DNA of 64,000 bases. Origin: a virus. This document shows positions 1-64,000 of this stretch, piece after piece. A model generated the notes under the pieces. It saw nothing but the letters and a program-made list of their open reading frames with translations, searched no databases and was not told where the DNA came from. The translations under genes and the position numbers were made by a program. Every line of letters starts with the position of its first letter. Position 1 is the stretch's first letter. Where the stretch lies: positions 1 to 64,000 of IMG/VR virus record IMGVR_UViG_3300025326_000029. One strand, written 5' to 3'.

Positions 1-1
1 C

Positions 2-172
2 CCGCACGTGGTGGTTGTGAACGAAGTGTATGGATTCACCTTTCACATAGCCGCCTTGTCTGTCCCCCCGCACAGCCACCGGGGCAAGCTGCCCGCATCC
101 GCACTCGCACATGCCGCCGTTCGCGTTCGGTGTGAACCAGCCCTCCGCCTGAGCCTGTTCCCTAGTAATCAT
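2..172 (-). CDS. HNH-type endonuclease-like protein, N-terminal fragment (cut by window edge)
   Basis: The frame opens with ATG at 172 and runs off the left edge. Its ATGA overlaps the stop of the upstream 156-aa gene by 4 nt, which supports this start. The visible ~57 residues hold a CECGCGQLAP stretch followed by GYVKGESIHFVHNHH. That layout is common in short actinobacterial and actinophage proteins linked to HNH nucleases (family recollection, not a search result). The catalytic part would lie outside the window, so nuclease activity is inferred only. It could instead be a short zinc-binding protein. Confidence 0.55.
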   Translation of the reverse strand, partial: MITREQAQAEGWFTPNANGGMCECGCGQLAPVAVRGDRQGGYVKGESIHFVHNHHVR

Positions 173-639
173 CGGAACGGGCTCGGAGGTAGCTGCAACA
201 ACGGAGCGCGATCACCGGGCTCACGAGGGATGCGGCATTTTGGACAGATCGCCTCGCAATTGCAGTCGTTCTCCGTCGAGCCGGGCGCTTCCGTGTCGTG
301 AACCAAGCATCGGTTTTTGCAGGTGCAGATCGGCTCGAAGCCCTCGGCGATCTCATCCGGCCAGGGGGTGACGCCCATCCTGGATTGATAGAAGTGCGCG
401 GGGTCGGCGTCGTAGTGGCCTGCCAGGCGGGCCTGCGCTTCGCGGTGGCGCTCTCCGATCCTGCGACAGAGAGCGAGCGCGTCGTCCAGTAGCTCCTGGT
501 GCTCGGGGCGGCCAGTAAGTTCGACGACGCCCTTAAGCCACTGCACCATGTCCACAGCCGAGAGTTGGGCACGGTCGAGGTTGTAACTGTGATGAAATTG
601 AATTCCACCACCTATCTGCGTAGGACGGTCATTGCCCAC
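169..639 (-). CDS. Hypothetical cysteine-rich protein
   Basis: A 156-aa protein of unrecognised family. The N-terminal two thirds is soluble and partly helical, with an RRIGERHREAQARLAGHY helix. The last third has two cysteine clusters (ICTCKNRC and DCNCEAICPKC) that look metal-binding. Its stop overlaps the next start as ATGA. Base composition is GC-rich, like the rest of the first 2 kb and unlike 2.1-27 kb. About 90 nt of upstream sequence (640-730) show no gene. No function is assigned. Confidence 0.6.
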   Translation of the reverse strand: MGNDRPTQIGGGIQFHHSYNLDRAQLSAVDMVQWLKGVVELTGRPEHQELLDDALALCRRIGERHREAQARLAGHYDADPAHFYQSRMGVTPWPDEIAEGFEPICTCKNRCLVHDTEAPGSTENDCNCEAICPKCRIPREPGDRAPLLQLPPSPFR

Positions 640-730
640 TGTTTGCTCCGCGGTTTAAGGCGCTCGTCAGTAGCCAGTCGGTCCGCGCCGGACATACGTA
701 ATTGCTAGCTAGATACCAGCCGATTGCCAC

Positions 731-1426
731 TCAAACCACTACACCCGTACGCATTTTCTCGAGGACGTAGGTCGTCTCGATGTCCAGGTCGGGCGGTCCG
801 AATAGATCGGCCGAGAACTCGATCCAGGGATTGAACGCGTTCGTCGCAGTCTCATTCTCCGCGCAGTCGCTCGCCGCGTTGTCGCCGAAGCTGAATATTG
901 AAGTCTCGTTCTCTTCGCCCGCGAGCGTGGCGAAGACGCCGATCTCGATCACGATCCGATCGTCCGCGGAGGCTACGACGCTGTTCACCGACTGCCCCGC
1001 TCCCGACCAGTCGCGCGGTAGCTTGCGGTTGGTCAATATCCCAGCAACGTGTTCGGCTGATAGGGCGCCTGAGTTGAAGTCAACGAGATTAGGGCTGCGG
1101 AACGTACCGCCGTCGTTGGAGACGACGCGAATGATGCACTGGTTACAGTGATTGGCCGAGGCATTGCTTTCAAGTGCACGCACGATACCCTTCACCGTGC
1201 CTGTGATCGTCTGCGCTGAAATCGCTGCCGAGACATATTGGCGGACGAGGATATCACCGACGCCAATGTTCGATCCTGAGACTTCGTTGGTCAGGATTGA
1301 GCTGATCTTGGTCGTTACACACGCGATCCGATCGGCGCCCGTCTGCTGCTCCCAGCCGGTTGCATAGGCCGGGTTGACGGCGGCGGCGCCGGTGCTCGGG
1401 AGATAGATCCGCGTCGGCGTGGCGAC
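731..1426 (-). CDS. Probable virion structural protein with non-standard or lost start codon
   Basis: The first ATG is at 1195, but the frame is coding-like back to an in-frame TGA at 1427-1429. The translation right after that stop is ATPTRIYLPSTGAAAVNPAY, a typical beginning for phage tail or decoration proteins of this type. The codon before it is GTC (1426-1424), preceded by AAAGGG, and no ATG, GTG or TTG lies in the right place. From GTC the protein is 231 aa. The rest is beta-rich, with DRIVIEIGVFAT and FSADLFGP segments. A plus-strand HNH gene starts only 34 bp upstream, so the original start may have been disturbed by its arrival. The alternatives are GTC initiation or a sequence error. 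The structural role is an inference from sequence style. Confidence 0.6.
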   Translation of the reverse strand, partial: VATPTRIYLPSTGAAAVNPAYATGWEQQTGADRIACVTTKISSILTNEVSGSNIGVGDILVRQYVSAAISAQTITGTVKGIVRALESNASANHCNQCIIRVVSNDGGTFRSPNLVDFNSGALSAEHVAGILTNRKLPRDWSGAGQSVNSVVASADDRIVIEIGVFATLAGEENETSIFSFGDNAASDCAENETATNAFNPWIEFSADLFGPPDLDIETTYVLEKMRTGVVV

Positions 1427-1459
1427 TCACCCTTTACTTACTTGTAGTAGAATTACAGC

Positions 1460-1933
1460 GTGCCGGCTGCCAAGCCCGTAGGGACCAAGCGATTGACGTA
1501 TCACGGGTACGTCCAAATCAAGACCACGGCGGGAGTGCGCCGATGGCCTTTCGAGCACCGAGTCATCTGGGAGGCGGCAAATGGCCCCGTGCCTCCCGGA
1601 TTCCACATCCATCACAAGAATGAGATCCGGACGGACAACCGGCTCGAGAATCTTGAACTCGTCACTCCTTACGATCATGTCTCTCGCCATGCCGCTCTTT
1701 TTCGCGAGAACGGTCGCCGGGTTGGCCGCTCGGGGCAGGGCGTCCCTAAATCCCCGGAGCACCGACAAAGAATCGCAGCAGCACTGACCGGAAAGGTCAA
1801 GTCGCCAGAGCATCGGCAGCGGATTGCTGTCGCCATCACTGGAAAGACCCAGTCGCCGGAGCAGCGGGCGAAAATGTCCGCCTCTCTGCGCGAGTATCAT
1901 GCCGCCTGCCGCCAGCCCGGCGAGGAGACGTGA
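1460..1933 (+). CDS. HNH homing endonuclease with NUMOD3-like repeats
   Basis: The protein has 157 aa and starts at GTG. The HNH core spans roughly residues 33-75: EHRVIWEAANG, then GFHIHHKNEIRTDNRLENLELV. The paired histidines and the N-R-x-E-N-L-E-L-V tail are characteristic of HNH_3 nucleases. It is followed by three copies of a (K/Q)SPE(H/Q)R motif ending in a TGK-type turn (residues ~93-145), resembling NUMOD3 DNA-binding repeats. It lies on the strand opposite to the phage genes, between two of them, as expected for a free-standing homing endonuclease. It probably cuts and spreads into an allelic site. Its 3' end overlaps the convergent 73-aa gene by 37 bp. Confidence 0.88.
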   Translation: MPAAKPVGTKRLTYHGYVQIKTTAGVRRWPFEHRVIWEAANGPVPPGFHIHHKNEIRTDNRLENLELVTPYDHVSRHAALFRENGRRVGRSGQGVPKSPEHRQRIAAALTGKVKSPEHRQRIAVAITGKTQSPEQRAKMSASLREYHAACRQPGEET

Positions 1934-2118
1934 CCGCTGCGACGGTTGCCCTCGGCGATCAGCGCCCGCATCCGCTCGCCCGAGAAACCAAGACAAAACA
2001 ATAGTTCGCGCAAACTTCGTTCGGGGTCGATCCCTTTCAACTGCAAACGAATACGCGCTTCAACGCCCAAGTAAGGGAAGGCGATAACAGGCATTAAATC
2101 AAATTCTTTTGTATCCAT
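1897..2118 (-). CDS. Small protein of unknown function
   Basis: A 73-aa protein starting at ATG; TAATG overlaps the preceding gene stop by one base, so it is translationally coupled. It begins MDTKEFDLMPVIAFPYLGVE and has a charged helical middle. The last 37 bp overlap the end of the convergent HNH gene. The original 3' end may therefore have been altered when the HNH gene inserted. Composition changes here from AT-richer (start) to GC-rich (end). No family recognised. Confidence 0.5.
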   Translation of the reverse strand: MDTKEFDLMPVIAFPYLGVEARIRLQLKGIDPERSLRELLFCLGFSGERMRALIAEGNRRSGHVSSPGWRQAA

Positions 2119-2519
2119 TATTTATAGAAAATATTTACAACTACTTCGTTTGCAGCAGACGCTCCCGTATCGTTGTCAAGAACCCCTGTTGTAGCAGCTA
2201 CACAAATAGCAGTTGAAAAAGAAATACCATATGGTCCTAATAGATTAGCCCCAACACCATTTGTACCATTAGCAGGAATAGCAAGCGTAAGTAACGGTGT
2301 AGTTGTTCCAACAACAACAGTCGCTGCAGTACCATTGTAAAATTTTACATAGCGTACCGTGCTAGCTAGATTAGTTATAAACCAGCCAAAAACTTGCCCT
2401 GCGGTAGCCTTAACTTCCTCTTCTGTTTCATCAATGTCAAGCGACCGAAAAATGCTAAGTCCGCCCGCAATAGCAGGAACGATTTCGTGCTCACCACCTA
2501 GCGGGCGGACATCAGCCAT
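2118..2519 (-). CDS. Putative virion accessory protein
   Basis: A 133-aa protein beginning MADVRPLGGEHEIVPAIAGG. The body is small-residue and beta-rich, ending in EVVVNIFYK. It sits in a run of small beta-type proteins (2.1-6.7 kb) downstream of the portal, together with a spike, so a role as a head or tail decoration, or as an adaptor for the spike, is plausible. There are no catalytic motifs. Composition resembles its neighbours at 2540 and 4012. Confidence 0.6.
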   Translation of the reverse strand: MADVRPLGGEHEIVPAIAGGLSIFRSLDIDETEEEVKATAGQVFGWFITNLASTVRYVKFYNGTAATVVVGTTTPLLTLAIPANGTNGVGANLLGPYGISFSTAICVAATTGVLDNDTGASAANEVVVNIFYK

Positions 2520-2539
2520 ATCTTCCTCGCTTGTTCTTT

Positions 2540-3529
2540 CTAGTCGCAGTACTGAAGCGTGCAGTAACTATCAGCCGCCTGACTCGTATCCAGGTTTGTC
2601 ATCACCACCCTAAAACCATCGAAACCGGCATTAGCCGTAAAGGCGTGTGACCAATAATTAGGATGAGTCGGAGAAAGAGATACAGTATTACCAGCCTGAC
2701 CAAAACCAACTGCCAGTGTCGTTAGCACAGAGTTATCTGAATAACCTACCTCAATCTTAAAAGCAACAGAGGCAGATGCAATAACCTGGGTCAATTTCTT
2801 CGTTGCAGCCCCGAAATCAACCGTATCGTGGTTAGCAGTTGAACCGGCAGCCAGATCAGTTGAGGTATTATAATCATTAACCGGATTCGTCGGAGCATCT
2901 ACTCCACCGCCAGTAAGAACGTCTACCTGAAGCTCTCCGTTGGCATCCGTCTTCAACACCTGATAATTCGAGCCATCCGTACCTAGAAGCAGGAATCCCT
3001 TTGTACCGGCCGCAACTGCATCTCCATCCGCTACGGTATAAACGCGATCCCAACCAGTACCATCGAACCCGTAAAGCAGAGCTGCAGTAATCAGCTCATT
3101 GTTAGTATTCGAGACGTCATCTGCACCTGCAGCCAGAACATCAACAGCGTCAGTTCCGTCTCCAATCTGCACCATACCACTAACGCTGCTGACACCGACA
3201 CTGCCATCAACAGTGATCGTATTACCGCCATCGTGGATGTTAACGTAGAGACGTCCGTCCGCATCCGTTACTAGTGCAGCGTAATCACCAGAAGCAGTCG
3301 CTGTTGAAGCCGGAGGATCATCATCGCGAACGCTGAGGACAAAAGCGCCAAAATCTCCTGTCGAATGAGCAGAATCTTCTGCGTAATCATATGTCGTATC
3401 AACTGTAACGGTGGCGGCGGAAGAGGCAAGCGCAACTGCTACTCGTCCAGACGCATCCACCACCGCCTGATTCGCCGTGGTTACAGCATCTACTAGGACG
3501 ATCTTAGCGGCTACGCGCTCATCAGCCAC
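2540..3529 (-). CDS. Beta-rich virion protein with NLDTSQA C-terminal module
   Basis: A 329-aa protein starting at GTG (MADERVAAKIVLVDAV). It is rich in Asp, Thr, Ala and Val. Repeating strand-turn segments such as VTDADGRLYVNI and VLKTDANGELQVDV recall structural beta-sandwich or stalk proteins. The last ~90 residues (AFKIEVGYSDNS... then VVMTNLDTSQAADSYCTLQYCD) match in layout the C-terminus of the 168-aa product at 4012-4518. Two adjacent genes thus share a terminal module, probably by duplication. A virion surface role is inferred from position and style. Confidence 0.65.
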   Translation of the reverse strand: MADERVAAKIVLVDAVTTANQAVVDASGRVAVALASSAATVTVDTTYDYAEDSAHSTGDFGAFVLSVRDDDPPASTATASGDYAALVTDADGRLYVNIHDGGNTITVDGSVGVSSVSGMVQIGDGTDAVDVLAAGADDVSNTNNELITAALLYGFDGTGWDRVYTVADGDAVAAGTKGFLLLGTDGSNYQVLKTDANGELQVDVLTGGGVDAPTNPVNDYNTSTDLAAGSTANHDTVDFGAATKKLTQVIASASVAFKIEVGYSDNSVLTTLAVGFGQAGNTVSLSPTHPNYWSHAFTANAGFDGFRVVMTNLDTSQAADSYCTLQYCD

Positions 3530-3535
3530 TTTTCA

Positions 3536-3751
3536 TCACTCCTTCGATTGATCCTTCGTTACCTTTAAATTATTGTTCTGCTTCTTCATCTCCTCGCGGA
3601 GCGCTTCAATATTTCCAGCTACTCTCTCCTTTCTTTCGTCGAGTTCCAGAAGTTCCAACTCTTGAGACGCAATCTGAAACTCAATTTTTTTAATCTCAGT
3701 CTCGATTCTCTTAATAATAAGATTAGGAGGACCAGGTGTTACATCAGCCAT
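3536..3751 (-). CDS. Small coiled-coil protein
   Basis: A 71-aa protein. After a short PGPP N-terminus, residues ~12-65 form one continuous charged helix with heptad-like spacing (IETEIKKIEFQIASQELELL, then DERKERVAGNIEALREEMKK). It probably forms a coiled-coil oligomer. It is packed between structural-type genes with 6-nt and 1-nt gaps. No enzyme motif. It could be a trimeric stalk, a chaperone or a scaffold fragment. Confidence 0.6.
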   Translation of the reverse strand: MADVTPGPPNLIIKRIETEIKKIEFQIASQELELLELDERKERVAGNIEALREEMKKQNNNLKVTKDQSKE

Positions 3752-3752
3752 T

Positions 3753-4010
3753 TTATTTAGCCTGCTTCGTCGCTCTTACTCGCTTAATAGGCTCGCGCGT
3801 CCAGAAAATCTCACCAGACTCAAGATGCACTTCATAACGATCAGGAAGATCATACGTCTTCTTCAGTTTCGCCTGATAGACGCGTAGATAGCTTTCTGCG
3901 GCATCAAAAGCCCGACGTTGCGCTTCATGATGAGCAAGCCTGCCTCTATATTCAAGCAGTTCCTGCTCTGTGATCGTCACTGACTCTCGTTTTCCATTCT
4001 TCCCAGCCAT
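3753..4010 (-). CDS. Small basic helical protein
   Basis: An 85-aa protein. I chose the ATG at 4010 (MAGKNGKRES), just after the stop of the 168-aa gene, rather than the weaker upstream start at 4046 inside that gene. There is a long amphipathic helix (EQELLEYRGRLAHHEAQRRA onward) and a basic C-terminus (REPIKRVRATKQAK). No known family. The position among virion genes suggests a structural accessory role. Confidence 0.55.
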   Translation of the reverse strand: MAGKNGKRESVTITEQELLEYRGRLAHHEAQRRAFDAAESYLRVYQAKLKKTYDLPDRYEVHLESGEIFWTREPIKRVRATKQAK

Positions 4011-4011
4011 A

Positions 4012-4518
4012 TCAAATCTCATCCCAATAGAGTGTCGCGTATACATCTGATGCTTGACTTGTATCGAGATTCGTTATCGAGACACCAAAGCCGCAATCAT
4101 CCCCGCCTGCTTGCGTGACAAAACGCAAATCTGGTGCATTCCAGCGCCCTGTACTGCCAGCAAACGAGAAAAGAGCTGTCCTAGTCGTACGCGCACCACT
4201 CGAGATCGTTTGCAGCTGAACCTTGAGAGGGACAGCAGCGCCAAACTCAACAGCTACAAGCCTTCCTATTTTATCAATAGGGATATCTGTGGCCGTCAAA
4301 TCAGCATTTCCACCGGCAGATAGAGAAGTACCAGTCAAATATTCTGTTTGAGGGTCAGCAAGTGCAAGACCTACAGGAAATGGATCAAGAGCAGAAGCAT
4401 CACTGGCGCTTCCATCTTGCCCGTGAGCGATTTTAAGACGTTGAAAAAGAAGACCGCCGATGTCATCAGCTGCGACGAGAGCCCCGATGCCAGGCGTATA
4501 TCCAATGTAGTCAGCCAT
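4012..4518 (-). CDS. Beta-rich virion protein paralogous to the 2540-3529 C-terminus
   Basis: A 168-aa protein beginning MADYIGYTPGIGALVAADDI. Its second half carries a 'GFGVSITNLDTSQASDVYAT' stretch and ends LYWDEI. The same NLDTSQA(x)D(x)Y pattern ends the neighbouring 329-aa protein, so the two share a folded module. The first half has glycine-rich turns. Located directly downstream of the pectate-lyase-type spike gene (6 nt away), it may be a base or cap for the spike. Inference only. Confidence 0.65.
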   Translation of the reverse strand: MADYIGYTPGIGALVAADDIGGLLFQRLKIAHGQDGSASDASALDPFPVGLALADPQTEYLTGTSLSAGGNADLTATDIPIDKIGRLVAVEFGAAVPLKVQLQTISSGARTTRTALFSFAGSTGRWNAPDLRFVTQAGGDDCGFGVSITNLDTSQASDVYATLYWDEI

Positions 4519-4523
4519 GACAC

Positions 4524-6314
4524 TTATCTCCTATCGCGCTCAATCGTCATCGTTCCAGAATAGTTGAAAATTACCTGTTCACCTGGGTCAAGATCAATTG
4601 TTATAGGAATCGATGTGTTAGTCAATAGAGCAATACTACGTCCGTTTTTAGTAATACTAGTTACAGTACCGCCGCGCACATAAAGAACTTCCGGCGTCGG
4701 ACCAGCAGTATAAGCTACACCAGTTGCTGGTGGCGTCAAGCTGATAACACCTTGTGGATTGTAGCCGCGATTATTACGAATCTTGGCTGTAGCAGGAATC
4801 GTTCCACCTATCGCGGTCACGACATCAGTATGAAATTCATTTTCTTCAATAGTTATATCTGTCACTGTACCTGCATCAAAAGAGATTCCACGATTTGTTG
4901 TATTCTTAAAACGATTGTTTGTAACTCTGAGTCTATTAACATCAGTAGCACTCGTAGCCAACAAAAGCAAATGACCGTTAGGTCCACCCTTATCTTTCAA
5001 AATATTATTAGCGATTAGCGAATCATCCGTATCGTCGATCCACAATGCGCGATCACAAAGTCGTATAATATTATCAGAAATTACAAGCGCACGATTATTA
5101 GCGCCACCACCTTCACCTGGATTTCCGAACGCAGCAGACTTAATTCCCTGTGACTCAACAGAGGTATAATTAGGGCCAATAATTACATTACCATTTACAA
5201 CGATATCTTCGCAGCAATCAGCAGTTCCACCTGTCTCAGTATTAGAAAAGCCAATACCAACACCCAGCCCATTACTTTCATAATGATTACCGATTACAAC
5301 GGACTGGACTACTCCATCCATAGCCGTTCCAGTATCAGTGTTAGAATAATAACGATTACCAATTGCTCGATAACGACGAGAAGATCCGCAAAAAGTCGCA
5401 TCACAGATAAGCACAAAATTGTTAGCATCGTTTGTGACTGGGACACAAACTGTCCCAGCTGCAAAAGTTCCAGTACCGCCCGTACAACCTGTAAAAGTTG
5501 TTGCCGTTTTACCTGTATATGTCACAATCTGAGCAGTACCAACAAGAATTTTTCCAGAGGGGCTGGCCCAACCAGTTGTATCCGGCAATCCACCAGCAGT
5601 GCTGATAGTAATCGTACCTTGCGGTAACGTATGCGAACCAGTCGTATACACACGCATTCCATTACCAGTAAAATCATTACCAGCAATTAACATGTCGTCA
5701 CAAGCATACATTCGCACCGCGGCACCTGAGCGAAAATTTGTGAGACGACAACGAAGAATCGCGGCACGATGAACCTGACGCAAGAAAAGACCTGACCTTG
5801 CATCACGGTTAGCTCCATCACTTTGATTAACCATATTTCCATCAAAGCCAATATTCTCAATGAAAACATCTTGAATAGCAGCGCCTTCATAGCTAATCAA
5901 TCTTCCATTAGCGCCATTTCTCAATTTAATAGTGCTGGCAGACATACCGGCGCCAACGATACGCAAATTCGACTTAAGCGTAAGCGATGCAGCGTCAACA
6001 AGATAAACGCCAGTTGGAACAAAGAGTGTTCCACCACTAGCAGGCACTTCAGCGATTGCTGCTTGAAGTGCAGCTGTGTCATTCGTAGCGCCATCCCCTG
6101 TCGCTCCCACCGCTTTTGCATCTACCCAAGAAGCATCCAACCTCGCTCGTACTGTTGCATACGAACGAGAAGGTAGAGTTCCAAGTTCCGCCTCAATCTT
6201 GTTGACTGCATCTGCAATATCATTATGATGAGTCGGATGATCGCCAGTCATGACGGTAATATCCGTCTTATTGATGGCGATGTTGTCTAAAGAAGTTGGG
6301 TAGCTACTTGGCAT
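4524..6314 (-). CDS. Tailspike-like protein with right-handed beta-helix (pectate-lyase fold)
   Basis: A 596-aa protein. Residues 1-60 form an adaptor-like N-terminus (MPSSYPTSLDNIAINKTDIT...). Residues ~65-110 carry the classical entry into the fold (DAKAVGATGDGATNDTAALQ, then the PASGGTLFVPTGVYLV region). Next come many short N-x-I/F repeats (NNRFKNTTNRGISF and ENEFHTDVVTAI types), the signature of a parallel beta-helix. Such proteins bind and often cleave surface polysaccharides. No catalytic residues can be pinned down. It sits downstream of the portal rather than in the tail block, so its attachment point is uncertain. Confidence 0.85.
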   Translation of the reverse strand: MPSSYPTSLDNIAINKTDITVMTGDHPTHHNDIADAVNKIEAELGTLPSRSYATVRARLDASWVDAKAVGATGDGATNDTAALQAAIAEVPASGGTLFVPTGVYLVDAASLTLKSNLRIVGAGMSASTIKLRNGANGRLISYEGAAIQDVFIENIGFDGNMVNQSDGANRDARSGLFLRQVHRAAILRCRLTNFRSGAAVRMYACDDMLIAGNDFTGNGMRVYTTGSHTLPQGTITISTAGGLPDTTGWASPSGKILVGTAQIVTYTGKTATTFTGCTGGTGTFAAGTVCVPVTNDANNFVLICDATFCGSSRRYRAIGNRYYSNTDTGTAMDGVVQSVVIGNHYESNGLGVGIGFSNTETGGTADCCEDIVVNGNVIIGPNYTSVESQGIKSAAFGNPGEGGGANNRALVISDNIIRLCDRALWIDDTDDSLIANNILKDKGGPNGHLLLLATSATDVNRLRVTNNRFKNTTNRGISFDAGTVTDITIEENEFHTDVVTAIGGTIPATAKIRNNRGYNPQGVISLTPPATGVAYTAGPTPEVLYVRGGTVTSITKNGRSIALLTNTSIPITIDLDPGEQVIFNYSGTMTIERDRR

Positions 6315-6338
6315 GCTTATCTAATATTAGAACAACAG

Positions 6339-6752
6339 TCACAACTTAAAAATACGATTAGGTCCAGTATTATCCCACTGAACAGTAATATCTCCATTGT
6401 TAGGTGTAACTGAGAAACCATCTACATGTGCAATTAAATCACTCGTAGATTCAGTTCCAGTGTTATTATAAATAATCAAAGAATTAATTACAGCACCAGT
6501 TGCTACAGTTGGAAAAGTGAGATCTTGACCGTCAAACACGCCACCTTCTGGAGAGTTGACAGTTTTGCCAGAACTAATCGTCTGAGGACCGGCAGCTCTG
6601 ATAGGAGCATCATTGAGAAAATCATCCGTATCAAAGTTCGGAGTATACGCCGACGTTCTCATCAAATAGCAACTGATCGTTGCCGTAGTCAAGTTAATAG
6701 AAGTAGTCAAACATTTAATTTTGTATGGTCGATAAAGCGAGCTAATAGCTAC
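6339..6752 (-). CDS. Structural protein of the YTPN/FLND type, start probably GTA
   Basis: The first standard start (TTG at 6710) would give 123 aa. The frame remains coding-like further upstream (AISSLYRPYKIKCL...), placing the protein start next to AAAGGAGG (6756-6763). The codon 3 nt after that site is GTA (6752-6750), followed by GCT (Ala); the next alternative is ATT at 6746. From GTA the protein is 137 aa. The pattern ...TTATISCYLMRTSAYTPNFD followed by a TDDFLND motif is one I recognise from many phage structural proteins of unknown exact role. It ends with a beta-rich segment. It lies directly downstream of the 81-aa gene whose TAA adjoins the ribosome binding site. Confidence 0.7.
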   Translation of the reverse strand, partial: VAISSLYRPYKIKCLTTSINLTTATISCYLMRTSAYTPNFDTDDFLNDAPIRAAGPQTISSGKTVNSPEGGVFDGQDLTFPTVATGAVINSLIIYNNTGTESTSDLIAHVDGFSVTPNNGDITVQWDNTGPNRIFKL

Positions 6753-6761
6753 TGTCCTCCT

Positions 6762-7007
6762 TTACATACCAAGCTTAACAGCTTGGACGACGCCAAAAAT
6801 AGCGCCCTTTTCCTGATCACTATATTCACGTGAAAGTTCTCCTTCAGCGTACCCTTTAACGATAAAGACATCTGCTTTCTCAGCAGGCAAATCATATTCG
6901 TCGCCAGCAAGGTAATCGTAATCATCAAGCGTAAAAGTTCCATCGTCAATCTTCCCGTCAGCAACATTTATCAACATAAGAACTCTTGTCGTCTTATCCT
7001 TCGGCAT
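6762..7007 (-). CDS. Small acidic protein after the portal
   Basis: An 81-aa acidic protein (MPKDKTTRVLMLINVADGKI...). The middle, TFTLDDYDYLAGDEYDLPAE, is very acidic. It starts 1 nt downstream of the portal stop, so it is probably translated together with it. No recognised domain. A head-completion or decoration role is possible from position. Confidence 0.6.
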   Translation of the reverse strand: MPKDKTTRVLMLINVADGKIDDGTFTLDDYDYLAGDEYDLPAEKADVFIVKGYAEGELSREYSDQEKGAIFGVVQAVKLGM

Positions 7008-7008
7008 T

Positions 7009-9021
7009 TCACTCCTCCGCTATTGGTTCCGACCACTCAGTCGTACCTACAATTTCACCCTGATCGTCGCGCTCAACACGTCTATGCACAATCCGTCTAG
7101 CAGTCGATGCTTCGAGAGCCTTCTCAACCACCACTCCAACACTCTTGACTGCCTCTGCAGCCATCGCTCCAGAATCTTTCGCTGCCCTTGCTGCCTTGGC
7201 ACCCGATTCTCTCGCCGCCTCAGCTGCATCACGCGCCGCTGCCGCTGCTGACTCTCCGGCTTCCCGAGCCGCCATCGCCGCTACACCACTTGCCTCAGCT
7301 GCCGCACGGGAAGCACGCTCACTCGCTTCCGCAGCAATTTCATTCGCCTCAGCAGTAGCTTCTAGCGCGCGTTGAGTTGCTTCGAGAACAGCTCCTGTTG
7401 CTCGCTCGCTCGTCAGCTTTAACTCACCTGTCAGCTGAAAGACGCGCTCGGCAAGCTCAAGAATATCCTGATCGCGCATCAACCTACTTGCAAGCTCAAT
7501 CCGCTCGCGACCATCGTAGTACTGCCCCAACTCAGTTGTTCCTGCTTCATTCACCCGCGCTGGTATCGATGGACGAGGAGCTTTCTCTGCTTCGATCACC
7601 TCGCGCTCCATCGCTGCTCTGATTTCTCCTGGAGCCATGACCGGAATTCCCAAATACTCCATGACCGCGCGCAAATCAGCCCCAAAACGATCAGGCGTCA
7701 TTCTTTGTCCAGCAAGCCTCATCATCTCTCTCATAGCTTCAGTATCTCGTCTGTCGAATCCGGTTGTAACCTTTCTTGCTTCCGGCGCATCAGGCCCAAA
7801 ATTAAGCGCTACAAGCTGCGGAATAACATGACGATTAACTTCATCATCAAGTTCAGCCATAGAAACTGCTTGCATCTCCATTAAACGCTGTCCAAACTCC
7901 TCTGCAACATTCCGAGAACTCGAGCCGCCGCGACCCTCCGCGAGAGCCTGCTCAGGAATAGTCAATGCACGCAACTTTTGAATATCCATATAGTCAGCCC
8001 AATCACGCATTGCTCCGAAATTAACGTTGTGCTCAAGCGGTTTGATTTCCCAAGCGCGCAACGTCGTGGTACGCTCATCAAGTAAGCCAGTTACAGGAGT
8101 CGAAGGAAGAGATACTGCTGCGCCTGAACGCAATTTAGCAAGTACATCTAACATCGTTCCAGAATAGTCAACTTCCTGCCCAGTTACATCATCAATTCCT
8201 GAAACCGGATGATATCCCATCAATGGTGGATCTGCCCAACGTTCGAAAGAACGATCCATCTGAGCCCATTGGAACCAGTATGACCACCAATAGCGATACG
8301 CAGGTGCAGTACGCGGATAGCCATACATAGAATTAAATTCAGAATCACGACCATTTGTGAACCAAAGCGCCCAAGGCAAGCGAATATCTACTGGTGGTTG
8401 CCCAGGGCCACGAGCAACCCCAGGATGCTTGGTCCCTTTTTGCGCGATTCCATTGAACTCACCACTTGCGTTCCAACTAGGTTCAACTTTCTCCGGCCGT
8501 AAGGCGACAAATGGCTTCCAAAGCAATGCATCAACACCTCGATCCCATGTTTTACGTTCAGGATCAGAATCACCAGCAGCCAATGCTTCTTTATCAAGAT
8601 ATGTCCAAGTAGGTTTACCCAAATAGAAACGTTTAACAACGGCTGAATAGCCAAAATCGTAAGCATTTGTAAACTGAAAAACAAGCCGACCCCAGATAGC
8701 TCGCAAAGCATGATCAACAAAGTCTGCAACCTGGGCGTCCGAACACTTCACGTACCAAGGCGATCTCACCATTGGAACTTTCAAGAACATTAAACCGAAA
8801 GAAAGCATTGGATCGCGCCGCATCTGATAGAGCTTTGGGAGCGCTATCCGGGTAGCGTCAAATGGCTGACCGAGTAGTATCCGAGCGCGATCCCAATCAA
8901 CCCAACCAGTTGATTCAGCAACAACTGGCCCCATATCATTACGAGCTAATCGCTCTCTCAGCCGCGCACGAGCATCTCCGTTGCCGGAGTCATTCGCAAG
9001 TACAAACTCGCGAACGCTCAT
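7009..9021 (-). CDS. Portal protein with alanine-rich C-terminal helix
   Basis: A 670-aa protein whose ATGA overlaps the terminase stop. Position directly after the large terminase, size, and motifs such as AYDFGYSAVVKRFYLG and the long helical core with SRNVAEEFGQRLMEMQ fit DUF935-like/actinophage portal proteins. These form the dodecameric DNA channel at one capsid vertex. Residues ~555-645 are an unusual near-continuous Ala/Glu/Arg heptad helix (EATQRALEATAEANEIAAEA and so on), encoded around 7090-7360. It would form a long coiled coil projecting from the portal crown. Function assigned mostly by synteny and layout. Confidence 0.8.
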   Translation of the reverse strand: MSVREFVLANDSGNGDARARLRERLARNDMGPVVAESTGWVDWDRARILLGQPFDATRIALPKLYQMRRDPMLSFGLMFLKVPMVRSPWYVKCSDAQVADFVDHALRAIWGRLVFQFTNAYDFGYSAVVKRFYLGKPTWTYLDKEALAAGDSDPERKTWDRGVDALLWKPFVALRPEKVEPSWNASGEFNGIAQKGTKHPGVARGPGQPPVDIRLPWALWFTNGRDSEFNSMYGYPRTAPAYRYWWSYWFQWAQMDRSFERWADPPLMGYHPVSGIDDVTGQEVDYSGTMLDVLAKLRSGAAVSLPSTPVTGLLDERTTTLRAWEIKPLEHNVNFGAMRDWADYMDIQKLRALTIPEQALAEGRGGSSSRNVAEEFGQRLMEMQAVSMAELDDEVNRHVIPQLVALNFGPDAPEARKVTTGFDRRDTEAMREMMRLAGQRMTPDRFGADLRAVMEYLGIPVMAPGEIRAAMEREVIEAEKAPRPSIPARVNEAGTTELGQYYDGRERIELASRLMRDQDILELAERVFQLTGELKLTSERATGAVLEATQRALEATAEANEIAAEASERASRAAAEASGVAAMAAREAGESAAAAARDAAEAARESGAKAARAAKDSGAMAAEAVKSVGVVVEKALEASTARRIVHRRVERDDQGEIVGTTEWSEPIAEE

Positions 9022-10847
9022 AGCACCGTCCCCGCGCCAAAGTTAGCTCGCCACTCTTCACCGGGAGGCAAAGCATCATGACCAGCACCAACAAAGGCTG
9101 GCAACGCATGCGTAATATGACGTTTAGAATCAGCTCTCGCTCTTCCTTTTCCGGCGCCACGACGCTGCTGCTGCTCAATTGCGCGATAGTTGGCTGTGAA
9201 ATAGCGTAAATTGGCGACAGCATGAATACCATCTTCAATAGGAATCTCAGGATCATCAATCAATCCCATTTTTTTGGAAGGATAATGCCAGGACTCGATC
9301 TCGTCAGCCATCATCGGGCAGCGATCAAGATCTAGAAAGAAAAGACCCTCGTCGAACATCTCTCGCACGGCCTTGACATGCTCCTTTACATCTCGCGTCA
9401 CATACCATGATGTTGGCAGCGGCGGATTGTGACGAGCAAAATCGAGGCGTGCTGCCTTACCCTGGGGATCTGAAAAACGCTTATGCACACGCCAGCCTGT
9501 ATGACGTGACCCCCATAAAGATTCTCTCTTCACGATTAAATTCGCAAGTGCGATATTCCCAATCTCTGCGATATAAATCTCATCGAAACAAACTCGTGAT
9601 CCTGCTGGAAGTAATTTGCTCGGCTGACCGCGAACATCACCAAAAGCATGCGCTTCTGTGTCTTCGCGCAGTACTTGATACCAATTAACAGCATGAGGAG
9701 CCGTACCACCCCAGTCTACGGACATATAAACCGAGCCCAGCATCGGATCAGGATCCCACCATCTAATTCCATGTACGTGACGATCGAACCCAGGTACAAC
9801 CATCCCTTCGGCAGAAGGCTTTGAACACTCCTGCTGCGCCTCCCAAACAGAACGAGGCATTGAACGAAAGAGCTTTTTTACGTCTTCAAAGGGAATCCAT
9901 CCATTTGCGTGCGCGAGTCTTCCACGACAAGTGTCTTTAAGACTGCGTGTTCTGCCGTCTTCCCAATTGCCTTTGATAACGCGATCACAACCACAACCTT
10001 CATCAGAAGACAATTCAGGATTTGCGTAAGCGCAGTTAGGAACATTCATAGCACAATCAAATACACACCATGTATAAAGTTTAAACGGTGGATCCATTTC
10101 CTTTGACTCAGCGTCTTCAATTGAATCAATTAATTCCTGCATAAGGCCATAAGAACCCTTACGCGTAGAAGTAATCCAATCTTGAGCACAAATTCCACCA
10201 GAACTAATAGACATGTTTCTTGTCTCGAAGAAAATAGTTCTATCCATCAATTCAACTTCATCTACATGCAATTTATTCGGATGAGGACCGTTAACTGCAT
10301 TCATCGAACTCGCCGCAATTTCTACTTTAGAACCATTCTTCCAACGCGTCTCACGCATCAACGATTGATCAATATCCGCATGATGCTCGGCAGTGTCACA
10401 GCGACCTTCCAACTTTAAAAGACGTCGCAGATGTTCGTAAGCACGAAATGCTTGACTTTCAATCGCGCCAAGTGACATTGAAGAACAGTTCTGTTTATAC
10501 TTACTGTTCAACAAATGCAAAATCGCTACTCCTAGCGTCTTCGATCCTCCTCGTGAAGCCATTACTACTGCAGAAGTAACTCGCTCAAAATACGCATCAG
10601 CAATGAATTGGAATGGAGCTTGATGACCTTCGCAGACAGCAACACGAGGAATGTCCAAACCAAGTCGACTCAAGATCCAAGCATGAAGTTCATCATCATC
10701 AAGCGGCCCCGCAAGCCCCAACTGACGCTCTAACTGTTGCGTCTCTTTTGCCAGCTCCATAAGCTGAGCAGTGTCAAGCTGCTTGAGCAGAGTGGCGATG
10801 TCCTTTTCTTCAAGCCTTTGGAGCTTTTCCTCTTCCCGTAAACTCAC
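9018..10847 (-). CDS. terL: Terminase large subunit
   Basis: A 609-aa packaging motor: ATPase plus nuclease. An atypical Walker A ASRGGSKT lies at residues 97-104 and Walker B LHVDEVEL at 193-200. The RNase-H-like nuclease half begins at MSVDWGG (residues ~375-381, catalytic Asp 378). A late DGIHAVANLRYF segment carries another likely metal ligand. The start is GTG, overlapping the stop of the upstream 53-aa gene as GTGA. It is followed directly by the portal gene, the usual phage order. A cysteine-containing stretch (CVFDCAMNVPNCAYANPE, then GCGCD, residues ~261-288) between the two domains is an unusual insertion, perhaps zinc-binding. Confidence 0.95.
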   Translation of the reverse strand: MSLREEEKLQRLEEKDIATLLKQLDTAQLMELAKETQQLERQLGLAGPLDDDELHAWILSRLGLDIPRVAVCEGHQAPFQFIADAYFERVTSAVVMASRGGSKTLGVAILHLLNSKYKQNCSSMSLGAIESQAFRAYEHLRRLLKLEGRCDTAEHHADIDQSLMRETRWKNGSKVEIAASSMNAVNGPHPNKLHVDEVELMDRTIFFETRNMSISSGGICAQDWITSTRKGSYGLMQELIDSIEDAESKEMDPPFKLYTWCVFDCAMNVPNCAYANPELSSDEGCGCDRVIKGNWEDGRTRSLKDTCRGRLAHANGWIPFEDVKKLFRSMPRSVWEAQQECSKPSAEGMVVPGFDRHVHGIRWWDPDPMLGSVYMSVDWGGTAPHAVNWYQVLREDTEAHAFGDVRGQPSKLLPAGSRVCFDEIYIAEIGNIALANLIVKRESLWGSRHTGWRVHKRFSDPQGKAARLDFARHNPPLPTSWYVTRDVKEHVKAVREMFDEGLFFLDLDRCPMMADEIESWHYPSKKMGLIDDPEIPIEDGIHAVANLRYFTANYRAIEQQQRRGAGKGRARADSKRHITHALPAFVGAGHDALPPGEEWRANFGAGTVL

Positions 10848-11005
10848 GATGAGTCTTCCTGATAAGGAGGAGTTTCAGCTTCAACCCAACCTTCTTCACG
10901 CACTCCTTCCGGAAGAAAAAGACCCGTCTTCAAGTCGCGCTCAAACGGAATAGATGAAGGGGAAGACAGTTGCTCTGACTCCTTCTTCTCTCGCGGCTCA
11001 TTCAT
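10844..11005 (-). CDS. Small hypothetical protein before terminase
   Basis: A 53-aa acidic, proline-containing protein (MNEPREKKESEQLSSPSSIP...). I chose the ATG at 11005 because ATGAATGA places it on the stop of the upstream gene (10998). The longer reading from 11101 lies inside that gene. Its own stop overlaps the terminase GTG. No domain; probably unstructured at the N-terminus. Its place between the putative small and large terminase genes suggests a packaging accessory. Confidence 0.5.
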   Translation of the reverse strand: MNEPREKKESEQLSSPSSIPFERDLKTGLFLPEGVREEGWVEAETPPYQEDSS

Positions 11006-11516
11006 GAAGAACCTCGGCTTCGAGTGCTGGATGCGCCTTACGCAACATGCCATCAAGATCAATCGCGCCGACTGAAACAGCTCGAGCGAGCCTAAAAGCA
11101 ATCACATCAATCAGTTCTTCACGCTTAGCTCGCCTCAGCCTGTCCTCATCGCGCTCATCTCGCTCCATCTGTTTATGCTCTAGAGCGATCCATTCAGTCG
11201 CTCCCTTAAGCCGAGCGCTGATATGATTGTTCGGATCGATCGCGTCCTTAAACACCTGCACGATTGCATCTTTGTGCTTGGCTGCCTCTTCAGCAGCTAG
11301 CTCAGTCGCCGTTGTGACCCGAGGGCGCCCAGAACCTGGTTGCGGGCCACCGAACTTTCTACGACCAGTCTCTTGGTCGATGACTTCATCATGCATTTTT
11401 CGCACAAGATCTCGACGACGCTCCCGTTCAGATTCCGAGATAGCCATAAACCGTGCGCAAGCCTCCTCGACTAGATTTCGTCGCATGCCAACGATGCGCA
11501 AAAAACCTCTATTCAA
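10998..11516 (-). CDS. Putative terminase small subunit / DNA-binding protein
   Basis: A 172-aa, strongly charged helical protein. Residues ~55-68 (RKFGGPQPGSGRPR) form a basic AT-hook-like loop seen in DNA-binding small terminase-like proteins. It is followed by two long helices (TELAAEEAAKHKDAIVQVFK, then EHKQMERDERDEDRLRRAKR). The position two genes before the large terminase supports a small-subunit role, but no definite HTH is visible. The TTG start at 11516 is tentative; ATG at 11486 is the alternative. A weak 6-bp inverted repeat (ACCCTG/CAGGGT, 11523-11547) lies just upstream. Confidence 0.6.
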   Translation of the reverse strand: MNRGFLRIVGMRRNLVEEACARFMAISESERERRRDLVRKMHDEVIDQETGRRKFGGPQPGSGRPRVTTATELAAEEAAKHKDAIVQVFKDAIDPNNHISARLKGATEWIALEHKQMERDERDEDRLRRAKREELIDVIAFRLARAVSVGAIDLDGMLRKAHPALEAEVLHE

Positions 11517-11572
11517 AGGCTAACCCTGCACCAAGATGACACAGGGTGGCAAAACTTACTCTAAGGCTATTT

Positions 11573-11749
11573 TTACCAAGCGCCTAGTTCCCAGGCAAAA
11601 ATAAAAAGTGACCAAAGAAACCCAAAGACTATACCAAAAATACCAGAAAATATTACTAACGATAGCAACAAAGAAAATGGCGCTAACAATTTCTCTTTAT
11701 TAGTTAACTTTTTCTTAGAAACATAATTACCAGCGCTCGTAACCATCAT
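11573..11749 (-). CDS. Small membrane protein
   Basis: A 58-aa protein with two potential hydrophobic segments. After a basic stretch (VSKKKLTNKEKL), residues ~26-56 run APFSLLLSLVIFSGIFGIVF then GFLWSLFIFAWELGAW. The start at the ATGATG (11749/11746) is preferred because AGGAGG lies directly upstream. A GTG at 11785 overlapping the preceding stop is possible but has no ribosome binding site. It is a holin candidate only by size and hydrophobicity, far from the lysis genes. It could equally be a host-takeover membrane peptide. Confidence 0.6.
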   Translation of the reverse strand: MMVTSAGNYVSKKKLTNKEKLLAPFSLLLSLVIFSGIFGIVFGFLWSLFIFAWELGAW

Positions 11750-11781
11750 TCCTCCTGATCCATAATGTTTCCTAATAACAG

Positions 11782-12543
11782 TCACGAAGTTGGTTTCCCT
11801 TCTCTTTCCCAGGAGTCAGTTCGCATCGTCCATTCTCGAGATAGTCTATCCACATTCGACTGATAAACATCTCTCAACGCAAGCAAAAGCGCAATATTTG
11901 CCTCATGCTCTTGCACTCGTTTAGCCCATTCCAGTACTTTGCCGTCAAAATCAGCTTCTGCATTAAGAATATCAAGAAGTTTAGGTTTTTGCGTATCATG
12001 ATCAATACGATCAAGCTTAGCTAATATTTCTCCCTTAGACCAACTATGAACCTGCTTAGCAGAAGCAAGATCAGATTTTTCTACACCCAACAGCCAAAAT
12101 GTACGCACCAGATACGCATTATTTTCTCCATGCAATTTTCGTACAGTGCGATCACTAAGTTCAGTAAGATCGCGTGTAATAGGAGAAGGATCTCCTTGCG
12201 GATTTACAGGAATAGGCAGCCCTTCTGCTTTAATTCTCGCACGAGCCGCATCAGAAGCTTCATAACCTGGTCGAGAAGAGAGAGCAAGTTTTTCTTGCTC
12301 CTGCGTCAATTGTTCTTGCTGTACAGCATTATTCTGCTCCACAGCAATCTCTCCTCCTTCTGCCATATGCAAAATGCGCGTAACGTGATCTCCACGAACA
12401 CCTTGCTTATGAGCTTCCCGCGCACTTTCAATTAATCGTTCAGCTACTTGAATAACTGTATCAGGGCCATAATCAACCTTGACGCCCATCGAACGAGCCT
12501 CAGCAACAATCGCTTGAGCTGCATCATGAGATAAATCAATCAC
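11782..12543 (-). CDS. Hypothetical helical protein in recombination cluster
   Basis: A 253-aa protein. The start is GTG at 12543 (VIDLSHDAAQAIVAEARS), preceded by GGAGGAGGT and overlapping the nuclease stop as GTGA. It has a Gln-rich linker around residues 74-90 (VEQNNAVQQEQLTQEQEKL). The C-terminal helical domain (residues ~140-250) has WSKGEILAKLDRIDHD and a coiled segment. No catalytic motif recognised. Translational coupling to the Cas4/AddB-like nuclease suggests it acts with it. Confidence 0.6.
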   Translation of the reverse strand: MIDLSHDAAQAIVAEARSMGVKVDYGPDTVIQVAERLIESAREAHKQGVRGDHVTRILHMAEGGEIAVEQNNAVQQEQLTQEQEKLALSSRPGYEASDAARARIKAEGLPIPVNPQGDPSPITRDLTELSDRTVRKLHGENNAYLVRTFWLLGVEKSDLASAKQVHSWSKGEILAKLDRIDHDTQKPKLLDILNAEADFDGKVLEWAKRVQEHEANIALLLALRDVYQSNVDRLSREWTMRTDSWEREGKPTS

Positions 12544-13478
12544 TGCAACACCTCCTCCTGCCATCTCTGCTTTAGCCTATTCCTTATAGCGACCAAATTC
12601 CAGGAATTATCAACATTGGTCGCAAGAGCTACAGCCGCCGAATCTTCAATTTTTGTTACACCATTTCGCTCATCAAGCTTGCATACATCACGTTTAAATT
12701 CACAATACCGACAAGGTTTCTCTGTCCACATCCAAGAAGAATCACGCTCAGGTAACTCTCCACTTTTCCAGCAATTCTTTAAAAAGACAAGATTGCGTAA
12801 GGCTTCATCAACAGCTGTTTTATCGTATTCAATAAAATACTGAAATTGATTTGCAGGTTTACTTCTTGATACATAAAGCACAGTAGCCCCATCAGGCAGT
12901 TTCAAGCCCATCTCCGATAAACCAAGTTCTTCGAATAAACATATAATCATATGCGCATATGCAAGAGCTTGAGCAGCGTGTTCATAATCAAGTAAATTTT
13001 CTCCAGATTTCATTCGATCAATAACTTCATTTTCTTTGCTTTTAATTTCTACCGGATGCGCTCGCTCCCATCCATAAGCACGCAAATCAAGCACGGCGTC
13101 AGGAAATCCTGACAACCAAAATTCAGGTAACTCAAGTCTTCGTTGAACATCATATTTTCCAATTACAAGCACTCCAACATGCTCCCAAGATCGTACAATC
13201 ATCTCCTCGACGCTTTTACCTGCGTCCATCGTGGCAAGGCCAAAAACATCCGGATCGCCAATCCCAGGAACATTCATTAGTTGATAGATCAAATAACGAC
13301 CACACGCGCGTGAATGAGATGGAAAACGGCTAGCGGGGAAAGAAGTGCAAGCCCTAGTATTCTCCGTTTTTTCTGCCTGCTTCCGCGCTTCATAAGCATG
13401 TTTTGCAGCAAGATCAACTGGCGGACCAGTTTTTGCAACAAAACCTATTTGCTGAAGAAACTGTTCTCTAGTAGCCAT
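12540..13478 (-). CDS. Cas4/AddB-like PD-(D/E)XK exonuclease with Fe-S cysteines
   Basis: A 312-aa RecB-family nuclease. Motif II GFPD is at residues 124-127, motif III VEIKSK at ~143-148, and a QALAY helix starts at ~170. Four cysteines have the AddB/Cas4 pattern: one early (C59 in RACGRYLIY) and three late (C256-x2-C259-x6-C266, CRYCEFKRDVC). In this family they hold a 4Fe-4S cluster that staples the nuclease fold. There are no CRISPR genes nearby, so the likely role is DNA end processing in phage recombination with RecA. Its start forms TAATG with the upstream resolvase-like gene. Confidence 0.82.
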   Translation of the reverse strand: MATREQFLQQIGFVAKTGPPVDLAAKHAYEARKQAEKTENTRACTSFPASRFPSHSRACGRYLIYQLMNVPGIGDPDVFGLATMDAGKSVEEMIVRSWEHVGVLVIGKYDVQRRLELPEFWLSGFPDAVLDLRAYGWERAHPVEIKSKENEVIDRMKSGENLLDYEHAAQALAYAHMIICLFEELGLSEMGLKLPDGATVLYVSRSKPANQFQYFIEYDKTAVDEALRNLVFLKNCWKSGELPERDSSWMWTEKPCRYCEFKRDVCKLDERNGVTKIEDSAAVALATNVDNSWNLVAIRNRLKQRWQEEVLQ

Positions 13479-13912
13479 TAAATCAGCTCCTGTGATTCAT
13501 TTGCTTCGCGTATAATCGCCGGAATTGATGATCGTATACGCTTAGCGTCAGCTGATGATTGCTTATGCAACCGAGATGCATCTTCACACATCGCTTTCCA
13601 ATCATTCTTACGCATGATCACAAGATCATACTTTGGATCGGACCGTAAACGCACAGCCCAAACAGGAATATCACCAGTGCCCCCCGGACCTTCACAGGCG
13701 CATACTGCCTCATCAATTTCATTAGCACCAACCGGGCAAGAATCCTTACGCGTCCACTTTAAACTCCAACGCACGCCGTAACCATGTAAATCCAGTCGCG
13801 AGCTAAAACCGCTGCCGCTACCAGGAACTCGTTGTAACCCTAATTCTCTCGCCAGCTCCTCTTCGAACGCCAAACCAGCTTCACGACGAGCAGCTATCTC
13901 ATCTTTTGACAC
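13478..13912 (-). CDS. Putative Holliday-junction resolvase-like PD-(D/E)XK nuclease
   Basis: A 144-aa protein. E18 lies in LAFEEELARELG. A PGSGSGFSSRLDLHG segment (residues ~30-44) provides the D of the motif, and RWSLKWTRKDS (residues ~48-58) provides the final K. This E...D...xxK arrangement with the GSGS loop resembles small phage junction-resolving or restriction-like nucleases. It lies between a membrane protein gene and the AddB-like nuclease, inside the recombination cluster. Family assignment is by motif spacing only. Confidence 0.55.
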   Translation of the reverse strand: MSKDEIAARREAGLAFEEELARELGLQRVPGSGSGFSSRLDLHGYGVRWSLKWTRKDSCPVGANEIDEAVCACEGPGGTGDIPVWAVRLRSDPKYDLVIMRKNDWKAMCEDASRLHKQSSADAKRIRSSIPAIIREANESQELI

Positions 13913-14174
13913 TATTACGCAACTCCTCGTGCAATATATTGTACAAACCTTCCATAAGCTCTCGTTTCCTCCGCTCTTTTAACTCAACCTCGCCAGAAAT
14001 TAACTGTAGGAGTCGTTCTAACCCTGGCGGCGTTTTAGTCTTTTTCTTCAACAAATAAACATTCACAACTATTTTGTGAACACACCAGCTAACTAAAAAA
14101 ACAAATTTCCCGCCCCACCAAATAAATCCAGTAATGATTGCAAGCAGTAACACTAATTCTATAACATCAGTCAA
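13899..14174 (-). CDS. Small membrane-anchored protein
   Basis: A 91-aa protein with a TTG start overlapping the sigma-like gene stop as TTGA. Residues ~4-45 are hydrophobic (VIELVLLLAIITGFIWWGGK, then FVFLVSWCVHKIVVNVYLL), consistent with one or two membrane segments. A basic, helical cytoplasmic tail follows (ERRKRELMEGLYNILHEELR). No family recognised. Possible holin or host-membrane effector; the expression context is early/middle rather than lysis. Confidence 0.55.
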   Translation of the reverse strand: MTDVIELVLLLAIITGFIWWGGKFVFLVSWCVHKIVVNVYLLKKKTKTPPGLERLLQLISGEVELKERRKRELMEGLYNILHEELRNSVKR

Positions 14175-14890
14175 AGCAAAAAGCCTTTACGGAACCCATC
14201 AGCTACTGCTTCAGTTATATTTTTTACTCCTAGTTTTTGAATGATATGCTTACGATGTCGCTTAACTGTAGAAGGAGATACAAAAATCTTAGCTGCTGTA
14301 GAATGTTCTGTTTCTCCATCAGCAGCAAGTGATAATACTTGTCTTTCTCTCTTTGTCAAGCCAGACTTAACTTCACTTATCCCAAGACTAACTCGTATTT
14401 GCCCTAGAGCGTGATTACAGATCTCCAAGACGCGATTAGCGCTCAAATGCTGTTGAGAGGCAACATCAGCATACGTCCTTCCTTCAACCAAAAGGGCATA
14501 CACAATCTCCTTATCGCGTAACGACAGATCCTGCATCGCTCTTATGATCTGATCCATCTGCGGTGCAACTTCTAGATCATGAGCGGCGCTTGAATCTGCG
14601 TAAATTTCACTCAGCTTAGTAAGACGAACCCGAGCGCTCCCCCCACGAGTTCTTGGTCCAGTACGCCGAATCGCCTCAATCACAGTCGCTCGCACCCTAC
14701 CGAATACATATGTCTCAAAAGATTCATCTGTGCTATCACGTTCGTGCATTGCTTTTGCAAGTGTCTCCAGCGCATCACCTTCAATCGCTTGAGTATCAGC
14801 CCAGGATGGAGCGCCAATCAACATCATTTGCACCATTCGTCGAACTCGAAGTATAAGTGAAGCTACAGGCTCATTTCGTCCTTGCGCCAC
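14171..14890 (-). CDS. Sigma-70-like factor fused to a LuxR-type HTH
   Basis: A 239-aa predicted transcription regulator. Residues ~35-80 resemble sigma region 2 (ALETLAKAMHERDSTDESFE, then TYVFGRVRATVIEAIRR). Residues ~115-167 resemble region 4 (DLSLRDKEIVYALLVEGRTY followed by the HTH-like ADVASQQHLSANRVLEI). Residues 177-238 form a complete LuxR/GerE HTH (LTKRERQVLSLAADGETEHS, then STVKRHRKHIIQKLGVKN). Sigma factors normally end at region 4, so the extra HTH is unusual. It probably recruits RNA polymerase to phage promoters, with the GerE domain adding a second DNA contact. No receiver or ligand-binding domain is present. Confidence 0.75.
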   Translation of the reverse strand: MAQGRNEPVASLILRVRRMVQMMLIGAPSWADTQAIEGDALETLAKAMHERDSTDESFETYVFGRVRATVIEAIRRTGPRTRGGSARVRLTKLSEIYADSSAAHDLEVAPQMDQIIRAMQDLSLRDKEIVYALLVEGRTYADVASQQHLSANRVLEICNHALGQIRVSLGISEVKSGLTKRERQVLSLAADGETEHSTAAKIFVSPSTVKRHRKHIIQKLGVKNITEAVADGFRKGFLL

Positions 14891-14918
14891 TCATTGCCAC
14901 CATTCTCCTACGTATATT

Positions 14919-15704
14919 TCAACGATCAACTGCTACTACTGCTTCTCCCTGATCGCGAAGCAACATTTCCATCCTAGAATAAGGAAGCCAGACGAGAGGA
15001 AATGATCTTCCCCAGCTGTTTTTCAAACGAAAAGCCTGACGCTTGTCAGATGCGCCATAAAGACACACTGCGTGACCGCCAAGAACAACATCTTGCGGCC
15101 TCTGTTTTTCGCGTATCCACCAATCACTATTCCGAAGATGAATTAACTCACTCGGCATCATATCGCTCCACCAAAATACACCGATCACCACCGGCAAACC
15201 CTTTTGAAGCGCCGTCCTAATCTCATCAACATCCGCCGCCCACCGATATGTAGTGACACCTTCGGCAGGATCAGGAGTATCCGAGCCAATCACCACAGGT
15301 CTTTCATCAGCATTTAAATAAATTCTGCGCGCACGCTTTACGCCAATGTCCTTTGCTACTTGATACGCAGCTCGTATACTTGTCCCGTTATTATCTCCAA
15401 TATTTGTATCTAGCCATTCATCTACAACCTTAGCCTGTTCCCATTGCCAGATTGGATCATAACGACGAGAAGGACGAAATAAATTAACCCAAGCGTTTTG
15501 ACTTCCGTTTGAAATTGCCCGTTCCATGACAACAGCATGGCCTACGCAGCTAGAAGTAGATCCCTGCTCTGCTTGCCAATGATGCCAAGGCAATTTCAGA
15601 ATTTTTTCGACCTTGACTACTGAAATAGGCATAGCAAAGCTTAATGGATACTTACTAACATGCTCCCATGAAGTTGGAATTCTTCTTCCTAGAACAAACA
15701 TCAT
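14919..15704 (-). CDS. Papain-like (C1A) cysteine protease
   Basis: A 261-aa protein. The start is the ATGATG at 15704, which overlaps the FEN-gene stop and has AGAGGAAG upstream. Catalytic elements, numbered from this start: oxyanion Gln 47 and nucleophile Cys 53 in EQGSTSSCVGHAV, His 211 in VLGGHAVCLYG, Asn 229 in RLKNSWG. This is the complete papain order Q-C-H-N. There is no signal peptide and only a ~40-residue leader in place of a long inhibitory propeptide, so it is probably active in the cytoplasm. It lies between the FEN nuclease and the sigma-like gene, away from virion genes. Substrate unknown; host-protein or sigma/anti-sigma processing are speculative options. Confidence 0.82.
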   Translation of the reverse strand: MMFVLGRRIPTSWEHVSKYPLSFAMPISVVKVEKILKLPWHHWQAEQGSTSSCVGHAVVMERAISNGSQNAWVNLFRPSRRYDPIWQWEQAKVVDEWLDTNIGDNNGTSIRAAYQVAKDIGVKRARRIYLNADERPVVIGSDTPDPAEGVTTYRWAADVDEIRTALQKGLPVVIGVFWWSDMMPSELIHLRNSDWWIREKQRPQDVVLGGHAVCLYGASDKRQAFRLKNSWGRSFPLVWLPYSRMEMLLRDQGEAVVAVDR

Positions 15705-16510
15705 CCAACTTCCTCTCGCAACAACGACATCAACTCCCAACCAAAATAAAATTCTTCCAAGCTATGAGCGTTCTCCCGTACGACAATTTCTTTTACTTCA
15801 TCTTTGATATCTTCACCGAGAGCAACAAGTTTCAAATTACGCTCAACCTTTTCGCTATTAATACCAAGCCGACGAATTTCCTCATCTCTCCAGCATGGAT
15901 TCAATTTGCAAATCGCAGAAGCAGCCGGACGACTAAGTAATCCCGGCACACCATCAGAAGAGCATCCCACCAATGCTTTATAAAGACGATATGAAGAAGG
16001 AGAAAAGCCATGCTCCACCTCAAACTCCATCCGCCCATAGGGAACAGAACCCGGAGCCGCATAAATCAAAACATCTTCTTCGGAGAGAAGCTGACGCAAG
16101 TCATGATCAGCAGTCAAAATCGCGATTCGCTTCCCAATAAAACTTCTAACTAAAAGCGCAATCGCATCATCAGCTTCCCCGCCGTGAACCGCGACGGGAT
16201 GATAACCCTTCAAAACTGACCACTGCGGAATAGCATCAACCTGTTCTGTCACCCACCATTCGCTACGATCCGATCTAGATGCCTTATATTCATTCCAGAA
16301 CAGTCTTCGTCGAGAAGCACCGCCACCTTCCATCGCCACATAAACTGTCTCTGCTCTTAAATCACGAACCATCGCATCCACCAACCGAATAAAACCGTAA
16401 AGCCCTCCCAAGCTGACACCATCGCTCCTACAGAAATGGTTGAGCTTGCGAGCACAACGTGCATAAACGTTCATCGCATCCACAAGCAAAATCGGCGGCG
16501 CCAGTGTCAA
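15701..16510 (-). CDS. 5'-3' exonuclease (FEN/PIN family)
   Basis: A 269-aa protein starting at TTG. Acidic metal-binding positions follow the FEN order: ILLVDAMNVY (residues ~8-17), VYVAMEGGGASRRRLFWNEY with basic arch residues (~55-75), GGEADDAIALL (~110-120) and ILTADHDLRQLL (~129-140). A helix-hairpin-like region, ALVGCSSDGVPGLL, follows. It would remove RNA primers and flaps during replication beside the phage DnaE. It is downstream of RecA with a 77-aa gene between. In the second motif a glycine-rich MEGGG replaces the usual FDG. Confidence 0.85.
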   Translation of the reverse strand: MTLAPPILLVDAMNVYARCARKLNHFCRSDGVSLGGLYGFIRLVDAMVRDLRAETVYVAMEGGGASRRRLFWNEYKASRSDRSEWWVTEQVDAIPQWSVLKGYHPVAVHGGEADDAIALLVRSFIGKRIAILTADHDLRQLLSEEDVLIYAAPGSVPYGRMEFEVEHGFSPSSYRLYKALVGCSSDGVPGLLSRPAASAICKLNPCWRDEEIRRLGINSEKVERNLKLVALGEDIKDEVKEIVVRENAHSLEEFYFGWELMSLLREEVG

Positions 16511-16513
16511 GAT

Positions 16514-16747
16514 CTAGTAAGAGGCCCAAGTGTGCCCGATCGTGCCGTCTCCTTTGACCAGTGACGTCTTACCGACCCACTCGCCATCCGTTGCACCGCC
16601 ACCTTTAGTAGCGTAATCTGCATTACCAGCTACAATTGCGCTCACCGTCTGACTGTCATAAACAGTAGTAACAAAACCAAACGTCTGAGCTACTCCCTGC
16701 ACTGAATCTCCAGCAAAAACTCTAATCTTAGTACCAACTCTAGCCAT
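16514..16747 (-). CDS. Small glycine-rich protein of unknown function
   Basis: A 77-aa protein with a strong AAAGGAG site 5 nt before ATG. The sequence is small-residue and beta-rich (MARVGTKIRVFAGDSVQGVA... ending GDGTIGHTWASY), more like a virion decoration or SH3-type fold than a replication protein. It is nevertheless placed between RecA and the FEN nuclease. No family recognised. Confidence 0.6.
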   Translation of the reverse strand: MARVGTKIRVFAGDSVQGVAQTFGFVTTVYDSQTVSAIVAGNADYATKGGGATDGEWVGKTSLVKGDGTIGHTWASY

Positions 16748-16758
16748 TTACACTCCTT

Positions 16759-17778
16759 TTAAGCCGCTCGAAGCTTTTCTCGCACCTGTTCGGCAAATTC
16801 AGGATGCAAGCCAATATATTCACGCAAACTTGGCTCTCCATGTAGCCGTTCTCCATCTGGAGCTGTGTACCAACCTCCCCTACCACCACCGTTAATCAAG
16901 CCATGAAATTTGGCTGCCTTAACTAACTCCCAAGTTAGATCCCAACCACCACTAGCAAAATCATAACGCATCCTGGCTGTACGTAGTGGGCGACAAACTC
17001 TAGACTTGACTACTCGAGCTATCATTTCAATCCCCTCCGGCTCAGCCATCTCAGATGCCCCTTTCTGCATGGGAGCTTCTGGATCAAGACGGCCATCCGC
17101 AGTCCGATAAAGCCAAGTCGCTCGCTTAAAGTAAACTGTCATCGAGGAAACAAAATCAATAAACCGACCCCCTGGAGAATGCTCTCCACCAGTTTGACCA
17201 AAAGAATCTCGAGCTTGATTAATCATGATAACTGCATTATCAACGGCAAGTTTATCATGAACTCTAATAAGCACTTTTCCCCAAGCTCTAGCACTTAATC
17301 CTCGCTGCCACTCCTCAACTTTTGCGTTAAGAGCGTCAACTGAGATTGCATTGGCGAGAGAGTCAACTATATGTACATGATAAGTGCTAAGTAGCGACTC
17401 CATCATATCGCCAATAGATTCAATTTTTACTTCCTCAACAACACGAAAGCGATCACTACTCAGATCAATTCCTTGCTTGCTAACAAAATCAGGATCGAAT
17501 TGCTTCTCGATATTGTAATAGCATACCCCAAGACCCATCTTCATTGCATTACGCGTAACGTTCCACCCAGTAAGAGACTTACCGCTAGAAATCCCTCCCC
17601 ACAAATGTGTCCAACGCCCCATTGGTATCCCGCCACCTGTAGCATGGTCAAGCTCATGACTACCTGTACTAATTCGAGCGATAGGAGGAGCATCTATCCC
17701 AGAATGTATTGAACCTACGCCATATTTCTTTTCAATAGCAGCAAATACAAAACTAGCTTGCGACGGGTCTACCGGCAT
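16759..17778 (-). CDS. recA: RecA-like recombinase
   Basis: A 339-aa RecA-fold protein. Residues ~33-50 hold the STGSHELDHATGGGIPMG entry. Walker A is GGISSGKS at ~61-68. The YYNIEKQFDPDFVSKQGID segment carries the catalytic Glu, and Walker B is VHIVDSLANAIS. A disordered-loop region with GGEHSPGGRFIDF matches L2-type loops. It starts 26 nt inside the end of dnaE with GGGAGAGG upstream. It is expected to coat ssDNA and promote strand exchange with the phage SSB and nucleases. The C-terminal ~70 residues (Trp/Gly-rich) are not typical of bacterial RecA. Confidence 0.9.
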   Translation of the reverse strand: MPVDPSQASFVFAAIEKKYGVGSIHSGIDAPPIARISTGSHELDHATGGGIPMGRWTHLWGGISSGKSLTGWNVTRNAMKMGLGVCYYNIEKQFDPDFVSKQGIDLSSDRFRVVEEVKIESIGDMMESLLSTYHVHIVDSLANAISVDALNAKVEEWQRGLSARAWGKVLIRVHDKLAVDNAVIMINQARDSFGQTGGEHSPGGRFIDFVSSMTVYFKRATWLYRTADGRLDPEAPMQKGASEMAEPEGIEMIARVVKSRVCRPLRTARMRYDFASGGWDLTWELVKAAKFHGLINGGGRGGWYTAPDGERLHGEPSLREYIGLHPEFAEQVREKLRAA

Positions 17779-20700
17779 TTGCCTCTCCCTTTTTCAACGC
17801 ATTTACCAACTTTTCAATTTCACATGCAGTATCAGCAAGCACTGACCCCCTCTCTCTATCTTTTCGCCCGCCAACTATAACTATCTCACCAGAAAGCAAA
17901 AACCCCTTATATCTCATATATGGTTCAGCAAAAAATGTACATGAATACATATTCTCACCATACATTAGATCAACAAAAGCCATCTGACCGCGCTTGCTTT
18001 TGATCTCTCTTACGCTGATAACTTCTCCTGCGACAGTAACACGAGATCCGGGAGGTAGCTGTTCGATCTCATCAGATGAATGTATTCTAGCATCTATTAT
18101 ATCTTTATAACGCGACAGCTCTGATCCTCCACTAAGCGCAAAGCCAAGAATCTTTCGCTCTGCTTTCGCACAATCACGTTGCTCCCAATCGGCCCTACCA
18201 CCAATTGAATCAAACGCGCCACAATCATGAAGATTCTGTCTAGCGCGAGAATTACACCTTCGCGACATAACTCGTTGCTTAAAATCATCCAGCGAATAGA
18301 ACGGGCGCTTATCAATAATTTCTCCTATAGCTGCATCACCAACATAAGCAACAGGAGAAAGGCCAAAACGAATTGCATTAGTGTCTAATGTAAAGCTAAG
18401 TTCGGACGCGTTTATGTCTGGAGGAAGAATGTTGATCCCATGTGTAGTCGCCTCTCTGATTACTTTTGCCAATTTATCAGGCTCATAAGACATCAAAGCG
18501 GCGTAAAATTCTAACGGATAACGCAATTTAAGCCACATGTCGCGATAGGCTTCCATAGCATACCCTGCTGCATGCGAGCGATTGAATGAGTACTGGGAGA
18601 AGAAGATAACTTGCTTCCACACCCAATACGCGAAGTCCTTCTGCGAATGACCGAGGTTGGAACACACATCTGCGACAAATTCTTCCCCTTTTTGGCGCAA
18701 CTCTTTCGCTCCGCGTGGATCACGTAACGCTCCTTTTCCAATCGTATGTCTAAGTTCATCCGCTCTCGCTGGTGTCCATCCAGCCAGTTTAGAAGTCACT
18801 TGAACTACCTGTTCTTGAAAGACAATAATCCCGTACGTACGTTCTACAAAAGGCGTTGCTGGTCCCCATTGATCAAGATCGTAAGGCTTCCTTCCATTTT
18901 TTCTATCTCCATACAAATAGGCAGTACCTGAATCAAGAGGACCTGGACGATACAATGCATTTGCAGCAACAAGATCAGTGAAGCTTGTAGGTTTGATTTG
19001 TCGCAGCAAGCCGGTGATTCCCAATGACTCAAACTGAAAAACACCCAACGTCATTCCGTGGCCGAAAGCATCAATTACATCATTTTCAGCAGCATCTTGA
19101 TCAACGATGACAGGAAAACTATCAATGTCTTCAAAGTCGATTTTTATTCCATGACGTTGTTCTATTAGCCCCATTGCATAATCGCGTCTAGTCAACGCAT
19201 CAGTAGCTAATACATCAATTTTTACAAAGCCATATTTAACAATTGGCGTCTGCGACCACTGTGTGATCACATGACCATCTTTCGCTTTCATCGTGGGCAT
19301 ATACTCATAAATCGGCCTATCTGCTACAACAACACCACCAGGATGACGGGAGTTAGTCTTGGTCTGTCCCTCAATCCTGACAGCATGTTTCCAGACATGC
19401 GGATATTTTTCAGCAAAAGCTGCTACGCCAGAAATACTAAGCGCCGTTTCAAGCGTTGTGTCTCCATCAACACCTTCCAACAACGAAGTGACGTGCGCAG
19501 ATTCAGGGAAAGGAATTTTCAACACTCGAGAGACATCCTTAATTGCAGTCCGCATACCAAACGTAACATAACTAGCAATATCACTGACATTATCTCGCCC
19601 CCAGCGATCAGCAAGATAAGATTTGATTTCATTACGCCGATCATGCTGAAAGTCAATATCAACATCAGGTTGTTCTGCTCGATGCTCGTTTAAAAAACGC
19701 TCAAACAACAATTCGTGCCCGATCGGATCAACAGAAGTAATACGACAGAGAAAGGCGACCAACGACCCCGCAGCAGACCCTCTCCCCGCTCCAACTGCAA
19801 TTGGTCGTCCTGGCGCCTCAAACTTCGCCCATCTCACTGCGTCAGCAATGATAGCCATATAAGAAAGAGAATCCATTCGACGCATAACATCGAGTTCTTC
19901 TTCCATTCTCTTTCGATATTGAGCATCATCTTCTTTATGCAGTCTTTTCAGCCCTTCTTCGCACCAACTTCTCAATGCTTGCTCTGAGTTACCAGCTTGA
20001 GAAGAGAAACGAGGAATCTTGGGACTACGATCCAACTCAAGAAAATGTGAATGCGACACTATAAGATTGGTATTACTTATTGCTTCTGTAACTAAGTGAG
20101 CTGGTAGCTCTGGATGATGATGAGCGAAAGCAGCTAACGTTTCCTCTTTAGACATAACATAAAAACTATTTCCAGAGAAGGAAAGATAATCGTCGCCTTT
20201 TTCTCTTGCCGCCTCCCTTGTCTTAAGAGTTTGCCCAGTGCTACACATCACAAGCACATCATGTGTGCCTGCCCATTCTTCATAAGGGTAGTGAACATCG
20301 CAAGTAGCTACTAAAGGAAGACCATACTTTTGCGCGAAGGAGGCTAAATGCAAATTAGCGACCTTCTGCTCAGGAATATCATGCGGTTGAATCTCCACAA
20401 AAAGACGATCACCGAAGATCGAAACCATCCTCTTAAGCGCAGTCACCGCCTCTTCTTCATTCCCCTGTAGAAGCATGGCGGGAATAAAACCACTAAGACA
20501 GCTCGTGAAAGCTACTAGCCCATCAGAATAACGCTCAAGCAGATCCCAATCAACACAAGGTCTATAATAAAAATAATCTGATCTATAGGAAGCCGTGCTT
20601 AGTCTAATTAGATTTTTCCAACCATTCATATTTATCGCCAACAACACAAGATGATACGCACGCCGATTTTGTCTATTATGTTGTTTTGCATCTTCGCGAA

Positions 20701-20905
20701 AATAAGCTTCAATGCCGGGAATTGAACGCAGCCCATACTCATCACAAGCTTCACGATGTTCAAGTATCCCGGCCATCGTGCCATGATCCGTAAGCGCGAT
20801 AGCTTCGTGTCCTAACTCTGCAGCACGTGCCACATGTAAACGAGCCTTACCGCAGCCATCTAACTGTGAATAATCACAATGCGCATGTAGATGAACGAAG
20901 CCCAC
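17753..20905 (-). CDS. dnaE: DNA polymerase III alpha subunit (DnaE-type, with PHP domain)
   Basis: A 1050-aa family C polymerase. The PHP domain is complete-looking: FVHLHAHCDYS (residues 3-13), ALTDHGT (37-43), IPGIEAYF (62-69), TCDVHYP (201-207). The polymerase core has GAGRGSAAGSLVAF (~372-385), PDVDIDF (413-419, two catalytic Asp) and the third Asp in KIDVLATDALT (~562-572). An OB-like domain is near the C-terminus (GSRVTVAGEVISV). The start is GTG with AAGAGGAGAT upstream. No Pol A or Pol B gene is present, so this is the replicative polymerase. Proofreading could come from the PHP domain, as in actinobacterial DnaE1, or from the DEDDh exonuclease next door. Confidence 0.95.
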   Translation of the reverse strand: MGFVHLHAHCDYSQLDGCGKARLHVARAAELGHEAIALTDHGTMAGILEHREACDEYGLRSIPGIEAYFREDAKQHNRQNRRAYHLVLLAINMNGWKNLIRLSTASYRSDYFYYRPCVDWDLLERYSDGLVAFTSCLSGFIPAMLLQGNEEEAVTALKRMVSIFGDRLFVEIQPHDIPEQKVANLHLASFAQKYGLPLVATCDVHYPYEEWAGTHDVLVMCSTGQTLKTREAAREKGDDYLSFSGNSFYVMSKEETLAAFAHHHPELPAHLVTEAISNTNLIVSHSHFLELDRSPKIPRFSSQAGNSEQALRSWCEEGLKRLHKEDDAQYRKRMEEELDVMRRMDSLSYMAIIADAVRWAKFEAPGRPIAVGAGRGSAAGSLVAFLCRITSVDPIGHELLFERFLNEHRAEQPDVDIDFQHDRRNEIKSYLADRWGRDNVSDIASYVTFGMRTAIKDVSRVLKIPFPESAHVTSLLEGVDGDTTLETALSISGVAAFAEKYPHVWKHAVRIEGQTKTNSRHPGGVVVADRPIYEYMPTMKAKDGHVITQWSQTPIVKYGFVKIDVLATDALTRRDYAMGLIEQRHGIKIDFEDIDSFPVIVDQDAAENDVIDAFGHGMTLGVFQFESLGITGLLRQIKPTSFTDLVAANALYRPGPLDSGTAYLYGDRKNGRKPYDLDQWGPATPFVERTYGIIVFQEQVVQVTSKLAGWTPARADELRHTIGKGALRDPRGAKELRQKGEEFVADVCSNLGHSQKDFAYWVWKQVIFFSQYSFNRSHAAGYAMEAYRDMWLKLRYPLEFYAALMSYEPDKLAKVIREATTHGINILPPDINASELSFTLDTNAIRFGLSPVAYVGDAAIGEIIDKRPFYSLDDFKQRVMSRRCNSRARQNLHDCGAFDSIGGRADWEQRDCAKAERKILGFALSGGSELSRYKDIIDARIHSSDEIEQLPPGSRVTVAGEVISVREIKSKRGQMAFVDLMYGENMYSCTFFAEPYMRYKGFLLSGEIVIVGGRKDRERGSVLADTACEIEKLVNALKKGEANAGRPVAS

Positions 20906-20936
20906 CTAATCTCCTCTTAATCCGAATGATTAGCAA

Positions 20937-21071
20937 TCAATGATCGCTACTTACTATTACCCACGTAGCGCGACGACAGAACGAACAAAGTATTGATCCC
21001 AAACGAATCAAACAGCTATCAACTTGCCCTCCGCAAGAGATACATTTCTTCGCTTCTTCTAAATAATCCAT
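20937..21071 (-). CDS. Small two-CxxC zinc-ribbon protein
   Basis: A 44-aa frame filling the gap between dnaE and the next gene. It starts ATG at 21071 (MDYLEEAKKCISCGGQ...) and ends TGA at 20939-20937. Two CxxC pairs, CISCG (residues 10-14) and CSFCR (29-33), spaced by 15 residues, form a plausible zinc ribbon. The ribosome binding site is weak. Several other tiny zinc-binding proteins lie in this replication module, which makes it believable. Function unknown. Confidence 0.5.
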   Translation of the reverse strand: MDYLEEAKKCISCGGQVDSCLIRLGSILCSFCRRATWVIVSSDH

Positions 21072-21094
21072 TGTTATCACGCTAAGCGTTATCA

Positions 21095-21337
21095 TTACTT
21101 TGGTTTTCTATCAGAGTCCCAAACCTTTATCGCTGGCATTGGCATAGATACTATCTGTCCGCGTGTTAATTTTTCAGCAGATACGCTTTCTAAACCAATA
21201 TAACCTAAATCATTAAACTGTTTGGAGTCACATTCTGGACAATGCGAAAAATTTCTTGGATACATTCCAGCGCCTAACAAGGTAACAAACCCACATTGAA
21301 CACATCGCAACCCGCGACAAGCCCATGCTTCAGCCAT
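21095..21337 (-). CDS. Zinc-ribbon protein
   Basis: An 80-aa protein. The first cysteine pair is CVQCG (residues ~13-17) and the second HCPECDS (~32-38), a rubredoxin/zinc-ribbon layout. The C-terminal half (VSAEKLTRGQIVSMPMPAIK) is unassigned. The ATG at 21337 is preferred over 21343 because GGAAGGT lies 8 nt upstream. It overlaps the exonuclease gene by 8 nt. It may bind nucleic acid or a replisome partner. Confidence 0.6.
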   Translation of the reverse strand: MAEAWACRGLRCVQCGFVTLLGAGMYPRNFSHCPECDSKQFNDLGYIGLESVSAEKLTRGQIVSMPMPAIKVWDSDRKPK

Positions 21338-21887
21338 TAACATTCACCTTCCACAACTTTTCACTATAAAACGCTAATTCTTTGATACACAACCGCAAAT
21401 CAGCCATTGCTCTATGTGGAGAACCTTCATGACGAACGAGATTAGGAAGCCACATCTTGCAGCAGGAACGAATCGTAGAGACATCAAGGTTTCTATAATG
21501 AACATAATCAAGAACCCATGGCAGTTTTTCAACCAAAAACGCCCGGTCAAAGTGAATTCCAGAACCAGCTAACAACGGTTTCTTTTCTAAGTCAGTAGAA
21601 ATAGATTTTAAAAATGTTCTAATTGTCTCAGAGAAAACTTCTGGCAAACAACCAGTAACAACTTCTTTTAACAATCCGCTCTTGCTATGCATCATAATCA
21701 CTTCAGAAGTCATCTCCAACATATTAACAGGAACGCGCTGTATAGCTTCCATCTCTGCTTTTATATTCAATTTTTCGTCAGTAAGCACAAAAGCTATTTC
21801 TAAAATATGATCTATCTCGGGACGCAACCCTGAAGTCTCAAGATCACAAAAAAGCAATGATGATATTTGATTATTTTTACGATTCAT
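21330..21887 (-). CDS. DEDDh 3'-5' exonuclease (oligoribonuclease / DnaQ-like)
   Basis: A 185-aa protein. ATG at 21887 overlaps the glycosylase stop as ATGA. ExoI motif LLFCDLETSGL (D15, E17), ExoII GSGIHFDRAFL, and ExoIII with HRAMADLRLCI are all present. The HYRNLDVSTI segment and the HRAMADLR form are closer to oligoribonuclease than to the epsilon subunit. It could degrade short RNA or DNA oligomers. Because it lies two small genes upstream of dnaE and no other proofreading subunit is visible, a proofreading role is a reasonable alternative. Confidence 0.85.
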   Translation of the reverse strand: MNRKNNQISSLLFCDLETSGLRPEIDHILEIAFVLTDEKLNIKAEMEAIQRVPVNMLEMTSEVIMMHSKSGLLKEVVTGCLPEVFSETIRTFLKSISTDLEKKPLLAGSGIHFDRAFLVEKLPWVLDYVHYRNLDVSTIRSCCKMWLPNLVRHEGSPHRAMADLRLCIKELAFYSEKLWKVNVNG

Positions 21888-22396
21888 CGCGACACAAGAC
21901 CATATAGCCAAGATGCTTCATCACATAAAAATTCTTTGCCATCGCAACTTCCACACCAGCGAACATGGCGATCAAGCTCATCTTCCGCCCAGGCAAGCAG
22001 ACCAGGGTCTTCCGATTCAATCCGCTCAACCAATTCACCCAAGACAAAGATTCTGTATGAATCGAGCGCTCTAGCATCAACGCCGCACATTTGCGCGACA
22101 GCTTCTACTGGTGGAAGCTTCCTTTCAGCATTCTGCGCTCGCATAGTGACTGTCAGCCAATCTCGAGAGAGCAGGACTAGCACATTAGCTTGCTCACGCT
22201 GCAAAACAAATCGCGCCGCCAACTCTCTCGGATTGGCTTCTGCCAGTCTCTTCGGGAGGGGGAACGCCTCAAAAAGACCAGCTTCTAGCACGACGCTTAC
22301 TTGTCGCCGTGTCAACCCTTTCAGGAGATAGCAGCAAACAAGCAGCTTCCACGGTTCGCGTGCATACGTCTCCTGAAGAAGTTTTTCTATAACCAC
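21884..22396 (-). CDS. MBD4-like HhH-GPD DNA glycosylase
   Basis: A 170-aa protein starting at GTG. Residues 12-40 (AREPWKLLVCCYLLKGLTRR, then QVSVVLEAG) match the PWKLLIA...LN beginning of HhH-GPD repair enzymes. The catalytic Asp is predicted at D112 in RALDSYRIF, equivalent to the NDSYRIF of MBD4. The Gly-rich hairpin before it (QMCGVDA) is degenerate relative to the usual G-x-G-x-Y. A C-terminal cysteine set (WCGSCDGKEFLC) may bind metal. Known relatives excise T or U from G mismatches arising by deamination. It is coupled (ATGA) to the exonuclease gene. Whether it repairs phage DNA or attacks modified DNA is unknown. Confidence 0.65.
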   Translation of the reverse strand: MVIEKLLQETYAREPWKLLVCCYLLKGLTRRQVSVVLEAGLFEAFPLPKRLAEANPRELAARFVLQREQANVLVLLSRDWLTVTMRAQNAERKLPPVEAVAQMCGVDARALDSYRIFVLGELVERIESEDPGLLAWAEDELDRHVRWCGSCDGKEFLCDEASWLYGLVSR

Positions 22397-22479
22397 TCAA
22401 ATGCTTCAATCTGACTGACAAGCATCCAAGTAGATATAAATCCTTGCATGCCACAAGTAATAACCAATTCTCGCGCCAT
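22387..22479 (-). CDS. Possible 30-aa mini-protein
   Basis: A short frame (MARELVITCGMQGFISTWML... ending EAFEWL) fills the otherwise empty gap between the SSB-like and glycosylase genes and overlaps the latter's GTG by 10 nt. The ribosome binding site is poor. It is listed because genes here are otherwise packed without gaps. It could be chance. Confidence 0.3.
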   Translation of the reverse strand: MARELVITCGMQGFISTWMLVSQIEAFEWL

Positions 22480-22484
22480 ATTAA

Positions 22485-23210
22485 CTACGTTCTTGTCGCG
22501 AGAAAAGGATTCACTTCATGTTGTACGCTCGAAGAACTTTGTGCCTGCCAAGCAGTTTGCCCCTTCCCCCAATCATCCAATGACGGGGGTGTCGCTCGTT
22601 CGCGCAAATCAGGCTTAGCTTCTGCAAGCTTACGATCTTCATCGGACATCGGCGTAGCCCGTGTCTCTCCATCTTCACCGACAACAGGCTCGATGTAATA
22701 CTTCGTATTATTCATATTCGCACCCCTACGTTCGATCCGAAAATCTCTCGTTGTAAGACCTTTGTAGGTTGCATTCTTACCGTCAAGCTCTTCAAAAACG
22801 GTAATTCCAGCCTCCCAAGTAAAAATCTGATCTGCTCTCCCTTCGAAAATAACTTGATTCATCGCGTCACGAACAACATTATTTTGTTCATCGCGTTTTG
22901 CGACCGGAGCATCACGATAAATCAAATTTACCCAACCACGAAAACGACGAGAATATTGGTTAGCACAACCTGGACAAGCTTCGCCTTTCCGTTGCTGATC
23001 GCGACAAGGGATATGATCTCCAGGTTTGCGTCCATCTCCTCGCGGCACCTCATGACACCACGCCCAAACAACTTCTTCGTCTTGCTCCAAAAAACGAACG
23101 ACGGCGCTTTCGCCGTCTCTCAATCTAAAAAACTTACCACCGCCGCCAGACGCCAATTTTGCATTTCTTTCTGCAGCTGCCTGTCGGACGCCGTCAAATC
23201 CCTGTGGCAT
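22485..23210 (-). CDS. Single-stranded DNA-binding protein (T4 gp32-like)
   Basis: A 241-aa protein. Start ATG at 23210 has AAGGAG 4 nt upstream; an in-frame TTG at 23330 lacks one. N-terminal MPQGFDGVRQAAAERNAKLA precedes an OB-like body (KFFRLRDGESAVVRFLEQDE). A gp32-type zinc region follows, with CHEV, then HIPCRDQQRKGEACPGC near residues 50-80. The acidic/Gln/Ser-rich C-terminus (TAWQAQSSSSVQHEVNPFL) resembles the protein-interaction tail of SSBs. Its position next to primase and polymerase genes supports the role. The 162 nt upstream (23211-23372) contain no better gene. Confidence 0.75.
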   Translation of the reverse strand: MPQGFDGVRQAAAERNAKLASGGGGKFFRLRDGESAVVRFLEQDEEVVWAWCHEVPRGDGRKPGDHIPCRDQQRKGEACPGCANQYSRRFRGWVNLIYRDAPVAKRDEQNNVVRDAMNQVIFEGRADQIFTWEAGITVFEELDGKNATYKGLTTRDFRIERRGANMNNTKYYIEPVVGEDGETRATPMSDEDRKLAEAKPDLRERATPPSLDDWGKGQTAWQAQSSSSVQHEVNPFLATRT

Positions 23211-23372
23211 GATACTCCTTCCGTCCTGATTTAATACTATTACGCGAAATGAAGGCACAACCAACTGGCAAGACGCCATTTTCGAGCCATCACCCGCACA
23301 CTGTCTTCTTATATCTTGATACATGACCAAAGCGAGCGCAAGGGCAAACTTCTCGCAAATTGCGGTTGTTGA

Positions 23373-24458
23373 CTACAGATGAAGCAATCGCTCTAGCTCA
23401 AGTAGCTGAAACGACCTTGCTGCAGCAATTCGCTCTCGCCAATAGTCACCGTCACGTAGCTGCGCAGGATCAAAGCCACCGCCATCAACAACAGCAGTAG
23501 GCATGACGGCAGAGAGTCTCGTTCCGATTCCCTGGCGCCAACGACTGCCATAGAGCGCGATCTCTCCCGCCTCATCAGCGTCCAGGAGCAAGACGAGACG
23601 CTCACAGTAAGAGCGCAGGAGCTTAAGCTGCTGATCTGAGAGGTAGCTCCCAGGAAGTCCCACAGCGTTGGCGATCCCCTCCTGACGCAGAGCGACAGCA
23701 TTCAGCTCCCCTTCGACGAGAACAAGCGCGCCGGAGCCAAGATCAGCCGAATGAAGGCCGTACACGAGGCCAGCTAACGCTGGCAGAGGGAAGCCGTATC
23801 GAACCGGACCGCCCTCACGATCACCAAGCACCCTGTATCGAGGCTGCTCATCGAGAACATGTGTTCGCGCCTTGAAACCGATCAACCGTCCTATGTGATC
23901 GCGTAGAGCGAAGCAGAGCCTGCCGGTAAGAGGATCGCAACCAAACTCATGTCGATCCAGGATCTCGGCAGAGAAGCCACGCATGAAGGCATATGAAACC
24001 CAGCCAGGAACACGTACGCCAGAGCGCCAAGCTTCCTCAGCGGCGCTCCAGTCTGTCGCCCGTTCCTGCAAGAAGACTTCTGGAAGAGGCTGTACAACCT
24101 CCTCCGAGGCTGTTCGCTTCGGGCGAAGGATTGCCTCAAGTTCATCCAACAGACTGCTCGCTGACTCTTTGAAGCCGTTTTCATAGCGCTCACGCAACCA
24201 TCTAGCAGCGAGAAGAGGAGAACAGCCTTCAAGCTCAGCAAGAAACGTAATAGCGTTCCCTTGTGCGCCACAACTCCAACACTTAAAAGCTGTTGTTTTT
24301 AGACTCATGGCCGCACTAGGATTTTGATCGCCGCGTCTGTGATCGGGGAATGGACAACTATAATTCGCCTGCAACCCTCTATTCGAACCTACAACAGAGA
24401 TATTTCTGATCCCCAACGACTCCAACATATCAATCACATCAATAGAAGCAATGTCCAC
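23373..24458 (-). CDS. dnaG: DNA primase (CHC2 zinc finger and TOPRIM)
   Basis: A 361-aa protein starting at GTG. The zinc finger is C35-x4-H40 (CPFPDH), then C60-x2-C63 (CWSCGAQG). The TOPRIM domain spans roughly residues 243-310, with LVLVEGELNAVAL (catalytic Glu) and LVLLLDADEAG (DxD). It is shorter than bacterial DnaG (~600 aa) and lacks a helicase-interaction domain, as is usual in phages. It makes RNA primers alongside the DnaB-like helicase encoded just upstream. GC content is clearly higher than in the neighbouring helicase and initiator genes. Confidence 0.93.
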   Translation of the reverse strand: MDIASIDVIDMLESLGIRNISVVGSNRGLQANYSCPFPDHRRGDQNPSAAMSLKTTAFKCWSCGAQGNAITFLAELEGCSPLLAARWLRERYENGFKESASSLLDELEAILRPKRTASEEVVQPLPEVFLQERATDWSAAEEAWRSGVRVPGWVSYAFMRGFSAEILDRHEFGCDPLTGRLCFALRDHIGRLIGFKARTHVLDEQPRYRVLGDREGGPVRYGFPLPALAGLVYGLHSADLGSGALVLVEGELNAVALRQEGIANAVGLPGSYLSDQQLKLLRSYCERLVLLLDADEAGEIALYGSRWRQGIGTRLSAVMPTAVVDGGGFDPAQLRDGDYWRERIAAARSFQLLELERLLHL

Positions 24459-24482
24459 AAGTCACACCTTCGTTATAAGTTC

Positions 24483-24665
24483 CTACAGTACGTCCCCGAC
24501 CCTGAACCCATACTCTTCTTCTTCATCAAGCAGTGGCAGATCAATAGCGCATTCAATATGCACCCAAAGATCAGATTCTGTTTCAAAATAATCAATATCA
24601 TCGCCCTCATAAATATCTTCACCACACACATAACAACGTCCATCATAAGGAGCCTTTAGCATCAT
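24483..24665 (-). CDS. Small acidic zinc-finger protein
   Basis: A 60-aa protein overlapping the helicase stop as ATGA, with GGAGGT upstream. CYVCGEDIYEGDDIDYFE carries a CxxC and WVHIECA supplies H and C, giving a C-C-H-C zinc site of the LIM/PHD-like small-finger kind. The C-terminus is very acidic (LLDEEEEYGF). It lies between helicase and primase genes and may modulate them. Confidence 0.6.
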   Translation of the reverse strand: MMLKAPYDGRCYVCGEDIYEGDDIDYFETESDLWVHIECAIDLPLLDEEEEYGFRVGDVL

Positions 24666-25909
24666 GCACCTCCGTTAACGACTCTTGGAGCAAACGATTT
24701 TTCTAGCGACCATTCAGAAAAGTCCATATATTCCATGTCCCAGTGCATCAATACTGGAGGGCAGAGATCGCCGTCTCTATTTTTTAGAATTCTTACTTCC
24801 ATCCTTTTTTCTTCTCGCATCTCTTTCGTTTGATGAAGACCGAAAACAATATCAGAATCTTGTCCGATTGATCTTGCATAAGCAATATTATCAAGTTGAG
24901 CGCCAACGTTAAAGCTGGCAATATTCGTCTGGGCGACGCCAAAATAAGGAATGCGAAGAGAGCGTGCGCTCCACTTCAATTGACCAGTGATGTGTGTGAC
25001 TCGCTCCCAAAGCGAAGCTCCAGAAGTTTTAGGAGCGTCAAGCAGAGAAATATAATCTATTCCGACTAAATCAGGTCTATATTTTACAGCTTCTGCGTAA
25101 ACTCTATCAACCGTCGCCTTTCCCAAATTATCAAGTATGATAATATCATTAGAAGCATTTTTAGCTTTTTCAGCGGCTGCTTGCAGTCGTTCAATATCGT
25201 TTTTTTCAAGATTGCCAGACTTAAGTGCTCTATATTCAACTCTAGCAGCCATTGCATCAAGTTTTCTCAAGATAGCAGATGCTTCCATCTCTAATGAAAT
25301 CAAGAGAGGTTTATATCCTTCGCAGTAGGCGCTAAAAAAAATGTGCAACAATAGCGACGATTTTCCAGATCCCTGCCATCCGACAATAGACACATATTCA
25401 TGCGGGCGTATCCCCAGCGTTAATTCATTAAAAGTAGGTATACCTAGAGTGAGTCCACGACTGGTCCGCTCAAGATATTTTGCTAGCCTTGTGTCAGCAT
25501 GTTTATATTGAGAAACAAGCGAGCTAGGAAGCGCTTTAGCTAATTGTCGCGCCGCATCGTAAAAAATTGAGTCAATATTGTTCACTCGCTCATCTTCTGT
25601 TGCCTGTATTACTTCACGAAGCGATTCTATTGCCATCCTACGTTTTACCTCACGAAAAAAACAATCTCTAACGTAAGACAGAGGATCAGAAACAATTGGA
25701 AGCTCCCAATCAGGAAAAGCATCTGTAACGGCTCGTATCGATGGACAAGCATTGTACTGACGCTTGTATTCAACAAGATGGGACCAAACTTTAGCGCAGG
25801 CAGAATCTTTAAAATGGTGCTCCTCCACACCATACGTAATAAGCTCTTCCAGCATCCCGGTGTGAACACACTTCGAGAGAAGCCTGTGTTCAATATCACC
25901 TATCACCAT
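24662..25909 (-). CDS. dnaB: DnaB-like replicative helicase
   Basis: A 415-aa protein. Residues 1-130 match a reduced DnaB N-terminal domain (IEHRLLSKCVHTGMLEELIT...). The RecA-fold motor begins TLGIPTFNELTLGIRPHEYV. Walker A is GWQGSGKSSLL (177-187), the motif-1a-like segment is LLISLEMEASAI, Walker B is LVGIDYISLLDAP, and the motif-4 region is SIGQDSDIVFGLHQ. It is coupled by a 7-nt overlap to the upstream initiator gene. As a hexamer it would unwind the fork, loaded by the initiator protein. Confidence 0.92.
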   Translation of the reverse strand: MVIGDIEHRLLSKCVHTGMLEELITYGVEEHHFKDSACAKVWSHLVEYKRQYNACPSIRAVTDAFPDWELPIVSDPLSYVRDCFFREVKRRMAIESLREVIQATEDERVNNIDSIFYDAARQLAKALPSSLVSQYKHADTRLAKYLERTSRGLTLGIPTFNELTLGIRPHEYVSIVGWQGSGKSSLLLHIFFSAYCEGYKPLLISLEMEASAILRKLDAMAARVEYRALKSGNLEKNDIERLQAAAEKAKNASNDIIILDNLGKATVDRVYAEAVKYRPDLVGIDYISLLDAPKTSGASLWERVTHITGQLKWSARSLRIPYFGVAQTNIASFNVGAQLDNIAYARSIGQDSDIVFGLHQTKEMREEKRMEVRILKNRDGDLCPPVLMHWDMEYMDFSEWSLEKSFAPRVVNGGA

Positions 25910-27354
25910 TTCTCCACTGAAGTATTACCATCAGGAAGCCAACCAGGCTCCTCTTTCTCAGGATAAATAATGCCATCAGGAAGCCAACTGTCTTCTGGCT
26001 CTCCAAGCGTTATAAACTTTTGCCGCCTTCTTTCCTCTTCAGGTATGCCACTCACAAGAAACTGTTCGAATTCATCCATAAAGCTTCCTACTGGCTCTCT
26101 AAACTCAGGGCGCGTAGGTGGCTCTGATAAGGGTTGAACAAAATAAGCAGGACGCTGAAGTTCTGTCGCTTGCTCTGCATATGTTTCCTCTTCTTCCTTC
26201 TCTGCCACCATATCTTCTTCAGCCAACGTTTTCCACATGTTATCTTCACAAGCTGTTTTCCTTATTACAGCTTGTTCAATCTTTTTATCTCGCTCAAGAT
26301 TGATATTGCACTCCCTCAATTGCTCATACTTCTCACAAATATAAGCTTCATAAGCCTCTTTCAACTCATCCTCTGTCATATCTCTCCCCACTAACTCTTG
26401 TTCTAAATCATCAAGAACATCCATTATTATTGTATTATGAGTATTATAAGCATCACTCTCCATTTTAAATTTATGATACTCCTCCTCAATTTCTTCATCC
26501 CAGTACTCTTCCTGATTTATACTAAGTTGGTAACTGCTAACATCGTTTCTTTTCCTAGAGCAAATGTCACCGGCTGAAGCTTGCCGAGCTTCCACAGCTT
26601 CGCGTGTTTCTAGGAAGGAGCGAACTGAGGCCGAGCAGAGCGAGGCCGAAGCTTCGCTCGTTACTAGGAAGGTGGATGAGAGAGTGGCCGGAATTTGAAT
26701 TTCTCGCGCGCGCGTGTCTCGTTCTCTTGGTTCGTTAGAACCAAGAGTCTCGTGTTCTTCCTTCCCCGTAGGGGAAGTCTCGTACATAGTGTTCATGAGA
26801 TCGCTGCCATAGTGTTCATCCATAGTGTTCATGGCTGTTGTCTTCTCTGGCGACCGGAACAACTCTTCTGTTGCCTTCTGTGCAGACAAATACTGCCTAG
26901 CAACCGTCTCTTTAGCCGTCCGGTAGCGTCCGTTGCGACGGGTCGGGGGACCATCTTGGAACGCCTCCGGCCTCACGTAGATCACACCGTGGCTCCGGCA
27001 TTTGTGTGTTAGGCTACGCCAGCGCCAGATGTGCTGACGCTGAATCAACCCGGTTTGCTCTGCAAGGCGGAACGTTCTTCTCACCGCCTGCTCGCTGATC
27101 GAGAGATCGCCTGCGATCCGACTGATACTGGTGTAAACAGCAAAACCCATTTTTGGGCTTGCATAGCGAAGCAGGATCTGCAATAATCGTTTCCGGTAGA
27201 ACTCGGGCAACCGCAGGAACGGCGCCGTGTCCATGACGTGCTGCACGAACCTCGTGGTTGTCCGAACGTGATACTCTGGACGCCTAGAAACTTCGATCAG
27301 CGGCAAGAGTTCATCCATAACGAACTCAACCTGAGGGGATTTTCTATTAGTCAT
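25903..27354 (-). CDS. Putative replication initiator / helicase loader with winged HTH
   Basis: A 483-aa protein, first gene of the replication module, with AAGGAGG 4 nt before its ATG. Residues ~30-110 contain a winged-HTH (ISRIAGDLSISEQAVRRTFR, then LAEQTGLIQRQHIW). The middle (~150-270) is low-complexity and coincides with the DNA repeat cluster at 26.6-26.83 kb. The C-terminal half is highly acidic and helical and ends with two WLPDG motifs (DSWLPDG and PGWLPDG) 18 residues apart, which could be helicase-contact peptides. The layout of DNA-binding N-terminus, origin inside the gene, and helicase gene next recalls lambda O/P-type initiation. Assignment rests on context and HTH, not on a recognised Rep family. 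Confidence 0.7.
   Translation of the reverse strand: MTNRKSPQVEFVMDELLPLIEVSRRPEYHVRTTTRFVQHVMDTAPFLRLPEFYRKRLLQILLRYASPKMGFAVYTSISRIAGDLSISEQAVRRTFRLAEQTGLIQRQHIWRWRSLTHKCRSHGVIYVRPEAFQDGPPTRRNGRYRTAKETVARQYLSAQKATEELFRSPEKTTAMNTMDEHYGSDLMNTMYETSPTGKEEHETLGSNEPRERDTRAREIQIPATLSSTFLVTSEASASLCSASVRSFLETREAVEARQASAGDICSRKRNDVSSYQLSINQEEYWDEEIEEEYHKFKMESDAYNTHNTIIMDVLDDLEQELVGRDMTEDELKEAYEAYICEKYEQLRECNINLERDKKIEQAVIRKTACEDNMWKTLAEEDMVAEKEEEETYAEQATELQRPAYFVQPLSEPPTRPEFREPVGSFMDEFEQFLVSGIPEEERRRQKFITLGEPEDSWLPDGIIYPEKEEPGWLPDGNTSVEKW
26596..26671. repeat. Pair of 22-bp direct repeats inside the initiator gene
   Basis: Two copies at 26596-26617 and 26650-26671 share AGCTTCGC, GTT and CTAGGAAG blocks and differ at three positions. 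Their starts are 54 bp apart. They are in the same reading frame (peptides FLETREA and FLVTSEA), so protein-level duplication is possible. They border the palindromes and iterons further right and may belong to the same origin-like region. Confidence 0.6.
26714..26783. repeat. Three GTCTCGT repeats phased ~31-32 bp, alternating with palindromes
   Basis: GTCTCGT occurs at 26714-26720, 26745-26751 and 26777-26783, i.e. every three helical turns on one DNA face. Between copies 1 and 2 is a perfect 10-bp inverted repeat (CTCTTGGTTC, loop GTTA, GAACCAAGAG; 26722-26745). Between copies 2 and 3 is a perfect 7-bp inverted repeat (CTTCCCC, GTA, GGGGAAG; 26761-26777). The regular 7-mer plus hairpin unit lies in a low-complexity part of the initiator gene and looks like a protein-binding array. 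Confidence 0.7.
26785..26832. repeat. Three 12-bp iterons (CATAGTGTTCAT), putative origin element
   Basis: Perfect copies start at 26785, 26808 and 26821. On the coding (minus) strand each reads ATGAACACTATG. Copies at 26785 and 26821 encode MNTM, while the middle copy is in a different frame and encodes part of DEHYG. Conservation of the DNA across two frames argues for selection on DNA rather than on protein. This is typical of initiator-binding iterons within an initiator gene. Confidence 0.7.
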
Positions 27355-27393
27355 GGTGCCTCCTTCTCAGCGCGGGTTACATGGATGACAAAA

Positions 27394-27435
27394 GGGGGAG
27401 CGAAGCCCGTGCGGCTCTCGCTCCCCCCTTTTTTT
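27394..27435 (+). terminator. Strong intrinsic terminator
   Basis: A 10-bp GC stem (GGGGGAGCGA / TCGCTCCCCC), continued after a one-base bulge by an AGCC/GGCT inner stem around a 5-nt loop. Seven T follow on the plus strand (27429-27435). On the minus strand it is followed by TTTTG, so it could work in both directions. It isolates the start of the replication operon from transcripts arriving from 29 kb and marks the left end of the GC-rich plus-strand island. Confidence 0.85.
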
Positions 27436-27449
27436 CATGATGTTGAGCG

Positions 27450-27517
27450 GGTAGCTGCGAAGAACGTGTCCCAAGCCACCACATCAGACCCGCCAGTTTA
27501 TCATCATTCGAGCTACC
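27450..27517. promoter_or_regulatory. Inverted GGTAGCT / AGCTACC pair in divergent intergenic region
   Basis: GGTAGCT (27450-27456) and its complement AGCTACC (27511-27517) flank a 54-bp spacer. They lie in the only region where a minus-strand and a plus-strand operon diverge (27355-27563). They may be operator half-sites or looping sites. No convincing -35/-10 pair was found here. Low certainty. Confidence 0.25.
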
Positions 27518-27563
27518 GGCCTAGAGAACTATTGTCATCTTTTGTCTACGGCGGAAGGGACTC

Positions 27564-27749
27564 ATGAGCATCACTCACACTTGGCCGGGAGAGAGTGACA
27601 TGCGTCAAGCGATAGCCGAGCTAGAGGTCTTGCTAGGCGAGACTCCAGACATCACTGCTGAGGTCAAGGCGTACATTGAAGTTCTTGACGCCTTCGACAA
27701 GCTCACCGCAGCCCTCAAACGTTTCGATGATCTCAGAAAGAGGTCATAG
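27564..27749 (+). CDS. Island gene 1: small helical protein
   Basis: A 61-aa protein (MSITHTWPGESDMRQAIAEL...), all-helical and charged. ATG is preceded by GGAAGGG. First gene of a five-gene plus-strand cluster with GC-rich composition unlike the flanking modules. No known family. A possible small regulator or antitoxin-like helical dimer, without direct evidence. Confidence 0.55.
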   Translation: MSITHTWPGESDMRQAIAELEVLLGETPDITAEVKAYIEVLDAFDKLTAALKRFDDLRKRS

Positions 27750-27817
27750 GCGCTGTTCCTGATGGCGCCGCTCTCACCCTCCCCCTCGAGGGCGGCGTCT
27801 CCTTCACCCACGATCTT

Positions 27818-27860
27818 CCGCCGATCCGCTCTTCCTGGAGATACAAATGCGGATCGGCGG
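27818..27860 (+). promoter_or_regulatory. Long inverted repeat just upstream of a ribosome binding site
   Basis: A perfect 12-bp inverted repeat (CCGCCGATCCGC, 27818-27829, and GCGGATCGGCGG, 27849-27860) with a 19-nt loop. It sits directly before AGAAGGAGGT, the ribosome binding site of the gene at 27879. Outer ACGAT/ATCGT bases could extend the stem so that the site falls in an internal loop. Possible translational control hairpin. Confidence 0.5.
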
Positions 27861-27878
27861 AGAAGGAGGTCATCGTAG

Positions 27879-28070
27879 ATGGCCACTACAGATGACGAAG
27901 TCTGCATCCGCGTCGACAGCGAGCACCTTGATTCCCTGCTCGCGGCCTACCGGCTGATCGGCGCCATCGCCGAGGTGTCGCCGCTCAACCGCACCTACAC
28001 GCAGACGCTCGACGATCTCGACGAGCTGATCGGCCGCGTCCGCTACGAGATGCTGCGCAGCACGCCATGA
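27879..28070 (+). CDS. Island gene 2: small acidic helical protein
   Basis: A 63-aa protein (MATTDDEVCIRVDSEHLDSL..., then LDDLDELIGRVRYEMLR). A strong AAGGAGGT lies 8 nt before ATG, at the foot of a long hairpin. Its TGA overlaps the next ATG (ATGA). No recognisable domain; a helical bundle is expected. GC-rich third codon positions contrast with the replication genes on either side. Confidence 0.6.
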   Translation: MATTDDEVCIRVDSEHLDSLLAAYRLIGAIAEVSPLNRTYTQTLDDLDELIGRVRYEMLRSTP

Positions 28071-28507
28071 ACAGCTATCCATCGCAACCCCGCGCCTTTG
28101 GCTGGATTGCGGTCTGGGTTCTCGCGCTGATTCTGCTCTTCGGCTCAATCGGCATCGGCCTTTGGGTCTTCGGCGTGTTCACGGCTGATATCAGAGGCGC
28201 CGGGAATGCGATCAAGCAACGTCAATCGGCGGTAAATCGCATCCAGAAGCAGGAGTTGTTCGAGCAACTCGCCGCCGACTATGAAGGCTACCTCAGCAAG
28301 ATCGCCATCGCCGAGGGCGCGCTAACGCAGGCAGCAAAGACAGGGGATAGCGTCAATGCTGGGCTGCGCCAGACCGAACTCCTCGGCCTTCGCCAGACCT
28401 GCGTTGACGCTGCCCAGCAGTTCAACGCCGAGTCACGCAAGTACACGGCTCGCATCTGGAAATCGGCCGGTCTTCCCCTGACCCTCGATCCGGCTGACTG
28501 TCGCTAG
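28067..28507 (+). CDS. Island gene 3: membrane-anchored periplasmic/extracytoplasmic protein
   Basis: A 146-aa protein with one N-terminal membrane segment (residues ~10-35: WIAVWVLALILLFGSIGIGL). A helical extracytoplasmic domain follows (IKQRQSAVNRIQKQELFEQL and onward). Two cysteines (in LRQTCVDA and the terminal DPADCR) could form a disulfide. The architecture resembles LemA-like or small membrane-tethered helical proteins. Coupled to the previous gene by ATGA. May act in the cell envelope, e.g. superinfection exclusion, but this is speculation. Confidence 0.6.
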   Translation: MNSYPSQPRAFGWIAVWVLALILLFGSIGIGLWVFGVFTADIRGAGNAIKQRQSAVNRIQKQELFEQLAADYEGYLSKIAIAEGALTQAAKTGDSVNAGLRQTELLGLRQTCVDAAQQFNAESRKYTARIWKSAGLPLTLDPADCR

Positions 28508-28516
28508 GAGGGCGAA

Positions 28517-29044
28517 ATGAGAAGGTTCATCATCATCGCGAGTGCGATTCTGATTGTCAGTGTGGTCGGCGCTAGCTATGCGTTTGCTGGCAAGCCGGAC
28601 TGGTTCAAGCAGCAAGAGCTTGTGTCAGATTCGATCGCAAAGCAGCAGATCGCCGCAGTGCCCTATCCGCAGGCGCAGATGCGCGACTCGCTCGAGCGGC
28701 GCAATCTGCGCGAGCGGCTTCTACGCTTCAACAAGCCGCAGAAGATCGGTTACCTGTACCTGATGTCATTCGGCAAGTTCGTCGGCTACTACGTGGTCAA
28801 GGGAAAGATCAGCTCAACGCAGTCGCAGATGACGAACTTGGTACAGACGTGGGAGGCAAGCAAGGACCAGGATACTATCGTGCCGTCGGTTGGCGACGAC
28901 GGTTCCTTTGGCGAGAACGAGGGCGGCTCGGCTGGGATCTTCTTCTTTACCGCTCAAGGCGTTCTCGTTGAGACGACGCTGGATTGGGTCTACTCCGATG
29001 CACCGCTGAACGTCGATGTTCCTAACCTGCTCAAGCGGCCATGA
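28517..29044 (+). CDS. Island gene 4: exported protein
   Basis: A 175-aa protein with a clear Sec signal peptide (MRRFIIIASAILIVSVVGAS then YAFAGK, predicted cleavage after AFA). AGGAGG lies upstream of ATG. The mature part has LRERLLRFNKPQKIGYLYLM and FGKFVGYYVVKGKISS, a pattern I associate with uncharacterised proteins scattered in phages and plasmids of several bacterial groups. A Gly/Ser-rich loop and a hydrophobic strand end the protein. With the preceding membrane protein it suggests an envelope function for the island. Confidence 0.65.
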   Translation: MRRFIIIASAILIVSVVGASYAFAGKPDWFKQQELVSDSIAKQQIAAVPYPQAQMRDSLERRNLRERLLRFNKPQKIGYLYLMSFGKFVGYYVVKGKISSTQSQMTNLVQTWEASKDQDTIVPSVGDDGSFGENEGGSAGIFFFTAQGVLVETTLDWVYSDAPLNVDVPNLLKRP

Positions 29045-29223
29045 GCGCGCCCTACGCCTGCGAGTTGTGCGGCAGCGACCACAAAAGCGGTCGCGAGTGG
29101 CTGGTCTGGGCCTCATTCGATAGGCAACCCAAGCGCATCCGGGTGTACCTCTGCGACCTGTGTTTGGACGAGGTCGCTCGCGGACAAGTGCCGGGAGTCA
29201 GTTCTTCTTGGGAATGGAGCTAA
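29041..29223 (+). CDS. Island gene 5: small zinc-finger protein
   Basis: A 60-aa protein overlapping the previous stop as ATGA. Two CxxC pairs (YACELCGSDH and YLCDLCLDEV) ~29 residues apart form a zinc ribbon or knuckle. It ends at the exact point where the minus-strand modification cassette begins (convergent overlap of 4 bp). No terminator hairpin was seen at this end of the island. Confidence 0.6.
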   Translation: MSAPYACELCGSDHKSGREWLVWASFDRQPKRIRVYLCDLCLDEVARGQVPGVSSSWEWS

Positions 29224-29504
29224 CTAAATGTTACGTTGTCGTTGGCTATCGTCACGGTCCAACCAACATCGCGGAATTGCTGTGCTACTTGTTGAACGGC
29301 TGTGCGCCCAGCTCTCAAGCGACAAGTCTTGAGAATTCTACCAAATTCTGAATCTGCGGCTCCTTCTAAGAGTTCTACCGAACCACCAGGAGTCCATTCT
29401 TCCTGAAGTTTAACATTAATTGCTTGAACTAGACTGTCTATAGCATTTTCTGTTCGCTCTTGTGAAAATGCTGTAGCTTCTATTTTCGTTAATGGCTCTA
29501 CCAT
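29220..29504 (-). CDS. Hypothetical protein at end of modification cassette
   Basis: A 94-aa protein. ATG at 29504 (MVEPLTKIEATAFSQERTEN) is chosen because AAGGA lies 9 nt upstream; an ATG at 29513 is too close to it. Alpha/beta in style, with SEFGRILKTCRLRAGRTAVQ and a terminal strand DVGWTVTIANDNVTFS. A protein of similar size and ending occurs at 35708 in the tail block, but the sequences are not clearly related. Function unknown. Confidence 0.6.
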   Translation of the reverse strand: MVEPLTKIEATAFSQERTENAIDSLVQAINVKLQEEWTPGGSVELLEGAADSEFGRILKTCRLRAGRTAVQQVAQQFRDVGWTVTIANDNVTFS

Positions 29505-29523
29505 TATTATCATTCCTTTTTTA

Positions 29524-30003
29524 TTAAGCTAGTCGATAACCTTCCGCGCAAATAACAGCAGGTGGGTCACCATCAGCTACAAGTGTTATATTTTCAAAAT
29601 CTGCTTCTCGCATTTTCTTCTTGAGCAACGTCGTTGTGAATCCCGCCATATGAACATCAAACTCGTCTTTACGATGACCGCCAAAGATATAATAAACAGC
29701 CATTTCTTCGTCAATTTCTCCACTAAGAAGCGCTTCTGCTTGCCACTCTAAATTAGGCACTTCTAAATATATACTTCCTCCTGTGTTCAACAACTGCCAC
29801 CAAATTCTTAATATCGAGACTGTTTCTGTGTAACTAAAATGCTCTAAAAGATGACAGGCTCGCACTTTGGTGCAGCTATTAGCAGGTACATAATTAAGAA
29901 TGTCTCGTGCGTCGCAAATGAATTCAATATCAGGCAGCGAGCGAATATCTTGATGCGTATAGCCAGGATATGGACGGTCCCCTGATCCTAGTTCTAGCTG
30001 CAT
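29524..30003 (-). CDS. SAM-dependent methyltransferase (class I)
   Basis: A 159-aa protein. LELGSGDRPYPGYTHQDIR (residues ~3-21) is the SAM-binding glycine loop plus acidic strand 2. FICDARDILNYV and ACHLLEHFSY supply the next conserved strands, and GGSIYLEVPNLEW is the late strand. Short bacterial methyltransferases of this type usually act on sugars or small glycans. The third methyltransferase in the cassette, 3 nt downstream of the second. Confidence 0.8.
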   Translation of the reverse strand: MQLELGSGDRPYPGYTHQDIRSLPDIEFICDARDILNYVPANSCTKVRACHLLEHFSYTETVSILRIWWQLLNTGGSIYLEVPNLEWQAEALLSGEIDEEMAVYYIFGGHRKDEFDVHMAGFTTTLLKKKMREADFENITLVADGDPPAVICAEGYRLA

Positions 30004-30006
30004 AAT

Positions 30007-30525
30007 TTACGCTCTTATCGCCCAGATAGAGTAGGCTTCACGACGTTCTTCATCCTGGAATAACTCTTTGATGTTCCAACTTGATTCTTTCATCACGAGT
30101 TCAATGAGTTCTCTGTCCCACCCGAAAAGATGCTCTCGCGGGACTGGCGGTAGAGTTGCTTCATCTACTGAACGCCAGTTTGTAAGTTGATCGTCGCAGG
30201 GAATAGTAACACAAAGTTTTTGTGCAACTCTTGAGGCTTCTGTTAGCGCTCGAGTAGCTTCAGAACGAGAAAGATGTTCCAAGATCTCACACATCACCAC
30301 GAGTTCTGCTGAATTGTCTTCGAACGGCCAAGTCTTGGTGGCATCCATCACTATATCGATTGCGATGGAGCCGCCCATATCAAAGTCTGTCTCTAAGATG
30401 TCGCAATTGAGAACGCGAGCACCAAAGCTTGCTTTGAGTCTAGCGGGATCTTCTTTCGAGCCGACATTCAGAACGACACCTTCTGTTCGAGAGACGCACT
30501 CCCATTGCCAAGCTAGCCTATCCAT
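30007..30525 (-). CDS. SAM-dependent methyltransferase (class I)
   Basis: A 172-aa protein. The SAM motif VVLNVGSKEDPARLKASFGA lies around residues 17-36, followed by NCDILETDFD, IDIVMDATKTWPFEDNSAEL and the VVMCEILEHL motif. It overlaps the FkbM gene by 13 nt. Sequence style is close to glycan or small-molecule methyltransferases in polysaccharide clusters. The acceptor is unknown. Confidence 0.8.
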   Translation of the reverse strand: MDRLAWQWECVSRTEGVVLNVGSKEDPARLKASFGARVLNCDILETDFDMGGSIAIDIVMDATKTWPFEDNSAELVVMCEILEHLSRSEATRALTEASRVAQKLCVTIPCDDQLTNWRSVDEATLPPVPREHLFGWDRELIELVMKESSWNIKELFQDEERREAYSIWAIRA

Positions 30526-31160
30526 TCACGCTTGAAACCGAACTCGATGCAATGTTCAATATTGGGACCTTTCATCGTAACCATCTCTGTCTCAAAGCCT
30601 AATGCAGCAATGTCTCTAAGACACTCAAGTGGTTCGTACTCATAATGTGTCTCAACGCTGAGGCAACGTACTTGTTTGATCCATTGTGCGTTAATAGAAG
30701 ACTCAAATAAACTTCTTTCCATACCTTCAATGTCGAATTTCATAAAATCAATAGTTTTACCACTTAGATTTGCGAAGTCGAGAAAAGAATCGAGCGTTAA
30801 ACAGCTTTGACCTTTATCTGAATCTTCTGCCTGCACGATGTTGTGCATATTTGTTGCAGGAGAATCGTAGCGACACCAGCCGTCCCAAATGGCGATACCT
30901 ATGTTGTAGACAGTCGCTTGCTTGTAAGCGGTTAAGTTCTCTACAGCAAGCTCCCAGTTGCCTCGATCAAGTTCCGCGCCAATTACTTTGGCCTCTGGGA
31001 ATTTTTTACAGTAATCGATCATCGTTAGGCCGATATTAGCGCCTAGATCAACGATCAGTTTAACGTCTTTAAGCCAGTTTGGTGGGAGATGGAAGCCATA
31101 TTCAACATCTACCGCTGTACATTTATCTGTATCGTCGCGCAGTCTTACCATAATGCCCAT
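30513..31160 (-). CDS. FkbM-family methyltransferase
   Basis: A 215-aa protein. DVKLIVDLGANIGLTMIDYC is the FkbM SAM loop. VIGAELDRGNWELAVENL, then CLTLDSFLDF and IDFMKFDIEGMERSLFESSI (with the characteristic KxDIEG) confirm the family. FkbM enzymes O-methylate sugars or polyketides; in phage cassettes they commonly accompany glycosyltransferases. ATG at 31151 is an alternative start. It overlaps the glycosyltransferase gene upstream. Confidence 0.88.
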   Translation of the reverse strand: MGIMVRLRDDTDKCTAVDVEYGFHLPPNWLKDVKLIVDLGANIGLTMIDYCKKFPEAKVIGAELDRGNWELAVENLTAYKQATVYNIGIAIWDGWCRYDSPATNMHNIVQAEDSDKGQSCLTLDSFLDFANLSGKTIDFMKFDIEGMERSLFESSINAQWIKQVRCLSVETHYEYEPLECLRDIAALGFETEMVTMKGPNIEHCIEFGFKREWIG

Positions 31161-31924
31161 TCTTGTAAACGACTCAGAGGTAACTCTAAATCTGGATAGA
31201 TTCTCGCAAGAGGGCTACCATCAGGTGCTCCACTTTCATGCACATGAGCTACGCGTACAACAGTGTCTATCCAGGACTGAAAACCGTTTCTAGCAGCTTC
31301 CAAGCAAAACCACTCACCATGTTCAATGACTCCCGTCGCCGCATTTTCATCTATTGAGTTACCAAACTTTGGTCCTGGCTGTTGCTCGTACCATCTTGGA
31401 CGCTCAGAAACATCAATTTCGAAGCACTCACTTCTAATGACCATGTTATCTGTACTCGGCCAGCCGACCGGTACAAGATCGCCACTTAAAAGTTCCTCTT
31501 GAGGAACATCGTCCTGGCATTGAGTTAGAGAGCCATCTCGTATGACCCATCTGCGCGCACAAGCCAAACTAACGTCTGTGCGTCCACTAATCAAAGCAGA
31601 AACGATTGGGAGATCGTGGCTGATTAACCCCTGAAAATCAGCCTGACTGCGATAGAGAGCGTCCATCCCTTGCCAAAGCATTTTGTCATAGCCATTTTCA
31701 ATTGCAAGTTCGCGCGTCTCTTCGCGTGCATAAGAAACGATATCTTCAACCATTTGTAATCCGGAAGGAAGTTGAATTTCGTCGCCTGGATAATCGCCAG
31801 CCCAGATGACGTCTACATTTTCCACTCCACGTACGCAAGCCAACATCATCTCAGATAATGCGTCGCGGACATAGTTTTTAGTGAAGCCATAACGGGATAC
31901 GCACAGAAGAAGACGGCCATTCAC
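31145..31924 (-). CDS. Putative GT-A glycosyltransferase
   Basis: A 259-aa protein with GTG at 31924 overlapping the upstream stop (GTGA). It starts with a Rossmann-like strand (RLLLCVSRYGFTKN). DYPGDEIQLPSGLQMVEDIV and GYDKMLWQGMDALY occupy the place of the donor-binding DxD region, but no clean DxD is present. SGRTDVSLACARRWVIRDG, then GDLVPVGWPSTDNMVIR are typical of small Anp1/MNN-like glycosyltransferases in phage cassettes. Family call moderate; it works with the next-door gene by context. Confidence 0.6.
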   Translation of the reverse strand: MNGRLLLCVSRYGFTKNYVRDALSEMMLACVRGVENVDVIWAGDYPGDEIQLPSGLQMVEDIVSYAREETRELAIENGYDKMLWQGMDALYRSQADFQGLISHDLPIVSALISGRTDVSLACARRWVIRDGSLTQCQDDVPQEELLSGDLVPVGWPSTDNMVIRSECFEIDVSERPRWYEQQPGPKFGNSIDENAATGVIEHGEWFCLEAARNGFQSWIDTVVRVAHVHESGAPDGSPLARIYPDLELPLSRLQEWALW

Positions 31925-32724
31925 AATGACCACTTATCGTCAAGAATGATTTTATTAGCCTGCTGATGAGGAATCTGTTCCTCCCATTCATCAGCAAAAT
32001 AAAGACGATGTGGCAAGGAGTATGCTACGCTATTACCTATCATAAGAAGTGAATAGTTCATTGTTTCAGCTTCAGCAGCTAATGCTTGATTTTCATAAGC
32101 TTGTCCTCGACCAAAGTCTTCATCAAAACGTAATCCATCTCGCACTGCATTCATAGGTATTGCAGCCCAATTCAATTCCCAGCTAATTGGGTTAATAAAA
32201 CAGATATCTAATTCCGATTGTAGTTTATAACTACGCACATCACGCCAGAGTAAACTGTTGATGTCTGGAGGTCCGATAAACGGATCGACAAACACTGTAT
32301 ACAGTCCTTCCGGATCAATAACTTTTTCTACTTCTGGATTATTTGTAATATGCGTTATACCAGTTAATAGTGAGTCCATGCTTCCGCTATGAAAGACAAA
32401 CTTCTCTAAGTTACCAGGCGGTAGCCAAATATAATCTTGTAATGAAACAAATAATTCTACGTCAAGCTCCATCGCAAGTTCAAAACCCATGTTGTACCAA
32501 CGTGGTAATTCACTGTAGTATCCTTCACGTTTTTTAGAAGTATCAAAGTAAACAATAGGACAGAGATCGCGTGAGATTTCGTCGTAAAGACTAGCTCTTG
32601 CGGACAAGTGATCGTCTCCAATGATCCAGATAAGATCATGCTGTCCGAGTTGATTGCGAATCGCGTCTACGCTCACATCGATTCCGCCCCACCGTTTAGT
32701 GGGTGTGAAGATCGCTATCTTCAC
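31921..32724 (-). CDS. Putative GT-A (GT2-like) glycosyltransferase
   Basis: A 267-aa protein starting at GTG overlapping the 64-aa gene (GTGA). The first strand MKIAIFTPTKRWGGIDVSVD and HDLIWIIGDDHLSARASLYD fit the N-terminal nucleotide-binding half of GT2 enzymes. A helix with ELDVELFVSLQDYIWLPPGN holds the place of the DxD (here LQD). AVRDGLRFDEDFGRGQAYEN resembles the GT2 acceptor-side ED motif. First sugar-transfer gene of the cassette. Confidence 0.7.
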   Translation of the reverse strand: MKIAIFTPTKRWGGIDVSVDAIRNQLGQHDLIWIIGDDHLSARASLYDEISRDLCPIVYFDTSKKREGYYSELPRWYNMGFELAMELDVELFVSLQDYIWLPPGNLEKFVFHSGSMDSLLTGITHITNNPEVEKVIDPEGLYTVFVDPFIGPPDINSLLWRDVRSYKLQSELDICFINPISWELNWAAIPMNAVRDGLRFDEDFGRGQAYENQALAAEAETMNYSLLMIGNSVAYSLPHRLYFADEWEEQIPHQQANKIILDDKWSL

Positions 32725-32915
32725 TGCAACCCTAATTCCTCCGTAATCATTTCTTCAACGTTTTCAAGCTCAAAGCAATCGCGACAAAGAGAAAAATAAC
32801 GAGGGGGTTTTACCATGACGCAGTAAGAGAAAGTGTCACGGCTAAGACATAGCAAGCATGGTTCCAATAGAGCGATTGCTAAGCCTACCCGCACCTTTCT
32901 CTCATCTTCGATCAC
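32721..32915 (-). CDS. Small cysteine-rich protein
   Basis: A 64-aa protein. CLLCLSRDTFSYC followed by YFSLCRDCFEL gives two CxxC pairs about 20 residues apart, a likely zinc ribbon. GTG start sharing a base with the upstream TAG (TAGTG). Coupled to the glycosyltransferase gene that follows. Function unknown. Confidence 0.55.
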   Translation of the reverse strand: MIEDERKVRVGLAIALLEPCLLCLSRDTFSYCVMVKPPRYFSLCRDCFELENVEEMITEELGLQ

Positions 32916-33190
32916 TACGCTGGCGTAGCACTTTTAACAAGCGAAACAACAGCATCTCTCTGAATTGCAAGCTGTTCTTCTACTTCAGCTGCGCACTCCT
33001 CTAAGCCTGCTCGTCGCTCAGAAGGCGTATCTTTCACCCAACGTTCGATCAAAATCGGGCCGATCGTAACGTTGCTGTACTGAGGAAGACCGAAAAGCTC
33101 TGAGACTTGCACGCAGACACGAGCTAGTGGTCGACCCTCTTCATCCGTGAACGCCTGTCCCGGTGAAGGGACAGGCGCCGCGGTAGGCAT
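32915..33190 (-). CDS. Hypothetical protein
   Basis: A 91-aa protein, proline-rich at the start (MPTAAPVPSPGQAF) and then helical/strand (ARVCVQVSELFGLPQYSNVT, then an acidic EECAAEVEEQLAIQ helix). It follows the 106-aa gene with no gap. No family recognised. Confidence 0.55.
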   Translation of the reverse strand: MPTAAPVPSPGQAFTDEEGRPLARVCVQVSELFGLPQYSNVTIGPILIERWVKDTPSERRAGLEECAAEVEEQLAIQRDAVVSLVKSATPA

Positions 33191-33511
33191 CTAACTCTCT
33201 CCGAAGACGAAGCGAGTGACCTTCTCTGTGCGTACAGTGATCGGATTCCAAGAACGCAACGGTGTCGCTACATATGTCCCCTCAGACAGCTCAGCCAGCT
33301 CTAGCGCCAACTTGATCGCGATATCAGCATTGGCTGCGCGCAGCGTCGAGACCTCTTCGTAGCTCCTATCGCCTGTCTCCTTCAAGACAACGTACTCAGT
33401 CGTACGCTCTTCGCCCTTGCGCGGACGACCACGCTTACGCTTTGGCGTCTCTTCCCCCGCCTCGTCAGGCATTGACGGCGCGAAGGGGTCAACGCTCTCC
33501 GTGGTTGACAT
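33191..33511 (-). CDS. Hypothetical protein with AT-hook-like motif
   Basis: A 106-aa protein with a GGAAAGGAG site before ATG. The acidic N-terminus precedes KRKRGRPRKGEE (residues ~24-35), a canonical GRP AT-hook. An alpha/beta body follows (TEYVVLKETGDRSYEEVSTL...). First gene downstream of the extended -10 promoter at 33541-33546 and so probably the first gene of the modification operon. Could be a DNA-binding regulator of that operon. Confidence 0.6.
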   Translation of the reverse strand: MSTTESVDPFAPSMPDEAGEETPKRKRGRPRKGEERTTEYVVLKETGDRSYEEVSTLRAANADIAIKLALELAELSEGTYVATPLRSWNPITVRTEKVTRFVFGES

Positions 33512-33540
33512 CTTACTCCTTTCCTCGAGTGTGTGTCTTA

Positions 33541-33588
33541 ATCATAGCACAGAACACGTGGAAAAGAAAGAAAAATCATGTTTTCCAC
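33541..33588 (-). promoter_or_regulatory. Extended -10 promoter with flanking operator-like inverted repeat
   Basis: On the minus strand TGTGCTATGAT (TATGAT at 33546-33541 with TG one base upstream) forms an extended -10; the -35 region (TTTCTT) is poor. A perfect 8-bp inverted repeat GTGGAAAA (33558-33565) / TTTTCCAC (33581-33588) brackets the -35 position. It is the only sizeable gap between 29.5 and 35.7 kb, directly upstream of the 106-aa gene and downstream of an HTH gene whose product could bind it. Confidence 0.55.
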
Positions 33589-33625
33589 AGGTTCCGCCCA
33601 AAAATACGTAGGGTCGCAAGCGGTT

Positions 33626-33922
33626 CTATCGCTGTCCACTTTTACGCGAACGGATGTTGCGGAGATGCTTGTCAATCTCTTCGTGAGTCGGCTTATAATG
33701 AGGTAAACCGCTGCCAGGTCTGAAATCCTCTTGTGAAATCCACTCAAGGATGGCCTTGATCTGCTCAGCGGTCCAGAAGCGCCTGTTGTCAACCGATCGG
33801 TAAGGCTGTAGCGCTTGTGGGAACTTCTTACTGTAGCCCCAGGCGCGCAACGTGTGCGGTCGCCTGTTCAGCAGCTTCGCTGCCTCGCTGATGTAAATTC
33901 GCTCTATCCTGTCGATCGTCAC
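33626..33922 (-). CDS. MerR/excisionase-like HTH protein
   Basis: A 98-aa protein. GTG at 33922 has AAGGGG 8-9 nt upstream. Residues ~9-55 (YISEAAKLLNRRPHTLRAWG, then PYRSVDNRRFWTAEQI) form the winged HTH with the wing R-x-F/Y-W typical of MerR/Xis-type DNA-binders. The basic C-terminus (KHLRNIRSRKSGQR) may touch DNA. It overlaps the last 95 nt of the helicase gene in another frame. It sits next to an operator-like repeat, which suggests autoregulation or control of the modification operon. Confidence 0.72.
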   Translation of the reverse strand: MTIDRIERIYISEAAKLLNRRPHTLRAWGYSKKFPQALQPYRSVDNRRFWTAEQIKAILEWISQEDFRPGSGLPHYKPTHEEIDKHLRNIRSRKSGQR

Positions 33923-35417
33923 CGTGTGTTCCCCTTATTTCTCTCCCGATGCCATCTTTAGTATAAATAGCTAAATTTTGTGGAGAATAAACTTCTCGAA
34001 TTCGAGAAGCATATTGTCCTTTTGCTATTCCCTCATCGACAAAGTCGTAAATGATGGCATCATTCTTTTTTGTATGTCGTCGTTTTATTCTTCCTATCCG
34101 TTGCGTGACAGGTGTTGCTGCCTTATACGGCCAAGCGAGAAAAAGTCTGTCAAGTCTCGGAATATCAAGCGCTTCGCCGCCAATAGTCGAGAATATAGCA
34201 ACTCGACCAGCGTCAGCAAACTCAGCAATAGCTAATCTTTCTGTTCTATCTTGCGCTCCAGTAAGATCAATTGCTCTTCCAGGAGATAAGCCATTTTTAA
34301 TTGCCAGCTGCTTTAGACGTTGTAGATGTTCAAGACGTTGACTCAATACCATGCAGGCATGCCCCGCCAGCGTCTCTTGCGCAATTAGCTCAGCAATTAA
34401 ACGATTACGAGTCTCATCTCTGGTTAATGCAGTTAAGATGTCCTGGTAATTATTTCTGTGGACTCTTCGACCATATCTCTTGCAATCTTCATAACCGCAA
34501 TCCCTGCCATTACTTCCTGCCGGATGTGTCGGCCAGAAGGGATGAAAGAAATTAGTATCGACTCTTATAACTTTTGGTTTTACGAGAATTCCTTCTTGAA
34601 ATAGATCTTCCTCCCTTGTCACGTGGAACACTGGTCCTAGTACAGCCTCTGCTAGCGGTAGCATTCCTTCTGAGTGTTCCGGGGTGGCGCTGACACCGAT
34701 TCGGTAGCGAGCAGACATCTTCGACAAAATGCTTTGGTAGGTACTAGCAGACAAATGTTGACACTCATCGAGAAAGACGGCGCCCCATTGGTCAAACCAG
34801 CCACTTTGTTCTAGCTCTTCGTGCTTGCTCCAGAGTGTCTGCACCATCGCTACCGTAAGATCACGCTCTTGCCACCAGCCATCCCCAATCAACCCCATAT
34901 CGCAGCCAAGATGTTCTCTTGCGCGCTGCCGCCACTGTTCAGCGATATTGGTAAGGCCGACAAGGATGAGGCCGCGCTGATTTAGTTTACGCGCTAAGGC
35001 AAGTACTGCGACTGTTTTCCCGGCTCCAGTAGGAGCTTGCCAGATCCCCTGCTGATGAGCAGCCATCTCTTTGATGGCAACTTTCTGATGTTCCCAAAGC
35101 CGTGGCTCGTACAGCTCAGAGAAATCACACGGTGCGCTTGTGCGTTCATCAACAAATTCCACTCCTACTCCGTGCATTTGCAGCCCTACCCTCAGCGTTG
35201 ACGCAAAGCCACGGGGGAGGCGTAAAAAGTTTCTGTCTAGCCTCCAAAGGTCAATCGTGTTTGGTATTCCCTCCCAGTTCCAGATCATCTCACGCTTAGC
35301 GCTTTCTTTCTCTGGATTATCGAATGAAAGCGCATGCAAGATTTGCTCCTCAGCCCCTGGCGGCAAAGCGCTTCTTGCCAGCACAAGCTCACGTCCCACG
35401 ATCACTAGTACATTCAT
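33828..35417 (-). CDS. Superfamily 2 DNA helicase
   Basis: A 529-aa protein. ATG at 35417 overlaps the upstream stop (ATGA) with GGAAGGT before it. Q-like LWEHQKVAIKEMAAH, motif I APTGAGKTVA, motif II VFLDECQHL, motif III GVSATPEH, and motif VI QRIGRIKRRH are all present. A cysteine/histidine insertion (GRDCGYEDCKRYGRRVH, ~residues 304-320) sits between the RecA domains. This is the UvsW/RadD-like type acting on branched DNA, suitable for recombination-dependent replication. The C-terminal ~30 residues overlap the HTH gene. Confidence 0.9.
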   Translation of the reverse strand: MNVLVIVGRELVLARSALPPGAEEQILHALSFDNPEKESAKREMIWNWEGIPNTIDLWRLDRNFLRLPRGFASTLRVGLQMHGVGVEFVDERTSAPCDFSELYEPRLWEHQKVAIKEMAAHQQGIWQAPTGAGKTVAVLALARKLNQRGLILVGLTNIAEQWRQRAREHLGCDMGLIGDGWWQERDLTVAMVQTLWSKHEELEQSGWFDQWGAVFLDECQHLSASTYQSILSKMSARYRIGVSATPEHSEGMLPLAEAVLGPVFHVTREEDLFQEGILVKPKVIRVDTNFFHPFWPTHPAGSNGRDCGYEDCKRYGRRVHRNNYQDILTALTRDETRNRLIAELIAQETLAGHACMVLSQRLEHLQRLKQLAIKNGLSPGRAIDLTGAQDRTERLAIAEFADAGRVAIFSTIGGEALDIPRLDRLFLAWPYKAATPVTQRIGRIKRRHTKKNDAIIYDFVDEGIAKGQYASRIREVYSPQNLAIYTKDGIGREIRGTHGDDRQDRANLHQRGSEAAEQATAHVARLGLQ

Positions 35418-35656
35418 CTGACCTTCCAACTGTTAGGCTCGAACCCTGCCGCGGTTTTGGCCGCGTTGAAGGAGCCGAACGCGCGGATGAAGGTCAGATA
35501 GCTGGGGTAGTGCGTGCCACGCACCCCCGCAAAGTCTCTCGCCGTCGGTGGTCGCCCCAACTCGCGACTGCGTTCTTGCATCAATCTGATCAGAAGCAAT
35601 CTTCGGCGTTCTACTCGTACTCGAGCTAGCTCAGCCTTGTTCCAGTCGTCCATCAT
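35414..35656 (-). CDS. Homing-endonuclease-associated repeat protein
   Basis: An 80-aa protein. RELGRPPTARDF...PSYLTFIRAFGSFNAAKTAAG matches the small DNA-binding repeat found in many HNH-type homing enzymes and phage regulators (P-x-x-x-D-F, then F-G-S-W/F-N-x-A). Here it stands alone without a nuclease domain. The N-terminus is a basic helix (ARVRVERRRLLLIRLMQERS). It overlaps the helicase start by 4 nt. Confidence 0.7.
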   Translation of the reverse strand: MMDDWNKAELARVRVERRRLLLIRLMQERSRELGRPPTARDFAGVRGTHYPSYLTFIRAFGSFNAAKTAAGFEPNSWKVR

Positions 35657-35707
35657 GGATAGCTAGTTTACAACATGTTTACGCCTAGGTCAATAATGGA
35701 CGATGGC

Positions 35708-35902
35708 TTAAGAGGGTGGCACCCACCAAACTGTGATCTGAGGATTGCCTGTTGGCGTCATTCCCATTTCCCATTTGATCGTTCCCTTGCTAGGTGCGCC
35801 TAGATCAAACGTCATTGTGCGTTGTTGTTCAACAATACGTGAAAAAAGATCACGAATAAAAGAGTCAAAATTAGTTTGTGGCTCAGGAATAATAGAAGAC
35901 AT
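35708..35902 (-). CDS. Small tail-region protein
   Basis: A 64-aa protein (MSSIIPEPQTNFDSFIRDLF...) with a helical N-terminus and a two-strand C-terminus (IKWEMGMTPTGNPQITVWWV). It follows the tail-collar gene by 2 nt, suggesting a tail-fibre chaperone or cap. No family recognised. Confidence 0.5.
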   Translation of the reverse strand: MSSIIPEPQTNFDSFIRDLFSRIVEQQRTMTFDLGAPSKGTIKWEMGMTPTGNPQITVWWVPPS

Positions 35903-35904
35903 TA

Positions 35905-36630
35905 TTATGCACGCATTATTTTATTAACTATGATCGTTGGTGGTATGTTTTGATGAGCCTGATCAGAACCAGTGTTATTAACATTGATAGTAGCGCTAGT
36001 AGCAGTTGTTGTTTTATTCACTGTCTGATTAGAGTGATAAGGCCAGTTGCCACCAGCTTCAGCCCAAGTCATCAGGTTGCCATCGTTGATGGCGAATCCA
36101 GTTTGTCCTGCATCTCCGCCTGGTGTGCCAAATGGGGCTCCTCCGTAAACGACAACAAGCGGTGTTGTATGTGAGTGGCTAGGACTCGTAGCTGAATGAT
36201 TGTGCGCAGGCATCTGAAGAGATGTGATGACGACTGCTTCTTGGCCTCCAGCTAGCCCTAGTATTCGTCCGTCTAAGCCAGCCCCAGCAATCGTAACTCT
36301 GTTTGCGGCAGTACCTCCCATGTCATCCTTACCTACTCCTGAGCGACCTCTGTAATCAGGAAGATTGAACGTCGTCGATCCATCACCAACCCCGTATGGA
36401 TAGCCAGATGATTGTGCGATAAGATGCAAGGCGGCAAAAGTCGCACGTGATACAGCTTGCCCATAAGGGAGCACGTAGCCAACTGGGATCTCGCTGGCAC
36501 CCCAAGGCCAGTCAAGCACCGAACCGACTGGCATAGAGTTACTGCCTCCAACATGCTCAAGACGAGCTAGGCGGACGTCAATTTCGCCCAAAGACGCAAA
36601 TAAGTCTTCCTGTCGCAGTGATCTGGTCAC
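35905..36630 (-). CDS. Tail-collar-domain fibre protein
   Basis: A 241-aa protein. A helical start (LGEIDVRLARLEH) leads to the phage tail-collar domain: MPVGSVLDWPWGASEIPVGY, then VLPYGQAVSRATFAALHLI, and GDGSTTFNLPDYRGRSGVGK. The His-rich MPAHNHSATSPSHSHTT segment is the usual metal-binding region of receptor-binding tips. GTGA overlap with the hub gene. Probably the distal, host-contacting fibre. Confidence 0.9.
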   Translation of the reverse strand: MTRSLRQEDLFASLGEIDVRLARLEHVGGSNSMPVGSVLDWPWGASEIPVGYVLPYGQAVSRATFAALHLIAQSSGYPYGVGDGSTTFNLPDYRGRSGVGKDDMGGTAANRVTIAGAGLDGRILGLAGGQEAVVITSLQMPAHNHSATSPSHSHTTPLVVVYGGAPFGTPGGDAGQTGFAINDGNLMTWAEAGGNWPYHSNQTVNKTTTATSATINVNNTGSDQAHQNIPPTIIVNKIMRA

Positions 36631-39600
36631 GATATCGCCGTTTCAAGCGAAACTACTTGCTCGTTGTCTTCATCATCAATCTGAAGTGTTGCCTTAAAAA
36701 CTCGCATTGCCTGTTTTTCTGTCTTGATATTTCCATAATCAACTGATAAATAGACTTTGTCACCCAAGTAATAATCTTTGAACAGACGTGGTTGCGGAAC
36801 AGATTCACTATATGGCATTGGCACAATTTCCCAAGACACTCGCGGTAAACTTCTAAGTGCAACTTCTACTCCAGCATATGCTCCTGCGATCCCCTGTTGT
36901 ACTGTTCCAATTGTAATATAGTCCTCGAGTCTTCCGTAACGAGCCTCACTTATAGTATCTTCTGCAAATTCTGCCAAACTCCCTGCGCCACCTTGCACTG
37001 TTACGTAGTTAGCTAGAATTGATCCATCTTTAATTCGCCGCACATTTTGAATATTACTAGTCGCTACGTTATAAGCAAATAATGCATTAGGTCTGTCTGT
37101 CATATATTGTCCATAGATTTCTAGAGTACGTGTAATTGGATCAACTATAAAGTCGAAACCACTTTCAACATCTGAAAGCTCTTTAATCATTCTACCAATA
37201 TTATAGAACTTTTCATATGTAGCAGAGCGAATTTGTGTTGGTTCAGTGTAACCAATTCTTACATACGGGGCGGGAGGAGAATAAGTACTTAAACTGGAAA
37301 TAGCATCGTTCACGATCGTAGCTGCATCAACGTCTGTGAAGATCATTTTTATAGGCAAGAAGCGATGATTAAGCTCTTCGAACCAGCCAACTGCGACTAC
37401 ATTCATTGTTTCATCGGGCAAATTTTCTTCAATTGTCCATACAGGTCCTGACCAAACGACTTCATCATCCCGTAACACCATGATGCAATGTTCAACTGGA
37501 GAAATTTCTTGAGCTAGGTCGCTGTTAACTGGCATAGTAAAATTAGCAGATCCTGGTTCGTTCAAAGCAAGTGTTAGTTGCTTATTCCTAGCAAATATTA
37601 GAGAGCCAATTCGTGTCATATCATCAGAATTAGCTAAGACAAACTCCCATCGTGTACGCTTTAGCTTAGTAGTAAAACTTGCTGGTTCAAAAATGTGACC
37701 AAAAGCTTCTTCTGAGGAGATACCGATAGCGAAAATAACGTTAGGTTGTATAGTAGTAATTGTTCCAAAAGCTTCTTGAGAAGTGATGCCTACAACAGTA
37801 ATTTGACTTGGCAATATAGGTTCAATTATGCTAAAAGCTTCTTCGCTTGTGATACCTACAATCACTAATTTCTGATTTAGCTTAAGCGTTCCAAAAGCTT
37901 CTCCTGAAGCGATTCCAGCAGGAAAGACTGCTAGACCAATAGTTACTGCTCCTGCTCCGAACGCTTCCTGCGAATCGATTCCTACTACCGAGAAACTGAC
38001 GTTGAGTTTTGGCGCTCCAAAGGCTTCCTCTGATCCAATTCCAGCAGTAGACACAACAAGTTTGGCTGTAACTGTTCCAAAAGCTTCTTCTGAGGCGACG
38101 CCAGTAACAGAGAAACGTTGATTGGTTGCGGTTTCTCCAAAAGCTTCTTCTGAAGTGATCCCAACTACAGAAAATTGTATATTCAGCTTTGGGGCGCCAA
38201 ATGCTTCTTGGGAAGCCATCCCAGCTGGTTGGACATCTGAATCAGTACGAATAGCTCCAAAAGCTTCTTCTGAAGTTATTCCTGTAACAGCAACAATAAC
38301 ACTGGAAATTTGAATAATAACTGCTCCTAGCGCCTCCTCCGAAGAAATGCCAGTAACAGTTATATTTTGTGGGACAATTAGTGTTCCGAACGCTTCTTCA
38401 GAAGCGATACCAAAAGGCAAAATAGATAGATCTATGCCACCGTATGAATCAGTTCCGTAGGTGTTAGCTCCATAGACATATCGCGAGACTGCATTTACTG
38501 CCAGCGCAGATGTCCATGGACTGTACCGTTCTTCAAGAGGTAAATCAGGAGGAATAGCGTTAATATTATACGATGTTGCCCATGAACCAAAGTGAAATGC
38601 ACCAAAAGGTGCGGCGTTGATTTGAGTAGAGGTAGACCAGGCAGAACTATGCTCGTCACCGGTTGATACAAATGATGTCGAATTAATGTTTGAAGAGCTA
38701 GACCATGCACCAATATTCATAAAAGGTGGTGGCGGCGGCGGTGGTGGTGTTACTCCACCGAGACTTGTAGGTACACGAAAAGCATTCTCATTAAAATCAG
38801 CCAAACGCTCCCAACTGGTATCTCCATAATTAGTTCCACAACCATAATAAATACTATATGCATCAGTACCATAAAATGTCGGGCGATCAGCCAATGCTTC
38901 AAACAACGTTTTTCCAACGCGAGGCAATGTAAAATCACTTTGCGCTGAAGGTGGCGTCAAGTGGCTCACTGGATGATAATTACCACACCATAGATTAATC
39001 CAATATCGACCCCAAGTTGTTGGATCATCACTTTGTGTATTGTAATTTCGTCTTGAGATAACCGGGGTATCATTTCCATTTAGCCAGACATCAAGTTCGC
39101 CAGGGCGTACACTGGATCCATCAGTTCTACCAAAAACTACTCGAATAATCCAGTCGTGCCAAAGACCATCTTCAGGTTTGGGAAGTATCATTGACGCTCT
39201 AGTGTTTGCTGGACCATACTCAGCAACAATTTCATAATGAGGTGAAGATACTACAAGACCATCATCATGGGTATGTGGCCCTACATAATCAAATGCAAGT
39301 GGTGAGACGCCATACCAAGGAAATGGTGTAACCCCTCCTCCAGCACAGTCATGCCAATTTAACCAGCGCCAGGGATATTTAAATCCCGCAGTTACTTTCA
39401 TGCTGACCACGAACCACCATTCATCATGACCCTTAATTCCAGTTCTTGGATCAGTTTTTCGCGGATCAGTCATGATAAAACGATTAACACTACCATCTCC
39501 ATTTGGACTTTGATATAGTGTCGTAGGACTGGCACTGAATAAAAATACACTGGCATAATGATTAGAACCGCAAGGAGGATAACCAATCTCTCTTAGATTG

Positions 39601-39635
39601 GGTGGAGTTGTTACCCGATATGTGACTAATCCCAA
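36627..39635 (-). CDS. Minor tail protein: lyase/lectin domain, repeats and tail-hub domain in one chain
   Basis: A 1002-aa protein starting at TTG. Residues ~1-290 look like a concanavalin/polysaccharide-lyase jelly roll (DEWWFVVSMKVTAGFKYPWR, WHDWIIRVVFG, GELDVWLNGND). A polyproline linker (GVTPPPPPPPPF) follows. Four WSxSxxIN repeats (residues ~305-400) and twelve GIxSxEAFG repeats (~405-650; nt ~37690-38420) come next. The last ~350 residues (TRWEFVLANSDDMTRIGSLI, then VGWFEELNHRFLPIKMIF) resemble Gp37-like tail hub/baseplate proteins. GIxSxEAFG repeats are known from actinophage minor tail proteins. The fusion puts carbohydrate binding and hub on one chain. Confidence 0.85.
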   Translation of the reverse strand: MGLVTYRVTTPPNLREIGYPPCGSNHYASVFLFSASPTTLYQSPNGDGSVNRFIMTDPRKTDPRTGIKGHDEWWFVVSMKVTAGFKYPWRWLNWHDCAGGGVTPFPWYGVSPLAFDYVGPHTHDDGLVVSSPHYEIVAEYGPANTRASMILPKPEDGLWHDWIIRVVFGRTDGSSVRPGELDVWLNGNDTPVISRRNYNTQSDDPTTWGRYWINLWCGNYHPVSHLTPPSAQSDFTLPRVGKTLFEALADRPTFYGTDAYSIYYGCGTNYGDTSWERLADFNENAFRVPTSLGGVTPPPPPPPPFMNIGAWSSSSNINSTSFVSTGDEHSSAWSTSTQINAAPFGAFHFGSWATSYNINAIPPDLPLEERYSPWTSALAVNAVSRYVYGANTYGTDSYGGIDLSILPFGIASEEAFGTLIVPQNITVTGISSEEALGAVIIQISSVIVAVTGITSEEAFGAIRTDSDVQPAGMASQEAFGAPKLNIQFSVVGITSEEAFGETATNQRFSVTGVASEEAFGTVTAKLVVSTAGIGSEEAFGAPKLNVSFSVVGIDSQEAFGAGAVTIGLAVFPAGIASGEAFGTLKLNQKLVIVGITSEEAFSIIEPILPSQITVVGITSQEAFGTITTIQPNVIFAIGISSEEAFGHIFEPASFTTKLKRTRWEFVLANSDDMTRIGSLIFARNKQLTLALNEPGSANFTMPVNSDLAQEISPVEHCIMVLRDDEVVWSGPVWTIEENLPDETMNVVAVGWFEELNHRFLPIKMIFTDVDAATIVNDAISSLSTYSPPAPYVRIGYTEPTQIRSATYEKFYNIGRMIKELSDVESGFDFIVDPITRTLEIYGQYMTDRPNALFAYNVATSNIQNVRRIKDGSILANYVTVQGGAGSLAEFAEDTISEARYGRLEDYITIGTVQQGIAGAYAGVEVALRSLPRVSWEIVPMPYSESVPQPRLFKDYYLGDKVYLSVDYGNIKTEKQAMRVFKATLQIDDEDNEQVVSLETAIS
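37690..38420 (-). repeat. Twelve tandem GIxSxEAFG-encoding repeats
   Basis: Twelve copies, 54-72 nt apart, with a near-identical DNA core (AAAGCTTCTTCTGA on the plus strand). Variants include SQEAFG, SGEAFG, SEEALG and SEEAFS. Such near-identical DNA would allow copy-number change by recombination, so the number may vary between isolates. The stretch links the lectin-like head and the hub. Confidence 0.88.
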
Positions 39636-39702
39636 GTTTTACTACCCTTAGGTAAACGTAGAATCCGCCGGGAAGTCACCAGATTCATCTATAAGTGGGA
39701 TG

Positions 39703-41580
39703 TCACGTATTTTGCTCAGCTCGCGCAGAGAAATATGAAGCAGTAGTGAATTGAGAGTAATAACGAAACTTACGTGCCCAAAATACACTAAGCAATCCAC
39801 TAGCAGGCCAATTTTGATATGTACCAGAACCAGCTGGATCTTCATAGCGAAAACGTCCTAGTGGAGCGGTCTTAGAAAATTCTTCAGAAATATTAACTTC
39901 GGGCGGCGTAGAGTTGTCGTCTCCCCTTCTCAACCTAACGTGAGCATTACCCTGACCTGTTTCCCAGCAAGATGCCGCCATTTGAAACTCAAGTACAGGA
40001 TTATTACCAGCTTGTGTTAATCCATCTGACACAGGCGTCAAATCTTCTTTATAACGTTGTAGAAAAACAAATGGAGTGCTAGCGACAGCTGTTGCAGTGA
40101 CAGAGTTTACAGTTTGCCAGTTGCCTGTAGTATCTTTGATAAGAAGTCGATAACGGTAGCGTGTTCCAGCAGTTAGACTTGTATGATTGACAAAAATAGT
40201 TTCCCCTGGGGAGCAGTTGGTAGGGCCAGCAATAACTACTCCATCTGTGCGAGTTGTATTGGGATACGTTGCTCCAGTTAACATTCTTATTTCAAATTGA
40301 GACACATCTGAATCATTTGGTATCGTTGCTTCAATTGCGTTCACTGTGCCACTAGAAAGAGGAGTAGCTGTAAAATTTGTTGCTGGCCCAGGGGCGGTTG
40401 TATCTCCAGCAGAAATAGCAATGCTGTCAGACCGAAGAGCCCATGTTCCTGATGAGTTTCCGGCGCGATAAGCTGCATAAAGCGTCGTTGCTCCCGTATC
40501 AGATGGAAGTGTTACAATATTGCCATCTGTGTCTGAGAAAGTAGCTGCTGCTTCAACACTATTTGTAGCGCTAACAATTCTACGAAGCCTTAAGCCTTGC
40601 ACTGATGTTTCATGATCTCCCCAGCTTACAGTATGAAGAAGATAAAGATTGGTACTTGATTTTGTGAGAGCATGACGTCCGGCGACTATTCCTTGCCAGT
40701 TAGCATTAGGCTGCGTCCACGTAATACCATCAACACTTTTCCACAATTCAATTGTTCCATTAATTCTATCTCGTACGCATGCAACGATATAATTATTATC
40801 AGGCGAAGCAATTGATAATTGTGGCCCAGTAATATTCCAATCGTCCCAATCCATCGACGCCGACGAAAAAAGGTTGCTTGTAGGAGCTGGAGGCGATGGC
40901 GTTGCGACGCTTGGGTCGAAAGTAACAGCTTCGCACATAGCAGGAGTCGTATCAGCTCCAAAAAGTAGTGTTACTCGTGGACTTCCGCCGATGGTCCAAT
41001 AAGTGCCAACCCCATGCATACCAGAAGGAGAGTTGGCGCCAAGATTCGTAAAGTTTGTCGAAACCCAGTTGGAGCCAGTGTCTGCTGTTGTTCCTGTTAA
41101 GGAAACATACCAAGCCCGAGTTTCTGTCACTCCTATAGCTGTCCACTTTTTTCCAATAACCCACAATCGAGGGTTTGTTCCTGACGGAGAAGAGAATGCA
41201 TACCCCCAAGAAGTTCCTTGATCTGGGTTTGCTCCTCCACTTTGAATCACTGATTCTGCCGTTGGCGAAGTAGGCGTACCTGTATTTACACCACCGTTAA
41301 TAGACCTAATATAAAGACTGATATACGCGTTATTGCCACCAGCATAAAGAGCCCGCAAACGATATGTTCCACCATCATTATAAATCTCCAAGCCAACTGG
41401 CAAGCGGTTAAAAGTTGCGCTTAAAACGATAGGGGCAGACCAGTTAGTATCATAATACCGTAATTCTAAGTTGGATCCTGAATTATAGAGCACCCATATT
41501 CTGCTTCCTGCTAACGCCATAAAATGGCAATGCATTCCAGGATCTGGAATAGTAAGTGTAGATATTAGAGATGACGCCAT
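39703..41580 (-). CDS. Tail fibre with beta-propeller-like and fibronectin III domains
   Basis: A 625-aa protein. Residues ~1-390 show a repeated beta-blade pattern (SRIWVLYNSGSNLELRYYDT, NPRLWVIGKKWTAIGVTET, DNNYIVACVRDRINGTIELW, SVDGITWTQPN) like sialidase/BNR propellers, including an SxDGxTW Asp-box-like turn. A fibronectin III module (~395-500: PGPATNFTATPL... TRYRYRLLIKDTTGNWQ) and a C-terminal beta domain follow. Probable carbohydrate-binding fibre. The 67 nt after its stop can be read in another frame (ending GDFPADSTFT), a possible but unproven frameshift extension. Confidence 0.75.
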   Translation of the reverse strand: MASSLISTLTIPDPGMHCHFMALAGSRIWVLYNSGSNLELRYYDTNWSAPIVLSATFNRLPVGLEIYNDGGTYRLRALYAGGNNAYISLYIRSINGGVNTGTPTSPTAESVIQSGGANPDQGTSWGYAFSSPSGTNPRLWVIGKKWTAIGVTETRAWYVSLTGTTADTGSNWVSTNFTNLGANSPSGMHGVGTYWTIGGSPRVTLLFGADTTPAMCEAVTFDPSVATPSPPAPTSNLFSSASMDWDDWNITGPQLSIASPDNNYIVACVRDRINGTIELWKSVDGITWTQPNANWQGIVAGRHALTKSSTNLYLLHTVSWGDHETSVQGLRLRRIVSATNSVEAAATFSDTDGNIVTLPSDTGATTLYAAYRAGNSSGTWALRSDSIAISAGDTTAPGPATNFTATPLSSGTVNAIEATIPNDSDVSQFEIRMLTGATYPNTTRTDGVVIAGPTNCSPGETIFVNHTSLTAGTRYRYRLLIKDTTGNWQTVNSVTATAVASTPFVFLQRYKEDLTPVSDGLTQAGNNPVLEFQMAASCWETGQGNAHVRLRRGDDNSTPPEVNISEEFSKTAPLGRFRYEDPAGSGTYQNWPASGLLSVFWARKFRYYSQFTTASYFSARAEQNT

Positions 41581-41595
41581 ATAATGTTCTCCCTT

Positions 41596-43059
41596 CTAAA
41601 TCCAGGAATCACGCCAAACGAACTCAAAGCTTACATCATTCTGTCCAGTTTCTAGACGCCATGTTGACTTTCCAGGAAAAATAACAGGCCATATTGATCC
41701 TTCATCTATGATGCCATATTTATTGTAAACTATAGAGGGACTACGAGAATATTCAAATATTGTTCTGTTAGCACTATTAATTTCCCAGTATCCTGGATTA
41801 GTCAGAGCACCAGTGAGTGAAAAAACTTCTCCGGTATTTAAATTGGTAATTCTTGAATCATTTTGCGGAAAGTGAAGTCTAATTAGAGGTAATGCAGCAA
41901 CTGTTCCAGCGTTTTCAATAGTGAATGTATACGGAGAAGGTGGAAATATTTGACTATGCTCAGACATTTTTGCTGCTTGAATTGTAGGGAGAGCAGAGCG
42001 TAAAGTCACTAAAAATTTTCTAGTGAAGGTAAAGTCTTCCTGCTTTTCATCCATCACTATTGGGGCGCTTTTTCTGCAAAATATTACTCTGTCTCCGCTA
42101 GGTCGCGGTCTGGTACGCAGTAGATAAAGCTTTTCTGCGACACTTGATGATCTCCAGTATAAACCAGCATATCCACGAACACCTGATCCGAATGTAGTTG
42201 CATCCCCGCCAGTTAAGGTATGTGTGCCGTGTGTACCAAAAACACCTAAGAAATCTTCTGGTTCTTTTGCTGCACCAATCCAGGGAGTTGCAGGAAATTC
42301 AATTGTAATGTTGTTTCCCTCTGCTCTTAAGCGCACCCACAACAATCCATTAGATGGGATAATAAGTCCTGATGAATTATTACTTAAAGTGGTAAGCACA
42401 TCATTGACACATTTTGCAATAATAAGATCTCCATTGGCTCCGTCAACGTAACCTACGATATAGTTTGACTGATTAATTGCACGAACAATAACGCCATAAC
42501 GAGAACTAGATGAGTTTGATCCAGTAAGAAAACACGCATATGTATCTACATCAACGTAGCGTCTGTCTGCTGCAGTTACGATTCCCGACACAACAGCATT
42601 GGTCGAGCGAACGACCTCTCCCCCGCCCATGGTTACTATTGATCCTCCTTGAGAAAACTGAAAATCGTTCTTAGACTGAGAGCGGAAGAAACGTTCTTGA
42701 TATCCAGGACGATCAGTTCGAATGTAGAGAGGCGCTTCGTGTAGTTCACTAAATGCTCGACGTAAATCATCTTGCATATCTCGCAATTTAAAAAGATTAC
42801 CTGCCTCAATTACCCCTTCTAGCACGATTGTTCTTCCACCATAAAGCGTGTTCAGAGGTGTTTCTCCCCACGCTGATGGATTGTTCACGGAAACACCTCG
42901 AATATCGGCGTCATCAAGACCAGCGATGCTTATCAATCTATATTTATCAGGATAGCGACGATCGTTTAGGATGAGTCCGTTATATTCCCAGAAAGCCCCT
43001 AGACCTTCAATGCCATAACCATATCCAGGTAGATGTTTTGTTGACAACAACTGTGTCAT
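41596..43059 (-). CDS. Distal tail protein (Dit-like) with inserted jelly-roll domain
   Basis: A 487-aa protein whose ATGA overlaps the tape measure stop, the standard place for Dit. N-terminal LILNDRRYPDKYRLISIAGL and GGRTIVLEGVIEAGNLFKLR match the Dit belt domain; FEFVWRDSWI ends the protein. Residues ~150-330 insert a jelly-roll (YACFLTGSNSSSSRYGVIVR, GLLWVRLRAEGNNITIEF, GVRGYAGLYWRSS) like LamG/carbohydrate-binding modules. This makes an 'evolved Dit' that contacts the cell surface. Confidence 0.85.
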   Translation of the reverse strand: MTQLLSTKHLPGYGYGIEGLGAFWEYNGLILNDRRYPDKYRLISIAGLDDADIRGVSVNNPSAWGETPLNTLYGGRTIVLEGVIEAGNLFKLRDMQDDLRRAFSELHEAPLYIRTDRPGYQERFFRSQSKNDFQFSQGGSIVTMGGGEVVRSTNAVVSGIVTAADRRYVDVDTYACFLTGSNSSSSRYGVIVRAINQSNYIVGYVDGANGDLIIAKCVNDVLTTLSNNSSGLIIPSNGLLWVRLRAEGNNITIEFPATPWIGAAKEPEDFLGVFGTHGTHTLTGGDATTFGSGVRGYAGLYWRSSSVAEKLYLLRTRPRPSGDRVIFCRKSAPIVMDEKQEDFTFTRKFLVTLRSALPTIQAAKMSEHSQIFPPSPYTFTIENAGTVAALPLIRLHFPQNDSRITNLNTGEVFSLTGALTNPGYWEINSANRTIFEYSRSPSIVYNKYGIIDEGSIWPVIFPGKSTWRLETGQNDVSFEFVWRDSWI

Positions 43060-46000
43060 CGCCTGGTTTTCCTCTCAAATGCAATTCGTTTAGCCAAATA
43101 AACAGGATCAGCGACTTCAGTAGGACTGGTAATATTGAGAGTAAGATTCTCGTTAATGTTTGTATTGTCAGAAGATGATGGTATATAGCGTTGGTCTATG
43201 AACATGTCAGTTCTTAAATTCATATCACCTACCATCTCATTCGCTGGCGCACCTACCGCTGAGCGACCAGGAAGATAAAACTGATTATTGGAGATCAGTT
43301 CAATGTTAGAACTGATCGTCTCAGCGAACTTATCTATGCTGGTACCAACAGTCTGCATAGCATCATTGATGCCTTCTACGACAAGCATCACTGGGGAAGT
43401 AGCTGTACTCTTCGTAAGCGCAGACGCGCTTGTGGATTCTGTTGCTTGTGTTGTTTCTGCTTGAGGAGGCACCTGAAACTGAGTCAGTAACCCGCCCATT
43501 CCTGTAAAGACAGCCTGCCTGAACCATTGCCAAGCCCTCGAAGAGAATGTCTGCAGTTGACCACCCTGAAGCGCTTGTAGCTGCTTCGAGTTTTCCAGAA
43601 TATCAAGATCGAGTTGCATAATTGCATCAGAAAGACGCTCTCGTTCTGCTTGTGTACGCGAGGATTCAAGCAACTCGCGTAAGCCAGTTTGCTGCTTAAC
43701 GAGAATTGTATTTTTCTCGTTTAGTGCTGTGATTTGACCAACCTGATCTTGATTCAATTCAGCAATACGGAAAACAATCGAATTCAAACGTAGTGACCGT
43801 TCTGCTTCTTTATTTATTGCTCCAGATCCACCAAGCTCTCTGATTTCACTTACAATGCTGACAATATCAACATCTAGGTCCTTAATCTGTTGTGCGGTTT
43901 CTTGTGCTAGCTCATTCCCAAGATCTTGCCCTGAAATTATTCTCAGTTGGTCACGCTGAGAGATGAGAATAGACATTTTGTCATTAAGAGCGCTAATCTG
44001 CGCTGTCTGATCTTCGTTAATCTGAGCAAGTCTAATATCAGATTCCACACTTCTTAGATCAACTTGTGACTGACGATTGACTTGATCAAGTTGTAGCTGA
44101 CGAATTTCTCGATTATTTTGCAATATCTGAGAATCAATTTGCTTAAGAGCAAGAGTAAGTTGTGCAGTCTGATCTTCAGTTAGTCCTGGCAACGAGAACA
44201 ATTCACTTAGACCCTGAGACTGTTTGATTAGCGTTTCACTTTTTTGTCCAACCAGTCTGATCTGCTCAACAGTATTTCCAGTTAATTGTGCAATCTGTTG
44301 AGAGACACTAAGCAGAGATATTTCTCGATCTGCCGCACGAGTCACAGTATCAATTCTCTCTTGATTTGCCGCTTCTTGAAGATCCTTCTGATCACGCAAC
44401 AATTCAGCGATCTCACGAAGTACAGCAACGATATCGTTCTGCGCGCTTTCAGCTTGCTCTTGTGTAGGCGCACCAACAGAAGTAGCAGTCGAGACATCAA
44501 GAGTCGGTGTTCCGGGAGTCCAACTTGCTCCACCGGCAGCTGCTGCGCTAGGTCCACGTCCGCCGCCAGAAGGAAGTGTGACGGCAGCGGCAATCCCTTT
44601 AGCGATCTCTTGCGGGGAAGGCATGACGAAGGGAATGGCAGGAGAAGCACCAGAGGGAACAGAGAACATATCTTCGAATTTCCTTCGCCCTGTTTGATAA
44701 ATGTTACTGATTTGTCCGACTTGACCAGTTTCAATCATGAACCGACGCATGAGGTTCAGTGTTCGATTGCGCTGGCGAGGATCAGTACTTAGAACATATT
44801 CAGAGTAACCACCTTCGCCTAGAAGATAAGGAATACCGCCAGGCTTCGATGAGACTCTTTCACCGCTCGCAAGTCCAGAAGGTTTTGCTACCTGACGGGA
44901 AAGTACAACAAGTTCTCGCGCAGTTGCACTAACATTCGCTGAGAGCTTCTCCAGTTTTAGAAAATCTCTGCCGCTAAATTCATCCTTTCGCACACGCTTT
45001 GCTTCATCGCGTTGCTCGCTGATACGGCGCTGTTTTCGTATTTCACTTGTATCGGCAAAGCGACGATGTTGACCAATACTGATCCTCTTCGAAAGTTGAG
45101 TCAGCTGACCTCCAACTGTACGAGCAAGTCGAGCGAGAACGCCAGGACGAGTAGCAACAGTCTCAGATGTTGCAGAACGCAAAAATTCGCGAGAAACAAG
45201 CCTGAGTCTCGATGCTTCTGATGTTTTCAGAGCGCCAGAATCGACAAGCTCAGCTAGCCCTTCAGCGACAGAGCGCACATGTCTCGTCGTCTCCGAGCTT
45301 CTGCGTTCAGTCCGAGACGTAGAGGCTGCTGCTACATGAGGCGCCACTCTGCCTCCCTCAGCCAGCTTAGGCAGACCGCTGCCAGTGGTTTGAACGATCT
45401 GTCGCGTTTCACTGACTCGCCTTATCTCGCTCGAGAGCTTTCGTAGCTCCAGTGCTGTCTCATTCTCGCCTGTCCGCTCCTGTCGTCGCGCGACAGTGGC
45501 TAGCTCAACTGCCGTCTTGCTTGCAAATCGCTCCATCGCCCAAGCCGAGCCAACGCGAGAAGAACGTGTCAGCTCCCGCGCGACGAAACGCAATCGCGCG
45601 CCTTCTGATGAACGGAGTGACTCACGGGAAGCAAGATCGAGAAGCTTCTCTGTTACACGCTGCGAGCGCACGTCGAGACGTTCACGCGAACGCTCCTTGG
45701 GAGCTGGCGCTGCTGCGGCCACTCTGCCCCCCTCGGCTAGCCCTAGCAATTGAACTGGGCTCGATTTCGCGGAGACAAGCCTGGTAGTTGTCTCCCGGTC
45801 ACCCATCTCAGCAAGCATGTGCCCCACCAGCAGCTTCATGCGCGAGCGTTGAGCGGGGTCAGTCGTGATCACGTACTCCGCATACCCTCCTTCGCCAAGC
45901 AGCTTAGGAGTGCCGCCTGGCTTAGCATCTACGCGTCCACCTTCCGCCAAGCCGAGCGCCGAGATATTGAGTCCTGCGGCGGTCAAAAAGTCGCGCAAGA

Positions 46001-49000
46001 ACACACCCATACCGGGCAAAGAAAGAAGCTGCCGAGCTTTCTCCCTGAGGATTCCCAGTCGCGCTTCGTTGGCTGAAGCCTGCGCCGCCAAATCTGTTCC
46101 AGGCAAATTGAAAATACGCGCAATTGAAAGTCTCAACGATGCAGCCTGTTCTCTTATATCGATCGAGCGCGTTATTTTTGTAATCTGCTCTTGGAATAGT
46201 TCTGAAGCTATTTTTGCTTGCTCGTCGATATTCGTTAGAATCGCATCGCTAATTTTTCCTAGCTCGCCAGTGAGAGTTTCTAGTTCCGACTTCAGCCTTG
46301 TCTTCGCTGTCTGAGTAAGCCCCTTCGAAGTCAGCTTTTGCTGTGTTTCTTCTATCAATCTGGCAGTTTTGTTGTGCTCGTTCTCGAGCAAACGCAGTTC
46401 AGCAATAAGGCTTTCAGATTGCTGTTCCAGAACTTTCGCTGTCGTTTTACCGAGGGTAGAAAGTACATCTGCGATGCTTCGACGACCAGAAAGAATATCT
46501 CGAGCTGCTACTCCTATATCCTTGATCTGCAAACCAGCTATACGTGCCTTCCTCTCTAATTCTCCACGCATCACTTCCAAATCTGCCCAGAAATCAGCAA
46601 GTCGCTGTTCTGCTACAGCAAAGAAGTTCGTCAGTGATCCGAGAAAGTTAAGAGCTGTTGGCTTTAGACGTTCAAGCTGTGAAAGAAACTCTTCAATTGG
46701 AGCATCCAAGAATTGCTCAAAGCGCTCAGGAACTTTCAAGCGTGTCATTCGCTTTTCGAGGGCTTCCTTAATCGCTTTTGCTGTTGCAAGTCCACCAGAA
46801 GGGTCTGGTTCTCGACGAGAAGTACCAGTACCTGTCAAGTCTGCAATTTGTGCTTGTACCTGATCAAGCGCTCTCTTGTACTCTGTTCGTTCTTCTCCTG
46901 TAGTCTTTTTAACTTGCTGGCGAAGAGTAGTTTCAAAAGCTCGCAGTTGTTGTAGTTCAGTTTTGCTTGTGTCATCAGTGCGCTTGGAATCACTAGTTAG
47001 AGAAGTAATACGTAATGCTACTTCTTCTAGTGCTCGATCGAGTTCGGTCAATAACTCGACATTACCCTTAGCTGCTTCCTCTCGACGCCGAAGAAATCCT
47101 TCTACTGATCGCAAAGCTTTTAGTTCTGCTTGTTTATTTCCTTTGATCGACGCTTCTAGTACAGCACTCCAGCGTTTTGGAGCAAGTTCCTCGACGCCTC
47201 TGAGTCCAATAGCTGTTTGTGTAATGCCGCCTGTAGACAGTGCGGTACCACCACCTGTAGGCAGTGAAACACTTGAAAGAGGCGGCGTGGTGGTCATTGG
47301 TGTCGTAAGTGGACCGGCGAGGTCGAGAATATTCTGGACATAGCCGCGAGCAGCTTGTGGAACCTTTTTCCCTACCGCATTAGGGCCAAGATTATAGGCT
47401 GCAAGAGCAAGGTCCCAACGACCAAATTTCTTGTGCAAACTAGCGAGATATTCTGCCCCCCAGTCGAGCGCAAAAGCTGGAGTTTCAGCTTGTTTACGAG
47501 TTACATTAGGATGGCTAGGAAGATGAATTTGAGCGAGGCCTACAGCTCCCTTCTTGGACATAACGCGCGGATCCCAAGCCGATTCCTGCGTAATAAGAGC
47601 TGTAAATAATTCTGGAGGAATGCCGCGTACTGTGGCAGCCTTTTCTGCTAAAGCGCGATAAACTGCCACCTGTGATGATTCTGCTCCACCACCTGCAGGC
47701 GTAGCAGTATCACGAACACCAACATGAAGATGATCATAGTGATTTTGTGTATTAAAGATAATCTGATATTCACCAACGTCAAAAACGCCACCCTTCCTTG
47801 CTCGCGCCCTTGCGGGGCTCATTCCTGCTGCAACAAGTGCTGTTTGACCAAGAAGAGTAAGCTGCTCGCCTTCGGCGGGAATATCAACAGCATTTCCTGT
47901 CCAATGTTGTGATACTCTATTAGATCCCTTTACTAATTTGCTATGGGATGTACCAGTTCCGATAGTAAGTTTCTGGTTGACCATTTCAGCTATTCGTTCT
48001 GCGAATGCAAGTGTCACATCTTTGGTGGAGACACCAGCGCGATCAACTGATGGAGCAATGGACAGTCTTGGAAATCGTTTTTCTAGTTCGGCGGCTTTAG
48101 TGCTTTGATTAGCTTGTCGTAGCGTTGCCTTCCAATACAGCTCAGCTGCTTCAGCTTGCTTGTCGAGCGCAATGCGCGCCCTGTTCATTGCTAAAGAAAA
48201 ACTAATACTGTCTTCATCAGCTGTTTTTCTTAACGCTCGCTCGAGACGATCAAGTGTAGTAGTTGGTAGATGAGCAGCAATTTCAGGCAGCTTAGTGACA
48301 TCCGTAGTTTTTCCTAAGACTCCTGTAATTTGCTTTCGTTCCGCTGCTCCTACAGCATATCCAGATTTAATTGTTTTAATAAGCGTGTCGAGAAAAACAC
48401 GAGGTCCGCCAGGGACAAATTCGGCAACATTTGCGCCTTGTCCACGACGAATTGTTGCTATTACTTCTCCGGTTTCAGCAGTTTTTCGAAGCGCTCGCTC
48501 GAGACGATCAAGTTGTTCTGGCTTTGCTTGAGCAAGGCTTATCTTTCCTATTGTTTCTTGAAGGATCTTTCTTTCTTCGCTGCTTAGTTTTTCTCCAGCC
48601 TCAATACGCTTGAGGAGCGCTGTAATAAATGTACGAGTTTGACCACTATGAAACTCAGATACTTTTTTAGTTACATCAACGATCTGCACTGCTTGTTGAT
48701 CTTGTGTGGCGACAAAGCGAAGGAATGGAATTTGTAGCCAGTTTCTGACTTGTGTAGCTCTCTCTTCGCCTGGACCACCTGGAGGGATTGCCGCTCGTCC
48801 ATAATCAACACTAGCTCCTGCCCCTGCCATTTCCTGATCTGCACCAGCTCGCGTAGTTCTCATCCATTCGATCAATCTGTCGTGATAGGTCTTGCCGTAA
48901 GCGTCAGCAGCCTCCATGCCATAGCTTTCAGCGTCCTGCGTCATCTGTGAGAGTTCATCGCCCCAAGCTGAGGCCATCTCTTCGCCTGTGTGTCTCAGCA

Positions 49001-51953
49001 GACTGACGCCGCGCTCGCGGAAGCCGTCGATCCAATCTTCAACACTTTGAAGTGCAGATTTGATCTTGCCGCCAATACCAGGAATCCAGCCTAGTGCTCG
49101 CTCCAGTCCTTCAACGAGCCCGCGTATAGCAAGCAGCATTGCGTAGATACCAAGATTTACAATGCCAAGGAGATTTTTCCAGAGATTATCCCAGAGCACT
49201 TGTATACTCTGAATAATATTTGAGACATATAACTTAAATCTATCCCAATGTAGAATTATCTGTTCGATTGCTATTGAAGCTGCAAGTATTAATGCTCCCC
49301 AAGCAGTAGCAACAAGTGCTGCCCGCCAAGCAGCTTTAACTGCACTCGCAGCGCGTATATTAGCTATTTGAGCAGCAGCAGCTTGTGCTACCATGATATT
49401 TCCTGTGCGAATTGCAGCAAACTGAATTTGCGTCAATGCAAGTATTGCTGCCGCTTGCATTTCTCTAAATGCAGTTACTGTTGCAATTTTAGTAGTAATA
49501 ATTGAAGAAATTGCTTTAATTTTCAAAGCAATCCAAGCTACGCCTACTCCAATAAGAGCAGAAGTCATCGCATACGCCATTGCAACAAAAGCAGCTTTAA
49601 CTATGACGCTTTGTTCTTTGATCCATTCATAGAAATTAGTAAAAATTTTGAACTTATCTTCCAAAAGCACCAAGAGCGCAATAAATGAAACAAATGGATT
49701 TCTCTTAATAACGTTAAACAGACCAAAAAACAAGAAAGTTGCAAGTTCAATACCTTTACCAAGCAGGGCTATAGCGGCAGCCCACTGAAGCGTTTCATTG
49801 GCCCATTTATTAGCAAGGAAGAAACGAGAAACAGTAGTAACAACGTTTCCGATTAACCGTGCTGCTGTAATCAATGGAGGAATCATTACAGAATTTAAGA
49901 ATTCACCGAATGCTACAACTTCATCAGGCTTAAATAGTTCTCCTGCGGCTCTTCCAATATTTTCTAATGTATGAGCAAAAATAAGCGCTACTTGCTCAGC
50001 GCCTCGGAAGAATTCTTGAACAGCTGGACCGTTTTCTCGAATACCTTTTGTCCAGCGTTCAAACGCATTAGTCAGTCGTTCTATTAAATTAAGCCCTGTG
50101 CGAGCACCGGCGTTAACGATTGCATCAATAAGATGGAAGAAAGCAGCAAAAAGATTTAGCCAGCCATGAACATGCACGGCTGCTTCTCTGAAGAAAGAAG
50201 TTAGTTTTTCGCCATCTTTAGCAGCATCACGCCAACGAGCAGTAAGTCGTTCAAACCCCTGTAGCAAATCTCTAATTAACGGTCCTGCAGCTACAGAAAT
50301 TCTCAGTAAGGATTCAGCAATATTTGCAAATGCTTGTGCTACAAGAGGAACATTGTTCGCTGCTTCTTTGATCAATTGCCCCCATAGATCACGCATCGCC
50401 GGTGTCGTCAATGCATCGACAACAAGCTTGATTGAATTTGCTAGCGCTCGAGCTAAAGACTCAAGAGATCCGATTAAGCGTGTATCGTCGAGTAGCTTTT
50501 CGAACCGAAGCAATGCTCCTTCAAGCGCTCCGACGATAATGTCTGTGATGGGGCGCCAAACGCGTTGGAAGTGCGTTTGCACTCGATCAAGCGTCGCTAC
50601 AAGAGAACGTTCTCGAGTGCTGAGATCAGCTAGCGTTCGTCTAAGGTTCTCTTGTACAGCATTCTGATTCTCGGCAGCACGAGCAACATTTCGCATTGCT
50701 CCTTCCAGCTGCCTCTGTGCTGATGTCGCACTTCTCGTTGCCTGTGCGATTCGCCTATCCACTGCTTCCAGCCGTTCGCGAGCTGCTAGAACAGCGTCAG
50801 ATTCACGGATTCCTCGCTTAGTCGCTTCAGAGAATTCGCCTGCTGCTCGTTGCGCTGCGCCTCGAAGCCTGCTAGCAGAGATATCAGCCTCGCCAACACC
50901 TAACTGCGCTTGAGCGATCTCAACGGAGCCTCCTTCACGCAGAGCACGATGAAGGCGCAACCGCGCTTCCGTCTGCGTGAGAGCCGCTCCTTCTGCAGCC
51001 ATCTGAGCTTCTCGCTCGCTACGAGCCAGTTCTTCGAGCTGCCGACGTGCTTCCTCTCGCGCTGCAATAAGTCCTTCTTGCGCGCGAGTTTGTTCTTTCT
51101 GTGCATCACGCAGGCCATCAGCAGCAGCAACAACACCCTCTTGCGCGGAAGCCAAAGAATCAAGCGCATCGCGCTGACGTTCAGCTGCATCTGCAGTATC
51201 ATCCGCAGCTCGTTGCTGCGACTGCTGTAGCAAATCAAATGCTTTAGTGACAGACTGAATACGATGGAGAGCTGTACCAAGAATTCCGACAACAGGAACT
51301 AGCTGACCCACGATTCCTACTCCGACACCGGCCAGAGCTTTAGCGGCGATAATCGCAGAGCTAGCTACGGCAGTAAGAGCGCCAGCGATTCCAAGAAGCA
51401 TCGTTGTAATCGGTTGTACGAGCAGCAATCCGAATGCAATGATAAGGTTGGCGATATTGCGAGAAAGGCCAAATGTCTCGCCGCGATTATCTCTTAAAGC
51501 TCTACCAAGATTTCTATGTCGTCCGGTAACACTTGATACAATCCCCCCATGATCAGTCAATATTCGATTAGTACGTTGTAGTTCCGAGCGAAATCCACGC
51601 AATTCAGATGTTTGTTGTCTAATCGCTCGCAATGTTGCAATCTGACTAGACATTACTTCTTCATGACGCTCCGTTGCTGTAGCGCCAGTTACTCGTCCTC
51701 TAAATCTATCTAGCGCTTCACCGATGCTTTCAACATTGCCACGCAACTGGCGCACAGTTTCGTTAAATCTATCGAGTACAACTCGGTTGCGCTCGACATC
51801 TACATCGCTTCCTCGAAGACCATCACGAAACTCTTCGAGAGATGTATGAGCATCTTTAGCTCCTTCGCGTACCTTGCGTAACCCAGGAGCAAGTTTGCTG
51901 GAGAAAAGGTCAACGCCGCGGATAATGACCGATATAACGTGTTCGCGATTTAT
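43056..51953 (-). CDS. Tape measure protein with peptidase M15-like and lytic transglycosylase domains; ATA start likely
   Basis: The standard start is GTG at 51755 (2899 aa). The frame is clearly coding further up (NREHVISVIIRGVDLFSSKL and a coiled coil), and the best site is AGGCGG 7 nt before ATA at 51953, giving 2965 aa. No ATG, GTG, TTG or CTG exists in this extension. Hydrophobic segments lie near 51.45-51.3 and 49.9-49.1 kb. An M15/VanY-like domain (RVSQHWTGNAVDIP and HYDHLHVG, about 48.06-47.70 kb) is followed by a soluble transglycosylase domain (ALITQESAWDPRVMSKKGAV, GLAQIHLPSHPN, ~47.67-47.33 kb). C-terminal GEGGY(A/S)EYV modules occur at ~45.9 and ~44.8 kb. It sets tail length (~450 nm if alpha-helical spacing applies) and opens peptidoglycan during injection. 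Confidence 0.93.
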   Translation of the reverse strand: MNREHVISVIIRGVDLFSSKLAPGLRKVREGAKDAHTSLEEFRDGLRGSDVDVERNRVVLDRFNETVRQLRGNVESIGEALDRFRGRVTGATATERHEEVMSSQIATLRAIRQQTSELRGFRSELQRTNRILTDHGGIVSSVTGRHRNLGRALRDNRGETFGLSRNIANLIIAFGLLLVQPITTMLLGIAGALTAVASSAIIAAKALAGVGVGIVGQLVPVVGILGTALHRIQSVTKAFDLLQQSQQRAADDTADAAERQRDALDSLASAQEGVVAAADGLRDAQKEQTRAQEGLIAAREEARRQLEELARSEREAQMAAEGAALTQTEARLRLHRALREGGSVEIAQAQLGVGEADISASRLRGAAQRAAGEFSEATKRGIRESDAVLAARERLEAVDRRIAQATRSATSAQRQLEGAMRNVARAAENQNAVQENLRRTLADLSTRERSLVATLDRVQTHFQRVWRPITDIIVGALEGALLRFEKLLDDTRLIGSLESLARALANSIKLVVDALTTPAMRDLWGQLIKEAANNVPLVAQAFANIAESLLRISVAAGPLIRDLLQGFERLTARWRDAAKDGEKLTSFFREAAVHVHGWLNLFAAFFHLIDAIVNAGARTGLNLIERLTNAFERWTKGIRENGPAVQEFFRGAEQVALIFAHTLENIGRAAGELFKPDEVVAFGEFLNSVMIPPLITAARLIGNVVTTVSRFFLANKWANETLQWAAAIALLGKGIELATFLFFGLFNVIKRNPFVSFIALLVLLEDKFKIFTNFYEWIKEQSVIVKAAFVAMAYAMTSALIGVGVAWIALKIKAISSIITTKIATVTAFREMQAAAILALTQIQFAAIRTGNIMVAQAAAAQIANIRAASAVKAAWRAALVATAWGALILAASIAIEQIILHWDRFKLYVSNIIQSIQVLWDNLWKNLLGIVNLGIYAMLLAIRGLVEGLERALGWIPGIGGKIKSALQSVEDWIDGFRERGVSLLRHTGEEMASAWGDELSQMTQDAESYGMEAADAYGKTYHDRLIEWMRTTRAGADQEMAGAGASVDYGRAAIPPGGPGEERATQVRNWLQIPFLRFVATQDQQAVQIVDVTKKVSEFHSGQTRTFITALLKRIEAGEKLSSEERKILQETIGKISLAQAKPEQLDRLERALRKTAETGEVIATIRRGQGANVAEFVPGGPRVFLDTLIKTIKSGYAVGAAERKQITGVLGKTTDVTKLPEIAAHLPTTTLDRLERALRKTADEDSISFSLAMNRARIALDKQAEAAELYWKATLRQANQSTKAAELEKRFPRLSIAPSVDRAGVSTKDVTLAFAERIAEMVNQKLTIGTGTSHSKLVKGSNRVSQHWTGNAVDIPAEGEQLTLLGQTALVAAGMSPARARARKGGVFDVGEYQIIFNTQNHYDHLHVGVRDTATPAGGGAESSQVAVYRALAEKAATVRGIPPELFTALITQESAWDPRVMSKKGAVGLAQIHLPSHPNVTRKQAETPAFALDWGAEYLASLHKKFGRWDLALAAYNLGPNAVGKKVPQAARGYVQNILDLAGPLTTPMTTTPPLSSVSLPTGGGTALSTGGITQTAIGLRGVEELAPKRWSAVLEASIKGNKQAELKALRSVEGFLRRREEAAKGNVELLTELDRALEEVALRITSLTSDSKRTDDTSKTELQQLRAFETTLRQQVKKTTGEERTEYKRALDQVQAQIADLTGTGTSRREPDPSGGLATAKAIKEALEKRMTRLKVPERFEQFLDAPIEEFLSQLERLKPTALNFLGSLTNFFAVAEQRLADFWADLEVMRGELERKARIAGLQIKDIGVAARDILSGRRSIADVLSTLGKTTAKVLEQQSESLIAELRLLENEHNKTARLIEETQQKLTSKGLTQTAKTRLKSELETLTGELGKISDAILTNIDEQAKIASELFQEQITKITRSIDIREQAASLRLSIARIFNLPGTDLAAQASANEARLGILREKARQLLSLPGMGVFLRDFLTAAGLNISALGLAEGGRVDAKPGGTPKLLGEGGYAEYVITTDPAQRSRMKLLVGHMLAEMGDRETTTRLVSAKSSPVQLLGLAEGGRVAAAAPAPKERSRERLDVRSQRVTEKLLDLASRESLRSSEGARLRFVARELTRSSRVGSAWAMERFASKTAVELATVARRQERTGENETALELRKLSSEIRRVSETRQIVQTTGSGLPKLAEGGRVAPHVAAASTSRTERRSSETTRHVRSVAEGLAELVDSGALKTSEASRLRLVSREFLRSATSETVATRPGVLARLARTVGGQLTQLSKRISIGQHRRFADTSEIRKQRRISEQRDEAKRVRKDEFSGRDFLKLEKLSANVSATARELVVLSRQVAKPSGLASGERVSSKPGGIPYLLGEGGYSEYVLSTDPRQRNRTLNLMRRFMIETGQVGQISNIYQTGRRKFEDMFSVPSGASPAIPFVMPSPQEIAKGIAAAVTLPSGGGRGPSAAAAGGASWTPGTPTLDVSTATSVGAPTQEQAESAQNDIVAVLREIAELLRDQKDLQEAANQERIDTVTRAADREISLLSVSQQIAQLTGNTVEQIRLVGQKSETLIKQSQGLSELFSLPGLTEDQTAQLTLALKQIDSQILQNNREIRQLQLDQVNRQSQVDLRSVESDIRLAQINEDQTAQISALNDKMSILISQRDQLRIISGQDLGNELAQETAQQIKDLDVDIVSIVSEIRELGGSGAINKEAERSLRLNSIVFRIAELNQDQVGQITALNEKNTILVKQQTGLRELLESSRTQAERERLSDAIMQLDLDILENSKQLQALQGGQLQTFSSRAWQWFRQAVFTGMGGLLTQFQVPPQAETTQATESTSASALTKSTATSPVMLVVEGINDAMQTVGTSIDKFAETISSNIELISNNQFYLPGRSAVGAPANEMVGDMNLRTDMFIDQRYIPSSSDNTNINENLTLNITSPTEVADPVYLAKRIAFERKTRR

Positions 51954-51964
51954 TTTACTACCGC

Positions 51965-52923
51965 CTAAGTTTGATCGACGTCATTATCTCCACCATATGG
52001 CTTGGTGCGTAGAGCTTCTAGCTCTTCTTCGCTCAGTTTTTCATCAACTTCTGGCATATTAATTGCTGCAAGGAATGGATTATTCTCATCTCTTTCTTCT
52101 TCGCGAACAGCTCCATAAAGAGTAGTTAGTGCTTCTTCGTAATGCTCATCAATGCGTCGCAACATCTCTCCGCGCAGATCTTTTTTAGAGGAATCATAAT
52201 TTGGATTTGCATAAAGTCCTGTCACCATTGATTCGCGTCTAACATGCATCTCCTCTGCTACCTCTCTTCGAGAAAAAGCGGCATAAAACGATTCGAAACG
52301 ACGCCAATACCATGTAAGCAGATCCTCTACTGTCTCGCCATGCGAGGCTGAGTACGCTTCGAGCGCGTCGATCGCCGTGATTCTCGGTTTTCCTGTTGCG
52401 GAGTGATCCCTCTCACTCGCTCGATCATCGGTTGAATCCGTTCGACGAAAAAAGTCTTCAACACATCCATATTCTGAGCTACGAATGTTTCTAAGACTGC
52501 GAATCCTTCGTCGTCAGAAAGACCGCCTTCATCTGGATGCAAATCAAGTAGATCAAAAAATAGCTGACGTTCATCTCGAGGAACGCCTAATGCAAGTGCG
52601 TATAGTTCGCGGATAAGTTCAGGAGCATAAGTAAGTAAATGTCCTGCTACTCCTAAAACTCTATCAACATCGCTACTTGTCTCACCAGTGTTCTCTATCA
52701 CGTCAAAGACATCGTCGAATGAAACACCTTCTTGTCGCGCTTTCACCATCATGCGTCCAAGTAGACCAACGAGTTCAAGCTTTCCCATATAGCTAAGTGG
52801 GCGCTGACGGTATGTTCGTTGTAGTCCTGATGGACCAAGTAGAATCTCCCTAGTTTCAACTACGGGAGAAATGCTAGCCAGCGTTTCTGTAATATTCTTT
52901 ACCGCTTCGCTGCCCTCAGTCAC
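51965..52923 (-). CDS. Tail assembly chaperone, -1 frameshift product (G-T type)
   Basis: The downstream frame is open without a start from about 52393 to its TAG at 51967-51965. It reads GKPRITAIDALEAYSASHGE and on through an acidic end. It is one base back relative to the upstream chaperone. Where the frames meet is GGAAAAC (52393-52387, read G GAA AAC). A -1 slip there yields a ~319-aa fusion. This matches the conserved lambda G/G-T arrangement before the tape measure gene, whose products guide tail-tube polymerisation around the tape measure. Confidence 0.8.
52327..52923 (-). CDS. Tail assembly chaperone, unshifted product (G type)
   Basis: A 198-aa protein starting at GTG with AGAGGAG upstream. 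The body (LASISPVVETREILLGPSGL, MGKLELVGLLGRMMVKARQE, LTYAPELIRELYALALG) is alpha-helical. The last ~18 residues (ENRESRRSTRSKRTQPRMAR) lie beyond the slip site and are Arg-rich, unlike the rest. This is the major form expected when no frameshift occurs. Confidence 0.85.
   Translation of the reverse strand: MTEGSEAVKNITETLASISPVVETREILLGPSGLQRTYRQRPLSYMGKLELVGLLGRMMVKARQEGVSFDDVFDVIENTGETSSDVDRVLGVAGHLLTYAPELIRELYALALGVPRDERQLFFDLLDLHPDEGGLSDDEGFAVLETFVAQNMDVLKTFFVERIQPMIERVRGITPQQENRESRRSTRSKRTQPRMARQ
52387..52393 (-). promoter_or_regulatory. Slippery heptamer for -1 programmed frameshift
   Basis: GGAAAAC read as G GAA AAC. The codon positions at 52392 and 52389 are in the chaperone frame, while 52393 and 52390 are in the -1 frame of the extension. 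Pairing after the slip is imperfect (GGA/AAA), as in several phage sites. No clear downstream pseudoknot was worked out. Confidence 0.6.
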
Positions 52924-52933
52924 GTTTCTCCTC

Positions 52934-53464
52934 TCAAAATACTCTTGGTATAAAGAAGAATTTTCTATCCAATTCTGCGCTCAGCATACGTAATCGCGCT
53001 GGTACATAAGTACTGCCAACGACCATAATTGCTTCTCGCATAAATGGGTTTGGTTTCTGTCCACGAACCCAGCGCGCGTATACAACTTCTCCGCTTGGCT
53101 TCACGAATCTCAGCACGCCCCCAGGACGCGCAGGAAAGATTGGTGTTCTATGCGCTCCATAAATACCTGTGCCTTCGTGATGCCAGATCCCGTGACGAGG
53201 ATGGCGCCGCAGCCCTACTCGCAACTCCCACGTAGATGGTCTTAACTTCGTGACTCGAGTCTCATCAATCCCGCGTTCAACAAGTGCTCCACTCCGTTTA
53301 CCAGCTCGACGACGAGCTTCTTTTCGAACCTCATCGCCTATGTCTTCCAATGCTTTCCTAATCAGCAGACCACGTTCATACTCTCCTGTTCCACTCAGTT
53401 GTCTTCCGCCAACGCCGCGGCCGAAGAATGCTGTACCACCTATTTCAATAAAGTAATCTGGCAT
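52934..53464 (-). CDS. HK97 gp10-like head-tail/tail-completion protein
   Basis: A 176-aa, strongly basic protein. IRKALEDIGDEVRKEARRRA (residues ~35-54) followed by RSGALVERGIDETRV and YGAHRTPIFPARPGGVLRF, with a final helix (MREAIMVVGSTYVPARLRML), fits the HK97 gp10/lambda Z-like minor tail family. It normally comes before the tail tube gene; here it follows it. It has no clear ribosome binding site and may be coupled to the 20-codon leader frame just upstream. Confidence 0.7.
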   Translation of the reverse strand: MPDYFIEIGGTAFFGRGVGGRQLSGTGEYERGLLIRKALEDIGDEVRKEARRRAGKRSGALVERGIDETRVTKLRPSTWELRVGLRRHPRHGIWHHEGTGIYGAHRTPIFPARPGGVLRFVKPSGEVVYARWVRGQKPNPFMREAIMVVGSTYVPARLRMLSAELDRKFFFIPRVF

Positions 53465-53470
53465 AACTAT

Positions 53471-53533
53471 TTATTGCATAAAGGGAGCGCCCGCCTTGTG
53501 GCGGACGCTCCCGGTCTTGCTGAGCCCTACCAT
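53471..53533 (-). CDS. Possible 20-aa leader peptide
   Basis: ATG at 53533 with GGGAGG 9 nt upstream. It encodes MVGLSKTGSVRHKAGAPFMQ and stops 7 nt before the ATG of the gp10-like gene. A terminator-like hairpin lies entirely within it. The tail tube to gp10 gap (53465-53658) holds no other gene. Could be a coupling or attenuation leader, or chance. Confidence 0.35.
   Translation of the reverse strand: MVGLSKTGSVRHKAGAPFMQ
53483..53512 (-). terminator. GC-rich hairpin after the major tail protein gene
   Basis: Stem GGGAGCG/CGCTCCC (7 bp), one C-A mismatch, then CCGCC/GGCGG (5 bp), loop TTGT. On the minus strand it is followed by TTTATG, a short U-tract, so it is probably a partial terminator. 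Placed directly downstream of the abundant tail tube gene, it would reduce transcription of the minor tail genes beyond. Confidence 0.6.
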
Positions 53534-53658
53534 CAAGGTAATCCTCCCGTCTGACTGCCTTTGCTAGTCTGCGGGGAGTGAGTGCGCCTTTAGCTGCACC
53601 CGCTCTATATCGTTTAGTTTTTTGCGAAGAACAAATGCATTGTGGGTTCAGTTAAGTA

Positions 53659-54255
53659 CTAGTCCTGGTTGAAGATGACTCCCAACCGGTCTTTCTCGTC
53701 AGCGATTGACGAGTCAGCCAATGCACGGAAGCGCACAGGAATCGTCTGCTGATCACCAGTCTTCGCATACGTAATCGTTGATTCTTGCGCAGCTCGCTGC
53801 GCCTTCCTAAACACGAATGCACGCAGCTTGTTATTCGTTCGCTGATGAACAACAGCCATCATTCTCCGCGTATAGGTACGCGGTTGACCAAAGCCCATCC
53901 GTGACTCACCACCGCTGGTGGAAATCGTTCCACCCTCCCAGGCAACCTGGAACCTCGCTAGCGTCACTTCAGCAAGTGCAGTTGCAATCGAGGCTTCCCA
54001 TGAAGTCGGCTGTGAATCAATTTCGCCGTAGAGCTGATCAACGTCGAAAACTTCTTCCGTATTGTTGACAGTGATTGCTACACCCGTCTTCGTTGCGCCA
54101 AGATCGTTCCAGTTTGTCATCGCGTTATAGTTAGACAAGTTGATGACCTGACTGATGTTGGACGGAAAGCTCACTGTCAGTGCAGCCCATAGAAAGCGGG
54201 CGGCACCACGAATGAAGGTATCATCTGAGATATCTACTCGATGGAAATCAGGCAT
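53659..54255 (-). CDS. Major tail tube protein
   Basis: A 198-aa protein preceded by GAGGAGGTGA. Beta-rich, with AITVNNTEEVFDVDQLYGEI (residues ~62-81) followed by SWEASIATALAEVTLARFQV, the beta-sheet/helix layout of siphovirus tube proteins. TYTRRMMAVVHQRTNNKLRA and TGDQQTIPVRFRALADSSIA are typical late strands. Followed by a hairpin, as for highly expressed tube genes. Confidence 0.82.
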   Translation of the reverse strand: MPDFHRVDISDDTFIRGAARFLWAALTVSFPSNISQVINLSNYNAMTNWNDLGATKTGVAITVNNTEEVFDVDQLYGEIDSQPTSWEASIATALAEVTLARFQVAWEGGTISTSGGESRMGFGQPRTYTRRMMAVVHQRTNNKLRAFVFRKAQRAAQESTITYAKTGDQQTIPVRFRALADSSIADEKDRLGVIFNQD

Positions 54256-54316
54256 ACTCTTTACTCACCTCCTCTTTTACTCTCGCTTGTTAGCACAAAT
54301 TTAGTCATACAACTTC

Positions 54317-54898
54317 TCAGAGTAATACTGGTTTATAGACCATATAACGAAGTCTAGCCCCTTGCCAGAACCACTCCGTTCCTACCCCCAGCTCTTCCGG
54401 CCTTGTAAAAACATCACTCAACTCAACTGTCGGCGTATTCACAATCCTAACCACTAAACCGTCTAAAGTGGCGCGTTCAGAGAGAACACGGTGAATTGCT
54501 TCTAGTGTGCGCTGGGCTCTGCTGTTTACTTCTTCTTCGCTCGTGAGCGATTTGACCATAACTTCTACATCGAGATTAACTTCGAACTCATTTATATGAT
54601 CAGCATCACTATCTGCGAATGGCGCCGCTCTATAAGCAAATGCACAAGCATTTGGATAAAGATCAACGGAGGCTTCAACTAGTGAAGGAATTCTTCCGTG
54701 ATAGAAACTTCCGTCAGGAATTGGTTCGAGTTCGACTGAAAAGGCGGGAATTCCCATATCAGTTGCAAACTGTCCATCACGAACTGTCCATTCAGCTTCA
54801 ATGTCGGACAAAGCATCATTCAAATCCTGCTTTAAAACGACAATTGCTGCTCTACCAATTACTTCAAGCCCAAGTTCAGTACCGACTAGCATGGTCAT
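54317..54898 (-). CDS. Head-tail connector / tail terminator-like protein
   Basis: A 193-aa protein. Alpha/beta layout: GLEVIGRAAIVVLKQDLNDA, FEVNLDVEVMVKSLTSEEEV (long central strand), ERATLDGLVVRIVNTPTVEL, and the final strand YMVYKPVLL. The size, strand order and place between the neck gene and tube gene match tail-terminator proteins, which cap the tail and join it to the head. No sequence signature confirms it. Confidence 0.55.
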   Translation of the reverse strand: MTMLVGTELGLEVIGRAAIVVLKQDLNDALSDIEAEWTVRDGQFATDMGIPAFSVELEPIPDGSFYHGRIPSLVEASVDLYPNACAFAYRAAPFADSDADHINEFEVNLDVEVMVKSLTSEEEVNSRAQRTLEAIHRVLSERATLDGLVVRIVNTPTVELSDVFTRPEELGVGTEWFWQGARLRYMVYKPVLL

Positions 54899-54900
54899 CG

Positions 54901-55437
54901 CTAAGTTATCGATCCAATGACAGCGGTAGTTTCCACAACTTTATCATCGAACGGTCCGCCGAAGTCACGCGGGTCAGGAGTTATCTTATCTCCTGAGCCA
55001 AAGCCGACGGCAGGCGTGATTCCTGTCAATCCACCTCTCATCACGAAGTCGTAAAGTCCGCGAAGTTCGATGAAATCGGCTTTTGTTTCTTCTGCGAGTC
55101 GTTTATAGAGTTCCCACAACTGCGCTCGTCTTTCAGGAAACATAACTCGCTCATTCCGTGTGCCTGTTTCAATATCGACGCTTATTCTCTGATTACCCCA
55201 AAAGTCGATTGCAGGCGGAATCAGTCGCATTGCTGTCAGCTTGCCCAAAAACTCCAATAACATCGGATCATATGAAGTCGCTTCTAAAGAAGCTGCTGGA
55301 GCTGTTGCAAACAGCCGAAACTTGACATAATCAGCATGAGCTTGAAACCCATCAACAGGGCCAAACGCAGTCGCCCTTAGCATGGCATCATAGCTCGCTG
55401 GAATATATCTGCGGACTATGTCAAGTACGGCTCCCAA
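54901..55437 (-). CDS. Putative head-tail neck protein
   Basis: A 178-aa protein starting at TTG (MGAVLDIVRRYIPASYDAML). The long helix ERRAQLWELYKRLAEETKAD and ELRGLYDFVMRGGLTGITPA are distinctive but not of a family I can name. Two genes after the capsid protein and directly before the tail terminator-like gene, a connector or stopper role is likely from synteny. Confidence 0.55.
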   Translation of the reverse strand: MGAVLDIVRRYIPASYDAMLRATAFGPVDGFQAHADYVKFRLFATAPAASLEATSYDPMLLEFLGKLTAMRLIPPAIDFWGNQRISVDIETGTRNERVMFPERRAQLWELYKRLAEETKADFIELRGLYDFVMRGGLTGITPAVGFGSGDKITPDPRDFGGPFDDKVVETTAVIGSIT

Positions 55438-55443
55438 TTGTAC

Positions 55444-55590
55444 CTACTTCTTTGCCTCGTCTTTATTTAGCTTCTTGGGCTTGGGCGGCTCGGGCTGCCC
55501 TGCCCGCCGACCTGTTTCTCCAGCAACAGCTTCTGCTTCTGGAGTCAGATGACGCGCAGGACTTGATTCGTGCGCATCTCCTTCTGCCAT
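55444..55590 (-). CDS. Small head protein (48 aa)
   Basis: A frame with an excellent AAGGAGG 4 nt before ATG at 55590, overlapping the previous stop (TAATG). It encodes MAEGDAHESSPARHLTPEAE and a Pro/Lys-rich end (QPEPPKPKKLNKDEAKK). A longer Arg/Ser-rich frame in the same place has no ribosome binding site and is a shadow. Small acidic-to-basic linker proteins of this kind are frequent between capsid and neck genes. Function unknown. Confidence 0.65.
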   Translation of the reverse strand: MAEGDAHESSPARHLTPEAEAVAGETGRRAGQPEPPKPKKLNKDEAKK

Positions 55591-56042
55591 TATTCCTCCT
55601 TGTTCGCTTTCTTCTCGATTGCATTTGATAGTGCTTCCATGACCGTGATGCGCTGCTCATGTATTTCTTCGTGCGCTTTTGCTGCAGCTAGCTCAAGATC
55701 ATCCCAGCTAGAGATTGCTTGCAAAATCTCAGCTGCCTTCATCAAATCATATTCAGGAGGTAGAAGCACTTCTCTCGAGATTCGTTCATTTTGTTGCGCG
55801 ATCTGATCAGCTTCCTGATCGGAAACCTTCTTGATCAAACTACGCACATGTGCATCACCTTTGTTATAAGCCTCTTTGTAAAAAGAAGCAATCAGCTGAC
55901 CAGTGATAACAGTACCAGCTGCTCGAAACACATTACGCGTTTCTTCACGCCCATCATCAAACTGTTGCAATGGTTGAGGTAAATACGTATCAATAAGTAC
56001 TTGATAGTTATCCATCGTGTGTTCTTCTGTCGTCGTGCTCAT
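55590..56042 (-). CDS. Putative head-tail adaptor / head-completion protein
   Basis: A 150-aa protein. ATG at 56042 overlaps the capsid stop (ATGA); the TTG at 56057 is unnecessary. All-helical: TYLPQPLQQFDDGREETRNV, then ASFYKEAYNKGDAHVRSLIK, and a charged terminal helix (ELAAAKAHEEIHEQRITVME). Helical proteins right after the capsid gene commonly bind the portal. No catalytic residues. Confidence 0.6.
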   Translation of the reverse strand: MSTTTEEHTMDNYQVLIDTYLPQPLQQFDDGREETRNVFRAAGTVITGQLIASFYKEAYNKGDAHVRSLIKKVSDQEADQIAQQNERISREVLLPPEYDLMKAAEILQAISSWDDLELAAAKAHEEIHEQRITVMEALSNAIEKKANKEE

Positions 56043-57112
56043 GCGATCTTTGCCCAAACGAATGTCTCCGGCATCAACAGCCGAGGAATTCTGGCCGAGG
56101 CCAGCCGTAAGAAATGCGTCTTGCTCATATGATCAAGCATGACTTCAGCTTGCGTACCGACCCTTGTTGCAGTCGTGTTGTATCCAGTTGAAACAGTCAC
56201 TGGACCATCCAGCGTTTCCGCAATCCGCTGTCCATCGAGCACGTAATCAGTAGTTAGGAGTACGTGATCTTCAGGCAGATAGCGCGTTACCTGAGAAGCA
56301 GCTTCTCCAGTGACACCAACATCGCGATAGCCCTGATCGTAGATGACAACATCAACCTGCGCTGCGAAGCTCTGGAAGACCTCAAGAATGAGCTGCTTAG
56401 TCGGACGCTTGGGATATGAACGCGGCTCGTTCCATGTAACTATTTCCTTGATCTTCGTATTGCGAATCAAATAATCCCAGACCTTGGAACCCATGTGCAA
56501 TCGCGTACCATAAAAACCGCTATCATCAGCGATCTTTTCTGACCACGCTTGAACATCGGCAACTGGATCAGCATTAGCAACATCCGACCAAAGAGTCGAC
56601 GCTGTCGGCTGATGTCCTGCGGGGAGCCCATAATCAATATGAAGCTTGTCCCCAGTCGGATAAGTAATAACCAGAGCGCCAGAAAAAGCTGCCCAGCGCA
56701 TCGCCTCTGTGAGACGCTCGTTGCGCAGCCGTGCAATCTCGCCTCTAATTACCAACTCGTTCCCGGACGACTTTCGCACATTCGGGTCGGAAGAGTTGAG
56801 CTTCCGCCAGTCTTCCTCGTCGATCTGCTCCATTTCGTCCAAAAGCACCAGCCCGATGATTTCTTCGCGCCACGTTAGCGCTGTCTTGAACAGCGGCGGC
56901 GTAGCGGCCGGAGCACGGAACTGACCCTTACCGAATGCCTTGACATCAGCTACACGAAGCTTCGCCTGCATTTCCTGATGCGGCGTGAGCGGAGCGATTA
57001 CATCACCCAGCCTAACACCGTCCCTTGTTTCCGTTTTTCGCTGAAGCGGCTTGGTGATTACATCAGTTAGGGTCGCTTGATCCCACAGGTCGAAGTCGAT
57101 AATATTAGCCAC
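56039..57112 (-). CDS. Major capsid protein (lambda gpE-like)
   Basis: A 357-aa protein starting at GTG with AGGAGGT upstream. DFDLWDQATLTDVITKPLQR, LTPHQEMQAKLRVADVKAFG, EIARLRNERLTEAMRWAAFS, YGTRLHMGSKVWDYLIRNTK and VRVGTQAEVMLDHM-like late strands follow the lambda E-family (HK97-fold) layout. Flanked by a decoration protein gene and the protease/scaffold gene in the canonical lambda-like order. The most abundant head protein. Confidence 0.9.
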   Translation of the reverse strand: MANIIDFDLWDQATLTDVITKPLQRKTETRDGVRLGDVIAPLTPHQEMQAKLRVADVKAFGKGQFRAPAATPPLFKTALTWREEIIGLVLLDEMEQIDEEDWRKLNSSDPNVRKSSGNELVIRGEIARLRNERLTEAMRWAAFSGALVITYPTGDKLHIDYGLPAGHQPTASTLWSDVANADPVADVQAWSEKIADDSGFYGTRLHMGSKVWDYLIRNTKIKEIVTWNEPRSYPKRPTKQLILEVFQSFAAQVDVVIYDQGYRDVGVTGEAASQVTRYLPEDHVLLTTDYVLDGQRIAETLDGPVTVSTGYNTTATRVGTQAEVMLDHMSKTHFLRLASARIPRLLMPETFVWAKIA

Positions 57113-57131
57113 GGTTTACTCACCTCCTCCC

Positions 57132-57533
57132 CTACTCGAAGTTGTTAAATGCCCGCAATGAGGCACCATCTGTACCTTCCATGATTGCACTGAGGTACAG
57201 CGTGAAGTTGACAAGTGCTTGCGTCGCAAAGACGCAACCGAAGAAGAACATAGGCGCAGGCTCCGAGGAGGCCGTGTTCCTAGACAGTAGATCAACGGGC
57301 CTTGCAAGAACCCCGTCGATTTTTCCTGCTCCCTTATATTCAACATGCTTATCGACATTTGTTGCTGAAATACGCAATAGCGTCCCCGCAGGTACGACAT
57401 ACCTACTGCCATCTGCAGGAATGTTAAAGTCCATCGCATCAATGACGATCGACTTTTTAGCACCAAGACCAACAGGAAATTTCAAGATTTCTTTGTCGTC
57501 CCATTGTGCTGACTGTTGCACGTTAAAGGGCAT
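57132..57533 (-). CDS. Head decoration protein
   Basis: A 133-aa protein, AGGAGGTGAG upstream. Beta-rich with IPADGSRYVVPAGTLLRISA, typical of lambda gpD-like capsid-stabilising proteins, followed by APMFFFGCVFATQALVNFTL. Lies between protease/scaffold and major capsid genes as lambda D does. It would bind capsid three-fold axes after expansion. Confidence 0.8.
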   Translation of the reverse strand: MPFNVQQSAQWDDKEILKFPVGLGAKKSIVIDAMDFNIPADGSRYVVPAGTLLRISATNVDKHVEYKGAGKIDGVLARPVDLLSRNTASSEPAPMFFFGCVFATQALVNFTLYLSAIMEGTDGASLRAFNNFE

Positions 57534-57549
57534 TCACCTCACCTCCTCT

Positions 57550-59352
57550 CTACTCTTCCGCCAGGCCCATTTTGTCGGCAATCGAAGCCTTGATCTGAGT
57601 TACTCCTGCTTCATCCAGACCAAGATATTCCGCTGCTTCCGCTTCTCCATGAAGGAAGGCGTGTGCGCGGAATGTCTTCTCTGCCTCTGTCAGATTCTCT
57701 TCTAGCACCCCCACAGGAGGCGGCGTATTGTCGTTATCGCGATCTGATACCGAGCCTTCAGTCAGATTGACAAAAGCGTCATCAGGGACCGAATCCATGA
57801 TCCGTTCGACGACATCACTTAACGTCAACTCTACTTCTGTCCGAGAACGTCCGTTCTGCTCTGTAAAGTTGAATGTTCTCTCGCCATCATCAGCCATCAG
57901 CATCTGTCTCGCGATCTCGACTGTCGCGGGCGGGAACTTTCCTTGCCAACGCCCGACGAGCTTCTCTACGCGATCTTCCTGAACGCGTGCGCGAAGATTC
58001 AGCAATTCTTCATGCATTTGCTGAACTTGCTCTTCTGTAAACTGAACTTCTGTACTACTCACTCTTGACTCACCTCCTCGGGAGTTGCGTGTTTTCTTGA
58101 CGACATAAAGCTTTTTTACAGGTTTTGGAGGTTCAACTGGCTCTTCTTCTTCCGAGAGCACCAGTGAAACAACTTCTCCTTCAGTCATATTAGCGCTACC
58201 AAACGGAACTAATCCGCCGATCCATGGTTTGTTTGTGAGTGCAACATGATCAATAACGGCACCAAATTGTTGTGCCGTCTCTTTGTTCAAATAATCAAAA
58301 ACAATTCCTGCGCTTGTATTAGCAATTGTACCTCGTTTCACTTTACCTTCGATATCAGGTTCAGTAAAACGTGGCTTGGCGCGAAGTATTGCAATCTTCT
58401 TTCCTGTGTTCGGATCTTCACGGTCAACAATGGCTAAATCATCAATAAAGCCTGTATTTTCTGTAACTTTGTTATCATGTGACGTTGGAATCGTTACATG
58501 CTGAATAGCGCCAGCTTTAAAATTGTTTACAAGTTCTTGAAGCGAGACAATACTTTTCTTCCAGTCTGATGGCCCATCTCGTCGTACATGGAACGGAACA
58601 GGAACCGGCTTCTGCCCCGGACCAGGGCGCATTTTGAAAGTGCCCTCGCGAAGGATTTCTTTCCACCCATCTTCGCTTTGGGTGCCTTCGAAATAGAACT
58701 CGCTGAGGCCACCTGCCTCAGAAAACGTGGCGTGACCAGAAAAGAAATCGCAAGACATTTCTGGCGTCACGTCATCACGCCAAAGCGCACATGTAGCTGG
58801 CGTTTCTTCAAATGACTGTCTGAACCACCTACACGCAGCACATGACGTCTGCGGCATGTCACCCATACGGTAGTTCGCTACATCTGGAATGGCAGAGGTA
58901 GGATCATCACTATCAGCGAGCATGGCGGCGATGAGTTCATCGTCGAGTGAGAGAAGCGCCTCCTCCTGCTCTTCTGTCAACTCAAGGCCGATCTCGTCGA
59001 CAAGAGCATTGAACTCGGCCACTTCTTCAGGCGTCGGATCTTCGCTGAGGCTCTTTTTACGTTCGTCTCCACGCCACTTGGTCGTCCCACGAATAAGATC
59101 CTTAAGCACCGCACAGGTTTTCTGAGCGCGATCTGCTCCAAAACGCTTCGTGTTGTCTCGTATGCAACTAGTGAAAGGATGTCTCTTTCCAGCATAGAAG
59201 CGCAGGAGCGGTGAAAGTTTCTTGCGTGCTTCTGGCCCAACAGTCTTCGCGGAGAAGAGCGCGACAGTGAGATAGGCATCTGCCTCCTCTTCTGTAAACA
59301 CTAACGGTTCCCAGTCTTCGGCATTCATTTGACTGTCAAGAACGCTCGTCAT
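57550..59352 (-). CDS. Capsid maturation protease fused to scaffold
   Basis: A 600-aa protein, GGGAGG before ATG. The N-terminal 150 residues are acidic helical. CAACRWF, then CALWRDDVTPEMSCDFFSG (residues ~170-205) is a cysteine motif shared with other phage proteases. The protease core has IPTSHDNK (His), RAKPRFTEPDIEGKVKRGTI and NTSAGIVFDY (Ser), with a helper Asp in VIDHVALTNKPW, the order of HK97/Mu-type prohead proteases. The C-terminal third (~430-600) is a charged coiled coil acting as scaffold. Such fusion proteins form the inner core and then self-digest. Confidence 0.87.
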   Translation of the reverse strand: MTSVLDSQMNAEDWEPLVFTEEEADAYLTVALFSAKTVGPEARKKLSPLLRFYAGKRHPFTSCIRDNTKRFGADRAQKTCAVLKDLIRGTTKWRGDERKKSLSEDPTPEEVAEFNALVDEIGLELTEEQEEALLSLDDELIAAMLADSDDPTSAIPDVANYRMGDMPQTSCAACRWFRQSFEETPATCALWRDDVTPEMSCDFFSGHATFSEAGGLSEFYFEGTQSEDGWKEILREGTFKMRPGPGQKPVPVPFHVRRDGPSDWKKSIVSLQELVNNFKAGAIQHVTIPTSHDNKVTENTGFIDDLAIVDREDPNTGKKIAILRAKPRFTEPDIEGKVKRGTIANTSAGIVFDYLNKETAQQFGAVIDHVALTNKPWIGGLVPFGSANMTEGEVVSLVLSEEEEPVEPPKPVKKLYVVKKTRNSRGGESRVSSTEVQFTEEQVQQMHEELLNLRARVQEDRVEKLVGRWQGKFPPATVEIARQMLMADDGERTFNFTEQNGRSRTEVELTLSDVVERIMDSVPDDAFVNLTEGSVSDRDNDNTPPPVGVLEENLTEAEKTFRAHAFLHGEAEAAEYLGLDEAGVTQIKASIADKMGLAEE

Positions 59353-59527
59353 CGCCTCCCGTTCTCTCTTTCAATAAGTCGAATACAAGCTTGTCCGCTG
59401 GCGCGAAGCACCAACGGCAATCAGGGCATTTGTAAATGGTTGTCGTCTCTTCAGCGAATTCTTCGATGAGCTGCATTGGCACATACTGAAGAATGTCGTG
59501 CGGCTTCTTGCATCGTGGGCATACCAT
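59336..59527 (-). CDS. Small zinc-ribbon protein
   Basis: A 63-aa protein. I chose ATG at 59527 (MVCPRCKKPHDILQ) because GAGGGG lies 7 nt upstream; in-frame ATGs at 59584 and 59659 lack sites and would overlap the divergent promoter. VCPRC and KCPDCRWCF form a zinc ribbon. It overlaps the protease/scaffold start by 17 nt and is the first gene of the head operon. It may be a regulator or a Com-like translation factor. Confidence 0.6.
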   Translation of the reverse strand: MVCPRCKKPHDILQYVPMQLIEEFAEETTTIYKCPDCRWCFAPADKLVFDLLKERTGGDDERS

Positions 59528-59638
59528 ATTACGCCCCTCAATGAGACGCCGACGCTGATGAACACGACGTGTCACATGTGCCATCGTTCCAACGATAGGT
59601 TTATTACCGTATATGTAAGCGTGGCAAAAGTTACCTTG

Positions 59639-59667
59639 TTGCCATAAGAATTTTTTCATGCTATAAT
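59639..59667 (+). promoter_or_regulatory. Sigma70-type promoter for the lysis genes
   Basis: TTGCCA (59639-59644), exactly 17 bp, then a perfect TATAAT (59662-59667). Transcription would start near 59674 and read into the plus-strand transglycosylase genes. It is the best housekeeping promoter noticed in the window. It lies between divergent lysis and head-assembly units. Confidence 0.8.
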
Positions 59668-59751
59668 AAATATCAAATTAATACAGGCATGGCTCGTGCC
59701 CGCCTAAATCTTTTTCACGAGCTAGCTCCCACCAAGACGAGGAGGATGGAG

Positions 59752-60141
59752 TTGAAACTTTCAACTGCCACGCTTGCTGCGTTCTTAGCTGTTTTTTTAA
59801 GTCCAGTTGCTGTAGCTGAAAACTATGGAGGCAACAGCGAGCAAGAACAAATTCGTATGAAAGAACTAATCTATCAATATTTCGGTAATGGTTGGGTAGG
59901 ACGCGTAATGGTATGCATAGCCCGCAAAGAAAGCGGCTTGAATCCTCGCGCCACAAATTATTATGATACTAATGGCGGATCTTACGGATTGATGCAAAAT
60001 AATGCTATCTGGAGAAGAGAAAACGAAAGCGTACGCTCTTTTGCGTTTCGCATGCAGAACCCACACGAAAGCTTACGCGCCGCCCTCAAAACTTACCGCG
60101 TTCAAGGCTTGCATGCTTGGACGACAGCTAGAGCATGCTAA
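59752..60141 (+). CDS. Secreted lysozyme/lytic transglycosylase
   Basis: 129 aa from TTG at 59752 (MKLSTATLAAFLAVFLSPVA), 6 nt after GAGGAGG. ATG at 59746 is too close to that site and ATG at 59689 has none. A signal peptide with cleavage after AVA is evident. The catalytic domain has CIARKESGLNPRATNYYDTN (catalytic Glu), then GSYGLMQNNAIW, the lysozyme/SLT fold order. With its own signal it could reach the wall without a holin. First gene of the two-gene plus-strand lysis unit. Confidence 0.82.
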   Translation: MKLSTATLAAFLAVFLSPVAVAENYGGNSEQEQIRMKELIYQYFGNGWVGRVMVCIARKESGLNPRATNYYDTNGGSYGLMQNNAIWRRENESVRSFAFRMQNPHESLRAALKTYRVQGLHAWTTARAC

Positions 60142-60150
60142 GCTAGATAG

Positions 60151-60687
60151 ATGCCAGCGCGAGGAGTCCTTCAAGGCCAACAGCTTCAACCAAGAGAAAT
60201 CGCTTCCATCTGCTATGCAGCAGGATGGCGCGACAAGAATCTGATTATTGCCGTCGCTGTCTGTTTAGCCGAATCGCAGGGCTACATCAGAGCGTACAAC
60301 GATAATCTCGCCGCCGACGGAGAGACGATCCTCAGCAGAGACGTTGGAATCTTCCAGATCAACATCCCCGCTAATAAGGTTGGCACTCCAGAAGAAGAAC
60401 GCCTTTATAATCCACACTACAATGTTTCTCGCGCTCGTACGCTATTCGAAGCGAGAGGGTTCCAACCTTGGGTAGCATACAACACAGGGATTGCGCTCAA
60501 TCCTGCTTGGTGGCGCTGGAGCGAAAAGCAATCAGCATGGGTTGGGACGGGGCGTTATGTTCATCGTGCAACTCGCGGCTGTGCAAATTTTTATGCGTTA
60601 GAAATGAAGATCGCATCACCAGACGATGTTATGCTCGATTATCGAGCAATACCATCCAAACCTCAAAAGCCACCAGGAAGCATTTAA
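60151..60687 (+). CDS. Lysozyme-like transglycosylase (endolysin)
   Basis: A 178-aa protein. IIAVAVCLAESQGYIRAYND carries the catalytic Glu and RDVGIFQINIP the second conserved block, as in actinophage lysin transglycosylase domains. YNPHYNVSRARTLFEARGFQ, then PWVAYNTGIAL are late SLT motifs. No signal peptide, so it would need a holin or the activity of the secreted neighbour. It starts 9 nt after the first lysis gene and ends overlapping a convergent minus-strand gene by 4 nt. Confidence 0.85.
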   Translation: MPARGVLQGQQLQPREIASICYAAGWRDKNLIIAVAVCLAESQGYIRAYNDNLAADGETILSRDVGIFQINIPANKVGTPEEERLYNPHYNVSRARTLFEARGFQPWVAYNTGIALNPAWWRWSEKQSAWVGTGRYVHRATRGCANFYALEMKIASPDDVMLDYRAIPSKPQKPPGSI

Positions 60688-61451
60688 GTCCAACCTATAG
60701 TCTTGTTTTGAGCTAGACGCTCTTGATGGAGCGAATTCCAATAACGAGCAAAAGAAGCTTGCTTCCTGTTAGAGCCATTTCGCATCGCTCCTTCTTTGCG
60801 TGCTTGTCTGAGTAATACTATCGCTCGATAAGCAGTATTTTTACGTATATTATGTTGATATTGTAGTCGAGTCCAGATAGTCTTACTAAAACCAGCGCGG
60901 CGACATATTTCTGTGTGACTAAGACGCTGCTCAAGCTCTATAAATACGAATGCGATCTTAGATATTGAAATAAAACCGTGGTTGTCTACGTGTGTCTGTA
61001 CTCTAGGAAATAAGACACAATCTTTGCAACGTGTGAAAAGCTTCCCGGTGCGATACGTTCCACGATGAACATAAAAAGACTCAAGCGGAAGTATTTTTCC
61101 TTCAGGTGGATGAAGCGGGCCTGTGCATAATTTTCCGCCGTTCTTGTAACGTTTCAGCATTATTGATTGAGGAATAAATAATTCCCCTTGCCGCGACAAC
61201 TCTGAAGTACTCTTCCAAACGCTATTCTCTATCAGCTCTGACGATAATAATGCGCGAGCTATGCGTAAAGAGATGTAGCTACCTTGAACAGTGTAACTGC
61301 GAACAGTTGTCTCAGGAACATTATGTTCCCTTGACACTCTCGCCCAGGTGCCATAACGCTCATAAAGAGCGAACAGCTCATCCTTTACTGGCTGACTTAT
61401 CCGGGCGTAGATGCGAGACTCATTGACAGCACCATCCATACTTACTGCCAA
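60684..61451 (-). CDS. Putative DNA-binding protein with two HTH motifs and zinc site
   Basis: A 255-aa basic protein. An N-terminal HTH (LYERYGTWARVSREHNVPET, then TVRSYTVQG), a middle cysteine part (KLCTGPLHPPEGKILPLESF, then LFTRCKDCVLF) and a second HTH-like region (LSHTEICRRAGFSKTIWTRL). The C-tail is Lys/Arg-rich. The middle motif resembles cysteine sites in phage HNH/recombination-directing proteins. It may be a transcription regulator. It overlaps the upstream LuxR-type gene by 10 nt. Confidence 0.6.
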   Translation of the reverse strand: MAVSMDGAVNESRIYARISQPVKDELFALYERYGTWARVSREHNVPETTVRSYTVQGSYISLRIARALLSSELIENSVWKSTSELSRQGELFIPQSIMLKRYKNGGKLCTGPLHPPEGKILPLESFYVHRGTYRTGKLFTRCKDCVLFPRVQTHVDNHGFISISKIAFVFIELEQRLSHTEICRRAGFSKTIWTRLQYQHNIRKNTAYRAIVLLRQARKEGAMRNGSNRKQASFARYWNSLHQERLAQNKTIGWT

Positions 61452-61756
61452 ATTACATAAACTCCCTGATCAATTCCAGTTGGATGAGATAAGTATCCTA
61501 GCGCATGGGCTCGTATCACGCAAGTAGCTATATTATTTCCTTCTAAATTATTTTTTATTTCTTGAATCGTATTATAAGCATTTGAACGGCTAATCAACAT
61601 CGTTGTTGCGATCTGTTTTACAGACATTCCACTTGCGTAAAATGCGAGTAGTTGTGCTTGTTTTCTTGTTAAGATGCCGCGACTGCGGACACTCGGCCGG
61701 AGCCTGGGGATAGTTCCCGGAAGAGGTCCAGCCAAGATGAAGCAAGCTTCTCCCAC
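61442..61756 (-). CDS. LuxR/GerE-type HTH regulator
   Basis: A 104-aa protein. GTG at 61756 has AAGGAG exactly 5 nt upstream, inside the end of the glycosyltransferase gene, so the two overlap by 88 nt in different frames. Residues ~27-90 (ILTRKQAQLLAFYASGMSVK, then QIATTMLISRSNAYNTIQEI) form the four-helix GerE HTH. No receiver or autoinducer domain. It is the second GerE-type protein of the phage, the other being fused to the sigma-like protein at 14.2 kb. Confidence 0.78.
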   Translation of the reverse strand: MGEACFILAGPLPGTIPRLRPSVRSRGILTRKQAQLLAFYASGMSVKQIATTMLISRSNAYNTIQEIKNNLEGNNIATCVIRAHALGYLSHPTGIDQGVYVIWQ

Positions 61757-62805
61757 GTTCTCTCCTTGACTAATGCCAGACCAGCCTCTCTGGCGTCTTC
61801 ATACAATTCTGTGTCAGATAGCAATTCAAGCACACAATCTACATATTCATCAGAATCAAGTGGTAATGGCAGCTGTAACGAATGCTGTCCGAATTCTTCT
61901 CCTAAGCAATCAGCGTTAGTAATAACGCATGGGGCTCCACAAGCCATTGCCTCCATCACCGCACAACAACCAGTTTCAGTCGGAGCCATTGAATCGCACG
62001 GGTAGAGTAATGCTGTTGCGGATCGCAAGAATTTATGCAATTCTGTTCTACCTACTCGACCACGATCACGAACTCCTGGAAGTTCCAACACGTCTTTGAT
62101 AGTAAGTGCCATTTCTGCTTGAGCGTAATGCGAAAAGACGTGACGACTAATCATATCTTTTGCGCCATAGAAAACGTCAAGCGTTGCATTCGGATATGTT
62201 TTTCGCAACTTAGGCCAGATTTCGAGCATATGCACTAATCCGCGGTCCGGACTAGAAGTGTATGCAAACCTTGCTGCTCCAATTCTTGATTCGAGCGAAT
62301 CGCCACCATCTATGAGCATTGAATCAACACCATTGGGAATCACATGCACTCGTTCTGGCTCAAGCATTGGTTCGCACTGCAGCAAAAAACGACGATGCCA
62401 GGGAGAGAGCGCTACTACTGCATCGAACTGAACTGCTTCATCAATGCCGCCAATCAGATGAGCGACCTGAAGGCCGAGCAGCATCAAAGGTTGACAATCA
62501 CGTACGGTTGGATCACCTAGCAGCCAAGGTGCTTCCCAAGAAATGACGGCGTCGTAACGTCTGGCGGCAAGCTCCGTCGGCGCCAGGTCGGCTGGCAGAT
62601 ATCGATGAACGCCTGTACCGTATTCATGTTCCTCGCCGCCGTCTCGAGGTACGAAACAGTCGACTTCGTAGCCCATTCCCGCCCATTCACGGGCCAACGA
62701 AAGAAGAGCCAACTCTCTACCGCCGCAGCCGCGAGCAAGAAGTGACGGACCAACGTCTCCTCCCCAGGAGTCCCATGGTAAGACTTGAGCTATACGAAGC
62801 TGCAT
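61669..62805 (-). CDS. GT4-family (GT-B) glycosyltransferase
   Basis: A 378-aa protein. An N-terminal acceptor domain (MQLRIAQVLPWDSWGGDVGP...). IPNGVDS (~165) and FAYTSSPDRGLVHMLEIWPK (~195-214) begin the C-terminal donor domain. DSMAPTETGCCAVMEAMACG (~290-309) is the E-x7-E nucleotide-sugar motif. Likely adds a sugar to a phage or host glycan. It lies far from the glycosyl/methyl cassette at 29.5-32.7 kb, and its GC content is higher. Confidence 0.9.
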   Translation of the reverse strand: MQLRIAQVLPWDSWGGDVGPSLLARGCGGRELALLSLAREWAGMGYEVDCFVPRDGGEEHEYGTGVHRYLPADLAPTELAARRYDAVISWEAPWLLGDPTVRDCQPLMLLGLQVAHLIGGIDEAVQFDAVVALSPWHRRFLLQCEPMLEPERVHVIPNGVDSMLIDGGDSLESRIGAARFAYTSSPDRGLVHMLEIWPKLRKTYPNATLDVFYGAKDMISRHVFSHYAQAEMALTIKDVLELPGVRDRGRVGRTELHKFLRSATALLYPCDSMAPTETGCCAVMEAMACGAPCVITNADCLGEEFGQHSLQLPLPLDSDEYVDCVLELLSDTELYEDAREAGLALVKERTWEKLASSWLDLFRELSPGSGRVSAVAAS

Positions 62806-62815
62806 CTGCTCATGA

Positions 62816-63286
62816 TTATAGCGCGACTACTGTCTTGATACAGTACTTCCAGCGCAACAGACCAAGCAACGTGTCTCCAGTAAGAGCGGTCCATGGTTCG
62901 CCCTCGCCATCAAGAGCCAGCATAAAGTCTGCAGGATACGCGTGGCTCGAACGCGCCCCATTTGCTTGAACGAGCATGCGTCCGGCGTAGGCGACCGTTC
63001 CTAAAACCAATGGATCGTGACCGGAGTGCAGATCCCCCCGAGCGCGTTGTAAGGCTAGCTCTGCTAGATGCTCCTCGGCATCCTTGAGATGATGAAAGGA
63101 ATGAATTCCACAGGCATGCATCCATTGAGATGCTGCAGCATCACAGTGGCAGCGAGCTTCAAAAAGATGAAATGGTTCCCATGCTGCCGGGTTTTTAACG
63201 TTAGGAAAGTGAGTTGAGGTAAGCAGGATCTCCTGATTACGCTCTTGAACGCGCCAAACGCGCCACCCATAAAGACAAACAGTCAG
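62816..63286 (-). CDS. Small conserved-type protein (WR...AYP family), start unresolved
   Basis: The frame is open from 63343. The first ATG is at 63121 (101 aa), but upstream sequence is coding-like: TVCLYGWRVWRVQERNQEIL and FHLFEARCHCDAAASQ. It ends through ACGIHSFHH and GTVAYAGRMLVQANGARSSH-AYP. The GWRxWR beginning, C-x-C/GI middle and G-x-R-x-x-x-AYP end match a small uncharacterised protein family of Actinobacteria and their phages (memory, no search). No ATG, GTG or TTG lies between 63343 and 63121. CTG at 63286 is shown as start; ATT at 63325 is another option. Confidence 0.6.
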   Translation of the reverse strand: MTVCLYGWRVWRVQERNQEILLTSTHFPNVKNPAAWEPFHLFEARCHCDAAASQWMHACGIHSFHHLKDAEEHLAELALQRARGDLHSGHDPLVLGTVAYAGRMLVQANGARSSHAYPADFMLALDGEGEPWTALTGDTLLGLLRWKYCIKTVVAL

Positions 63287-63347
63287 CGAGCGAGCTTTCG
63301 TAGAACAGCCAAAATATACAAGAATGGTCGATTTAGTCTGTTTTTAT

Positions 63348-63387
63348 AGAATTTTCGCCAAATAGCGGCTTTATTTGGCAAAATTCT
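63348..63387. repeat. Long hairpin-forming inverted repeat in intergenic region
   Basis: AGAATTTT (63348-63355) pairs with AAAATTCT (63380-63387), and GCCAAATA (63357-63364) with TATTTGGC (63372-63379). A single C bulge and a 7-nt loop complete a 16-bp stem. On the plus strand TAACTTTTTT follows, so it could be a plus-strand terminator. On the minus strand it lies immediately upstream of the gene without a standard start. The rest of 63388-63447 is AT-rich and holds nothing else. Confidence 0.65.
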
Positions 63388-63447
63388 TAACTTTTTTGTA
63401 ATTTCAATCGTAAATTTCATCAATTTCCTCCAAATTTGTTCAAAAAA

Positions 63448-63792
63448 TTACTTTTCTTGTTCTTCATTGCTGACAATACGTTTAATTTCTTCGGAATGAA
63501 TCTTACACAATTCTGAACCGTTTATAACGCAAGTAGCACGATTTTTACAGCCTGACCGTCGGCATTCTCCAGATAGTTTCACTGACTGAACTAATCGTGG
63601 ACGACGATGCCGCGAAACTGCTGTTTTATGACGCTTTGGTGGAGTATATGTAAATTCTGGATGAGTATCCTCCCTATGTCGCTGGAAAAGATCACGTCCT
63701 TCAGCGAATAAACCAGCGTATGTCCACGTACAACGCGAGCAAGCAAAAGAAACTTCTTGGTCGTCTACGCGCAAACGTTCCTCTATGCTCAT
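63448..63792 (-). CDS. Zinc-finger protein
   Basis: A 114-aa protein. CSRCTWTYAGLFAEGRDLFQ then RHREDTH forms a C2H2-like finger (C18-x2-C21, then two His). A second site is CRRSGCKNRATCV followed by CKIHSEE. The middle is basic (PPKRHKTAVSRHRRPRLVQS). Probably DNA- or RNA-binding. ATG lacks a strong ribosome binding site. Composition is AT-richer than the gene to its right. Confidence 0.65.
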   Translation of the reverse strand: MSIEERLRVDDQEVSFACSRCTWTYAGLFAEGRDLFQRHREDTHPEFTYTPPKRHKTAVSRHRRPRLVQSVKLSGECRRSGCKNRATCVINGSELCKIHSEEIKRIVSNEEQEK

Positions 63793-63822
63793 CTGTTGAC
63801 GTGTTTTGCCTTGAGGAACGGT

Positions 63823-63999
63823 TCATGTTCCTTCAGCGTGCCCTCCTGATTCTAGCCGACGAAGAGCGTCGCGAGCTACCGGATGACCTGTACGAGTCCA
63901 CACTTCTTTCAATGTCTCTCGCAGTCTTGCGTTCTCAGTCTCGATGTTTCGCAAAGCTCTTTGTCCCGCTGAGCGCGGCGGATCAGGTCGCTTAACACC
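63823..63999 (-). CDS. C-terminal fragment of a gene cut by the right window edge
   Basis: The frame enters at the right edge and ends TGA at 63823-63825. It encodes KRPDPPRSAGQRALRNIETE, then NARLRETLKEVWTRTGHPVA. The visible 58 residues are basic then helical/coiled. It cannot be identified from this part. It lies opposite an open plus-strand frame that I consider a shadow. Confidence 0.5.
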   Translation of the reverse strand, partial: GVKRPDPPRSAGQRALRNIETENARLRETLKEVWTRTGHPVARDALRRLESGGHAEGT

Positions 64000-64000
64000 T

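Follow-up and report, generated by a model that had tools for sequence, protein, structure and literature searches.

The window analysed here, the whole stretch of 64,000 nucleotides, comprises bases 1–64000 of the 66,389-bp IMG/VR virus record IMGVR_UViG_3300025326_000029. Most of the genes, and all of those for replication, are on the minus strand; the latter follow the order putative initiator, dnaB, then primase, SSB-like protein, exonuclease, DnaE polymerase, RecA-like protein and 5'–3' exonuclease. The first of these, the putative replication initiator, specifies a protein of 483 amino acids (25903–27354, minus strand), and its end overlaps the start of the gene for a DnaB-type replicative helicase (24662–25909, minus strand). 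Further along are a DnaG-type primase possessing a Zn ribbon and a Toprim domain (23373–24458, minus strand) and a DnaE-type DNA polymerase III alpha subunit (17753–20905, minus strand). No dedicated helicase-loader gene was recognised adjoining the 483-aa gene, and a scan of the region for promoters and terminators gave results near chance.

Several other products of this phage deserve mention. A 239-aa protein (14171–14890) joins matches resembling sigma-70 regions 2 and 4 to a C-terminal LuxR-type (GerE) DNA-binding domain, an unusual combination, and is possibly a phage sigma factor. A 1002-aa tail-region protein (36627–39635) carries approximately 12 copies of a GI(T/S)SEEAFG repeat, and a 2899-aa tape-measure-like protein (43056–51755) contains, as judged by eye, peptidase-like and lytic-transglycosylase-like segments. 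Next to the replication operon lies a GC-rich island on the plus strand (27564–29044). Relatives of its 146- and 175-aa genes adjoin one another in phage G003 (47% and 63% identity), and those of the 146-aa gene also occur in actinobacteriophages, where they are sometimes annotated as membrane proteins.

The initial annotation had ascribed a winged helix-turn-helix to the 483-aa protein. Residues 52–107 show weak matches to HTH_36 [library-wide E 0.018, single-record E 6.7e-5] and to phrog_270, “replication initiation protein” [library-wide E 0.0026, single-record E 2.4e-5], but the HTH_36 match is under the curated cut-off, and single-sequence AlphaFold models were poor (mean pLDDT 44–48). 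A PDB fold search with models of this quality is meaningless, and its results were discarded. The C-terminal half of the protein is acidic. Profile searches gave no match to the lambda O family (PF04492 or phrog_277), to which lambda O itself, as a positive control, scored 5.7e-36 and 1.2e-152, respectively. The Rep_3-type family of plasmid iteron initiators was absent among the Pfam matches down to E 0.1. By tblastn the best plasmid match had an E value of 3 and phage homologs were absent, the N-terminal half alone giving E values of at least 2; nor were homologs found among IMG/VR and GTDB genomes at the sensitivity used.

Repeats within the putative initiator gene

The gene contains three perfect copies of the 12-bp sequence CATAGTGTTCAT, at 26785–26796, 26808–26819 and 26821–26832 (plus-strand orientation), with start-to-start spacings of 23 and 13 bp. 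An exact search of the whole 66,389-bp record found these three copies and no others, all on the plus strand. The initial annotation had given the repeats and their reading frames correctly: read on the minus strand, the copies at gene nucleotides 523 (codon 175, phase 0; 26821–26832) and 559 (codon 187, phase 0; 26785–26796) encode MNTM, and that at nucleotide 536 (codon 179, phase 1; 26808–26819) is out of frame within DEHYG. The second and third copies together form an exact 13-bp tandem repeat, CCATAGTGTTCAT. The repeats had further been described as conserved; this holds among the copies inside the one genome but not across genomes, no second genome with the gene having been found. Searches for the paired iterons returned from IMG/VR only an unrelated tail coiled-coil gene on two contigs, and from GTDB genomes only three unrelated minisatellites; all were rejected.

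Nowhere else in the 64-kb window are three copies of a 9- to 12-mer gathered inside 100 bp, and no 12-mer triple arose in 100 first-order Markov sequences. When the gene was synonymously recoded with the protein fixed, two or more identical 12-mers appeared in 17–18% of trials and three or more in 0.06–0.2%, and codon-order shuffles of the linker gave 5e-5. The two MNTM copies by themselves are therefore unremarkable, and it is the out-of-frame middle copy that matters. This bears directly on the suggestion that selection acts on MNTM as a peptide, the DNA identity being only a consequence. Two copies do encode this peptide, and an unrelated phage tail gene has the same pair through MNTMNNGMNTMN, but with the middle copy in another frame and three copies so rarely produced from the protein alone, we regard such an origin of the repeats as highly improbable.

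The genomes were also scanned for clusters, defined as three copies of a 12-mer inside 100 bp with no more than one mismatch. In phage lambda, the positive control, the scan returned a single cluster, the annotated ori-lambda iterons; in the record studied here it returned two, the iterons within the gene and an array at 66.16–66.31 kb. Among 2.0 Mb of related phage DNA there were 32 clusters, 29 of them with a spacing that is a multiple of three, as in peptide repeats, and three out of frame (approximately 1 per 0.7 Mb). One of these three belongs to a distant relative, L015, in which three 12-bp repeats with 22- and 23-bp spacing (63–119) lie approximately 700 bp upstream of a DnaD-like/replisome-organizer gene (871–1641); by the same test this might be regarded as another origin candidate.

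The scarcity of out-of-frame clusters also argues against a functionless local duplication, produced by slippage in a fast-evolving linker. In its favour, copies 2 and 3 form a perfect 13-bp tandem, other weak repeats are also present in the linker, and the same motif recurs between genes of unrelated bacteria, in minisatellites whose periods are 13, 9 and 15 bp. The first copy, however, stands 23 bp off behind an unrelated spacer, and the repeats coincide with the stability minimum and skew change described below. On balance we consider mere duplication unlikely.

Replication initiators often autoregulate, and the three sites could be an operator at which the putative winged-helix protein would halt or tune transcription of the operon that encodes it, with no part in an origin. 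Lying approximately 520 bp inside the gene, they might serve as a roadblock. Yet no further iteron-like sites with up to three mismatches were found in or near the gene, including the promoter region upstream of 27354, and an operator would not account for the presence of the stability minimum and the skew change in the same gene. The odds that regulation is the whole function of these sites seem to us low. We are left with direct repeats, in the coding sequence of a putative initiator, which peptide repetition does not explain.

Duplex stability, hairpins and GC skew

By nearest-neighbour stability the least stable DNA of the 66-kb record is found in the same gene, the lowest 100-bp window being at 26392 and the lowest 150-bp window at 26390. 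The region 26390–26540 also contains AT-rich 9-bp near-repeats on the minus strand (TTATAATAC, TCATAATAC and AATAATAAT), and we consider it a candidate DNA-unwinding element. It is approximately 250–390 bp from the iterons, copy 1 being the closest; thus an AT-rich element of the kind seen in initiator-embedded origins is present in the same gene, but approximately 245 bp from the nearest iteron. Between the two lies an inverted repeat, CTCTTGGTTC/GAACCAAGAG (26724–26747), whose 10-bp arms match perfectly around a loop of 4 nt, and a shorter hairpin, CTTCCCC/GGGGAAG (26760–26777), adjoins the iterons. The single-strand fold of the hairpin region has a z score of -2.2.

GC-skew analysis, which the initial annotation had proposed, placed the best single change point of the whole record at 26571, inside the 483-aa gene (68% interval approximately -1.6 to +0.4 kb; 95% interval -5.5 to +1.5 kb), and none of 500 permutations of 2-kb blocks gave as strong a change. 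At fourfold sites of minus-strand genes the GC and AT skews are +0.20 and -0.28 to the left of the gene versus 0.00 and -0.08 to its right (gene permutation p 0.0004 and <0.0002). Since the contrast persists when the comparison is restricted to the virion and packaging genes of both sides (p 0.03 and 0.0002), it is not simply one of early versus late genes. To the left the minus strand is rich in G and T, a sign that fits forks moving leftward from approximately 26.6 kb with these two bases enriched in the leading strand. The change could instead reflect transcription units. In lambda, moreover, the main skew change is at 20049 and not at ori, and the AT-rich tract is not extreme in stability. 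Because both signals fail to mark the known features of lambda, they are here supportive and not decisive.

The second cluster raises the question of an origin elsewhere, with the repeats of the gene serving another role. Outside the window, near the end of the record, are three imperfect 46-bp AT-rich tandem repeats with TTCTATTATATAG boxes (66164–66308 in the phage's own record, G000; approximately 6162–6308 in L097), followed by a G run. This array is possibly a second origin, a packaging site or a promoter array. It is non-coding, its boxes are regularly spaced and, if the record is circular, the opposite end of the high-skew arc (1948) is approximately 2 kb away. Against it, the skew has the sign that one would expect of forks starting at 26.6 kb and terminating at the other end, and the array is far from the replication genes. 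We think it quite improbable that replication starts there or elsewhere and not in the gene.

Relatives and the composition of the gene

Searches with the polymerase and helicase identified a series of related phages in IMG/VR (L010–L012 and L102–L124) with helicases 37–45% identical to that of the present phage. Helicase, primase, SSB-like protein, polymerase, RecA-like protein, terminase and portal are common to these relatives at approximately 31–52% identity, but the initiator gene was found in none of them by tblastn or profile. A search of 25 polymerase-bearing relative records gave only one weak helix-turn-helix match of 49 residues, interrupted by stops. In most relatives dnaB is the first gene of the operon, behind an AT-rich intergenic region of approximately 100–440 bp, and in many cases it and the small terminase gene are divergently oriented. 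No iteron cluster of the 12-bp type was seen in this intergenic region. Phages G002 and G003 show no comparable fourfold-site arm asymmetry at dnaB, so that the skew of the relatives yields no origin there.

The arrangement in front of dnaB varies. In L110 and L111 a MerR-like gene and two small genes directly precede it, the first being clearly related to that at 33626–33922 of the window (51% identity). At the place where dnaB follows these small genes the studied phage has a cargo block (29220–32724), situated between its own MerR-like small gene group and the putative initiator and containing an FkbM-type methyltransferase and methyltransferase- and glycosyltransferase-like genes. Because the relatives are without the gene, the initiator with its cargo block represents either an addition in the studied lineage or a loss elsewhere.

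The 483-aa gene is itself uneven in composition. The third-position GC is 0.58–0.72 over its first 150 codons and 0.26–0.38 over its last 200, which are AT-rich like the rest of the genome, and the iteron and hairpin region falls between the two portions. A chimeric gene is a reasonable, unproven reading of these values. With a GC-rich, putatively DNA-binding N-terminal half, an AT-rich half proximal to the helicase and the iterons between, the origin would then mark the junction within a chimeric initiator gene. One might go further and propose that a portable cassette of initiator plus origin was joined to dnaB in a phage family otherwise without an initiator gene at this position, in which case a DNA-recognition function and the sites that it recognises would be transferred as a unit. 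This we offer as a possible but rather doubtful extension.

The proposed origin and known systems

We suggest as the most likely explanation, with a probability of roughly 0.6, that a replication origin is embedded in the putative initiator gene. The observed basis for this is a set of exact repeats that span two frames and are unique in the record, the record-wide stability minimum, the skew change and the overlapping dnaB, which together with the weak winged helix lend support to the initial annotation's idea of origin-like sites in an initiator-type gene. We infer that the putative winged-helix initiator would bind the three 12-bp direct iterons within the part of its gene that encodes the linker, and that AT-rich DNA approximately 250–390 bp further along the same gene would then open. 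The single strand would be handed to, or loaded with, the DnaB-type helicase from the overlapping next gene, after which forks would leave both ways. Counting against an embedded origin are the small number of iterons, only three, 13 and 23 bp apart, and their distance of approximately 250 bp from the AT-rich region; the relatives, which replicate without a 483-aa gene beside dnaB; and the rival array at 66.16–66.31 kb.

If correct, this would be the first candidate origin for a family of uncultured phages equipped with DnaB, primase and DnaE polymerase of their own. Comparison with relatives that have the shared replication genes but in no case the initiator would also permit one to ask how phages gain or change an origin.

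The initial annotation had likened the locus to lambda O. In lambda the origin, composed of iterons and an AT-rich tract, is in the middle of gene O (PMC7466680), and ori-lambda possesses four 18-bp iterons of hyphenated dyad symmetry, spaced at 20–24 bp, with an adjacent 39-bp AT-rich region (PMC6022878). The general plan is the same in both phages: direct-repeat iterons in the middle of an initiator gene, an AT-rich region further along, and an initiator gene overlapping the next replication gene. The likeness extends neither to membership of the PF04492 and phrog_277 families nor to the close geometry, since the studied phage has three 12-bp repeats at spacings of 13 and 23 bp, AT-rich DNA approximately 250 bp away and hairpins between. 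Furthermore, the next gene specifies the loader P in lambda but DnaB itself in the present phage.

Bacteriophage SPP1 offers a second comparison. In its gene 38, which encodes the initiator, oriL comprises direct repeats and an AT-rich unwinding element, and a DnaB-type helicase of the phage is among its early replication genes (PMC6316719). Direct repeats and an AT-rich element in a putative initiator gene, together with a phage DnaB-type helicase, are likewise present here. SPP1 differs in having a second origin, oriR, a dedicated loader, gp39, and reliance on the host polymerase, whereas the studied phage encodes its own primase and DnaE polymerase and has no recognised adjacent loader. This kind of origin is already known; judged from its sequence, the present example would be a new and unrelated one, from a phage family not characterised before. 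It would add to the cases in which the gene for an initiator also contains the origin, here with an initiator that does not belong to the lambda O family by sequence.
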